NCBI RefSeq assembly: GCF_910596095.1
Contig: NC_056551.1
Coordinates: forward strand, 14,153,501-14,217,500
From: Thunnus maccoyii
Taxonomy: Eukaryota; Chordata; Actinopteri; Scombriformes; Scombridae
Reading direction: 5' to 3'
DNA: 64,000 nucleotides
Made by a program: the position numbers and the translations under genes. This document shows positions 1-64,000 of the stretch, in pieces. The notes beneath the pieces were generated by a model, which saw only the letters and a program-made list of their open reading frames with translations, ran no database searches and had not been told where the DNA came from. Within the stretch, counting starts at the first letter, position 1; each line of letters begins with the position of its first letter.

Positions 1-6068
<6,068 letters not shown>

Positions 6069-7556
6069 GTTGTCGATATGACAGGACGAGTGTTTGTGGC
6101 TTCAAGATTCAAGACAGACACACAGATGAGCTTCTCGTTTCCTTTGCACTGGATTTTTTTGCACTTTATAGACAATGCGGGTCAGATTGAAGACCTAAAG
6201 AATCCGAGGAAAAGTCTATTTGCAGCCTCAAAACATGCAGTGATGCCTTTGTCACTTATGATGATGATGTTGAGACAACCCAGATTTTTGGTGGCAAATT
6301 TCCCATTTGCTTGCCAACACAAGCCAGTTGGTTATAGCTAGAGCGGTTGCGACTAGCTGTTATGTAAGTGAATTAGACCACCCAGGAGGCTATAGCATCC
6401 CCGGATAAAGTATTTCTTTAGCTATCCATCCAGCTGTTCATGGTCGGCTGCTGCTGCTGCTGATAACATTAGGTCCTTCTCCATCTCGTCCAGCCATTAC
6501 TAAGCTAGCTAAGTGCTAGCTACTTACGCGCTATGACATTTCGTGTAAGGTTATCCAGGTTATCCTCTGAAGATAATGTCTCCGAGTGCGATGTGTCCGA
6601 CGTGTAACTTGTGAGATAGCGTTGCCCGACAAATTTATCCATCCTCAGTCAAGTGGAGCGTCCGTTTGACGCCACATAGCTGCCAGTCGAGCTATTTAAT
6701 TGTTCCAATTTACAACAAAACTGTGATTTTAGTTAGCTAACGCATTAGCGCGAATCAGCCTTTCGTCAACACACAAACAACAACCGCAGAGGCGACAGGG
6801 AAACGAAGCCTTCCTCTGCTGCAACTGTAGCTGCAAATGTGAAGCTACACAATTTGACATCTACCAAAAAAGACAGAGGTTTCTACCCAGCAGCCGAATC
6901 TCTGCAACCACAGCAATCTCTGGCTGCCAGCGATATCGCAACATCCGAGGAGCTGTTGCTGTTGATGATGGCGCGGGAGGAATTATGGGTAATGTAGTTC
7001 AGCGCGCAGCTGCAGCTTCCCCTCCCTCCCCTCCTATGCTCCCCTCGCGTATGTTCCATAGTCATATGCCGCGTTCAGGTTACGCCTCTCAGCCCGGATA
7101 TGAGCAGTGAGAGGAAAAAGTGTTCCCACTCCCCCCCCCCCCCCCAGTTTTAATTCAGAGTCGGATATATCAGGCATTTCTGAGAACGATTATGTCTCGA
7201 AAAGAACTACAAAAGTCCGGTGGAAAAACGTCTGCGAAGCCACCATCGCTGGCAGTTACATTGAAATAAAAGTCAAAACGGACTCTTCAGTTGATTCATC
7301 TAAATTAAAAAAGAGATTTGTTTTGTATTTAATTTGACTTGTTTCACTACAAATATGTAAATTTCAGTGTCTATAGGGTTAGATTTTAAAAAATGTCCCG
7401 TTCTACTAACAGTACGTGAATGCACCCCCATGCGCGTTCTCGACCGTGCACGCGGAAGAAGGACACCGTTTAGGAAAAAAGAAAAAAAAGAGCACACAGT
7501 GGGTGGGACTTGAGAGCAGCTGTTTGTTATAAGGGTGGGTGTAGGGTTGTACAGTC
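6069..7556. promoter_or_regulatory. Divergent intergenic promoter region between aak1 and anxa4
   Basis: About 1.4 kb lies between the aak1 start codon and the probable anxa4 first exon. I see no coding exon. The stretch from about 6500 to 7100 is richer in CpG than the flanks and holds the aak1 5' UTR and promoter. A C15 run is at 7131-7145. A TATA-like TTATAAG at 7527-7533 would suit an anxa4 start near 7557. Transcription start sites cannot be fixed from sequence alone. Confidence 0.55.
6981..7000 (-). promoter_or_regulatory. ZNF143/SBS-like promoter motif
   Basis: On the minus strand the site reads ACTACATTACCCATAATTC, close to the ZNF143/SBS consensus ACTACAATTCCCAGCATGC, which is common just upstream of vertebrate start sites. 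It lies about 0.9 kb upstream of the aak1 ATG in the CpG-richer part of the spacer, so it probably marks the aak1 core promoter. It differs from the consensus at several positions. Confidence 0.5.
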
Positions 7557-7584
7557 TGTACAGAGTACATTGTCTTCACGACAG
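7557..7584 (+). other. anxa4: Probable anxa4 5' UTR exon
   Basis: The sequence ends in ACAG followed by a strong GTAAGT donor at 7585. The next acceptor (TTTTACAG, ending at 8970) opens the exon carrying the start codon. A TATA-like motif lies 25-30 bases upstream. The donor is well supported by sequence; the 5' edge is a guess. Confidence 0.5.
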
Positions 7585-8970
7585 GTAAGTAAGGTGTTGA
7601 TGTCCAGTTTGCGGATTGTCATATTTCGAGATGTTCTGCTGTTTTTTAGTTGGCGCAGTGTGAAAGGCAGTTGGTGCGACGTCTGCAGGGTGTGTCCGCT
7701 CTAACTTCACGCCAACTTAACTGTTAACTGCTCTGCTTCCTGAATCACTTTTTGGCGTTTGCTTTACGTTTATCTCATCAATTAAGCTATCCTTGAACAT
7801 TAGGTTGGTATTTAACTGATTTGGGCAACACATTTAGGTGCAATGATAACCTTTGTGATCTTATATTGATATCAAGTCTCCTTGTAACGTACATTAATAC
7901 TTGTTACTACTATTTGAACTTCTACTACTACTCAACTCCTATTGCTCAATTTCCATAGAAGCCAAGCATTTGCTTTCATGGAAAGAAGTTCATTATGTAT
8001 TTGAAAATTAAGACCTGTAAGTTTGACAGGTTTATGTAAATGACACTGAAACACAATGTACACATTAACACATTTAAGTGTTAATGTGTCTGAATACACT
8101 GTGCTGCTGCTTTGGTTCATACCTGAAGCTATTTACCTGAGGAATAACATGCTACTATTTCATTTGTCCAGAAAGGGATTTCATTGTATTTACTCAATTT
8201 TTGCTTGAGCAGAAGTATCCACTTCATCTTTATTGACAGTCTATAATCCATACACAGAGTATGACATGTGATGTAAATACAGGGCAGGAATCACCTGCCC
8301 TGTATTTACATCACAAACCACTCAAGTGTTTCTGTTGACCTACACATAGAGTCCAGGACACTATGTTTGATTAGTTAATGTCCCCACTGACGACCTCCAG
8401 GACAGGAGTGCTGTGTTTGTCTGATTTGTAATACAAACTTTCATTGTGCTTGAATGTAAATAGAGGGAATCTCGGCTGTGTAAGGTAGACATACCCTTTA
8501 TGTAGCATTATAGCTTGTAAATTTAATTGCTCTTCTCAATATCTTTTTAATTAAATGGAGTTTGACAGATATATGATGACTGTGTCAGCGGGTAAGTTGA
8601 TCCACACAGGCAGGAAAACAGGAAGATTTGAAACCCCAAGCACTTGTTCTCAGTGGAGTAATTACAGGTGTGTCCCAACAAACAAGACACCATCTTAATG
8701 AGAGTAGCCCCCTTGATGCCAGCGTAGACATAGGACACAGGAGAGCCCATGAGCAAACGTGTGTGACGGAAACCCTCTCTGAGAAGATGAAGTGCATACA
8801 AAATTGATCAGAGGCTAATGAGGGTCACTTGCTGAGACAAAAAAAAACTGAGACAGTTTACTGCCCCTAAACCTGATGCTGCTGCTCCTTTCTTCATCTG
8901 TGTTATAAATGCAAAGGTCCTTGTGCATTTTTACATACATAACTAGCAGTGTTTATTTGTTCTTTTACAG
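7585..8970 (+). other. anxa4: anxa4 5' UTR intron
   Basis: Non-coding intron of about 1.4 kb between the probable first exon and the start-codon exon. Apart from the hairpin at 8267-8315 I see only ordinary AT-rich sequence and no exon or recognisable mobile element. Confidence 0.5.
8267..8315. repeat. Perfect 22-bp inverted repeat with 5-nt loop
   Basis: Arms 8267-8288 and 8294-8315 are exact reverse complements around the loop AATCA, inside the first anxa4 intron. No flanking target duplication is evident. It could be a template-switch product or a small foldback remnant. Confidence 0.95.
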
Positions 8971-9008
8971 CTTTCTTCACCTCCAGTTTGGAAACCCATA
9001 CTCTCCTA

Positions 9009-12000
9009 CAATGGCAGCGGTAAGTCTCAACATATGTCATGTACTCAACATTTACATTTATTTGCATCATTAGTAGGAAGCTGGTCTCTATTGTTGTGCT
9101 TGGTTTTGAATCGGACTGGATAGAAATGACCTATTATAATTTGTCATTTCTTATTAGAATTATATTGTAATGAGATGGTGCTGTTGTGATACACATTTGC
9201 TTTTGCAATCAGGGATAAAAGTTAAGTCTTATGTCTGTCCTTTTAAATACAAAACAGACACAAAATGTGCTATAATTGTTTTGAGTTTACGCTTCCTGTC
9301 AATGTTACTCATAACAATACTTTGCAGTCTAAAGCAGTTGTCAGAAGTTAAGCAGTTTATTTATTTAATGTGATTTTATTTTAAGTCATAATGCATTATA
9401 CAGATAGTATCAAAAATCTTTGTGGTCATTGAGATTTTGATTTCAACTCAAATTCGCCAACCTTAGAGGGAGAAATTATTCTCATAATAGTTTTTTTTTT
9501 AAAGTCTGCAGTAAATATCTCAAAAAGAGACATTTAACTCTAACTTTTTCTAATATTTTGAAATGATAAAATGCACCTGCTATTGACAAATGAATAGATA
9601 AATGTGCTGTGTAGCGTACTTGCCTTGAACTTTTGAATAATCAGTGTTATTTAGTATTTACACATCCCCTCTGTTTTAAGACATAAAAATACTTTGAATA
9701 ATAATTTGTCTCATATGGTTTTCTGACAAAAACAAAATTCTTACAAATTCTTTAAAAGCACATTTACTCCTTCATCACTGGAAAAGTCTGAATCTATGAA
9801 TATGCAAGTATGTTTAATTTCAAAAGATTGTCACAAGATGTCTCCTACTTCACTGAAAAGGCCACTCAGTGAGTTTGTCCTGGAAGTTTCAAATTTCAAC
9901 ATCATTCAAATTTCAACGTCATAATTTTTTAATTTGCATACTGAGTCATGATTATCATACTTGTTCATGCATGTCTTTAATTCAAATTTGAGGTGAGCAC
10001 GGAGAAACTTTCCCTCTTTAGCAGATATGTGTGAAAACAGATCTCTAAATTCTGCACATGCATCACTCTGCACAGTGACGCTCAAACATCCAAGTGTTGT
10101 TACAATAAGCAAAACACATTTGTTAGTGAAGTGGTCATTAGTGTCTACTATTTTATTTCTGTTTAACAGATACATGGTTCTAATTTTGTCATTTAAAATA
10201 ATCTATAACCAGATCGGAAACCGTGGTGCAGTGACTGAGGCGGCTGGTTTTGACGCAGAAGCGGATGTCCAGAGGCTGAGAGGAGCCATGAAGGGAGCTG
10301 GTGAGTAATCCAGCCGCTGTTCTCCAGAAACCATCATTAGCCAAATATATGTTTGACCGTGTCGTCAAAACTCGGTCTCCATGGAAAAAAAATGTAATTA
10401 TTCTCTTCTTCTGTCTCTCTCCTCCTCTCCAGGAAAGTTTGAAAACTAAATTGCTCAGTCCATTCATTCTGCTGAGTGTGTCCTTGTACTTTGCCTCATC
10501 TTTACATATTGTGTTGTTAAGCTTTCACTCAAGGTGATATGGATAGATAGATATGGCAAGAGAAATTAATCTTGCCTTTGCTGATAGTGCAAAAGTAGTA
10601 AACTAATCTCATGAGTTACACCGTTCTTACACCATGTTAGCAGGTATGTAAGAGGTACATCCTGACAAACATTCAAGAGTCTGTAACAATCACAGTTTTC
10701 TCTCTATCTGCAAATTTATAGTGTGGAATGTTGATGCTGTTAGGGTTTGCTACCATAATCGTCTTCCCCTGACTCTAGTTTGAGCTCTATTGCAAACACA
10801 TGGTTTCCATGTCAATACTAACAAACAATTTCAGATCATCTCCATGGTTGCAGTGCTAAACATTCAGACTGAACCCTTGTTCTTGTCTGAATAGAAATAC
10901 ATGATCCTTACAATGTTAGACATTTAAGATTAATATCAGTTTTAGGTGAAGAGATTCAATATTATAATATTTTCTTGCAGGCACTGATGAGGCAGCTGTC
11001 ATCGATGTACTATCACACCGTACAATTGCCCAGAGGCAGCGCATCAAAGAGGCCTACAAACAAGCAGTGGGCAAGGTGAGAGCTTTTGACTGAGCTGTAC
11101 TCTTAGGCAGCAAATGAAGTTTTTCTTTTGCGAATGAAAAAGTGATTTCATCCTAAATAAAGATGCATAAAGCAAAGAAATGACTGCTGCTGTACTAGAA
11201 GAATTGAAAAAAGCAGTTTTGATGGAATCTGTTGGCAGCAGCAGCAGCAGTGGATGTGTCATCTCTTAACCTCTTACTCCAGTTACACCATCATTTTTTT
11301 CACTTTAGGTGGGGTTTTACTTTGTTAACAAAACACTGATAATATGTAAGTTAACCATTAACTGTAAAGCAGAAATGAATACCCGCCTGTAAACAAACTG
11401 GGACAGAGGGGGACTTGTAATCTGTAGGAAGCAGGAATGTTCCCTTCTATAAAAAAACAAAATAATCGAACCCACTTAACCCACAGAAGTTTGCTGCCCA
11501 CTGACTGCTTCTTTGTTTCATTATTATATGGATCAATATATTAACTAAAAGGGAAGTCTGGGATGTTTATTGTATTGACATAATGAGATACTGACCAGCA
11601 CACTATGCAGTGCCTGATACAAGGTCAATAAATCAATTACCTGAAAGTTTCCAGTGAGGAAGGTACAGAAAAGTCAAAGCTTGTGTGTGAAATCCTTACA
11701 GGCAGAAAGAGTGAGTCATGTTGCACAAGGCGACGCCCACATGTGGTCACAAGGCAAGTTGTTCACAAGCCAGAAACCACACCCTCTAGTGGAGACAGCG
11801 GTCCTGCTCCTGGAATGTGTGAAGTTGTGTGTCATGTCCACGTTGGCAGCACAAGACCTAAACATAAAGCCATTATTAACTGGTTTTAATGTGAAATATA
11901 ATCACCTTGCATTAAAGATGCCGATCTTGATGAAGTTATTGAAGCACTGTGGATGACTGTTGGTTTTCATGTTCCCATCCCCCTGCAGGATCTTGCAGAT

Positions 12001-15000
12001 GATCTGTCCTCGGAGCTGAGTGGGAACTTCAGGAGCGTCGTTCTTGGTCTGCTGATGCTGGCCCCTGTCTACGATGCTCATGAGCTGAGAAGCGCAATAA
12101 AGGTCAGAGCTTCTCATTTACTTGCTCTGTCCTTAAAGGAAAAGTTTGGTGATATTCTGTATTTTTCCAATTCTTAACAAATCCCATGAAAAGACCAAAA
12201 CCAACAATGAAGCAAAGCCTAAGCCTGAAATAGCTTATTCCTCTGTGCCATAGATCTCCATATGTTGTCCTAAAGTTGTTAAAAACACATCAGTGAGCCA
12301 CACTGTTGCACTGGGTGACGTCATTATGATGAACACGAGCACTGTACTTTATTTTCAGTCAATCCCACATACTGCTGCTGTGCTGTAAGTACTCATCAGA
12401 GCACCAAATCTGTGGCAGAAAATGGTCTCCAGCAAATGCACTGTTAACTTGTGATTGGGTTAAATTTACTATAAACTACAGTGCCTAGCTGTTTTAAATT
12501 ATTTAGCCTTTTCTTAAAAATGACTTTTTTCATGACATGTCTTCAGTAGGAATGAATGAGCTTGGGGCTGACAGCCTCAGACAGGGTAGGGAAATTGGAA
12601 AGTATTTAGAGCCGAACTGTTGGTTTTGATCTTTTTGTGGGAATTTTTGACAAAAACAAAAAACATATTATACAGTAAACCTATCCTTTAAGTTACTTTT
12701 CCTTAAATCCGTAAACTTATCCCACTTTCCTTGTATCTTCATATTTTGTTTTAACATGTCCATATATATTGACTGATCACAGGGGGCTGGAACAGAGGAG
12801 GCTTGCCTCATCGATATTCTCGCTTCAAGGTCAAACGCTGAAATAAATACCATCAATGCTTTCTACAAGAAAGGTATTGTAAGTGTGTCACTTCCATGAA
12901 TAGAATTTCTGACATCAGGTCATGCTACTATATAGGTTGTGTATGATATCTGATAGTATGCATCAGTGACTAAGCCCCTGTTCTTTGTTTTTTTTGTTTT
13001 TTTCAAGATGCAATGACATCCATTATTAGAAAACGGTGCATGGCATAAATTATTTATAACAGCCATTCTTGCTGTGTATGTGGAAGTTTATTGTTTGCTT
13101 ATTTGTTCTTCTGTTGTTACAATGATGGCAATCAGCAAATGCTTTTTACATGGTTTTGTCTTTCAACTCGCACAAATTAACTGTTAAGATGTATTGCTTA
13201 CATGCATATGATTTGTGCCTATTATACCAGCATAATTGGTGAAGTTAACACAATGTAACATTAGTGTAACTGTTACTACTTATATTGCATTCAATTGTAA
13301 ATATTTGCTTGCCAAACATAATTCATAACCCTCCTATCGGTCATAGGCTACTTTCGGGGACAAATTTCGGACTAAAGATGTGTATATATATATATAATGA
13401 TTATGGATTAATAATAGGTCACTGTGTTTTGTTGTTTTTTGTGGCTAAAAATCAGTCAATTCAGCAATAACTGAAATAACTCCATCCTTAATTTTTTTTT
13501 TATTCTTTATCATCTCATTTATGGCAGAACATGGTAAGAGCCTGGAAGACGATGTGTGTGGAGACACATCTGGAATGTTTCAGAGAGTTTTGGTCTCTTT
13601 ACTCACGGTGAGCAAACATTGACGTACAACTACTCTGGCCCAGTGCAATACAACTACCTTAGATTATTTTAATGATAGATTCTCACAGATCATATAAAAC
13701 TGTATTGTTGAAAATGAAAATTTAATTCAACTAAAGAATATAATTCAAATAGTAGAGTGTACATATTCAGTCTCTTATTTCTTAGTGGAAAAATGTCAAC
13801 ACTTTATGAGATCAATTTTCTCATGTCTGTTGGACTTGCAAGAACACTTGTAAAATGTCAATAGGAAGTATTTGCACGTACTGTACATAATTTGTTTAGG
13901 GAAGAGGAACCAGTAGTCATTTTGTCATAAAAACACTTTTTTTCTGTTGACATAATGCAATCATTAACTTGTTTTCTCTTAATCTGCTGTGTCTACTGTG
14001 TTTCAGGCTGGACGGGATGAAAGCGACAATGTGGACGAGGCCCAGGCTATGCAAGACGCCAAGGCAAGGGTTCAGGTCTTAAGATGAAAGTATTTGTTTA
14101 AGTTTTGACTTCCAGTATAATTTTTTTTAAAAATGTTTGTCGTTGCAGGAAATCTATGAGGCTGGCGAGGCTCGATGGGGCACAGATGAGGTTAAATTCC
14201 TCACTGTGCTTTGTGTGAGGAACAGAAAGCATCTGTTACGAGGTATTATTACAACATATCCGCAAACATCATCACTTAATGTCCTTGTGTTTATTAGTGT
14301 TGTGTGTCATGTGAATGTACTTCCTTTTACTCCTTTAAATAGGGAGTAAATGAGCTTCATTCATGAAGTGTGTAGTGTCATGAAACAAAAAAACTCATAG
14401 TTAGATTGATTTCTTTTTACTACAGTGGCACAACAGGACATTATTATCCACCTCCACATTAATCATATTATGTCCTCATTCAGTGTTCGATGAGTATCAG
14501 AAGATTTCTGGAAGAGACATTGAGGACAGCATTAAGCGGGAGATGTCTGGTTGTCTGGAGGACGTCTTCCTGGCCATAGGTTTGTCTCCTCTGTTACTTG
14601 TTGCTAATTTATAGAGATTCAGCCTTGTTAATGGAATCTGCAAACAAAAAAAGACATTTTAGTACTTACTGCCAGTTTACCAAGTGGTCTGTGGGTAGTT
14701 TTGTGCAGAAACACACTGCATTGACTGCTTTTTACCAAAATGGTCACCAAAGTTGAAAAGATGAGGAACTCTTAAGCCTTAGGAGACGCATATTTTCAGT
14801 TTTGTACATTTGGCCATTAAAAATCTTGTATTGTGGTCCAAAATAATAAGAAAAATTCAGTTGATTACAATTATCTACATTTAATGCTAATGTTGTGAAA
14901 CTGGTGCCCATCTTTTGTTGAAACTGTCATAGAGGTGTGTTAATTCAACTCTGCAGTTGTTGGTGGTGTATTCTGTTATCTATATTCTGTCAAAAGAGCC

Positions 15001-18000
15001 TGTCTCCGGACATGTACATTCTGTGCATTATACAGTTGAATGTAGAGTAAACTTTATTGTCTCCGAGGGGAAGTTTGTCTTTGGCACAGTGTTACAGTCC
15101 GTTGCTTCACATAAAAAAACGTGAGAAATGATTGACACAATGCTACACAGCTGCTTCACATAAAAACATTCTAAAAACATAAGAGACATTTGACTATACA
15201 TCTGACATTGACAATATAAGAGCTTAAAAAGAAACTGTAAGAATTAAAGTGCATAAGTGCTAAAGTGCTTGTGTATTTATTGCACATTGCTCTTTTGCAC
15301 TAAGATTTAGCATTAAGAGTTCAGCACCTTGATGGAGGCTGGAACAAACGACAGCTTCAAGCGGTTTGATTTGCACTTTGGCACATGGAGCATTCTTCCT
15401 GATGGCAGAGGTTCGTATTCAGAGAAGAGGGGATCTGCAATTATTTTGTTGCTTGTTTCATGACTGCCTGCTTGTATAGGCTCTATATGGGCTCATATTC
15501 TTTCTTCCCTATCACCTTCATAGCCATTCAGTGCATGGTGGCAAGCCTGCTTTTCAGTTGCACTGTTAGGTTGCCAAACCCTGCTGTAATTCCATATCTA
15601 ATTATGCTCTCTAGGATTGCCCGTTCAGCATGATCGGACTGCTCACTCCATACAGCCTCAATCACCTTAGAAAGTAAAGTCTCTGCTGCAGTCTATTGCA
15701 CAGGTTATCGGTGTGTGTTTTCCAGCTAAGAAGGTTGTCTATGCGGACAAGTAGGTATTTATACAAGGACACCTGAATGATTATCTTGTTTTTGATGACC
15801 AGTGACTCTTGGTCAGTCACTTGCCTCAGGTCAAGGACCATCTCCTGTGTTTTTGTAACATTTAGAAGGAGATGGTTGGTGTCACACCAATTGATGAAGG
15901 AGTGTATCTCATTGTGGTACACAGAAGTGTCCATGTCCTTGTGAAGAAGGCTCAAAATCACAGTATCATCAGCGAGTTTTATAATATAATTATTACAGTG
16001 TACTTTCCTGCAGTCATTAGTGTACAATGTAAAATGTGTAGGTGATACCACACAACCATGTGGGACCCCTGTATTGCTGTGTTTGGTCTCTAACAGTGTC
16101 CCATTGACCTTCACTTGCTGTGTCCTGTTAGTTAAAAAAGAATAAAATCTAATCAGGGTAGTTTTAACACTCATGTCCTTCAGCTTCTCTAAAAGCAGGT
16201 AGGGTTGCACAGCATTAAACGCTGAACTAAAATCAATGAATAAAATTTGAGTGTAGTGTTTTATGTTCTCAAGGTGCTTAGAGATAATTAGCGAAATGCT
16301 GAGGATGGCGTCTTCAGTGCTGTGCTTATGCTTACAGGCAAATTGACATGTATATAACATTGGCTCGACTTCCTTCTTGACCAGGGACACTACAAATTTC
16401 TCAAAACATTTCATTAAAATCAAGGAGAAAGCTACAATCATGATATACTGTGGCACAGGACTTTTTAGGACCTGGTTTTATGAGTGACTTCTTCCACAAA
16501 GCTGGGATAGTGTGAGTGTCTAAGTACACCATGCTGATGTCAATTCCACACAGCTTTTGAGCTAAAAAGCTGGCAGTCCGTCTGGGCCTGTGGACTTATT
16601 AGTGCACACCCTACTGAAAGGACGGTGGAGAGTAGATAGGTCCACTTCTAGCCAGCAGGTGGCGTCAGTGTCTGGCAGAGACTGCAACATATTGTCACAC
16701 ATGAGAGAAGTTTTGTGAATTCAGACCTCAAGTAAAAGTCCTTCAGCTCATTTGATTTTTGTTGTTCATCCAAGGTGATAATTTGTTTTTTTGCAGGGTT
16801 CATATTGGTAACTGATTTCATTGTGTCCTAAAGTTTTCTAGTGTTTGAAGTTTGCCTGTGTTGCTTCCTTGCATTTGTAAGGAGTTGTTTAAGTTCTCTT
16901 TGAACTACTGACAGTCCTGCCCTGTCTTCATTTCTAAAGGCTTGCTTTTTCCTATTTATGCAGTCTTTAATTTCTTTTGTAATATAGAGTTTATTGTTAG
17001 GATAGATGACAACATCCTTCTTGGCTACCACAATGTTGACACAGAATTGAATATAACCCACTATGGTAACAAAACCTCATCAAGCTCTAGTGCATGGAAT
17101 AAGGACCAATCTGTGCACATAAAACACCCCCTCCGTGTCTCAATTTAATCATCTGTCCACACATTAACAGTCTTATGTTCAGGTTTGCTTGACTTGAAAA
17201 CCAATTTATATCAGGGAATTAGGTATATCGAATTGTGGTCTGAGATGGAAAGAAGGGGCTTTGACTTAGCAGAATACACACTCTTAATGTTGCCATAGTA
17301 TCTATCAAAAGATCTTGCATCATATTTATGTTTTAAAAGCATTGCTTCTAATGCATAGCCTCTAATGTGCTGGGATTTGCTTTTGCTTTACAGTGAAATG
17401 CTTGAGGAACAAGCCAGCGTTCTTTGCAGAACGATTATACAAATCAATGAAGGTAAATATTTCATGCTTGTAGCTTGGAGCTACTGTACTGTAATGTGTA
17501 GCCACTACACTTTCTTCTTTTTCTGATGCTAAATTTGTCATAGTATTAAGTAAATGCACAGTATGTCCTTCTGCTGTCTGTTTCTGTGTCCATGTGACTT
17601 GTCATCTGCATTTGGAGATCAAGGCACCAACCACAGATATAAACAATTTGTTTTAATTTGGTTCATTGGTTACAAATATACATAATTACAGTAGATACAT
17701 CAGCTATAAGAAAAGCAGACTGATTTAATTATTCTCTCTGAGGCAAAGTCTAGTGCAGTATAAACACACTTTCTCTCTCTTGTCAGGGGCTGGGAACCAC
17801 AGACAGTGTCCTCATCAGAATTATGGTTTCCAGGGCTGAGATTGACATGCTGGACATCAAGGCGCAGTTCCTGAAGATGTATGGCAAGACTCTCTACTCC
17901 TTCATCAAGGTGAGGCACTAAAAACCAGGGGCGGGGAAATACTGTAGTCAGCAAAAGCTTTGCAATACATCAGCCAGGATTTAATCATAATGGCAGTTTT

Positions 18001-18257
18001 AACTTGATGTAATGCCTTAATGCTGTTTTGAACTTTGACTTTTTTTTTACTGCATATGTTTCATTTGATTAGCTAAAGTCCAATCTGTATGAGTAATATT
18101 ATCTGTTTTTTCAAAAGTCTGAATCTGAAAATATCTCAGTGTTATCAGTTTGGCTTCATGGTCCTTTGAAGTCTCACAGATTTTTTTTCCATTTGCGCAG
18201 GGAGACACATCTGGTGACTACCGCAAAATCCTGCTGGAGCTGTGCGGAGGAGAATAA
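9009..18257 (+). CDS. anxa4: Annexin A4 (anxa4), complete
   Basis: Calcium-dependent phospholipid-binding protein of the cytosol and membrane surface. Coding exons are 9009-9017, 10213-10300, 10981-11075, 11989-12102, 12783-12873, 13528-13607, 14007-14063, 14149-14242, 14484-14579, 17394-17452, 17787-17909 and 18201-18257. They total 963 nt and 320 residues, against about 320 for ANXA4. Four annexin repeats are present. Type II calcium sites are visible at K-G-A-G-T (30-34), K-G-A-G-T (102-106), W-G-T-D (188-191) and K-G-L-G-T (261-265), each followed by its acidic cap residue. The C-terminus ends in LCGGE. The start exon carries only M-A-A before the first long intron, the usual annexin layout. 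One intron (after 14063) uses a GC donor. The protein resembles ANXA4 more than ANXA3 or ANXA5 (for example [20 protein letters not shown]), and the aak1 neighbour agrees. Confidence 0.95.
15040..17300 (-). mobile_element. CR1/L2/Rex-like LINE, 5'-truncated and decayed
   Basis: A non-LTR retrotransposon lies antisense in the anxa4 intron between 14579 and 17394. The region 15662-16456 encodes reverse transcriptase blocks in order: [32 protein letters not shown] (for the usual FADD) and [16 protein letters not shown]. The end of the domain resembles [10 protein letters not shown] and [11 protein letters not shown]. Upstream, 16828-17061 encodes the linker that precedes RT in these elements. 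Downstream (to about 15500) the frame continues as recognisable C-terminal sequence ([19 protein letters not shown]) but with stops. The endonuclease is missing, so the copy is 5'-truncated. The 3' end near 15045 reads as a short tail with the AATAAAG-type terminus seen in these families. Exact ends are uncertain. Confidence 0.85.
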
Positions 18258-18419
18258 CAGAAAGATCAGATGAATATCCACCTCTTGATTCTGCAAACCA
18301 TGTTATTATCTTTCCTCTTTTGATGACTATATTGTCCTGCATTGTACCTTTTTTTTCTTCCATGGCCTTAACATTTCACTGATTGACCCTAGTGTCTTGT
18401 TTTACTGTCTGTAATGCCA

Positions 18420-18425
18420 ATTAAA
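18420..18425 (+). terminator. anxa4: anxa4 polyadenylation signal (ATTAAA)
   Basis: ATTAAA lies 163 bases past the anxa4 stop codon and is followed within 40 bases by a GT-rich stretch. This is a plausible 3' end for the mRNA. Confidence 0.6.
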
Positions 18426-18449
18426 CCAAAGACCAACGACCTTTTACAC

Positions 18450-21060
18450 ATGTCTGTGTTTTTGTTATTGATCTTGTATTAAGGATGAATTAGTGGTATT
18501 AGTTAGAGAGAGATATATGCTTCTCACATCTCTAAGAACGTAAAAGATGAATGTTATTGGCCTCCGGGCTCCAGTCTTGTTATAGCGCAATATTTTCATC
18601 ACTGTCCACTCAGTGAAGTCCATTTGTTTAATTGGTAGCTATTCCTCATTTGTTGAGTCAGCCCTGCATCGTTTGACTCAATTACATTAACGGGATGCAA
18701 GCTTGATTTGGGAGGCAGTAAAGTGTACTCTAATCAAATTGAGGAGGATGTCCCATAGCTTGTACAAACCTACAGCTCCATCTCAGAGCTGCCTGGGAAA
18801 TAAGTGATTGTACCCCAGGTGACCACTGGGTGGACCAAGATAACTCTCCGTAAACTTTATCTGAAGCAGCTGGAAGTCTATCAGCATCCTTTATATTCAA
18901 GAATAGTACAGCACTCAATGTCATGTTTTTCATTGATCTGCAAAATATGACTCTTCTGCAATCCTGTTTCCCGGTAAAACTCTTGTAATGTAGAATATAT
19001 AGCAAGTTTTTCCATTGTCTGTGTATAACATAAGCCTGACTCGTCGCTATTGAACCTGACAAGTGCTATATACAGACTTAGCTACAGAGCTGGTTCAGGC
19101 TTTACAGCAAAACACTCCCTCGGGCCATCCACTCATTTTGTGTGGCGCAAACAGGAAGAAGAAACAACATCATTAAACACTTATCAGGTCGTATTAGACA
19201 ACCGGCTCAATGCATCTGTTTATGTCTTTCTCTGAGGGGCAGCCACCCTCTGTGGCCATCTGGTGAAAACCCCATTTAGTCATTTAAGAGTGTTCAGAGG
19301 TTTTCAAGGCAGCTGTGAAGATGATCAGGACCCCAGATAGGCTGAGGCATTGTCTCAGTGGCACATTAGTCGTTATTTGAGATTATAATAGGAGAAAAGT
19401 ATTAGTATCATTCAAATGAAAATGCTTTCAAACTGTTTTTATTGTGTTCAGGATAAATCCTTTTCATGAGCACCTTCATTTATTTGAACTCAAGTCCATT
19501 CATTAGAGGATTTGTTTTTTCATTGTGTACCATAAAACATGATACAATGAAAATAAACACATTTAAAAAGAATATTTCAGCAGAACTAACCAAACGTGCA
19601 ACCACCCGCAAAGATACAATTTCTCTAACAACTATTCTTAATGATAATGGGAAGAAAGGGTCACAGCCAAGTTTATTTTATAAGTCTGTACACTCACTTT
19701 TGATTTAAAAGTAACAAGTTGTTCTCTGGCATCTACAGCAAGTTGTTGAGACGTGCAGGAAGTCCTTGATAAATGTTGGAAAGCTGAAGGTGATGTATTA
19801 AACAAGGCTGTGTGAGACAGCACATAAGAGAGATGACACTATAACTCAAGCAATGTCCTTAACATGAGGTCATACAGGGAGACAGTTTGTCATGGATATG
19901 AACTTTGTGTTTATATCCATTTATGAATATGCCTCAATAACCCTGAATGGATTTCTAACCACACAATACTGCAAATATCACCATGGCAACAGAAATAACA
20001 TGCTTGGCCTAAAAACCAACAGTAGGCAACATGTCTGAATGCATATTGTACGCTCAAGCCTCTGACTGCTGACGTACAGTATGTACCTAGGTGGTGACTT
20101 TGAAATAAGCTGATACATAACAGAAGATCATTAACAAGAAAACAAAGAATATGTGAAGACTACAACCAAGGCAGAGTAATGCAACTTTCGCTTCAACCTT
20201 AGACCAGCTACAGTGTTGATGGTTGAAATATTGAAATGTGAAACAGAATTAGCAAAATTAAAATAGTTAACAGCCTGTACAACTCAGGCAACTGAAATGG
20301 AATAGACTGACCTCTTTTGTTTTGTTTTTACAATAGTATATCCAGGAGTCAGCATTACGGACAAAGTTAAAACGTGACAATTATGGAAATATTCAAAATC
20401 ACAGGGTAAAAAGTTCACCAAGTATTTTTCCCCCTCTGTCACATTGATTTTTTTCCCTGTGTTTTTCTTTTTACTGTTAAAACACAATACTATTATTTTT
20501 GTGAAATGCTCAAGGAGACACCTCTCCAAAATGTGTCAGCAAGATGTTTTAATAAAGGAACTCTGACATGATTATATGGAGAGAGAAAAAGTTGAAATAC
20601 TGAATTGTCCCACAGCTTTGCTATGCTGGATCAAATCAGTTTTTTATTTGGATAATTTAATAACTAAAATGATCAGACACTGTGTGCAACAACTTGTACA
20701 ACTGCACTTAACACAAGACAGTGTGTAAACATAATCAGTCCAACCTTTAAATTTATGAAAATTGATTAAAATATAAATACACATTTCACTGTTCAAATGT
20801 TGCTCTGCCTTATTGCTGATGTTATAAATTGTCTTTTCTAATAGCAAATCATGCCAGTTGTTCTGCCCCTACAGGTGTAGTTTAGTGTGTTAAAATTGTT
20901 TATCCTGTGTAATAGCACCACCCTGTGGCGGAGCTACACAATCCCAAGAGCTAAGTGACTAGCACAAAGGCATTCAGACAGCCCTCACACCAGCTTAATC
21001 CTCCTGATATTAAAAACACACTAAATCATAATTGAAGAAGAATTTGACAACACAAACGAA
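18450..21060. other. Intergenic spacer after anxa4
   Basis: AT-rich sequence. Short open frames occur on both strands but none shows a recognisable domain, splice context or codon bias. I see nothing that I can name here. Confidence 0.5.
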
Positions 21061-23300
21061 ATGAATATGGTCGCTCTGTAAGATCACAGGCATCTCATTC
21101 ATTGTCCAGCTCAAAGGCTAACTTAGCAGTTGCCATGGCGAGAGCAAAAGCTGAAGCAGCACAATCTAGAGCAACGCATCCTAAAATGAAAATTGAACTA
21201 ACGGTTGAGCAGGCACGCATTCAGGCCACTCTTGATGCATTAAATGATGAAAAAGATAAAGATGCTGCCATAGCAGAGGCAAATACGTCGCAGGCTGGTT
21301 TATTAAAACTGGAGATAGAATTACGCAAGGCCTCCAGTCCGGCCCTGCAAAATAAACTGACAGACTTCATTTGCACAGGGACAAAGGCTCACACAGACCC
21401 AGTTTTAACCTCTTCATGCAAGCTTCAACAGACAGAAAGAATAAGTGGGAGAGGCCTGTGAAGGCACCTGTATATATTCACCTGTATATGTTCATGCCCC
21501 GTCAGCATGTATCCAACTGGCTGCAGAGAGGAGTCTAAGAAAATGTACACGATACTGGATGAGCAGAGCAACCACCCCCTTTTTTAAAATACTTTGACAC
21601 CAGGGAAGAGGCCATCACTGTTTTTGGGTGAGCGCAGAAGATGCTTCCAGCTTCTAACCTCAGGTTGCACAAAATTGCACCAAATTTACCTGCATTCATT
21701 GAGGCATTCCCACCTGAAGACTGCTCCAAGGATATCAATGACTTAGATCTCTTTGATGATGACTTGCCCATCCGACATAGCCTTGGGTTGTCCTGGAATA
21801 TGCACAAAGACACCTTCATGTTCCAGATTGTAGATGACCAGAAGCCCTTTACATGCAGAGGGGTGTTGTCAACAGTAAATAGTCTCTATAACCCCCTAGG
21901 GTTCCTCACACCCATCTCTGTTCATGGAAGGCTGATACTCAGAGAGCTCACCACACAAGCAGAGGATTGGGACTTGAGACCCCCCAAAGACAGGTGGAGG
22001 GAGTCTCTCCAAGACCTACGGGAACTTCAGGTACTGCTCCCTCACACATCTTTCTCCACCAAAGGGACACAAAGAAGAGAACTCTGTGTTTTCACAGACG
22101 TGTCGGTGAAAGTGATAGCAGCTGTAGCCTACATTAAGGTGATGAGCCACGAAGAACAAACTGAAATTGGCTTTGTCTTTGGAAAGGTGAAGATGGCCCC
22201 CCAGCCGGGCCTAACCATCCAAAGACTGGAACTGTGTGTGGCTGTACTTAGAGTGGAGCTCGCTGAGCTGATAGTCACAGAGATGGATGTGACATTTGAC
22301 AGCATTGTGTTCTACACGGACAGCAAGGTTGTACTAGGACACCTCCTCAACCAGTCAGGGAGATTCTATGTCTACGTGCATAACACAGTTCAGTGTATCC
22401 GTTTATCATCACATCCTAGCCAGTGGAAGTACATCCATTCCAACCTGAAATCAGCCAACACTAAATCAAGAGACGGCGTCACCAGCCCTCCTACGCAGCA
22501 TAACTCAGCTCACAGGACCATGTTGAAGTGATTGAGGCTATGAGTGCCAACAGCTTCATTAAGACCTTTAGAAGGTTCGTCGCAGTCAAGACCCCCACAA
22601 AACATATACAAGCTGACTGTGGCATGAACTTTGTTGGCACCTCCCAAGAGCTGGAGATGGACGATACAAGTCTGAGCTTCAGTAATGTGGAGAAGGACCT
22701 GAACACACAGAGGTGCACCTTGGTGTTTAATCCACCCCCATCCCACATGGACGGTGCATTGGCATGTATGATCGGCATCGCCCTTCATTGTCTGGACTGC
22801 ACTCTGTTTGAACAGAAAAATCCCATCTGACATATGAAGTTTTGATAATATTTATGGCTGAGGTAGCAGCAGTCATGAATTCAAGACCTCTTATCCCAGT
22901 GTCATCGGATCGAGAATTGCCTTTCATCCTTACCCCAGCAATTCTCCTGACCCTCAAAAGAGGCTACAGCTCCTCTCCCTCCAGGCAACTTTGAGGAAGT
23001 AAATCTCTTCAAAGAGGAGTGGAAACAAGTTTAAAGCCTGGCTGACACCTTTTGGAACAGGTGGAGGCGTGAATACCTTAAAACATTGCAGCTTCGCCAC
23101 AGGTGGCAATGGAAAAGGTCAAGCCTTCAAGAAGGGGACATTGTTCTCTCGAAAGGCAATCAGGCAAGAAGAAATGAATTGGTATGGTGCCCCAGCTGTC
23201 CATAAGATGACAGGATAGAAGGGGGGAGTAGAGGGAGATGATTGCAAGACCTTCAGCCATCATAGGACCTTGCAAAAATCATGAATAGAATTTACATGTA
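21060..23300 (+). mobile_element. BEL/Pao LTR-retrotransposon fossil, broken
   Basis: Remains of a BEL/Pao-family element in plus orientation. Parts recognised in order are a gag N-terminal coiled-coil-like segment (about 21102-21461), the C-terminal part of reverse transcriptase with the connection to RNase H (about 21641-22100), RNase H (about 22100-22480, with a YTDSKVVLGHL block), and integrase pieces (about 22510-22830 and 22980-23290, the latter like the C-terminal strand domain). Large parts of a full element are absent. The copy is broken in several places (at least about four breaks). I could not find paired terminal repeats, which suggests an old insertion. It cannot be active. Confidence 0.85.
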
Positions 23301-26300
23301 TTTTAAGAAATTAACATAAAAACATCCCTCTCATTTCTCACATTAAGTTGTTTCAATCATGAATCAAGGTCAAAATCTTGACTCAGGCAAACCACTGTGT
23401 TTTGCAAACTTGCTGCTACATGCACGTCATTGAAAAGCAGGCCTTAACCTTCACTACGAATGCCAGGAGCAACAAAAACAATTGATGAGCGACGGGACAA
23501 CAAGTAGAGGATGATAAGCAACATCAAAAATGTAGAACAATGTGAGTTTTTTCTTGGTAAGAGGTCAGCCTGAGTGCTCTTGTGAGTGCTGGCATCTACG
23601 CAAAGCTCTATGATGTCCAAGTGGTGTTGACAAGTATATGTCATGCTTGGATTTGATGCTTAAAGTTGATTTTCAGTGTTAATTCTTATTATATTATATA
23701 TTCATATATATTATATATTAAATATATTCATATAAAACTGAACTAAACTTCACCAAACTATACTAAAAATAAAATCAACATTGAAACCCAGGTAAAAGAT
23801 TTAAGGGAGAGAGGGGCAATGAAGTGCTGTTCTCATTGACATTAAAAACCTTTTTTAACCTTTTCTAAAGCTAAAATCCAAAGTACCGACATGCATAGTT
23901 TATATGAAAATGGTAGTGCTCTGGTGTAGACATTCATTCGCCATCTGCTGCTTTTGTTCACATCAATCATAAGCAGTCTGGTGCAGCCCTTGTGTGCCTC
24001 TTCAGTGATGAAGATGAACTGGCTCTTCAGCACTGTGACCTGTGACCTCTGGACCTCTGGACCTACCTGTGTGCTCTGTGACAAACAGAAGGACTTCAGG
24101 GTCAATTTAGCAGCTGCTGGAGATTTCAATCGTATCACACAATCTTCCTCAGCAGATAGAGTTTTCCAACTTGTCATGGAATGGTTACGTTTCCATTATT
24201 TCTGAATTATTTTCTCAAATGATTTATTATTTTATGAGCTCTTCTGAACTTTAAGACCTTCTTGACCATTCTGGCTTAAAAGGTGTGTTTCAAATTTCAT
24301 CCTTGATTTTGGTAAAAACACTTGAACAAATTTCAACAACTTAGTTTTTCTGGAGCTTTCAGGTAAACTGAACTGATATTTCTCCTTCAAGGGATAATTG
24401 TGAATTCAAACATCTATAATTCCATAACAAACTCCCTAACCCTTTGAAACTCATATTTTGTAGTTTTTGCATTCAGTGGTGTGAAAAAATGTGTGAAATG
24501 TAAGTACAGTAATGCAGGGCAGAGGGCAGAGTGGCCTGTTACCTCATCCAGTCCAATTTCTCTTGCAAGGTCATTTTGATTGAGCTTCTAAGATTACATA
24601 CAGTATAACTACTAAGAAAGACAAATCAAACCTAATTAAGAGGCCAAATTGAGCTCTTGAGTATGAATATAACAAATTATGTATAATTTCTAATTGTATT
24701 ATAATGTATATAATTGATAAACTTTGTCTAAAACAAGAATAGATGGTATCATTTAATCTGAAATGTGGTCCATCCCATGTGCTGCATTACTATTTATTGT
24801 GTTCCTCCTTCATATTGATCTACTACTTTAACCTGATCATATGAATTAGAGTGGGTTTAAGGTCATTTATAGCAACTCCTAATATTGTCCTTCAACCTAT
24901 TTGTTTGTGCATTTTCTTCTTTTTTTCAGGATATCAACACAGGAAATCAGGAGTAATAAACTGCAAAAGGAATAACCACATGTCTGTGGTGGTTCTGTGG
25001 CGCATGTCTGTCGAAGCTCCAATTAAGCTCATAAGTTACACAAACAAACAGAGTGCTTATCATGTTTGATCACTGAGACATTATGCTGAAATTTGCATAC
25101 TACAGTAACAGATTAGTGACACAGGCAGGTGGAGGGGAGTTCCATGTGCAGAGAAAACTGAGCTGACAATTGGGAATTTAAAACACTGGGAGCGTAGAGA
25201 TACTGAATATTTGGACAGCCATTACAATTGAAACTGTCTTTTCTTTGAAATTGTGGCTATTTCTATAGAAATCAATTAATCAAGTTTATTTGTCATGTAA
25301 GCATGTAATAGACAATCATCGTGAAATGAGATCCTTCCTGTGGCTCAGATCGGCTCCTCATTTGTAGAATGATAATCATTTGCTATTATGTGAAGCTTTC
25401 CTGCAAATACTGATTGGACGTTGTTTTAATTCTCATAATAATGGTAACTTGAATAGCAACATTAATCACAAATTTCATTATTCATTCAAGCTGTCAATCA
25501 TTTTGTAGATGGTCCAATTTGCACACTATAGGCGACTGGCTGAAAATTGAAATAAGGAAATTCTATTTCCATTGGGAAATAGAAAGTTGAAAAGATGAAT
25601 TTGATGGGTGATTGAAAGAGAGAGAGAAATTTCAGAGCTGTTCCTGAGTTAGAGTAAGGGTCAACTCCACAAGACCTCTCTTTTCTTGACAGACTGATAG
25701 GCACAGAACTACTGATAACACGCCCATTCATATGGAATAGGCTTTTGAAAAAAGTCACATGGGAAGGCCAAAGGTGCTGTTGTGACGTTGAATACAATGA
25801 AATCCGAAGCTAAAGTGGTGCTATGTGCAAGTGTAATGAACTGGAATAGGAATATTGCACCAGCTATTTTCAGGCGGCAAGAATGTAAAGAAGAGACATT
25901 TGTTAAAAATCCCATCGCAGCTGCTTGGACACACGGATATACAAGGACAACACCTGACAGAAAACATGTGGAATCCTTCGGTGTAAGGCTGACACATGCA
26001 GGCACACGTTACATACTGATGAAAGTCTGCACATACATCTTTATTTTCATTCAAAATGCATGTACAAGACTGGGGCATGACTCACAGCCGACAGCAATGT
26101 AAAACACTTCTCCTCACTTACCTCTACTGAGCCCTGTCGATTATCTGAGTTTCAGGTATGTATATCGATTCTGGAAAGAGATGATGCTCTTGATTTTTTA
26201 TATTTTAAGTGCAATTTTTCAGTTTCAATTTTGAACACGACAAAAAAAAATTCCATCAACTTCCATTACATTGCAGTTATATCGAGACAGAAATCTGAGA

Positions 26301-29300
26301 CAAGGTCATCTCAACACTTCAGAAAATACAACAAAAACTACCTGCGTGGGTAGATGGAGACTAAACTGCACATTACTGCTCCCACTTGACCAATTATACA
26401 ACAGCATTTTGTGAAATTTCATAGCTATGCAGAATGTCACACATTGGAGGACATAACAGAAATTGGGGACGAAGCTAAGAAAAACAAAATTTTAAGTGGC
26501 CGTAAAACTCTTGCAAAATTGTCATTTAATTAGACATTTTTCCACCTTAGAAATATAGTAAAAGTCAGACAATATCTTGCACTTTCAGTTGCAAAGAAAT
26601 GGATCCATGCTTGGATTGTCTTTTGCCTTAACTATTGCAGTACTCTTTTAATCAGACTTACTCTAATGTCTCTGAAGTATGGAGAGGCAGCGTTTTCTCA
26701 TCATGGACCAACACTGTGAATAGCCTCTGTCTGATAAATGTTTTAACATTTTTGGTGCAATTTCCTGTAGAACATTTTGTGCTGCATCTTAAGGTCACTG
26801 AGAAAAATTGCAAAAGCAAATCTTGAAATTAAAAAAAAAACTGCTGGAATTAAATAAAAATGGCCTGCAATAAACTAATATTGTGACAGTTTAAAAATGT
26901 ATTGGATATCTTTTTCTACATATATTTATATTATTGTTAATTTCATAATGTTTTTTATAAGTGAGAAAATGTGTTTTTCTGTCGGAATTTGAGCCACACT
27001 TTAAAGCAGCAAAGCCTCTTCTCGCCTCTGCTCATGTCTGCCTTCCCTACATTAATTTTAAAGTATTCTTGAAACCAGCTCCTCCACAAGCCGGCAGTCG
27101 CATACTGTGCTTGTTTACATCCGTGTCTGATGCAGAGATGGGACTAAAATAAAGACTCCAGGTGGCAGAATGAGTTTTGTCTATATGAGGTGAATAAAGA
27201 GCCTCTGAATCACATGAGTCAGATGAAGTTGTGATTCTGTGCCTCAGGAGATGTTGTATGCAGATATTTGTCCTGGCGGGGTTTCATTCATGTTGAACAG
27301 AGCATCACTCTGATCAAGACTCCACCTTGATGATAAGTTCCAGTGGGATCAAAGCTTCCTTGGAGGAGCGCTATAAGTATCTGCTTTTCTGTGAAGTTCA
27401 AACAGACTATTTCAGTATATAAACATATGTTCAGCAGGCAGTGCTTTATACTGACTGTTAACAGTGAGCTATTAGGCTACTATCAGCTGTAGAGAAGAGG
27501 AAAGGTGAGCTGGGGTCGCCTTTCCTCAAGATGAAGCATTCTTGACTCACTGGCAGTTTTAGTGCATCTCAGGGAGTCTCGAATGACATAACGATGCCTA
27601 ATGGCATCTGAGAAATTGCAGACAACATAGCACGTCAACACTGCTCTGATACTCTCACCAGTATCAGCCATCTTGCTAGAATCAGCAATGACCTCAAGAA
27701 TCATATCAGAGTCACCTCACATCACAACCTATGTGAGATGAGTGTTAAGTTACTGCCACTCTTATGGTTTTCTTTTGGGTGTTTAATGCTCTGTCACGAT
27801 TCAAACCGAGAAGTAGAAGTAGAATTTTCCTAAACTGCTTGTCTTGCACAGAGAAGTTGTCTAGTCTCCTCATACAATTTTATACGTACCTCATATGTAC
27901 CAACAGGAAATACTTACATGTAATAAAGAGCTTATAATTTGTAACTGATGACTTTATTTAAGGTCCTCGTTTACAAGTTATCAAATCTATCATTTGAAAT
28001 GTTAGTAATCCATTGATAAAAGGTAAAGGCTCTAACTTCCTGCTAAGACATCAATTCTGTAACCACAAATGTTGATAAAGGGTTTCTTACCTCCTAATGG
28101 GCCATCAGCAAATTAGTAAGTTATCTTCAATCATACATTTTAGTTAATCATTAATAATGGATTAATAATGCAATGCCACTTGGAGACAGCAGAAGCAAGC
28201 AGTGAACACAACACTGATATATTTATCCTCTTTTAATATGGAAATATTTGTACATCCAGCAGATATGTAGTAACATTATTTGGAGTTGTGTTTATGGCCA
28301 CCTGATCAATGAAAGTCCAATATTTACTCTCCTTTTAGATGTGGTTTTGGTCTTCTCTGAGGAAAATATCTGGCTTTTTAGCTGCTAAATGCTCCGCTAT
28401 GTTCACCAGCTTGTTCTGTCTGTATGCTGTTTGGTGTTGGACAAGTAGTGCACAGTAGCTTTTTTATTGAGCACAGCTGCCTGCTATGGGAAAAAATAAT
28501 GACATGAGAGTAGTGAGAGAGAACCGAAATAGTAAATTTGTGGCCCGGAAAACCAAAATGACCTGAAACATGTCGAGTCCATGAAGCAGAAAAACTGCAG
28601 TTCTCTGTGGGTTCATCACTACGAATGACACGTACAAGTAATCATGGACTCCATATAAAAAAATATTGATTATAGGCACTTTAACAAATGGATTTGAGTC
28701 TCAGTGCAGGGGTCCTAACCATGATAAATTAAAGAGCTAAAAAGATAAAGCAAGGGTCATGCTGGAGGAGGACAGACTGACAGACAAGGTTATTCTGTTA
28801 ATTGCTTATTATTACTAATAATGATTCATTAACTGCCATTAGTTACAACTTTAACACCCTTTATAAAGTATGCATTATCTAAATCAGCCATATGTGTAAC
28901 ATTAACTCACATAGTTTTACCAGAGAGACTCCACTGGAACATCTACTGCCAACAGACTATTAAAACTCAAATTAAACTATAATAATGTACAGGTTTTTAA
29001 TATTTACCAAGACATATAATTACCTGCCTACCATATTATATTCATTTCAAGTCAAACATATTTCATGTAATTAGTGTGAAAACACTTTGAGAGTTTGCAT
29101 GAAATTAGTTGTTGTTTTAAAATACACTTTATATTTATATTTATAATATTGATTATGGAGCCTGATGGGGCTCTAACAGCAGGTGGTCCAGCTCCTTCAC
29201 AACTGATTACTTCACACAGAACTTATTTGCATCAACAACACACATATTTTTACATCTTTTAATGGGCAGTTTCACCTTATTATTATTTTTTAATACTATT

Positions 29301-30800
29301 ACTCCATCTGGTTTGCGTATTTTATGATCTTTGCAGCCACAGATGTGCCTTTCTGGATAAAAACACTGCACCACCAGATAAACATGTTGCTTCCTACAAT
29401 ACTGTGCTCCAAACCTGTGATAATGATGTGACTGTAGATGGATTTCTTCTGGCGCCTTGGGGAGTAAATTGATTCTTGCTCTTTTTCTCTTTTCCATTAT
29501 CACGCTTTTTTACAAGCCTGACAATACAAAAGATGACAACACTATCATTATAATGTATTTTATATGTAATGCATATACACAGTATAATGTATATGAAATG
29601 TGAATGTTTTCAGAAGAATAGATGTATTATTCTTATTATTGTGACATGCAGCGAGATTATTCCCATGTCAGTTTTCAATCTGTGATCTTTTTCTTCACAC
29701 AGTTGACTAGGTTTGCTGCTTGATCATTTGTCTTTCACCTGCAAGCAGCCAATTTAGGTGTCTCCAAGAAGTCTTATCTTTTTCATCTGTACCTTCTTCC
29801 GGCGATTTGAGCAAATTTTCCGCTTGTGCTCATTTCTGCAAAACTCAAATGGCATGCTTACTTAAAAGTCCAAGTCAATTGTAGGAAGAGGAAGGAAGAG
29901 CAGCGGGGGCATAACTGCAGTTTTACTTCATCACTCATCCTCCATCTATAATACAATGAAAAGGTTATTTTGTTATTATTCTCAGCAACAGAAATGTCTT
30001 AAGCTTTACTTTGCCATTTGGAACAGGGAACATGTAACTGTGATTAACGATGCACTTTAAAACCTTTTATCCAGGGAAGGTTTGTGGACAGAATTAGAGT
30101 ATAAGAACTCACTTGTCTAGGTTGGGGTTTAGGACATGATGCTCTAAATTGAGACATTTTCACAATGCTATTTTTTTTTTTAAAAAAAGCAAGAAGCTGT
30201 GCACACTCTCTGCTTCACTTGCAATTACATTAGTTTTTGTTGGGAGCAACATTTTGATGCACTCACCGTCAAGTTATTTGCCTATAAGGGGTGCAAAAAT
30301 GTAATTTTAATTGCAAAAGGCATGTAGTATAAATGATAAACTCCATCTTTCACTGAGCTTGAAATGCAATTACATCTTTAAACAACAGGTGAAAACATCA
30401 CAGGACAAATAGTGAAAACTTACAATAATGAGGTGGTAGTTTCTTTGTTTACTGAGGAACTTTTCAGGTCAATTTCTGGACAGAGATTGACCTCAATGCA
30501 CGCTTGTTTCCAAATGCAACAATTAAAACTTCCACTTCATCAGCCCTTAACATGGTGTTAAAGCAGAGGGCTACTGGCAGTGCAGCTGCACAAACAAACA
30601 AGCAAACAGGCAAGTAAATAAATAATCCAACAGCTGCCGGATAGAGTCCTGCATACGTCTGTGAACAGATCAATAATATCCTGAGATCTATCGGTCATGA
30701 CCACAAGATAATCAGTTCAAGATCAAACATCATTTTCAAGTCCACACCATCTATCTTTTTGGGACTCTGCCATCTTATTGGCTTACTGTCATTTCCACAG
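23300..30800. other. Gene-poor spacer between the BEL/Pao relic and prlhr
   Basis: About 7.5 kb of AT-rich sequence. It contains a TA-rich microsatellite (about 23690-23740), a LINE remnant near 26.6 kb, a possible LINE-tail-like fragment near 25.28 kb and assorted short open frames with no recognisable product. No exon is supported. Confidence 0.5.
26525..26690 (+). mobile_element. L2-like LINE remnant (C-terminal RT region)
   Basis: A short stretch translates as FHLRNIVKVRQYLALSV, then KKWIHAWIVFCLNYCSTLL. This matches the conserved block after the RT domain of fish L2-type elements (FHLRNIAK..., IHAFISSRLDYCNALL). The frame is lost on both sides. It is a small, old fragment. Confidence 0.55.
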
Positions 30801-30822
30801 ACTTCTCTCTCCCTGTGTCTCC

Positions 30823-30848
30823 TCTCTCTCTCTCTTTCCCTCTCTTTG
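30823..30848. repeat. CT-rich microsatellite
   Basis: A run of CT dinucleotides with a few TTCC interruptions lies just upstream of the candidate prlhr 5' exon. It could act as a pyrimidine tract. Confidence 0.8.
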
Positions 30849-30854
30849 TAAAAC

Positions 30855-30941
30855 AGCAGCAGCCTCATCTCACTCACTGTGCAGAAGCGCAGAAGGAAGG
30901 TTTGCTCTTCATACTCATCATATTGAGGAACGCCAACACAG
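30855..30941 (+). other. Candidate prlhr 5' UTR exon
   Basis: A GC-richer stretch ends in ACACAG followed by GTAAGTTA at 30942, a near-ideal donor on the strand of prlhr. A good acceptor (pyrimidine tract then TTGGACAG) ends at 33858, 22 bases before the prlhr ATG. Joining the two would give a spliced 5' UTR. This is inference from splice signals only. Confidence 0.35.
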
Positions 30942-31689
30942 GTAAGTTACTGGGTTACTACTTTTATCTGTATTTGTTTGTATGTTTCTTTATTTAGATT
31001 TTTGCTAGCCTCTTGTCATAGGTACAGTATTGGCATCATCTTTTCCCCAAGACAAAACAAAACAAAACAAAATAGAATAGAAAATAATAGAATAGAAAAA
31101 TGAATGGGTTAAAATCCTTCATTAAAAAGTAGTGTAAATAGTCTAAATAGTTGCAAGTTACACATTATGATCCTTGTATTTTATATGTTCATCATCCATT
31201 ACAATCCAAATTTTAATGAGTGAAATATTCACTTCAGAAAGGTCACAGTTTCCTCCTATGCATGTAATGCAGGCAACATAGTTTGAGCTGATATTATGTA
31301 ATTATCGAGGATTTATTTGCATAACCAGTATATTCATATCTATTTCAACCCCCCCTTTCTTTTTCTTTTTTAAATAAATGAGTGTTGAGGTATATATCGG
31401 TTGGGGCTAACAGCCTTATGTGCCAGAGCTCTGTTACGTAAGACCTCTTGACATTATAATCCAAAGGTCGTTATCAAGACTTCACTGATCAAGTCAGACT
31501 ATCCAAATTATATTGTATGAGATATATGTTGAAAAAAGCGTTAAATTCAGTATTCAAATTATTCGAGATGGTTAAGAATCTGATCTGTGAACATGTACAA
31601 ATTTATCCTAAAGGGAAGGAAAACAAAAAAAAAGACAAATACTGCATGTTGTTACTCATTGCTCTGTTTTTTGTTTTTTAAGATCTTTT

Positions 31690-31840
31690 TTTTTTTTAAG
31701 GTTTTTGCTTTTATTTGACAGACAGTGAGGCAGAGACAGGAAGCTAGGGAGAGAGAGGGGGGAAGGGGGGTTATGACATGCAACACAGGTCCCCTGGCTG
31801 GGAGTTCAGCCGTGGACGTTGCGGTTATGCGGTATGCGCC
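31690..31840 (-). mobile_element. tRNA-derived SINE (short interspersed repeat)
   Basis: Read on the minus strand it begins GGCGCATACCGCATAACCGC and carries a weak B-box-like segment, then a GTTGCATGTCAT stretch and a purine/T-rich tail. This matches, from memory, a dispersed SINE common in teleosts. It lies in the spacer upstream of prlhr. Confidence 0.55.
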
Positions 31841-31849
31841 TTTTAAAAA

Positions 31850-33850
31850 TATAGATTTTTCTGCACTGTAACATCCAGATTGGTAAGATACTGTGCCATC
31901 TGGTTTGAGCTCATAGGTGTAACAAGTTTCAGTTTTAAAAGGAGAGTCCTCATTTTATTTATGAGGCTGAAGATCTGAACATTTCATATCTGAGTGTAAT
32001 CTCTGAAGAGATTTAAGTCAGCATCTTTTTAATAACTACGCATCAGAGATAATGTTCTCTACATATAAGTGTAAGCTCTTTCCTACATACCGTGTGTGGC
32101 AATGCATAATTCATAATTTCCTTTCAAATGATAGTCGTATACAGTTAATAAGAAAACACTGCAAATTTTACCGTAGATTTCTGTACTTACTGTGTATGTT
32201 AATGTGGTACAATATTTATACAGTAGATAATGTAATACTAGTCTGAAACACAAACATTTTTATCCCCATGGGATAATTTAAGAAAATCAATTAAAGCCAG
32301 CAAGCACAAAACAAAAACCCTGATTACTGTTCAGTAAAATCACACTTCCACACTATTCATGAATATTCCTATTAGTAGTCAGTAATAAGTAAGTTAATTA
32401 AACACGGAAAAAGGTGAGTCACCTGAGAAACCTCACAGCAGCATAAGAGCTATAGAAAGGCCAGACAATTACTGTCGATGCGATAGTGGCAAACGATGCC
32501 AAATTATGCAAAGCAGTGAGGTGAAAAGGTTTAAAAAGTTGTGATGTAATTATGTGCAAAACATATGGAAATCACATTAGCAAAGAGATGCACCGTGGTC
32601 ACAGGTAGCCCCTCACCGACACTGACTAAATGACTCTTAATGTAAGCAACAGGTATAGTGAGTTATCACAAAATCACAATGAAAACAAACAATATGAGCT
32701 TAATAAAACAGATTTTAACTGCAGAACTATTACATGTAAGATGTTTCTGTTATTTTGTCCACAACCTGTAGTTTTAATTCATTAACCTGATTCAGTAAGA
32801 CACATTACATAAAGGATGATACAATTTAAAGCAGTAAGACATGTTTCAGAATCACTTTGCTTTAACCTGCTCATATATAATGTATTTGTATGTAATAATG
32901 GTGAAAATATGTATGCATCTTATCCTACAACCTACAGAAATATGTTATTGTCACTAATGGAATCCTTGAAAACACAAAGCAGCAAAAATTCACATTATCT
33001 TCACTTGATAAGAGGTTACATTTATTCTTTATTGTTGTACAAAAGCAATATCAGACCTAAGGAAAGAGACCTTCACGGGAAAGCAGCCTCATGCCTTCCA
33101 CTCAGTCAAACTAAGACAATAATAATTTAAAGGCTGTCCTTCCTGCAAGATATTGATTGATAAGACATTTTAAGTCAAATTCCAGTCATCATATCACGGC
33201 TTCAATGTTCAACATAAAGCTTTGAAGTGATTTTGCACTGGTGATTTAATATCTAGAAATCCCATGCCAAAGGCAAAGTTATGCTACAAATTCCCCTTCC
33301 TTTAATCTTCTCCAATTCATTCTTCACTGTGTTACTCTGACGACGACCAGCAAGTATATATATCTATATATCAATATATCTATATATACATATAAAAGTA
33401 TCAAAATCCAGCCCTTCATTCATGTTGTGGAATTATTCTACTGATGCTGCAAAGTGCTAAAAAAACAGTAATCACATTAATACAGTATGTCCTTTAAATG
33501 CAGACACAACCCTGTGATTTGACATTTTCCATATGCACATTTCAGTGGAGGATACACAATGTTCTGCTGCTCATCTTAGCCCCTCACATTCAAATGCATT
33601 TATAATGATAAACCCTTTAATAATGTGCTTTTCACCTTTTAGTGTGAGAATGTATTGGTGCTGGTAAAAGCATAGTTAGTCAATAATGGTCTCCCATTTT
33701 GTAAATGTCATGACCTATTGCCAGTAGAATGCTGTTTTAATTTTGCATGTATCCTTGGACTGAATACTCTGCTTTGTTAGACATCTGACCTCAAGAAAAG
33801 TTGTTAAAGTTCTGTTAAAACAGCTGAAAAACTGCTTTTTTTTAAACATT
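31850..33850. other. Non-coding stretch upstream of prlhr
   Basis: AT-rich sequence that would be 5' UTR intron or promoter of prlhr. A TATATC-type microsatellite is at about 33353-33396. Nothing else is recognisable. Confidence 0.45.
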
Positions 33851-33880
33851 TTGGACAGTGACAGATTGAGCTTTGCTGCC

Positions 33881-36842
33881 ATGGAGGGTAATCACAGTGG
33901 CTTGTCTGGAAGCACACAGCCATCTGTGGCTGGAGAACAGACAGATGGACACATTTACGAGGTTGCCGTGCAGAACAGCTCCACCAACCGCAGCTCCCAG
34001 TTTGCAGATGTGGCACTGCTGCAGACGTTCAAGCCTCTCATCATCCCCTGTTACGTGCTGGTGGTAGTGGTGGGCGTCTTTGGGAACTACCTGCTCCTCT
34101 ACGTCATCTGCCGTACCCGCAAGATGCACAATGTCACCAACTTCTTCATAGGAAACTTGGCCTTCTCTGACATGCTTATGTGCGTGACGTGTGTCCCCTT
34201 CACTCTCGCCTACGCCTTCAACCCTCACGGTTGGGTTTTTGGCTGCTCAATGTGTTATCTGGTGTTTCTCATCCAACCTGTCACAGTCTATGTTTCAGTC
34301 TTCACGCTCACAGCTATTGCTGTTGACAGGTGGGTGAATCTCTCTGAAATGCCACTCAGATCAATTTTTTTCTTTGCCTGTTTTGTCCTTCATCATCTCT
34401 TTCCTTCAGTGGTGTTTGTGCTGCCACTTGCAAAACAGATTTATATCTCAGGAGACTGCCCTGGTTAGATAATGGTCAAATAAAATAAAGTGAATTCCCT
34501 CTCTATATTCATGCATTTACTTCACATTTCAAACACCATTTCAAATATGAGTGGTGTGTAATTGACAGAAATGAGACAATCAGAAAATGATATCCCATTT
34601 GTAGTAATTAAGAAATTAGGTGTGAAGATGGACTGATTAATCAGTGTGTACTTGCAATAGCAACACTTTAAAAAAAGGGCTCATGCTTAATAAATGCATG
34701 GCTAAAATATTACACATCATGATTCAGCGCATGCATCAATACATGATGTAACTTTGACTCCACCAGCTTAATATTAATCAGTGATGAAGGCTTTATTAGC
34801 TCATGTGACTGTACAATAAATTAGAAACTTTAATTAGCAAGTTAATTCATAGATTAATTAACACAGCTGCAGGATTTTAGAAGATGACTCCATTTCAGAA
34901 TGTATAAACAGAGACCAAAGAGTTTGAGCTTGCAGCAATGTGTACCTGATAGGAGCCGACCAAGATCCAATTATCCTGTTTTGTACTTTGCGCACAGACA
35001 GAAGAATCAGACATGTGCTGTGAAGAGATGTCTCCCATTAGACCCCTGAGATCCAAAGACTCTCTGCTGCTCGCTGTACAAAAAACTCACATCTACAGCA
35101 AAGCCGCCTTCTGCAGTTTTGCTCTCGAACTGTTGATTTCTCTCCCTCCAGTGCTGACGACAGCAGCATTAATTGAAGCTTTTCAGCACCACTTGAAAAC
35201 TTACCTTGGCTTTGCTTTCACGTAAAATTACTGCTCCACTTTCTTTTTGTTGTGTAAACCTCTGATCAATGTCAAAAGTTACAAATGTAAATGATTTTCC
35301 TCTCTTTTCTTGTCAAATGACACAGGTGTATGTTAAAATTGTCTGCTGTTTCTCTCTAAATGTTTCTGGTTGTCTCATATTACAGTTTTATTTTAAAGAG
35401 GCTTAAGAAACGCGCTGGTCTGAGCTTCTGCTTCACAGTTTTTCAAGTCTGGTCAGGTGCCAAAATGAACATTGAAACAAGTTTTACTTGCTGTAATCAT
35501 TTGTCCTGTTCATACAGACCATTAAGAGATCCCTACATAATGCACTTACAATGTAGGGGATGGGTGACAAAATCCACAGCCCTCCTTTTGTGCAAAAATG
35601 TACTTAAGTGGATATTTTTCTTTTTAGTGCCAAAGTCCTTCTTTTTGTTAGAATCTTTTTACTGCAGCTGAACAGAAAAGTCAGTCGAGACACGAAGAGA
35701 ATTTTTTACTAAAAAGACTGTGACTGTGGAAGATTTTGAAGACTGGAAGACTTTATTTGACTAACTCAGATGGCTGAAGCTTCATATTGACTGCAGATAA
35801 ACTTTCAAATACATTTCTGCATGGAAGGAGGCTTGTGGATTATATCACCCATCTCTTATATTGTAAGTACATTATAAAGGGATCTAATGGTCATTATGAA
35901 CAAGAGGAATGATTATGGCAAGAAAAGCCTATTTCAATGTTCATTTGGGCAACTGACTGTTGTTTTAAGACAGACTTGAAAAATTGTGAACCCATCCTTT
36001 AAAGCTAATTAACTAATTTAACATTTATAAAGCAAGTAATCACATGAACAACTGTAATAGTGATGAACCTTTATTAATTTTATGCTGCAGGAGTTCATGA
36101 TAAATGCATTAATTCATACATGAAATCATGATTAGTCATGCATTAAGCATGAGGGTTTTTTTCACCCTTATTATTAAGTACAACTCTTTCTTTTCCATTT
36201 TATTGCAGATATTATGCGACAGTGCACCCCCTGAAGAAACGTACATCTGTGGCTACCTGCGCCTCTGTCCTCACTGGAATCTGGCTGCTGTCTTGTGGGC
36301 TGGTAGCTCCTGCAGTGATCCACACCTATCATGTAGAGTTCAAAGAGGAAGGCTTCACCATCTGTGAGGAGTTCTGGTTGGGTCAAGAGACAGAGAGACG
36401 TGCTTATGCGTACAGCACCCTGCTGATCACATATGTTCTGCCATTGTCTGCTGTCTTTGTCTCTTATCTCTGCATCACTGTCAAGCTGAAGAAATGTGTC
36501 GCTCCAGGCAACAGGACACAAGGTCAGACGGGTGCTCAGCAAGCTCGTAAGAGAAAGATCTTTCGCTTGGTTGCACTTTTGGTGTCAGCCTTTGCAGTGT
36601 GCTGGCTTCCTATTCATGTATTCAATGTGCTGCGAGACATTGACATTCACATCATCAACAAGCGCTACTTTTTGCTTATCCAGCTGCTGTGCCACCTGTG
36701 TGCCATGAGCTCGTCTTGTTGTAACCCCTTCCTGTATGCATGGCTACATGACCGCTTCCGCACCGAGTTGAGGAAGATGTTCAAGTGCAATCGTCGCATT
36801 GGAGTGCCTGCCAATCACTGTGCTGCCAGTGTGGTCCTGTGA
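33881..36842 (+). CDS. prlhr: Prolactin-releasing-peptide receptor (PRLHR/GPR10 family)
   Basis: Class A peptide GPCR of the plasma membrane. Two exons, 33881-34329 and 36209-36842, give 1083 nt and 360 residues. The ATG at 33881 sits in a strong context (GCTGCCATGG). The N-terminus has NxS/T sites (NHS, NSS, NRS). Family signatures include HNVTNFFIGNLAFSDMLMC (TM2), PVTVYVSVFTLTAIAVDR (TM3), VCWLPIHVFN (TM6) and NPFLY (TM7). ECL2 has the expected Cys in CEEFW. The C-terminus ends ASVVL, close to the PDZ-ligand end SVVI of human PRLHR. The intron falls within the Arg codon of the DRY motif (AG|A), and splicing restores DRYYATVHP. Teleosts have several prlhr paralogues; I cannot tell which one this is. 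Confidence 0.92.
34330..36208 (+). other. prlhr: prlhr intron
   Basis: A 1.9-kb intron with a GTGGGT donor and a TATTGCAG acceptor after a pyrimidine-rich tract. AT-rich; no additional exon or named repeat is visible. Confidence 0.75.
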
Positions 36843-36959
36843 TAACCTGGTGAAGAGGATCCTTTGTTGTTATTGAACTGTAAGTTCCTGATTCATCTTG
36901 AATACAAGTGGAAACTTTGGTGTGTCACCAAATGAATGGTGTTTATCCTCTGGCCACTA

Positions 36960-37330
36960 ACAACATCTACAGAAACGTTCATGGCAATCCACTAATTACC
37001 TATGTTGTGTACAAAGATGATCTATTGGTCAAGGGTGGCTCTTGGAGTGAGGTCAGTCCTCTGGGGAGCATGAAGGTGTTAATCCAGTCATTAGAGTTTG
37101 AGATATAATATGAACAAATACAAACATTGGTCAAGGGAAACCTTCACATGACGGTGGTGTTAGATGAAAGGTCAGGGGGGGTCAATACCATCTGAAGAGG
37201 GTCAAGAACAGCACAGTATGTCTTTGACTTTCGTCCCCTGGCAACCATGAACATTCATCATTCAACCTCCCAAACCAATCAAGCCAGTAGTTGTTGAGAT
37301 ATCTCTCTCTGGAACACCATTATTAAAGGT
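36960..37330 (+). repeat. Decayed dispersed teleost repeat
   Basis: Phrases such as TTCATGGCAATCCA, CCTCTGGGGAGCATGAA and AGTTGTTGAGATATCTC resemble, from memory, a very common fish repeat (TTTCATGGCAATCCATCC, CTCTGGGGACCATGAA, AGTTGTTGAGATATTTC). The pieces occur more than once here, suggesting two old copies or a duplicated one. They lie in the prlhr 3' UTR or just past it. Confidence 0.5.
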
Positions 37331-38022
37331 TGCCCGTCCTTTGACCAGCACTGCTACTGGAGCAAGTACTACCAGCCAGGCTAAAAGATAAATGTTCACT
37401 ATTAATTTCATGCTTTGTAAATGAAATATTCCAATGAAAACAGAAAATGAGAGAAAACTATGTGGAGATGTGTGAATGTTTGAAATCTATGAAATTGCAT
37501 ATATGTACTACTGTACCTTCATGTTATATCTGTCCTGTAATGCTGAAAATGTGAGATGAGACCTTAATGGCAACAGATGAATGCTGATAAATATTTGAAA
37601 AAGCTAGCTCAGGGTAGTGCAGGGTAGCAAAGTGCAGCTGTATTGGACATGAAGAGAAAATGAGAGCATTGGTTCATTGTGTTATTTCAATAGTCATTGC
37701 AGAGGTTGTTTCCACCAGGGAACTGGTGTCAGAACTAATCGTTGTGTGGTGCTCCTATATGGAGCCCAGTGGAATCAATTAAATTCATGAACTTGCTCCC
37801 CCTAGGGTTTAATTTTTTTAAAGCCTGTAGGTCATGAATATGCACCTTAATACATAATTGATCAAATTATTTCTGATAGCATTATGTAATGGCTGTACAA
37901 AAAAAGGAAACCATTGTATTGGTGTGGCTGGCTCTCTGTTGCTTTTCATGTGTTCTTTGCTCTCTGTAGTTTCTATTGCCTCTTCACATTTGATATGAAT
38001 AGTGCAATATTGATTTATGTGG

Positions 38023-38028
38023 AATAAA
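38023..38028 (+). terminator. prlhr: Candidate prlhr polyadenylation signal (AATAAA)
   Basis: First canonical AATAAA found downstream of the stop codon, about 1.2 kb past it. A second one is at 38495-38500, so the 3' UTR length is uncertain. Confidence 0.4.
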
Positions 38029-38509
38029 AGGGAACACATTTAGTAGTCCTAAAATAATGAGGATGTTCTCAAAAACTCATTACAGGCTGTCTGTTTTCAT
38101 TGTCTTCATTCTATTTTCCATTATTTATTGTGCATTAAAACTATCATGTCTTTTGTTCTGTATGCTCTGTGTGCATATTTGTCTTCATCCTGCAGGCGAA
38201 CGGGACAAATTTATCTTTGCAACAGTGATAACTCAAGGTCAACAAGTTTGAAGTGCTACTGTCACTAGAATGATTAAACTTCACTTTTTCTACAGTAGAT
38301 GTAAAACTTACGTGTCATTTTCTGATATGAAGGGACTCAGTTACTTAATGGTTTTGGGTGCATGTAAGGTGTCTTATAATCTTAAAATAACTGTTAGTGA
38401 ATTGTGTATATGATTTGTAGTGAGACATGTAACAAAAGTATCGTTTGATGTGTAGCCTGTTCTACTCTATGAACACACACAGTGGAAAATTGTGAATAAA
38501 AAAACCAAA

Positions 38510-40149
38510 TAACTTCTCTGCTTAAGATCAGTGTGACTGCATGATGGATGTGGAACAAATGAAATTATACTGAACTTGGTCAGAGTGCGGCTGCACCGCT
38601 GAATATGCTAATTAAATAACAGGGAAGATGGAAGTGTTTTCTGCATATCAACTAGGCCTGTTAAGGACATTGAAACAAGGTGATAATTTATTGATCTCTT
38701 TGATCATTTTAGCACACTTGGTGCTTGCCAAAAATGACATCACTTTCTAAAGCTGAATGAAATTTTTACAGTTATGCAGCCAAATAGACACAATTCTGTG
38801 CAGTAAATAGACACCGTTCTGTGTCTATTTACTGCATTTTTTATCTCTGATGAAAAGTATAAGGCAGCAACATGTCAGTTTCTGTATTTCATTTCGGCTC
38901 TGGATCCTGTGCCGACTGCATACAATATTCTTTGTGTTCTATGACATTAAATCATGATCTTAGATCATCTTCCAAAAGCAAGCTCAGTCCTTTCTGAAAC
39001 AAAATAAAATATTAAACTTAATAAAAACCCAGGGGCTGATGTGAATCTAGAACTCCATACTTATATTCAGACAAGCATACTGACATTTTCTGTAACAAAT
39101 AATGGAGAAGTTACACCACAGGTTGATATATTTCTTAAAGTCCAACTGAAATTAAACTATTTTTTGTCTACTAGAGTATACATATATATGCTCTATAAAT
39201 CCCTCATCCTGTGTTCTCCTTTAAAAAAAAAAAAAAAAAAAGTCAGAAACCAAAAGGAAGAAATTTTCTATTTTAAAATCTTTGTTATGATGGTGCCCCT
39301 AGTGTTGCATTATTTCAAGGAAATATTGTTCCATCATCTGCTTACGTAGCTGGAGCCCTTATTTTCATACAGCAAAGCAAATCTTTAATAAAAAATATAC
39401 ATTTTTATCATAGTTAGAGCAGACAGTCACACTGCGCCTTATGGCATCCTGCTACACAAACAGAAAAGCCACAGACTCCAGGGCCCATTTCACTAAATTT
39501 ACAACATGCAGGCAGCAACTTGCAACATTAGATCATTTCCTCTCATGCACAATACCAGGACCCTGAAACCAAAGCAGATAGATGGAATTAATCCTAATTA
39601 AGTTTATTATTTACACTTATGCTTTTCCTACTGTGACGTGTCCACATGTCGTCAGTGGAAAAGGCCTATTTAAAAAGGAAAGAGTTGCTATAAATGTGAA
39701 AACCCATAAAATGTCCCAGACATTCCACATTGTGAACATAGTAAATGATTTAATAGCAGGCACTTTCATGTTAGGGTTAAGCCTAAATGTTCAGTAGGGA
39801 TTCTCATACTGTGTTTTTTGCTGATTGCACATCATGTAGTGTGACCAGTAATTTTGTAACCATAACACAATTTCATTTCAAGGATTTTGAAGGTTAACTG
39901 AGTATAAGCAGCAAAATAGTTAATACATACATTCTGTTACTTAGACATGCTAAAACTTAATTTTAAGAAAGTTGTGTAATCTCTTATGATCTCAATAAGT
40001 CTTACAGAGGTGAAAAAAAACTGCATCCTTTTTGTAATGCTCCTAAAATAGAGAGTGCTTTAAGCTTAAAAAAAAGATATGTTTTCCTTACATATCAAAT
40101 AACCAAGGAAGTAAACACTGGTCTTGATACGTAACCATAATTGACCGCA
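38510..40149. other. Spacer between prlhr and brf2
   Basis: Convergent 3' ends flank this AT-rich spacer. It holds the hairpin at 38799-38836 and an A-run at 39223-39241. I see no gene. The brf2 3' UTR must lie in its right part; a minus-strand AATAAA at 39603-39608 is one possible signal. Confidence 0.5.
38799..38836. repeat. Perfect 16-bp inverted repeat, 6-nt loop, with overlapping direct repeat
   Basis: Arms 38799-38814 and 38821-38836 are exact reverse complements. The left arm also overlaps a near-direct repeat (AAATAGACACAATTCTGTG then AAATAGACACCGTTCTGTG), a pattern expected from a replication template switch. Confidence 0.9.
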
Positions 40150-43100
40150 TTATGATTTCTCATTCTCAGACAAGTACAACATCTTCTGTGTCAGAGCAAA
40201 GTCTCGGGCTTCCTGAGGAGTGCGAATGTAAGAGTCAATTTCACTGTCAGAGATTTCCTCATAACCAGTTACATCCCTAAGCTCTGGCTGCTCCACTCTC
40301 CTTTTCTTAGCATGAATCACACATGGGGGAGCAAACAACACTCTCTTCCCCCAGTTTTGTGCTGGATCTTGGCTCTCCTGAGTGCCTGTGTCACTGTGCG
40401 GCCCAGACATTGTGCATGGATTACCATCTCCATCTCCTGGATGCTCAGCCCTTTCAGCATTCGGTTCACATTCTTTCACAGAGGACGTTTTCAGAGACTG
40501 ATCTACAAGCTCAGAGATTTGGGAGTCCTCACAGCCGGCCTGACACTCTGCCAGCAGAGTAACCTCATGGGTTCTCAGAGCCCTCCGTAGCAGTGCATAC
40601 CTGTTCATCAGAATGTCCTCCACCTGTCGAACAACATTATCTGGCGTCACCGCTTCCCTGACCCAGGGGATCTCCTTACCCAGCTTACACAGTACCTCCT
40701 TTATCTCGGTTATTCTCTTCAAAGCAGACTTGTTCTTATTCACTTTGGCTAACTGACAGAATTTCTCCAGAGAGAATTTGAGACGTTGCTTGTTGGGATT
40801 CAAGGACTGCCAAGCTAAAAAGACTGACGCCATCATAATGGGGATGGGCTTACGGCCGGTCACGATCCAGGAATCTGCTGCTAGCTCCACCAGGGCCACG
40901 GCACGTTTGGTCAGGTCCTTGGAGTTCTCAGCAAATTCTTCAGGAACGTGAAGCGAGCTAATTTTGTATCTGACAGAGAGAAAAACACTCAGCAAACATA
41001 GACATAATCTTCACATCTTTTAGGATAAAGGCTACACAGAGTCTGGATGAATATGTCTAAGAGTGTATCTGTTCTCTTTTCTGCCTGGTAGACATTATTC
41101 ATGTTAAATTAGTCCAATTAAGACAATTGGGAGAGCTGCTCATGTCTGAGTTTTTCAAAATTTTTAAATGCCAAAGTACAAACAGTGCAGGGAGATGCCA
41201 ATGTTTTATTTCAGACAGATCTACTTTTATTTTACTTCTACTTTAATTAAACTAAAATCAACTAAATGATCATTCCTGTCCACTAATGAAAATGAGTAAA
41301 TAATAAAAAGGACAATTTCTTGTAGGCCTAAGTCACAAAAAATCTTCAACAGGCTGTAAGATTAGTTAAATTACCAGTTAGTCATTTTGTTAAAAATCTG
41401 ATTCATCAGTGTAACTTTTGTTATTGTTTTGTTATTATACAAAAAAATGTCTTGCTGAGAGGCCTGTTAACACTTTATATTGCTGGTAAGCAAACAAAAA
41501 CATTCAGACCACTGTTCTTTACTTACTCCTGACTGTGGGCCTCCATTACATCTGTGACGTTGACGATTGGAGCCTCGATGTTAAGGATCTTGACCATCTC
41601 TTGATAGATGGCACCCACCACCATTGGGTCGGCATCCAGCAGGCAGCTGATGGTTCCCATGGTAATGGGCCAATTGAGCAGTCTGCAGCTTACAAGCACA
41701 CAGCAACCAGCAAGGATTTCTTTCTTCTGGAGGCTCACTCTGATGAAAGTTTCATGCTGATAGGCCCGGTTATAAAAGGTCTGTGAGAGATCCAAGATTT
41801 CATCGTGGACCCTGAGAGTCCGGCATAGGGCTTTCAGATGCTGCAGACCTGTAGAGATAGTGCATGAGCATGTGCATGTGAGAGCAGCGGGATCAGTGGG
41901 GATAGAGAGGAGGTAATATGTAATAATATCTCTAACAAGCAAAAGCTCCCCTTTGAGGGAAGATCTCACCTTTTATCAGGTTCATACACGGCTTCTTGGT
42001 CACAGCTGTTGTTCGGCTGTAGCTGACGACTGTAAAACGCACAGAGTTAAGGCAAAATGTGATAAGAGGGTTGCTGAGATAGAAACACTGAAACCTTACT
42101 GGTTTACATCAACTTGTAGACACCTGCGTGTAATCTGATCAAGATTAGAAACGCTATCTTAATCTTAACCATGTCATTTAAATGTTGCCAAAACCAAAAT
42201 ACAAAGAAGAAACCAATATTGTCCCACAGTGTTTCATTATGTTTTCCACAGTTCCACTTAATTCCAATATTGAACACACATTAGCCAGCTGGAGACTCTG
42301 TGCTGTGGCCTGGCGAGTTAATAGGTAGTCAGTTCAGCAATCAGCAGCACAGCAAACATAAAGATTAAAAGTTAAAATGTCTAAATACACTCTGGTTTCT
42401 CTGCTTTTTCAATGAACTGCAGGTCATTTCAGCTACATGCTAACTGCTCTCTTATCACAGAAACTATCCTTCACAAAGAATCACTGTTCATTCCAGTGAC
42501 CTGACACAAGCAGCATGGATTATTCATTAAAGAGCAGGACTCAACTGAAAACATCAATCAGTGGTTTTAGACTTCCCCAGGTTTTGAGAAGATATCTGCC
42601 TCCACCCCAATAAAATGGAGGTGAATGGAATTTCAAGTCAATTGAAGTCAATTTTTATTCGTATAGCTCAGTATCATAAATCACAGATTTGCCTTGTACT
42701 TATAGCATTGAAAAATAAAACTTTTTTTCTTTAGCATGTTCCCTAGAGGTTAGCACAATTCAAAATACTTTTTACATGACTGACAAGCTCATATAAGCAT
42801 AACATAAGTAAGACAGTATATATACAAAAAAAGAGACTGATGCACACAAATAGAAACAAGAAAACTGAAATAATACAACCAATAATGACCAAACAACATT
42901 TTAAATAAGCTAAAGAGGTAGGTTTTAAGATAAAGTGTACAGAAAGTGTATTCATACTTTCTGCTGCTCTCAGATCATCGGACAGCTAGCCTATAGGCTG
43001 TCTCAAAATTCAACATTTCCACAACAGGAAGTAGTTGCAATGAAAAATATTCACAGTGAGGTGACGTCTGTGGCTTATTCATAATAATCACGTCGTTGAT

Positions 43101-43874
43101 ATTGTTTAATAGAATATCTCAAAGCACTGTGTAAATAAAATCATAACTGTCTGCGAGGATAAGTGAGAAAACATGTTTTATGATTTGGGTAAACTTGCCC
43201 TTTAGTCATTTCATCTGGAACGTTTAACCGGTGTTTCGGTTTAAGGAGTGACCGTGTTAACTGGTGACTTTCAGCCGAGTGCGTGAGCGGTTGTCATAGT
43301 GATAGCAGTTGTTGAAAACACGAACAGGACACATAGAAAGCCTTAAAATGCTCTTATATTGAATGCCAAGTACAGTACATATATTCATCTGGTACTTTTT
43401 TGTCTGACATTATGTAAATTAAATGGTGTCGCCAACAATTAAAGCGTTCACATTTCCAGACAAGTTAAACAGACGAAAAGCTGGTCAACTTGTGAGACAT
43501 TGTTGTAATGATACTTTTACTTAAGTAAAGGATCTGAGTACTTCTTCCAACACTGCAGATCACAGAATCTGACGGGTAACCAAATACGATGTAACACCGA
43601 TGTAACACCGTCACTACGAGCAACCTTTCAGCATCCGGCTGAAAGTCGCCAGTAACACGGTCACTCGTTAAACCGAAACACCGGACAGACGTCGCTTGTT
43701 TTGCCACAACGCCAGACTGTTCATACCTGAGCCTCCGACCGGGTCATTGGCCAGCGCTCCTTCAGACACCACCGAGCCGCAGTCCACACACACCAGCTGC
43801 GCCTGAGAGTACAAATCATCATCGACGATGTTTGACGAGCCGCAGCCCGGGCACTTCAACCCCGCGCTAGACAT
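40150..43874 (-). CDS. brf2: TFIIB-related factor 2 (BRF2), RNA polymerase III
   Basis: Nuclear initiation factor that, with TBP and BDP1, recruits Pol III to type 3 promoters (U6, 7SK and similar). Four exons, 43727-43874, 41970-42029, 41527-41848 and 40150-40969, total 1350 nt and 449 residues with consistent phases. A zinc ribbon is at the N-terminus (Cys8, Cys11, Cys29, Cys32). Two cyclin-fold regions follow, with [16 protein letters not shown] and [20 protein letters not shown] as family blocks. The C-terminal block with [19 protein letters not shown] matches the BRF2 TBP-anchoring end. Cys393 in VLFAPPC aligns with human Cys361, the described redox-sensing residue. It is about 30 residues longer than human BRF2 (419), mainly in the linker before that block. 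It lies next to rab11fip1, as in human 8p11. Confidence 0.95.
42630..42705. repeat. Fragment of a dispersed fish repeat
   Basis: The phrase starting with CAATTTTTATTCGTATAGCTC and continuing through CACAGATTTGCC resembles a retroelement 3' tail common in teleosts (TTTATTTATATAGCCCAATATCACAAAT). It is short and decayed. The family is assigned from memory. Confidence 0.4.
43228..43684. mobile_element. Foldback/MITE-like element with long terminal inverted repeats
   Basis: The left arm 43228-43277 (CCGGTGTTTCGGTTTAA... to TCAGCCG) is the reverse complement of 43636-43684 with only a few mismatches. A weaker match extends each arm inward to about 80 bp. The spacer of about 300 bp has no coding potential. 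No clear target duplication is seen, so the superfamily is open. It lies in brf2 intron 1, about 40 bp from exon 1. Confidence 0.7.
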
Positions 43875-44159
43875 CTCCCCGAAATAAATCTGCTGCTGCT
43901 GCCCGGGGAGACAACTAAAGACAACAACACAGCAAAACAGGTGTTCAATTAAGTCGGAACACCTGCGATAGAACGGAACCCATCTTGAAACACTGTAAAC
44001 AGCTGTTGAACGACCAATGAACGTTGTTGTCGCCGCTCCGAAATGTGTCCGTGTAGATACAACATTCGACAGGTTCCGCTTGGTGCTGTAATACATTAAT
44101 CCATTCTTTCCTTCTTTTTCTTTTTTGTTTCTTTCTTAACATACAAAACACTTACAGTT

Positions 44160-45780
44160 TTCTTCTTCCACAAAATGCGGTTTAGAGAAGAAAAGTTTAA
44201 AAAAACAAAAACAAAACAAACAAACAAACAAAAAAACTGAGCAAGGGGGAGTTACAGTTCATATAAAGATTTTGAACAAAAAACAGGTATTTATAGTTTT
44301 ACAGTCTTTGGATTAGAGGAAAATTGAATTGAATCAATGTACTGTTTAACCTCCTTTATTTAAACCAAGAAGTTCAGCTTTTTACCTGTAAATTTGCTTT
44401 TATGAATATTACATTTGGACATTAAAATTAGAAGATTTGTAATATATTGCTGATATTTCAATTTGGAGTTATATTCTAGTATTCCAAACAGTACATGTTT
44501 CCAAAATAATATAAAATGTTCATCAATATGGCTGTTGATAAAGACACACATTATTCCAGTTTAATAGAAAGAGGAGCATCTGTATTTCTGAGGGCACTGA
44601 AAATTATACCTTTGGGATTTCTAAATACCCTGGTATACTGTAATACCTTGATTCCGCCCAAGTATACCATTCCCTAGAGAATGTGTACCTCAGTTTTCCT
44701 GTTCTCATTGCCCCAAGTGACCCTGCTTCCCCACAAGATTTGCATCCCATTTGTTTTATTTTTAACTATAAGAAATGGGTAAGTCTTGGTGAAATATTCA
44801 ACTTGATTTCTATTCCAGCAGTCAGGTAAGTTCTCACTTGTTGCTCCGACACTGCTCTCCTCTCCTGCTCCTCTCTCCTGTCCAAGCTGCTCTGCTCCTC
44901 TCTCATCACCTGCCCCGTTATGCTCAACTCTGAATTTAAATGAGGAGAATTGACAAATGAAAAGGAAAACCTTAATATTAAGTGAAAGCACCGATGGCAT
45001 GACATGATGATGAAAAATCTGACAACTGATTGAAATTGTGCCAAGGGAAAAAAAAAAAAAAAAAAACTCGAACTAGTCTGACATTTTTATATCAAGGAAA
45101 AAGACAGTCCGCACACTGTAGCTCCCTTTTTCCTTAGGTGCAGTTTAATGGGACATCCACAAGTGATGTTTCGAGCTACATGCTCTTCTTCAGTCTGCTG
45201 AAGACAAGCATATTTTATATATATATATATGTATATGTGTGTGTGTGTATATATATATATATGTATATAAATATAAATAATCACATTGTGAGAGAGAGGC
45301 CAGAAGAAAATGTGGAATACATATTCTTAGTGAAAACTCAAATTACACTAATCCTTGTATTGTCTAATAAAAGACAGAAAGCCAGACTTTATCAGGAAAT
45401 TGCAAAATGTGTTTTTATTATATCAAGAAAGAAATAGCAAGAGGAAGTTGAGAGAAACTGTATTTTTTTAACCTTGAAAAAAGGATGAGTTGTTAATTCA
45501 ATTGCTCATTTATTTTGCATATTGTAATACCATAAAGCAGAGACCTCAGTACAATACAGCAATTCAGTGCGTATATCACATTGATAGTGAAAGCTGAATA
45601 AAGTGCCTTTTTGGGGGTTAGTAGAATCATGTAAACTTTTGACATTCAGTACAAGAGCAAGAGACATCTACAGAACTAGTGCATATTTTTAACAGTAAAG
45701 TAAGGCTCATGTATACTGGAGATATCACCAGTGGACATGATGCCTACAGCCTATAGGAGACAAACCATATGCATTTTTTG
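44160..45780. other. Spacer between brf2 promoter and rab11fip1 3' end
   Basis: AT-rich. It contains A-rich runs (44196-44240, 45050-45066), a TA/TG microsatellite (45215-45275) and a possible repeat at 45090-45190. The brf2 promoter and 5' UTR must lie between 43875 and about 44150. No other gene is seen. Confidence 0.5.
45215..45275. repeat. Microsatellite (TA)n-(TG)n-(TA)n
   Basis: Alternating TA run, then a TGTG core, then TA again, followed by TATAAATATAAATA. Confidence 0.95.
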
Positions 45781-45784
45781 TTTT

Positions 45785-45790
45785 TTTATT
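45785..45790 (-). terminator. rab11fip1: Candidate rab11fip1 polyadenylation signal
   Basis: TTTATT on the plus strand gives AATAAA on the coding strand, about 370 bases past the rab11fip1 stop codon. Confidence 0.45.
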
Positions 45791-46158
45791 AAATACAGCA
45801 ATTAAGCTTATTGTGCTCAACATGAAAATAATTATTACAAATACACAAGAGATTGTTTCAAAGTAGCAAAGTAACAAAAATATTACTGAATATTTAGAAA
45901 AAAAAATCTTTGTACTCATTAACATCTTTGATTGTGAGCTGACAGAATCCCCCCAGTGCAAGATTTCTTTTATAATACATATTTTAATCTTTATCATTAT
46001 TTGCCTTTTAAATGTCCAAACTTTGTAAATCTAAATTTTTATTCCAGTTACCTTGTAATCCACAAGTATTATAGTGAGGATTTTACAGTCATGAATAAAG
46101 TCAGACTATTGGTTCTGGGCCTGATAAAGCAGAAATAAAGTCTCAGCCTTGAATCCAC

Positions 46159-49100
46159 CTACACCGTTTTCTTCAGAGAGTTCAAGGACATGAGAATACT
46201 TGGTTTCTCCTCCATGACACGCACAAGTAAGTTGTCAATGTAGTGCTCCAGCTCTGATATCTTACTGTCCCTCTCCACCAGCTGGTTCTCCTGTTTCAGC
46301 ACCAGAGAGATGAGCTCTGCCTGAGTCAGCTGGGAGTATGGCCCCTTCACCTTGGTGTCACTGACCTGTGAGAGCACATAAACACACTGAATATGTGGTA
46401 TATCAAAACACAAAACTCTTAACGGAAGATTCAAATGATGATACCATAGGTATTGAACATGTAAGATGAACAAAACACAGAAATGTCACTTTAGTCCGTT
46501 TCTTTTGATGAGCGGGATGGCTGATCTTTAAACCACCGCAAAAGTTACGGATGGAAAAATATACCTTTGTGTTCTCCTGAACGTCACGAAGGATTTCTGG
46601 GGATTTGTTATCTTTTTCCACTTGAGCGGCTGAGACAGACTGCTGTTCCATAGGATTAAGGGGTTTTACAGGTTGAAGCCTGCAATGACAAAAATGCAGA
46701 AAAAAATTAAGAAATAAATATGTAGGCACTGATTTGATAGAAGTTAAAGGGTATGAAGTATCAGTGTGTACATATGATTTAGTTATTAAGGCTGTTTGTG
46801 AGATGTATTATTTTTCTGAGATCAAAAAATAAAGCTAACCTGTTTAACTCATCTTGTGGCATTTATCCAGACAACACAATTAATAATCCAAGCAAACAAG
46901 AATGATGAATGATTAAAGATGAATGAGGATGAATCAAAGAAAGACTTTTTATGAAAGAGTAGTAAGATATCGGGAGCTTGTGGTGTGTGATCTATAATAT
47001 ATGAAGCGATGGATGAGTTACAAAACTATTCTTGCCTGTCTGTTGAGGAACTGAACTGTCTCACCTGCGTGGAGTTGCAACAGGCCCTTCCTTCTTCCCA
47101 CCTGTCTCCTCTCCAGCACGCAGCACTGTCACAGGCTCTTGTAGCGGACTCTCCTGGACAGGCACAGGGTGTATGGCTTTTGGCTCTGGATCACATTCTT
47201 GTGTTGCACTGTTATCAGGTGCAGTCACATGCGTATCATCTGTAACACAGACTCCGTCAGTGTTTTGTTTGTTTAAAGTGCTTGATGTGGTGGCTGTCTT
47301 TGCAGGAGGCAGGGGTGCACGGGCTATCTTTGACGATTTGATTTTTGTTTGCGAGACGTCATCTTTATCATGAGTTTGTGACACAGCTGGAGGCCAGAGT
47401 ATTGAGCCAGTGTTACTAGAGGCTGTTATATCATCTTGGGCTGTGAGCTCATTTTCATCTACATCGTCGTCAAATGGATTTAAACCGTAAACAACAGGGA
47501 CTTGTTTTGCCTCCGAGACACGTCCATGAGATGTTTTCTGTTCAGGGAACGGCTCCTCTTCCGCAGAGCGAGGTCTAGACGGCGCAGGTCGTTTAGTGTG
47601 TTTGGCTGCTGTTGTTGTTGTTTCTTTGGTGGTGCTACTTTGCGTCAAGCTCTGGTTGTTCTTTGTATCTTTGGAAGACCTACTCAGAAGAGCATTCAGC
47701 TGCAGCAAGCGCTGTGGGAGAACACTAGCAGTTTTGACATCTTTTTCTTTACTTGGCCTGTTAATTTGTGCCAGATGTTGTGTAGATGCGTCTAGCTCAC
47801 TCTGACTGCGTCTCTCAGCTTGATTTCTTCCTGGAGGCTGAGGAGCTTGTCGCTTCTCCCGTTGAGTCCTAATAACGGCCTTTTCATCCGCGGAAATGGC
47901 TGTGCTTCCCGCTGATGGCTCAGGAGATTGACATCTGGAAATGAGAAACAGAGTATATGACATTAAAGCCTGCTTAAGTGTTTCATCAAAAAGGAGTCTC
48001 TCAGGGGAAGCCAGAATACTCTAAATGATGAAAGAAAAGAAGAGGAGCTTCACTGGCCTTGAATCGTTCTCTAAAACAAGTATAGACGGTGAAACTAGAT
48101 TAAAAGACATTAAAATCTTGTGTAACATCCTGTGTTGCAAAATTAGAGAACAAACGGGGAGAACACAGTAGCACAAAAGAGAAAAAGCTTTTAATATGCC
48201 AGACAAGTCTTCTCCTGAGATCTCTCTGAAATTACCATCTACCTCCACTGTCATTTTCTCTCCCTGTTAATATGACACCTGATATAATGAGGCGAGACTA
48301 CGCAACGAGCTGCCAATCTCAGTTGACAAAAGAAACGTGACCTTTCCAACACACACATGCATGCGTGTTGCACACTCGTGCAAAGTAACATACACGCACA
48401 AGCTCGGAGCTCTGCAATTTTCATGACTGTGTCGGCTTCAGGTTGCATTTAAATGAGAAGTTCCTGTTGCTGAAGCGTCACCGACTGTAAAATAGAAGAT
48501 GAAATAACAATCGATTGTTCAGATAACGCTTTTTGTACATGTAAATGGCCATGACTTCTTATCATCGTTTTAATCTTGCATTCAAATTTAGTATCACTAC
48601 CTCCTTTTCTGTTCCTGATCCTGTTCTCTCAAGCATTATAAAGCATTAACTAACATTCATCTAGTTAAACCCTGCTACACTGTTCAAACCACATGAATCC
48701 ACATTGTTTTATACTTATTTCTGATTTGAGTGCACGCACACGCACACACACAGCAAGGTGTAGACGAGTGTGGCCTTCAAATCCATCAATGAGGTTGAGG
48801 TGTAGAGAATGTGCTACTTTTTCTGAAAATTTTAGATTATTTATTCAGTTTTGAGATGAAATTTTCCATGTAGTGTGAAGACTGACCTTTGCTGGACACT
48901 CGACGCTGCAGCAGCTGAGTCTGGACTCTCAAAGGGATTATTTGAAAAGTTTTCTTCAAATGGATTAGTAGATGTAACTTCTTCAGGACTTTTGCTCTGT
49001 CCATCTTTTGTTTGATTTTCTTTCTTCTCCTGTTCTTCTGCGTCTCCTGTTAACCCCCTTTTCTCCAGCTCCTGAGCCTCCTTTTCCTTCCTCTCTTTTC

Positions 49101-52100
49101 CCGCTTTTTCCTGCATCCTAATCCTCTCCTCTTCCTCTCTTTTAGTTTTCTCCTCTTCCTCAATCCTCCTCTTTCCTTCTTCCTCTAGTCTCCTCTCCTC
49201 TGCTAATCTCTCCATTTCTTCCTTTTCCTTCCTCGCCCTCTCCTCTTCCTCTTGTCTCCTCTGCCTCTCTTCCTCCTCCATCCTAATCCTCTCCTGCTCT
49301 TCCCTTCTAAGTCTGTCCTCTTCCTCAATCCTTTTCCTTTCTTCCTCATCTAGTTTCCTCTTTTCCTCTGCCAATCTCTCTAACTCTTCCTTTTCCTTCC
49401 TAGCCATCTCCTCTTTCCTAATCTTTTCCTCTTCCTCAATTCTCCTCTGTTCTTCTTGCCTCCTGACCATCTCTGCTTTCCTCTCCTCTTCCTCCCTTCT
49501 AATGTTCTCTTCTTCAATTCTCTTCCTCTCTTCTTCCTCTAGTTTCCTATTTTCCTCTTCTAATCTCTCATATTCTTCCTTTTCCTTCCTTGCCTTCTCC
49601 TCTTCCTCTTTTCTCTTCTCCTCCTCTTTCCTAATCCTTTCTTCTTCCTCTAGTCTTCTCTTCTCCTCATGCTCTTTTTGTCTTCTCACCCTCTCCTCTT
49701 CCTCTTGTCTCCTTTTTTCTTCCTGAGCCCTTTCCTCCTCCCTCCTGATCCTCTCCTCTTCCTCCAGTCTGGCTTTCTCCTCTTCAATCCTTCTTTCTTC
49801 TTCCTCTTGTCTCCTCTTTTCCTCTGCTAATCTTTCACGCTCTTCCTCTTGTCTTTTCACCCTCTCCTCCTCCTCCTCGTTTTCTTTCCTCCTCCTCTCT
49901 TCCTGAGCCCTTTCCTCCTCCATCCTAATCCGTTCCTCTTCTTCCTTTCTAGATTTCTCTTCCTCAATCCTTTTTCTGTCTTCTTCTTCCTCTTGTCTCC
50001 TCTTTTCCTCTGCTAATCTTTCACGCTCTTCCTCTTGTCTTTTCACCCTCTCCTCCTCCTCTTTTTCTTTCCTCCTCCTCTCTTCCTGAGCCCTTTCCTC
50101 CTCCATCCTAATCCTGTCCTCTTCTTCCTTTCTAGCTTTCTCTTCTTCGATCCTTTTTCTTTCTTCTTCTTCCTCCCGTCTCTTTTCCTCTGCTAATCTT
50201 TCACGCTCTTCCTCTTGTCTTTTCACCCTCTCCTCCTCCTCTTTTTCTTTCCTCCTCATCTCCTCCTGAGCCCTTTCCTCCTCCATCCTAATCCTGTCCT
50301 CTTCTTCCTTTCTGGCTTTCTCTTCTTCAATCCTTTTTCTTTCTTCTTCTTCCTCCCGTCTCCTCTTTTCCTCTGCTAATCTTTCACGCTCTTCCTCTTG
50401 TCTTCTCAACCTCTCCTCCTCCTTTTCTTTCCTCCTCCTCTCTTCCAGAGCCCTTTCCTCCTCCATCCTAATCCGTTCTTCTTCCTCCCTTCGAAGTTTT
50501 TCTTCTTCTTCAACCCGCCTCCTTTCTTGCTCCTCAAGTCTCCTCTTTTCCTCTGCTAATCTCTCACGTTCTTCTTCCTCTCTCCTAACCCTCTCCTCTT
50601 CCTCAGCTCTCTCCTCCTCCCTCCTAATTCTTTCCTCTTCCTCCCTTCTACGTTTCTCTTCAATCTGCTTTCTTTCTTCTTCCTCTATTCTCCTCTTCTC
50701 CTCAGCCAACCTCTCCAGCTCTCGTCTCCTAACCATCTCCTCTGTCTTTTCTTTCATCCTCATTTCTTCCATATCCTCTCTCTTATTTTCTCCTTCAGCT
50801 TCCTCCTCTTCCTCCTCCGTCCAGGGTGAATACTGCCTCACAGCTCTGAGTGAATCAACAGACGGGGGAGAGCTTTCAGGGACATCTTCCATGGATCCGT
50901 GGCCTGAACTGGCCAGACTGAAGTTTGAGCCGATGCGAGCGGTCCGAGGCTGTGGCTCTTCACAGTATACGTGACTGCCATTGATGCACAAGTTACTTTG
51001 CTCCGCTGAGCCGTGTTTCTGTTGACCAGCTGTGGAATCTTTGCTGTCTGAGCTGCCGGAGCGTTTATGTATCATGAACTTGAACTTCTTTTTACCTAGA
51101 GAAAGTTAACACACATTTAATGACAGAGAGGATGAGAATGAAAGGAATGATGGTGATTGAGTAAAATAAGAAGTGTTGCTCCTGACCTTCAGAGGAGTCC
51201 ACATTCAGACCAGAGGACTGGCTGCCGCTCAGCGAGGAGTTCTTTGCAGGCAGAACAGACATGGACTGCGACATGTTCTTCTGCAGGTTAGACTTTGGAG
51301 AAAACAAAGACTTCATCTTAAGTTTCTTCTTCTTCTCGTCCTTTCCTGCAGCTACCTCGCCATCCCCGTCTCCCTCCCCCTCGCTGTCTGTCAGAACCTG
51401 GGTAAAGGACGGCACTATGGTAGACACAGTATCCGATTCCTTTTTCTTGCCACGAACTTTGTCCTTGAACTTGCCCAGGCGTGATCGGGATTTGCCGGCA
51501 GCAGAGAGGTCAAACATGCTGGCGGTCATGTTGTTTCTCATGAACTGGATGTCCACAAGCACCTCTCCTCTGTCTTTGTCCGCCTTGCCCGTCTTGTCCA
51601 GCAGCTTAAACCATCTGTTAAAGAGACGCAGGTTATTAGAGTGACGTTTTAACAGAAGCATGTTAACAGATACATCATCCCTAAATGTGCTATTACACTA
51701 CACTTATATAAACACCCTTCAAGTCTTCCGACCATTCAAAGCACTACGAGCCACATTCGCACACACATACGCTGATGGCCGGGGCTGCCATGCAAGGTGC
51801 CAATCAACCTGCTCATCAATACGATCTAATCACACACATTCACACTCCGATTGCACAGCCATCACGAGCAATTTGGGGTTCAGTATCTTGCCAAAGGACA
51901 TTCGACATGTGGACTGGAGGAGCTGGGAATTGAACCGCAGATCTTCCGATTAGTGGATGACCCGCTCTACCTCCTGAGGCACAGCTGCCCCAGTGTAATT
52001 TAAATTTTAAGATATGAACTGCATGAACAAGCAACAACTTCTTATTCAGTATCTAGGTCTATGGCTTAGTTGAAATCAATATCACAATTTTAATAAGAAT

Positions 52101-55100
52101 ATTATCAGATGTGCATATATCACAGTATGGCAAGTGTGAGCAAAATCATAATTTAAGTGAATTTCAATGCAATGAACTGTGGTTCAGTGTTATGCATTAT
52201 GTCAGACAAAACTTTGTTTGAATTTAGTTGTTCTTAGAATTATACTTCACTTTTAATTATTCATTTGGACAACATTTTGTAAAGAAGAATGAGTTAATAG
52301 TTACCCAATCCTACCAAGGGCCTGTGTTCATTCATGAAAATTAAGATGGTGTCAGCTGTTTCTAACCCTTCACACATCTGCAACAGCAAGAGTTGTATTA
52401 TCAGAGCTTCATTTCCTCAAAACTATTATTCAACATAATGTAATCTACTGAATGGATTTAAGGACTTCAAAACAAATCTAAACAAAACAAAGATTTGTAC
52501 AGAGATTCATGTAAAGCATGTTGATGTTTAGTCCTAGTCAGTTTCTTAATGGAAACTATGATCAATCCTGCAGCAAACGGAAAGTGACTCAGTAGCAACT
52601 CCAATGTTTTTGGAAAGTCTGATGATCTAAGCACAACCAGCAAACTGACCATGAAGGAAAGTTCTTTAAAAAAAAAAAAAAAAAGAAAAAAAAGAAAAGA
52701 AACAACATTCTGTCTGTGGCAACCTCTAACATGGAGAATTTATGAATGCTTGTACTGTGTATACTTATAATTTATGTGTCATTATTTAGTTGGCTGTACT
52801 CTTGCCATCCTACATTTTATGGATGACCCTTTTTTTTTTTCTTAGATTGATCTCTCAAATGATCAAATCCTAATAAAAAGTCATCTAACCCCACAGCCTG
52901 GGTCGACCCCCTAAAGCAGGGAGTTGTTATCTAACAAGACTGGTCTCTGCTCCTCACAAAACTTAAACCAGTCAGGTTCACGAGGAACAATCTGCTATTA
53001 ACCTCATTATCACTCTTTAAACATACTGTCTGCCAAAGAAAAAGAATCAATGCCAACTAACGTTGTAGCAGGGTCACATATCCTTGGCTTTGGGTAGACA
53101 AAACAATACCAAGATAAGCACTGGTTACAACTAAAAACTAACAACTTGCAGAATAACTTTAATTCTCAGGATAAAATGTTAAAAAGTCAGAAAACAGACA
53201 CAGTAAGACTTCCACTGTGACCACGCTGTGCCAACTTTGAACTGCTTCTGCACCTTTGTCATGATCCAACACTAACAGAAGGGTCTCAGAGTAAGCAGAA
53301 CAATTTAATAGAACCATGAAAAACGAACAGTCAGCATAAAAAATGCTTATCAAGCAGAAATCTGAGGTCAGCTCACCACTGAACAAACAACTCCAACTGA
53401 AATCTGGATTCCTGGGGAAATGAGGAAGGGGCTGTGCGTGCGTGCGTGCATGTATGTGTGTGCGTGTGTGTGCGTGTGTGTCCGCATTTCTGTCTGTTCT
53501 GTCTCTCTCTGTTCTTCAATGTGAAACAAGAAAGTAACCTACAAAATGAACAGATTGGGCTCATAAATACAGCTTTAAAAAGCTTTACACAACATGTTTT
53601 GTGTGTCTGTGTCATAAACAGTATTTTCCCCTCAGTTTACAAAACACCTCGCCCTGAGATGCCACTGATATATAAAAATAGACCCAGCTGAATATAGTGC
53701 CTTCCTCCCAGTGGTACTGAATCAGTCATGTTGTTGAAATTCATCCTCCTCTCTTAGGAATCCCTTCAGATGTGTAGCACAAACAAATTAAGGAGGGAAA
53801 CGCCTTTTCCTGCATTTTGCAGAATGGTTGAGACTGCTGTCACACCTCCCTGCCTCCTTCCTCTGATGAGTAATGGGATGTGATTTGCAAATTTCAGGCC
53901 CTGACGTTATTCATATTCCACTGTGACACTTAATGATCTGTCTGATGACTGTCCTTGAACAAAACATCGATAGCTAGATAATGCATTTATTTATTGCGCA
54001 AGTGTAGACAGTGTTATGCAGCTGTTATGTTCTTACTCTCATGCAGAGTGTCATATTTATACGTGGCGCACAGTTATGAAAAAGAATATTTCATCCAATC
54101 CCTCTGTGGTGTTGTGATGCATCCTTTTGAATAGTTTCATTGTCAAAATAGGACAGTTATACCATTCTTTCTCTCCTCTCAATATAATAATAAAAATGAT
54201 ATTTCAGATATTTGATGGTATACAGCATGTTGTAGCATAAAAGAGCTGGGCAATAAGTCAGTGTTGTGTGTATTTCACATGTGATTTTGCACATATTTGC
54301 CAGATCATGGTATCAATAACAGAAAATGTCCTTATCAATATAAATTAATTCACCCATGCCACCCAGCCCTGTAGTGTAGCTCTTGTATTAGTAGAGTAGT
54401 GTATAGTAACAGCATTAATATTGCATTAGTATAGCATAGTTTTAGTATATGTAGTGGTGTTAGTACAGTATAGTAAAAGCATGAGTATAGTGTTGGTATG
54501 GTATAGTAAAGTAATAACATTAGTATAGTATTGGCTAGTAATAGTATTAGTAAAGAATTAGCATTGTATAAATGTCAGAATGCATTAATATAGTGTGGTA
54601 GAGCATTAGTATAGCACAGTATTAGTATATAATATAGCATAGCATTAGGATAGTATAAGAATAACTGGCTTGTGGCCACTTAAAAAGAAGCAATGTCTAA
54701 ATACATGTATACATATGTATATTTTTACCTGAAGAGGTCAAATAATCTGTTAATTTAAGAGAAAAAAAGCAAAGATTTGAGGAAAATCTTTTTTTCCCCC
54801 TGCTTTCCTCTTTTTAGTAATTATCTGGCAACCGCTCAATTTAGCATTAGTTTTTGTAATGTAATATGGGAATTAGTATCACATTAGTATTAGAGTTAGT
54901 ATAGTAATGTATTTTATAGTATGGTATTGGCAATAGTATAGCATAACTATATAGTATAGTATAGTATGGTATAGTATAGGATATGATACTTCACTGATGC
55001 CTATAAAAGCTACAAAAAAAACACATCCCACATTAACAAGTAAAAAAGAGAAGTTGCCATTTCAGTTTTAACAGAAGGGAAGTTGCATAAGTCTTTGGGC

Positions 55101-58100
55101 GTCAACTGGTTGGTAGTAAGTAATGTGCAGGAGGAGGAATTAAAAAGCAGCTTTCACTTAATGCCTGGATGATGGTGATGATGATGATGATGATGAAGAT
55201 AATGATGATGATGATGCCCTTAAACTCAGTAATCTCACACCCATGTTCAGAGTAGGAAGTGTGCTGCTCTGCTATACAGACAGAACCAGACAGGATAGTG
55301 CATGACTCAACAGTTTATAAATGTATTCTACTTTCTGCACACACACATCCTTCCCTGTGAAGCCTAAACTACTGATAAGACAATGCCCTGAGTGGCTGAA
55401 GCCCTTCTTATCGCAGAACACAGCTGCGTGAGTGGGCGAAGAGCTGACTGAGTAAAACAACTCAACAGTGATAATGTCCAAGGACCAAAACTGTCCAGGG
55501 CTTTATCCTATCAGTCCATATTCATGAGTCATAGAAGCCAAGATGAAAGCCTGTGCACAGGAAACAGAGTGAAACTGAGAAGAAATTTCTTTTCTCATGG
55601 GTGTCACAGAACACTGGTTGCACCCTGTGTTATATTTAAACCCAAAATCAGTCACAATATATGCTAGAGCACACACTATGTTGAGAAAAGAGGACAACTT
55701 CCAGCGACGCTGTCTCAAATTCTCAAACCACGATATGCTGGTCAGATGTAACTGAGACTTGCCTAACTACAGGTTCCTTAATATCTTTACACCATAATGC
55801 TTCTATAGGTGATGAGATCTGTTATGAAAGTGTTTTTTACAATTAGAGTCTGTTTTTTTTCCCCACTATCAGGGTTTCACAGCAGACGGAGATCAGGAGA
55901 TTTTGGTGAGAGAAGGAAATGTCATTTGGCTCATTATTTGCCTCGCTGATGTGGACTCTATAACACCCCTGTAGCCAATAGAGTTCTTCAAGAAAAAGAT
56001 ATGACACCTGCAAATAGGAAAAGCACAGGTGTAAATAATACAATTAATGACATCTGAAATCTATTTATCTGCTTCGATTTCAGGTGCACGCTGGCTCACT
56101 GTAACTCTGTCATGTCTTACTACGAACCTTGAATATAACTGAGCCATCGTTAATGTGATTAGTAACACCCGAGCTGTGTCGCCAGTTCTATGACAAGTCA
56201 ACACGTCTGCTGTGAAAAAGGCATAAAAGTAGTACACATTAAATCGCACTTTTTTTTTACATGACTGCCCGATAATGTTTTTGCTGCTTAAATTTCTTGT
56301 TTTTAACTGACAAAACTACACCTACAATCAAATTATCAAAGTTTACCCAAACAGCCACAGTCTTGATATTAATTACTGCATTTCAATTAGTAATTTAAAA
56401 CAACTGTTAAGCCAACATGGACAAAAAAGTCCATAAAATACAAAATTTAAATGTTTACACCTACAATTATATGACAACTAGGAAAACTTTGTATGTTGAG
56501 GAAGATCATGTGATACGATTGAAAGCTCAGCTACTAATGGGACCTGCTATGAGACGGTTGCTTATAGAGATGTAATGTTAAATATGCAAATAAAAAACTT
56601 TCTACATGGTCTTTTCCCTTTCAAGTTAAAGGTGCAGTGTGTAGAATTTAGTGGCATCTAGCAGAACAGACTTGGCATAAATGGAATATAATATTCATAA
56701 GTATGTTTTAATTAGTGTATAATCACCTGAAAATAAGAATCGTGTTTTCATTATCTTAGAATGAGCCCTTTATATCTACATAGGGAGTGCGTCCTTTTCC
56801 ACAGAGCCCTCCATGTTGCACCGCCATGTTTCTACAGTAGCCCAGAACAGACAAACCAAACACTGGCTCTAGAGAGGGCCTTTCACGTTTTTCTGCGCGA
56901 GTTTAGTGGCCACCATAGGTTCTCCTACATGTTTGGAAGTGGATGCCACTAAATCCTACACACTGGTCCTTTAATGCTCAATGATCTTCAGTCTATCTTC
57001 TAAATACTTATCTAGCACGTCAAACAGAAGTACTAATTCAGATGTCTTAAAATGTATTTATCAAAATAACTACCATAATCCAGGACTGAGAGAAAAAAAA
57101 AATAATTATAGTGCCTTACTTTGCAAGTAACACATGTTCAAAAAGAGCAAAACACTTTAAACAGTAGAGCTCTTGTACTGGCAGCTTGTGGAACATGTAA
57201 CACTGTTGGTCTGTGCAGCCACAGTGGTCTTGCTCAGAAAAACTGACCTTGCTTGACTATCGCTGTTGCCATCACTGTTTTTCATTGATAAAACAGTCAG
57301 GAATGTGAGGCTACAGCCGGATTTAAACCTCAGAGGCAAGGTGCATTCATCAAGCTCACAGAGAGCTACAGACAGGTCAACATTAAACAAACACAGCATT
57401 TACTCGACGCCAGCTAAAGCATGTTTGCTTACAAAAAAAAAAAAAAAAAAAAGTATTTTCAGTGTAGGAAATCCTAATAAAGCTCTAAACTTGTATTAAC
57501 ATGCAAATCTCTGCAGCCATGCAGAGGGAAACACACTGCATCTGATTTTTGAATGACAAACTAGCAGAAAGGGCAGATGTGATCAGAGGTGCGCACACAA
57601 CAAAACCTTAAATCATGCATGATCCAACATGCAACATGAATCCAGGTGAATTTTAGCTTATCATACTGGAACATCCGGTTTTTTCAGTTCACAAGAACGA
57701 TTTGGACATTGTATTTTTTGTGACGCACATACACACACAAAAAAAACTTTTAGGCGGGTTGACTACTTGCTCTGTTTTATAAAACGTTTGCCATAATATA
57801 TATAAAAATAATATATTATATATATAAAATATAAAAACAGGCAGCAAATATTGTTTACATGAGCAGTACTGAACGACAACATCAAATCTAGTACTAATAT
57901 GGATTACATTTCATTGTATGCAACTACTAACAGAGCACCAACAGACCCAAACAACCCTTGAGAAGGTGGGAGTGAGTGTGCGTGTGTGTGTGTGTGTGTT
58001 TATGTAGACAAACAGGCTGGTATGCAGTCTGCTTTTGTATAATACCGGTCACACGGCGGGGGACTAAGATGCTCAGAAACAGCTTAGCACAGCAGAACAT

Positions 58101-60288
58101 TTTCCATTCTTACTAAGACACACAAGTCTAACTGTGACGGGGCTGAGGAGTCTTGCATTTCAAATTTTATCAAGTATAACTTGAATTTGACAAAGTGCAT
58201 ATTTTCTGTTTAAAGGAGAAAGTATAATAACTATTACTGAGTCTATACAGTAGTACCAGTAAGGCCTGTAAAACCTGATCACTCCCATTAATACCACAAA
58301 CTAAAGATAGATCAAGAGAGATGGGCGTGAAGTTTTTGCAAAGTAAAGACAATGATCACCTCGGTTATTTACGTCACGTACTTTTCTCAGTGTATGGGAT
58401 GTCATGAGAATTTTAAGTGAAATCAATGCTTGATGTTTGGTCTCAGCATCAAAAAGGAGACTGCTTTTTTGGGCATGGTGAAGGGAAGTCTGGGTCTTCT
58501 TTTGTCTCTTGTTGACAAGTTCAGTCAATGAAAGAGTGAATCCTTTGACTAATTTCATTCGCCTGAGTAAGTAATACTGGTTGAAGGCTGCAGCAGAGAG
58601 AGCAAATCCCTTAAGCTGCACTGGAGCGAGTGGGCAACTTTCATAACTCAAACCCACCAGGGCGGGCCTGTGTATTGATGCATGGCCGTGTGTGTGTGTG
58701 TGTGTGTCTCTGTGTGTGTTTGTGGTGGAAAAAAGGTGTAAATATCACTGGGGGAAATTGATTATGAAATTCCAGTTTAAGGCAAACATATTCATATGGA
58801 AATCTTGATCAACAGCTTCCACAGATGCTGCATAATTTTTGTATTAGAACAACAACAGAAACGGTTTGTAATTATTAGGGATTCAGTGGTTAATGTTTTA
58901 TCCTGCAAGACCACAAAGCTGCAGTATGACTGACAGAACCAGCAACCAGAAGTTGTTCCTCCTGTGGCGCAGATGGAAATCAAAGCTCCCTAGTCTTCAG
59001 AGGACTGAGGAAACTCTCTTGTATGTTTTTGTTATGTACTGTTTGATGTGAGGAAGCTGAGAAAAAAAAGACTACTTATCTCTACAGTAGAGCCAATACT
59101 GTATCGATTCCTTTAAATATTTCTTTTGCCTTTCATATTTCTTTGTCATGAAGACTTACATGTCCTCTGGGAGCTCAGGGGGTCAACTGCAGAGCAAGAC
59201 TCAGGGAAAATGCTTGCCAACATGGGGAGCTTCTCTGATTATTATTATTTTTATTTATTCTTTTAGCTGTTTAAACTAGGGCTGCAACTAACGGTTATTT
59301 TGTTTATCCCTTAATCTGCTGATTATTTTCTCAATTAATCAATTAATTGTTTCATCTACAAGATGTCAGATAGTGAAAATGCCTGTTATACTTTTCCCAG
59401 AGTCAGAGGTGACATATCCATAGGTCCTGTTTTGTCTGATCAACAAGGCTGGATTCAGATTCACTGCTTGTCAGTTGCTTTTGTTAATTTGACTAATTGC
59501 ACACTTGTTAAGGAACTTGAATCACTTAAGTAAGCCCTGCAGTGTTAACTAATTTCTTGGCCTTATAGAGAGGCATTACATGGTACATAAATCTAAATAA
59601 AGTGGTGCTTAACTAATTAAATGACCACAATAAGGCCCCAACACAAACTGTTACCTAGGAGCCACCAAATTACTCCAAAACCCCAAAGATCTTCTGTTAC
59701 CATCAAAGAAAAGCATTAATAGTAAATTTGAGAAGCTGAAACCAGCTAATTTTGGGGGCATTTTTGCCTTGAAAATGATTACAAGATTATCAAAATAATT
59801 GCCAGTTAATTTTCTGTAGATCAACTGATAGTTTGATCGTTGCAGCTCTAGTTTCAACACGTGAGTCACCTCCCTGATATTCCCTTTGAAGAAGAATTGT
59901 TTAGTTAAGAATCTATCCATTTAACATTTAACAGCACTTACTCGGTCTTGTTTCGGGTTTTGTCCTCGCTGAGCGGCAGCAGGTTGATGACAGCCTGTCC
60001 CAGCAGCTTGTCTGGACCCACCAGGGCCCGGTGCAGGACGTTGACGCGCAGCGTGCTTCGCTCCCCTCCGCCGCCCTGATGCAACGGCGGCAGGTCGAAG
60101 GCGGCCTCCTCCTTCCACACCGGAGCCACGCTCTTCTCCACCACCGAGGTCTGGTACTTTTCCTTACCCACTTGCATGACCGCGTACGCATCGTTAGTGC
60201 CGCTTTTCCCCTTTATCCTGAGGCCTCTGGCTTGGAGTACCGTTACCTGGACGCTTGAGGGACACCACTGCTGCTCCGCCAAGGACAT
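46159..60288 (-). CDS. rab11fip1: Rab11 family-interacting protein 1 (RAB11FIP1/RCP), complete, with giant ER/K-rich exon
   Basis: Class I Rab11 effector of recycling endosomes. Exons are 59942-60288, 51187-51614, 48887-51095, 47065-47934, 46565-46679 and 46159-46365; phases agree and total 4176 nt (1391 residues). The start is MSLAEQQW at 60288. A C2 domain spans about residues 10-170, with VQVTVLQARGLR and the conserved DIQFMRNNMTASMFDLS downstream strand. Residues about 351-936, all in exon 3, are almost only Glu, Arg and Lys. NPF motifs (EH-domain ligands) lie at 969-971, 978-980 and 1147-1149. The last 60 residues are the Rab-binding domain (YSQLTQAELISLVLKQENQLVERDSKISELEHYIDNLL in parts). 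Exon 1 is CpG-rich. Human RAB11FIP1 has the same ends but, as I recall, no such helix. brf2 is the downstream neighbour, as in human. Confidence 0.94.
46680..47064 (-). other. rab11fip1: rab11fip1 intron between exons 4 and 5
   Basis: 385 bases, with a GTGAGA donor and a TTGCAG acceptor. Nothing else is recognisable. Confidence 0.75.
47935..48886 (-). other. rab11fip1: rab11fip1 intron between exons 3 and 4
   Basis: About 950 bases with a GTCAGT donor and a TTTCCAG acceptor. A CA-rich patch is at 48732-48751. Short open frames here do not fit the splice phases, and I see no exon. Confidence 0.7.
49050..50820 (-). repeat. rab11fip1: Coding tandem repeats of about 180-186 nt in rab11fip1 exon 3 (predicted single alpha-helix)
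   Basis: A marker phrase (plus strand GCTAATCT, encoding part of RLAEEKRR) recurs at 49826, 50012, 50192, 50375 and 50555, a period of 180-186 nt or 60-62 residues. Units share blocks such as RIRMEEERAQEE and RQEEERERLAEEKRR. Period changes are multiples of three, so the frame is kept. Charges alternate in runs of 3-5 acidic then 2-4 basic residues with almost no hydrophobic heptad, typical of ER/K single alpha-helix rather than of a coiled coil. The coding strand is strongly purine-rich. Confidence 0.9.
51715..51991 (-). mobile_element. tRNA-derived SINE
   Basis: Read on the minus strand from 51991: a GGGGCAGCTGTG head, an A-box-like TGCCTCAGGAGG and a B-box-like GGTTCAATTCC, then the body with TTGGCAAGATACTGAACCCC and GCATGGCAGCCCCGGCC. 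This matches a SINE family widespread in teleosts. It has a few differences from the usual B box, so it is moderately old. Confidence 0.8.
53431..53482. repeat. Microsatellite (TG/CG)n
   Basis: GTGCGTGCGTGCATG followed by alternating TG and CG units, in rab11fip1 intron 1. Confidence 0.9.
54370..54990. repeat. Degenerate TAGTAT-type minisatellite, interrupted
   Basis: Hundreds of bases are built from variants of TTAGTATAG and AGTATAGCAT. The array is split by a non-repetitive stretch of about 180 bases (about 54660-54840) and ends in cleaner TATAG/TATGG units. Units differ in length, so the array is old and drifting. Confidence 0.8.
55168..55216. repeat. Trinucleotide repeat (GAT)n
   Basis: GATGATGGTGATGAT... 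with a GAAGATAAT interruption near the middle, in the rab11fip1 intron. Confidence 0.95.
56626..56974. mobile_element. TTAA-flanked MITE (piggyBac-like, non-autonomous)
   Basis: The 349-bp element begins TTAAAGGTGCAGTGTGTAG and ends with the near reverse complement (CTACACACTGGTCCTTTAA). Inverted repeats of about 34 bp have few mismatches. Both ends carry TTAA, the target site of piggyBac-type elements. It has no coding capacity. The family is common in teleost genomes, often seen as TTAAAGG...CAGTGTGTAGGATTTAGTGGC. Confidence 0.85.
57975..58000. repeat. Microsatellite (GT)n
   Basis: GTGTGCGTGTGTGTGTG run in rab11fip1 intron 1. A second GT run is at 58688-58722. Confidence 0.95.
59277..59850. 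mobile_element. hAT-type MITE with an internal insertion
   Basis: The ends are TAGGGCTGCAAC and GTTGCAGCTCTA, 12-bp inverted repeats with one mismatch. Flanks GTTTAAAC and GTTTCAAC form an 8-bp target duplication with one difference, as expected for hAT. The interior matches the well-known fish element with repeated TTAATC-type motifs. About 225 bases near 59448-59672 do not belong to that family and separate its CTGTTTTGTCTGATCAACAA and CCAAAACCCCAAAGATCTTC parts. Confidence 0.8.
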
Positions 60289-61952
60289 GCTGACACTTGT
60301 TGCTGGATTAACTCCGTAAAGAAATGATATAAAAACACACAACGGCGGCGTCTACCATCGGCTCACCGTGACACTGAACCGGACAGAAGCGAGAAAAAGT
60401 TTCCCCGTGTGTTTCAGCTGGACTTGAGGAAACAGCTGATTGGGCGTGGTTACACAGAGAGGAGGCCGGGGTTAAGAAGACAAGGCACTGCCCCAGATTA
60501 ACAGGTTACATGACGACGAATTTGATACGCTGTCTGGCTCATTCACAACACCGACAATCAGTTTCTGCAGTCAACCACACCTGATCCTTGTTAACCCTAA
60601 AGTATATCAGCATCATCTAACACCAGCTGTTTATTGGTTGATTTTGAGCATCTTTTTATTCAAATTTGAAAAAAACAGACATGATAATGCAAATGTTCGT
60701 ATCCTTCCCTGTGTTGGTTTATAGTTACAATTCCACCCACCCGTACCTCAACATCTATCTGATCAAGGTCTTTAAAAAATAAATACAAACAGCTTCATTC
60801 AGTATAAATGGAGTGTCACTTGCAGAGAGGACAAGGATATATCTGTGACAGCCGATAGGGTTCATAGGCTTGGATTCAGTTTCACATGCTGCTCCAGTTT
60901 GAATCTTAATCAGCCTGCCGTGCCAGTGTCTGCACGCGTTTCATCCCACCTGCAGTTCAGGTGGATTGAAGGCTCTAAAATACCATGAATGTGTTTGTTT
61001 GGTTGTCTGTGTTGGCGCATTAATGGACTGGCGACCTTTCCAGAGTTGATTCCCTGCTTTTTCCTGAATCCATGCTGGCATAGGCCCTAACAATCCCTGT
61101 AAGCCTCAAGAGGAGTAAGGAGAATGAATGCATCTTATAATGCTGTCTAAATCAGTCTGTTTGATTTGTCTGTTTGCTGTTGAGTAAAATGTCCCAACAC
61201 AACAAATACAGGATAGATATTGTCTAAACACTGACTCCAACTGTTTGAGAAAGGTAACTTACTTTGTATCACCCTGAACCCTTCAAAGAAAGACTTTCCA
61301 CATAATCTGAGACGAACCAATTGAAAACCTTCATTATCATGGTATACATTATGTGTCATGGCTGAAAATGTTTAACCTTATTTTACTCTGTTTCCTGGTG
61401 CCATTCAAAGTTTAAAGGTGAAGACACATATAGAGCCTTGAGCCAATTAGTAAAGTGACATACTAAGTGTGGGCCCTGCCAAAGTGTCTGTCTCACTGTG
61501 ATGTAACTACTGTAGTACGAGGCACTTAAAATAGCCACTGTTTAGCGTTCTCAGTTGTATTTTAAGAGATGTTCCATAACACATGATTTTATAAAACAGC
61601 CATTTCGGTCAACAGGCATTTTCATATGAGAATGTTTTAATCAGATATGCGTCAAACTCATGGGGCGATATGAGGTTTTGGTTCTTTTACTGCTCTGTTT
61701 GACCCTCTGGTGAATGTAACCATTCTCCCAATTTCACAACATACAAAGATAATTAAATACAGATATGAACTGACAAAAACTGAAATATCAAAACATAACA
61801 GAAAATGTTCTTTGGCTTGGAGCCTGGTAAAAAAAAATACAGCAGCAATAATAATGAATTTAAGTTCCTACTGTATGTGTGGAACTTCACAGAGTCACTA
61901 ATAAATGCCATTATATAAGATATTAAGTGTTTGCTTATAAATTGTCATACAT
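60289..61952. other. Spacer between rab11fip1 promoter and gpat4 3' end
   Basis: The first 200 bases are GC-richer and hold the rab11fip1 5' UTR and promoter. The rest is AT-rich and contains one dispersed repeat. The gpat4 3' UTR must occupy the right part. No other gene is supported. Confidence 0.5.
60955..61135 (+). repeat. Common teleost dispersed repeat
   Basis: The phrases GTTTGGTTGTCTGTGTTGGC, GGACTGGCGACCTTTCCAGA, GCTGGCATAGGCCCTA and GAGAATGAATG follow, in order, a very common fish repeat (AATGGTTGTCTGTCTCT, GACTGGCGACCTGTCCAG, GCTGGGATAGGCTCCA, AGAATGGATG). The copy is diverged. Confidence 0.65.
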
Positions 61953-63088
61953 TCACTGTGTCCTCATTTCATTTCTTGAATCTTGGCTGCTTTTGTCCTC
62001 CTCTGGATTTTCATCCTCTAAAACTTTGTTGTCACTTTGGTCCTCCTGGTCCTGATCACCTACAAGGACTTTGCTGTAAAGTTTCTGCTGCTCTTCCTTG
62101 AAAGCGTCTTTTACCTTTGCTCGTTTCAGCCCTCCGTCCCTGAGAGCACACAAAAGAAAAGAGTATCACACACAGACTGAACACAGTGCTATTAGTTACC
62201 TCCTCCACAAACGCTGAAGGGAAGAACCAAGATTGCCCCCTCAAATTAGCTCTATAATACGTGTAATACTGCACAATTTCCATTGGAGCTAAAGTTAATA
62301 ACGTTATAGTTTGTGAATCAGCAGCTGCAGTTTATGCCAGTGGCAACCTCTCTTTCTAATAACCATAGACACATATAATTTTACTGATGTATATCATAAC
62401 AATTAAATACAACAATGACTCACCAAATGAGATCCACTAATCCTCCTTGTGCAGCAATGGCTGCTTTCACTCGATTGGCAAACTGCACTGCATCCTCCCC
62501 TTCCTACAAGAAGACAATAAAAAAGAACAGACCAATAAAATATGGGAAATGTTCTCCAACATAACCAGATATTTAGCCAGTAGGTTACACCAAACTATAT
62601 ACTGGGACACAAAATATTTTGTAGGGTTTCACCTCTCTGTTCATAGGTGGCAGATACCAAACGCTGCATACGATTGCCCAGCTGCTCATCATCCTCAGCA
62701 GATAGTTCACCATACCAAACTTACTGCTGTTCCAGAAAGCATCCCCAAAGCGAGGATCATACTGCAAGATTGCAAGATAGAAATAAGATCATATCATGCA
62801 CAGGTAAGAGCAAAATGAGAAAAAAAGGAGGAAAAAGACAAAAAAAGCTCCTACCTTAATGGCAACTGGATAGACGGTGCAGCCGATTTCGAAGCTGCCT
62901 TTTTTGAACATCATCACTGATGTGTTGTTGATGCAAGTTCCTGTAGATGACACAGAGTGACGCTCTTAGCAACACTAAACACCAAACTTTACAAGCTCTA
63001 CATGTTTTAAAGCATTATATCATCATACACACCCTCAGGGAAGATAAGAATAGGCTGTTTGGTTTTGTCAGCAACATGATCGCCAAGC
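61953..63088 (-). CDS. gpat4: Glycerol-3-phosphate acyltransferase 4 (gpat4/agpat6), 3' part, last five exons
   Basis: ER-membrane enzyme that acylates glycerol-3-phosphate, the first step of glycerolipid and triacylglycerol synthesis. Coding exons are 63033-63088, 62855-62940, 62633-62761, 62424-62503 and 61953-62139, all in phase. Acyltransferase motif III is seen as ILIFPEGTC (split across an intron) and motif IV as VYPVAIKYDP. Then follow FGDAFWNSSKFGMVNYLLR, SWAIVCSVWYLPPM and DGGLKRAKVKDAFKEEQQKLYSK. The tail after that is about 35 residues long and very acidic, longer than in human GPAT4. GPAT3 is the close alternative. The SVWYLPPM and GGLVDL wording fits GPAT4 better, and human GPAT4 shares chromosome arm 8p with BRF2 and RAB11FIP1. 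Upstream exons lie beyond the right edge. Confidence 0.88.
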
Positions 63089-64000
63089 CTGAAAGCATAA
63101 TTGATAAAAAAATTAAAAAAAAAAAAAAAAGATTTTTTCCATTCTAGAGTTAAAGTCCATTACGGTTGCTGCTAAAACCTAAAGTGAACTGTTGTTATTA
63201 TTGCAACAACCAAATACAAATCATTATACACTTTCACTCATACTCTACAGTGCATGCCAAGTTGAAATATCAATACAGTGCTAATAAATTACATGGAATA
63301 TGGTATACTGCCTTATTAAAATCCCTTTAAACACAAGGCCACCAAGGTTGATACCAGTTTACAAACAAGTTTTTATGTTAGACATATGTTCTCTGTCAAG
63401 TTCATTGTTTCATAGTGTAATGGGTTGGAAATGCCACATGTTTTTTTATGTAAACAGACACCCCCTAATTTTTTGTTAATTATTTGAACTAATCTAACTG
63501 TGTTTATGGAGTTTTGACATCAGGTCAATACTAACTCTAATGCCACTGTGGATACCTGAAGGAGGTCACTCACCTGCTCTGCTCATGCGCAGCTCAATAT
63601 TAAATGAGCATCGGCTAGAGCAAGACGCTAACTTTGGCTCTCTCCCTTACTAATTCACAGGTATGTTAAAACTTTCTTTTCTATGATTAGCTCTGTTTAC
63701 TAGCTAATGTAAATGTATTGCAAATCGTTCTGTGAAGTTGTGACCTGGTTTAGAAATGTATTTGGAACGTATTTTTGTTGCCGCCATTGAGAACAGTTAC
63801 CTCCGTGAATTTCGGTTTTCTACTATTTTGTCAGTGAAAGTTACAGACCTTTGCATGAGATAATATATAAAAATGTGTTTAAAAGATTGTTTCTGAGTAT
63901 AAGCCAGTCAGTCGCGAGTTAATGGTAAATAGACATGCTATATTCAGACCAGTTTCACTTCCGGTCGCTCGTTAACAGGGCAGAGTCGCGCCATTTTGTT
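63089..64000. other. gpat4 intron with a promoter-like or repeat-like segment at its right end
   Basis: The left 450 bases are plain AT-rich intron with an A-run at 63116-63130. From about 63570 the sequence gains CpGs, has a good plus-strand donor (TTCACAG then GTATGT at 63661) and two CCGCCATT/GCGCCATTTTG motifs (63780 and 63990), as in YY1-type promoters. It could be an internal promoter, an unrecognised repeat or chance. Confidence 0.35.

Follow-up and report, generated by a model that had tools for sequence, protein, structure and literature searches.

A predicted single alpha-helix (SAH) of 587 residues, rich in Glu, Arg and Lys (the ER/K segment), is encoded within the third coding exon of a rab11fip1 gene in the window (the whole 64,000-nucleotide stretch of DNA that was analysed). 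The helix, which would have grown by tandem duplication of a unit of approximately 60 residues, probably acts as a semiflexible leash within this Rab11 effector.

The rab11fip1 gene model consists of six coding exons on the minus strand and encodes a protein of 1391 amino acids, with the domains and motifs in the order given in Table 1. Pfam placed a C2 domain over amino acids 12-120 (1.8e-19) and an RBD-FIP domain at the C-terminal end, the pairing found in class I Rab11-FIPs. A search of the FIP domain against PDB sequences returned five matches, with FIP1 (4d0g) at the top (1.9e-13, 53.2 bits), FIP2 entries at no more than 42.9 bits and no FIP5 chains among them. The next recognised gene downstream is brf2, in the same strand and order as at human 8p11.23, where BRF2 and RAB11FIP1 are tabulated as adjacent and both on the reverse strand (PMC7598661), and this shared neighbour supports the FIP1 assignment. 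The C2 and RBD-FIP domains and the brf2 synteny identify the gene as the orthologue of rab11fip1 in a fish-like vertebrate; the initial annotation had given it the same name, which the Pfam domains and the FIP1 match in the PDB uphold. The interval singled out there is exactly coding exon 3, which lies in frame between exons 2 and 4 with the borders tttctctag/GTAAAA and GCAAAG/gtcagt. No Pfam family was found in exon 3 or exon 4 at an E-value of 0.01, and the ER/K segment had no match among PDB sequences at 1e-6. The exon 2 and exon 6 proteins gave 212 pattern matches and 172 matches, respectively, against viral and prokaryotic contigs, none of which was confirmed and which have no bearing on fish.

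Table 1. Features of rab11fip1 and its neighbour brf2 (positions within the window)
Feature	Position	Strand	Basis
rab11fip1 coding exon 1 (aa 1-115), most of C2	59942..60288	-	ATG to GACCGA/gtaagt
rab11fip1 coding exon 2 (aa 116-258), C2 end and basic/Ser-rich linker	51187..51614	-	AG/GT, in frame
rab11fip1 coding exon 3 (aa 259-994), 2209 nt, ER/K segment and two NPF	48887..51095	-	AG/GT, in frame
ER/K segment (aa 352-938), predicted single alpha-helix	49057..50817	-	composition, charge pattern and score, AlphaFold
Three most similar units of ~60 aa (about 180 bp), u3-u5 (aa 497-679)	49834..50382	-	unit comparison
NPF motif 1 (aa 969-971, exon 3)	48958..48966	-	
NPF motif 2 (aa 978-980, exon 3)	48931..48939	-	
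rab11fip1 coding exon 4 (aa 995-1284), 870 nt	47065..47934	-	AG/GT, in frame
NPF motif 3 (aa 1147-1149, exon 4)	47472-47480	-	
rab11fip1 coding exon 5 (aa 1285-1323)	46565..46679	-	
rab11fip1 coding exon 6, FIP domain and stop codon	46159..46365	-	Pfam RBD-FIP
Rab11-binding FIP domain (exon 6)	46192-46326	-	Pfam RBD-FIP 1e-14
brf2, ORF pieces, not a full gene model	40153..44135	-	Pfam BRF2-like_C_cyclin_rpt 6.8e-43, TFIIB, Zn_Ribbon_TF 8.6e-09

The ER/K segment contains 257 Glu, 141 Arg and 61 Lys (459 of 587 residues, 78%), with no proline, three Gly and six Asp, a composition in keeping with that of SAHs (E/R/K up to approximately 80%, rare Asp and no helix breakers). The nearly pure Glu/Arg/Lys stretch noted initially was thus recovered, while its bounds moved from residues 351-936 (approximately 585 residues) to 352-938. 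Read in its other two sense frames, the segment is interrupted by 21 and 41 stops, and random relocation of the differences between repeats created a stop in 558 to 1854 of 2000 cases (eight repeat pairs); the open frame is therefore no trivial product of purine richness, a reading that was rejected on these counts.

The charge pattern was compared with that of 500 composition shuffles of the segment. Opposite charges were enriched at the i+3/i+4 spacing (z 6.6 to 13.1), with counts at +4 of 165 and 138 compared to approximately 90 in shuffles, while like charges at +4 were depleted (51 compared to approximately 186, z -13.9). Charge power peaked at a period of 7.5, and such pairing with a period near 7 is the pattern of SAHs. 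An SAH-like score, obtained from a simplified re-implementation with its own weights and not from Waggawagga, stayed at or above 0.25 without a break over amino acids 370-929 (49-residue window) and had a mean of 0.52 inside compared to 0.28 (SD 0.014) for composition shuffles. An alternating EK control scored 0.48, near the segment's 0.50, and each of the nine repeat units, scored alone, exceeded its own shuffles (300 per unit) by 4.4 to 6.8 SD. It was also observed that the shuffle mean already exceeds the 0.25 line.

AlphaFold, run on one sequence with five models, drew one helix over model residues 13-599, which is exactly amino acids 352-938, with a mean pLDDT of 68.3-77.1 across the five models. 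In the best model (77.1) the pLDDT was 55-68 in blocks 181-210, 291-320 and 411-430, and the pTM was 0.23. As AlphaFold readily draws charged sequences out as helices, these dips and the pTM leave continuity over 587 residues unproven, and the segment is predicted with moderate confidence to form a single very long helix. The proposal of a lone helix in the initial annotation was accordingly matched, as a prediction, by the SAH-like score and by AlphaFold. Arg exceeds Lys in the segment (141 compared to 61), which was counted against the SAH reading; designed SAHs aggregated when they had two or three Arg per heptad, while more Arg in the natural myosin-6 SAH caused no aggregation (PMC5347031).

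A helix of 587 residues has a contour length of about 84-88 nm. With an SAH persistence length of approximately 15 nm (PMC5347031) its rms end-to-end distance is approximately 47 nm, which would make it a semiflexible leash rather than a rod; the 88 nm first proposed holds as a contour length and not as a reach. In the gene model the helix follows the C2 domain and precedes the NPF/RBD end, as had been supposed. The C2 domain of class I FIPs binds phosphoinositides, these proteins dimerise through a C-terminal coiled coil, phosphatidic acid is a further ligand of the Rip11 C2 domain in vitro (PMC4678287), and SAHs act as constant-force springs below 30 pN (PMC4183817). We infer that the ER/K segment is monomeric and serves as a tether, spacer or leash: the recycling vesicle would keep the NPF motifs and the Rab11-bound, dimeric FIP domain, the N-terminal C2 domain would capture acidic lipid on the target membrane, and the helix would set the capture radius, yield at low force and leave the middle of the protein without forced dimerisation. 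At the position of the helix mammalian FIP1 has a disordered Ser/Pro-rich stretch; mammalian RAB11FIP1 is not known to have an ER/K helix and would work without one, which counts against the leash. The initial annotation likewise took the mammalian protein to lack the segment, which may be fish-specific as proposed there. Also against the leash is a Rip11 mutant that insulin still brought to the plasma membrane although its C2 domain lacked phosphoinositide binding (PMC4678287), as C2-lipid capture is then not always needed.

Exon 3 carries both a repeat structure and signs of coding constraint. The ER/K segment consists of nine repeats of the unit, and TRF reported a 180-bp array at 49678-50604 (5.1 copies, 87% matches). 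The pN/pS ratio was 0.08-0.60 in all 36 unit pairs, and synonymous differences exceeded the relocation-null mean in all eight pairs tested; a separate non-coding repeat was rejected on these two results. A purine-only codon-position test was marginal (p = 0.053, two disjoint repeat pairs), and the other changes among u3-u5 were not concentrated at position 3 (7 of 17). Coding constraint on the repeat could be merely against toxicity or aggregation.

It is possible, though rather unlikely, that the segment reflects neutral or near-neutral growth of a GA-rich minisatellite in a tolerant, formerly disordered linker, its length having no selected function and the helix being a chance outcome of purine-rich codons that encode E, R and K. 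The GA-rich strand with its 180-bp tandem units fits such growth, as do the middle copies, whose closer likeness is consistent with recent duplication, the frequency of SAHs (about 1.5% of a species' genes; PMC5812594) and the large part of the SAH-like score that composition alone supplies. However, salt-bridge spacing at i+3/i+4 goes beyond the composition of every unit, the copies differ by an excess of synonymous changes over the relocation null, and 587 codons run without a stop.

That the helix serves to bind a partner such as microtubules, actin or nucleic acid along its surface, in place of a spacer role, appears improbable, and would be compatible with the leash. Microtubule binding has been assigned to the N-terminal half of the INCENP SAH (PMC4571873) and the CAF-1 KER SAH binds DNA, but the KER is described as carrying a basic stripe (PMC10335832), whereas the ER/K segment is net acidic (-61 overall; the first five 100-residue blocks carry -9 to -13 each and the last, shorter one -4).

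It is distinctly improbable that exon 3 or its repeat is absent from the mature mRNA, through skipping or internal splicing or because it is an artefact of the assembly. GA-rich tandem repeats are easily misassembled, which counts for an artefact. Of the unique human SAH-domains in genes with several transcripts, 319 (80.6%) are missing from at least one transcript (PMC5812594). Against this, the length of exon 3 leaves a remainder of 1 on division by 3, so that skipping shifts the frame; a simple pattern scan found one donor-like GGTRAG site and no polypyrimidine-AG acceptor within the exon; and the reading frame and synonymous enrichment are kept.

A stiff tether in the form of a long, dimeric coiled-coil rod, its chains parallel as in the FIP C-terminus, is highly improbable: the FIP C-terminal coiled coil does dimerise, so that two chains lie side by side (PMC4678287), and SAHs can be mistaken for coiled coils, as with INCENP (PMC4571873), but the segment has only 66 strong hydrophobics in 587 residues and no hydrophobic seam (no neighbouring hydrophobics spaced by 4; no i,i+3/4,i+7 triples, little below the 1.6 expected by chance; apolar a/d occupancy, Ala included, 0.5 in the best 28 residues with a median of 0.25), and a coiled coil was rejected on this basis. 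The 7.5 period, the i+3/i+4 pairs and the few hydrophobics favour a single alpha-helix, as predicted from sequence.

SAHs are a known kind of structure. The INCENP SAH, described as a 'dog leash' and characterised by solution methods, is longer than the CAF-1 KER; it is likewise long and charged and links two functional ends, but belongs to another protein, binds microtubules and is about 2.8 times shorter (213 residues, approximately 32 nm; PMC4571873). Myosin SAHs are similarly E/R/K-rich and salt-bridged with few hydrophobics (about 9.6%, compared to 66/587 here, although the residue sets may differ), but rarely exceed 80 residues, reach about 200 at the longest and have a lever-arm role (PMC5378345). 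The CAF-1 Cac1 KER differs in its basic stripe, DNA binding and 6.5-fold shorter length (PMC10335832). Class I Rab11-FIPs (RAB11FIP1/RCP, FIP2 and FIP5/Rip11) share the N-terminal C2 domain, C-terminal RBD-FIP domain and NPF motifs with the present protein, which differs in the 587-residue ER/K helix between C2 and NPF.

Among the matches listed from open-licence PMC papers, no title concerned an SAH in a Rab11-FIP, and the titles and matching passages described no SAH of this length and none in a Rab11 effector. If made, the helix would be well above the 40 to approximately 200 residues quoted for putative SAHs (PMC5347031) as well as about 2.8 times the INCENP SAH, and could make rab11fip1 an unusually long tether for recycling vesicles. 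It would then be a protein ruler with its length set by a tandem repeat, and a natural test of tether length between C2 and the Rab-binding end against vesicle capture. More tentatively, it may be the longest natural SAH so far, a Rab11 effector leash that lengthens or shortens through unequal crossing-over, approximately 60 residues (approximately 9 nm) at a time; tether length could then differ between fish species or alleles, tuning the vesicle capture radius. Sixty residues equal eight charge periods of 7.5, so that the salt-bridge phase is roughly kept when a unit is added.

The model of rab11fip1, a Rab11 effector gene of the FIP family, comprises six exons joined across GT-AG introns into a single reading frame of 1391 residues, and its coding exon 3 has the same bounds as the exon that the initial annotation had singled out as encoding a giant ER/K helix. 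Pfam searches placed a C2 domain at residues 12-120 (1.8e-19) and the C-terminal Rab11-binding RBD-FIP domain in the last exon (1e-14), and no Pfam family was matched in exons 3 and 4 at 0.01. The best PDB match of the last exon was FIP1 (4d0g, presumably the human protein; 1.9e-13, 53.2 bits), compared with at most 42.9 bits for FIP2, and FIP5 was absent from its five matches. The C2 region matched other C2 proteins (15 matches at 1e-5), Munc13-1 being the top one. The first recognised gene downstream is brf2, which shares the strand of rab11fip1; at human 8p11.23, BRF2 (37,843,268-37,849,861) adjoins RAB11FIP1 (37,858,618-37,899,497), both being listed as reverse (table, PMC7598661). Assignment of the gene as a putative FIP1 orthologue rests on two lines, namely the closer PDB match of the last exon to FIP1 than to FIP2 and the adjacency of brf2 as in human.

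The ER/K segment (residues 352-938) contains 257 E, 141 R, 61 K, 24 A, 22 L, 21 I, 21 Q, 14 M, 8 V, 6 D, 4 N, 3 G, 2 T and one each of S, H and Y, with no proline. Its two other sense frames carry 21 and 41 stops, and purine richness alone therefore does not explain the open frame. Purines make up 88% of the coding strand (1550 of 1761 bases; longest run 42 nt); long purine tracts may form triplex DNA and may be difficult to sequence or assemble. As exon 3 is 2209 nt long, which is not a multiple of three, skipping it would shift the frame; a scan of its interior with simple patterns picked out a single donor-like site, and no acceptor of the polypyrimidine-AG type. Skipping of exon 4, at 870 nt, would leave the frame intact.

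The helix was assessed with a simplified single alpha-helix (SAH)-like score modelled on Waggawagga, with rules from PMC5812594 and weights of our own. The score stayed above 0.25 without a break over residues 370-929 (49-residue window), and 98% of interior positions passed with a 14-residue window. The segment scored 0.52 against 0.28 (SD 0.014) for composition shuffles, so that composition alone clears the 0.25 line and the pattern is visible only in the excess. Controls gave 1.0 (EEEEKKK), 0.48 (alternating EK), -0.02 (RBD exon) and -0.07 (coiled-coil heptad). Because repeat copies are not independent, the nine repeat units were also scored separately, and all nine lay 4.4 to 6.8 SD above shuffles of their own sequence. 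The 35-residue lead ahead of the first unit scored just 0.22, and the helix core is thus better placed at about 370-930.

Relative to 500 composition shuffles, opposite charges at +3/+4 were enriched in both directions (128, 165, 140 and 138 vs about 90) and like charges were rarer (96 for +3 and 51 for +4 vs about 186), and the charge spectrum was highest at period 7.5. Hydrophobic residues in the segment showed no top peak near 3.5, no neighbours four apart and no heptad triples, for which chance expectation is only 1.6. AlphaFold2, run on residues 340-960 alone, predicted a single helix over the whole segment (model residues 13-599), as the initial annotation had proposed, with a mean pLDDT of 77.1 in the best model (others 68.3-75.3), three dips to 55-68 and a pTM of 0.23.

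After its lead, the segment is laid out as nine units of 50-89 residues; identity autocorrelation was at its maximum at 60 residues (0.44 vs 0.27 expected), and TRF reported a 180-bp tandem array of 5.1 copies. Values of pN/pS were 0.08-0.60 across all 36 unit pairs, with pS close to saturation in many. In a relocation null, in which every observed difference was moved to another site having the same base (2000 simulations), mean synonymous changes fell below the observed number in all eight pairs covered, and the observed value was reached in 0-71 of 2000; these pairs, out of 36, share units and represent seven of the nine units, the seventh and ninth being omitted. Among the three most alike units (the third to fifth), 14 of 18 A/G changes were at codon position 3 (P = 1.4e-4; three non-independent pairs), while two disjoint pairs of repeat units gave a marginal 11 of 20 (P = 0.053) and other changes among the three units lacked the bias (7/17). 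The overall evidence from these comparisons favours selection on the encoded protein.

In class I FIPs the C2 domain binds phosphoinositide and a C-terminal coiled coil with the RBD dimerises (PMC4678287), and Rab11-FIP1 is described as interacting with phosphatidic acid and being mobilised into pseudopodia (PMC9231559). SAHs have a persistence length of about 15 nm (PMC5347031) and act as constant-force springs below 30 pN (PMC4183817). The previously proposed reach of about 88 nm holds as the contour length of the 587-residue helix and not as its end-to-end distance, for which a worm-like chain of 15 nm persistence gives an rms of 46.8 nm. From these properties we infer that the segment may serve as a semiflexible leash, which would keep C2 well apart from the vesicle-side NPF/RBD end. 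The nearest worked example is the SAH of INCENP (213 residues, about 32 nm), termed a dog leash. A simple lipid-capture model is weakened by a Rip11 C2 mutant that does not bind phosphoinositide, as its insulin-triggered translocation still occurs (PMC4678287). The leash and binding-surface readings are compatible, and the odds given to the rivals overlap.

Putative SAHs are stated to span typically 40 to about 200 residues (PMC5347031), the longest in myosins is given as about 200 residues (PMC5378345), and a 2023 paper considers a solved helix of 90 residues to be the longest so far described (PMC10335832). No title on an SAH in a Rab11-FIP was among the matches listed in literature searches.

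Features of the window, with coordinates and basis
Feature	Position	Strand	Basis
rab11fip1 model	46159-60288	-	
Coding exon 3	48887-51095	-	
ER/K segment	49057-50817	-	
Tandem array	49678-50604		TRF
Rhodopsin-type GPCR (7tm_1), two halves as two ORFs	33764-34465, 36153-36839	+	Pfam
Reverse transcriptase fragment	15665-16477	-	RVT_1
Pao/BEL-type retrotransposon remains	21632-22528	+	Peptidase_A17
ORF, no Pfam match	5796-6101	-	Pfam
ORF, sub-threshold Siah-Interact_N match	61953-62165	-	19.6 bits vs cut-off 23.5

Elsewhere in the window, the first GPCR half matched the prolactin-releasing peptide receptor in PDB (6.1e-45). The reverse transcriptase fragment probably derives from a LINE-type retroelement, the LINE label being a guess, and adjoining ORFs at 21048-22827 may form part of the Pao/BEL-type element. 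The ORF with no Pfam match bears what we take to be a likeness to the N-terminus of AAK1/BMP2K kinases, and the ORF with the sub-threshold match is perhaps a cacybp exon.
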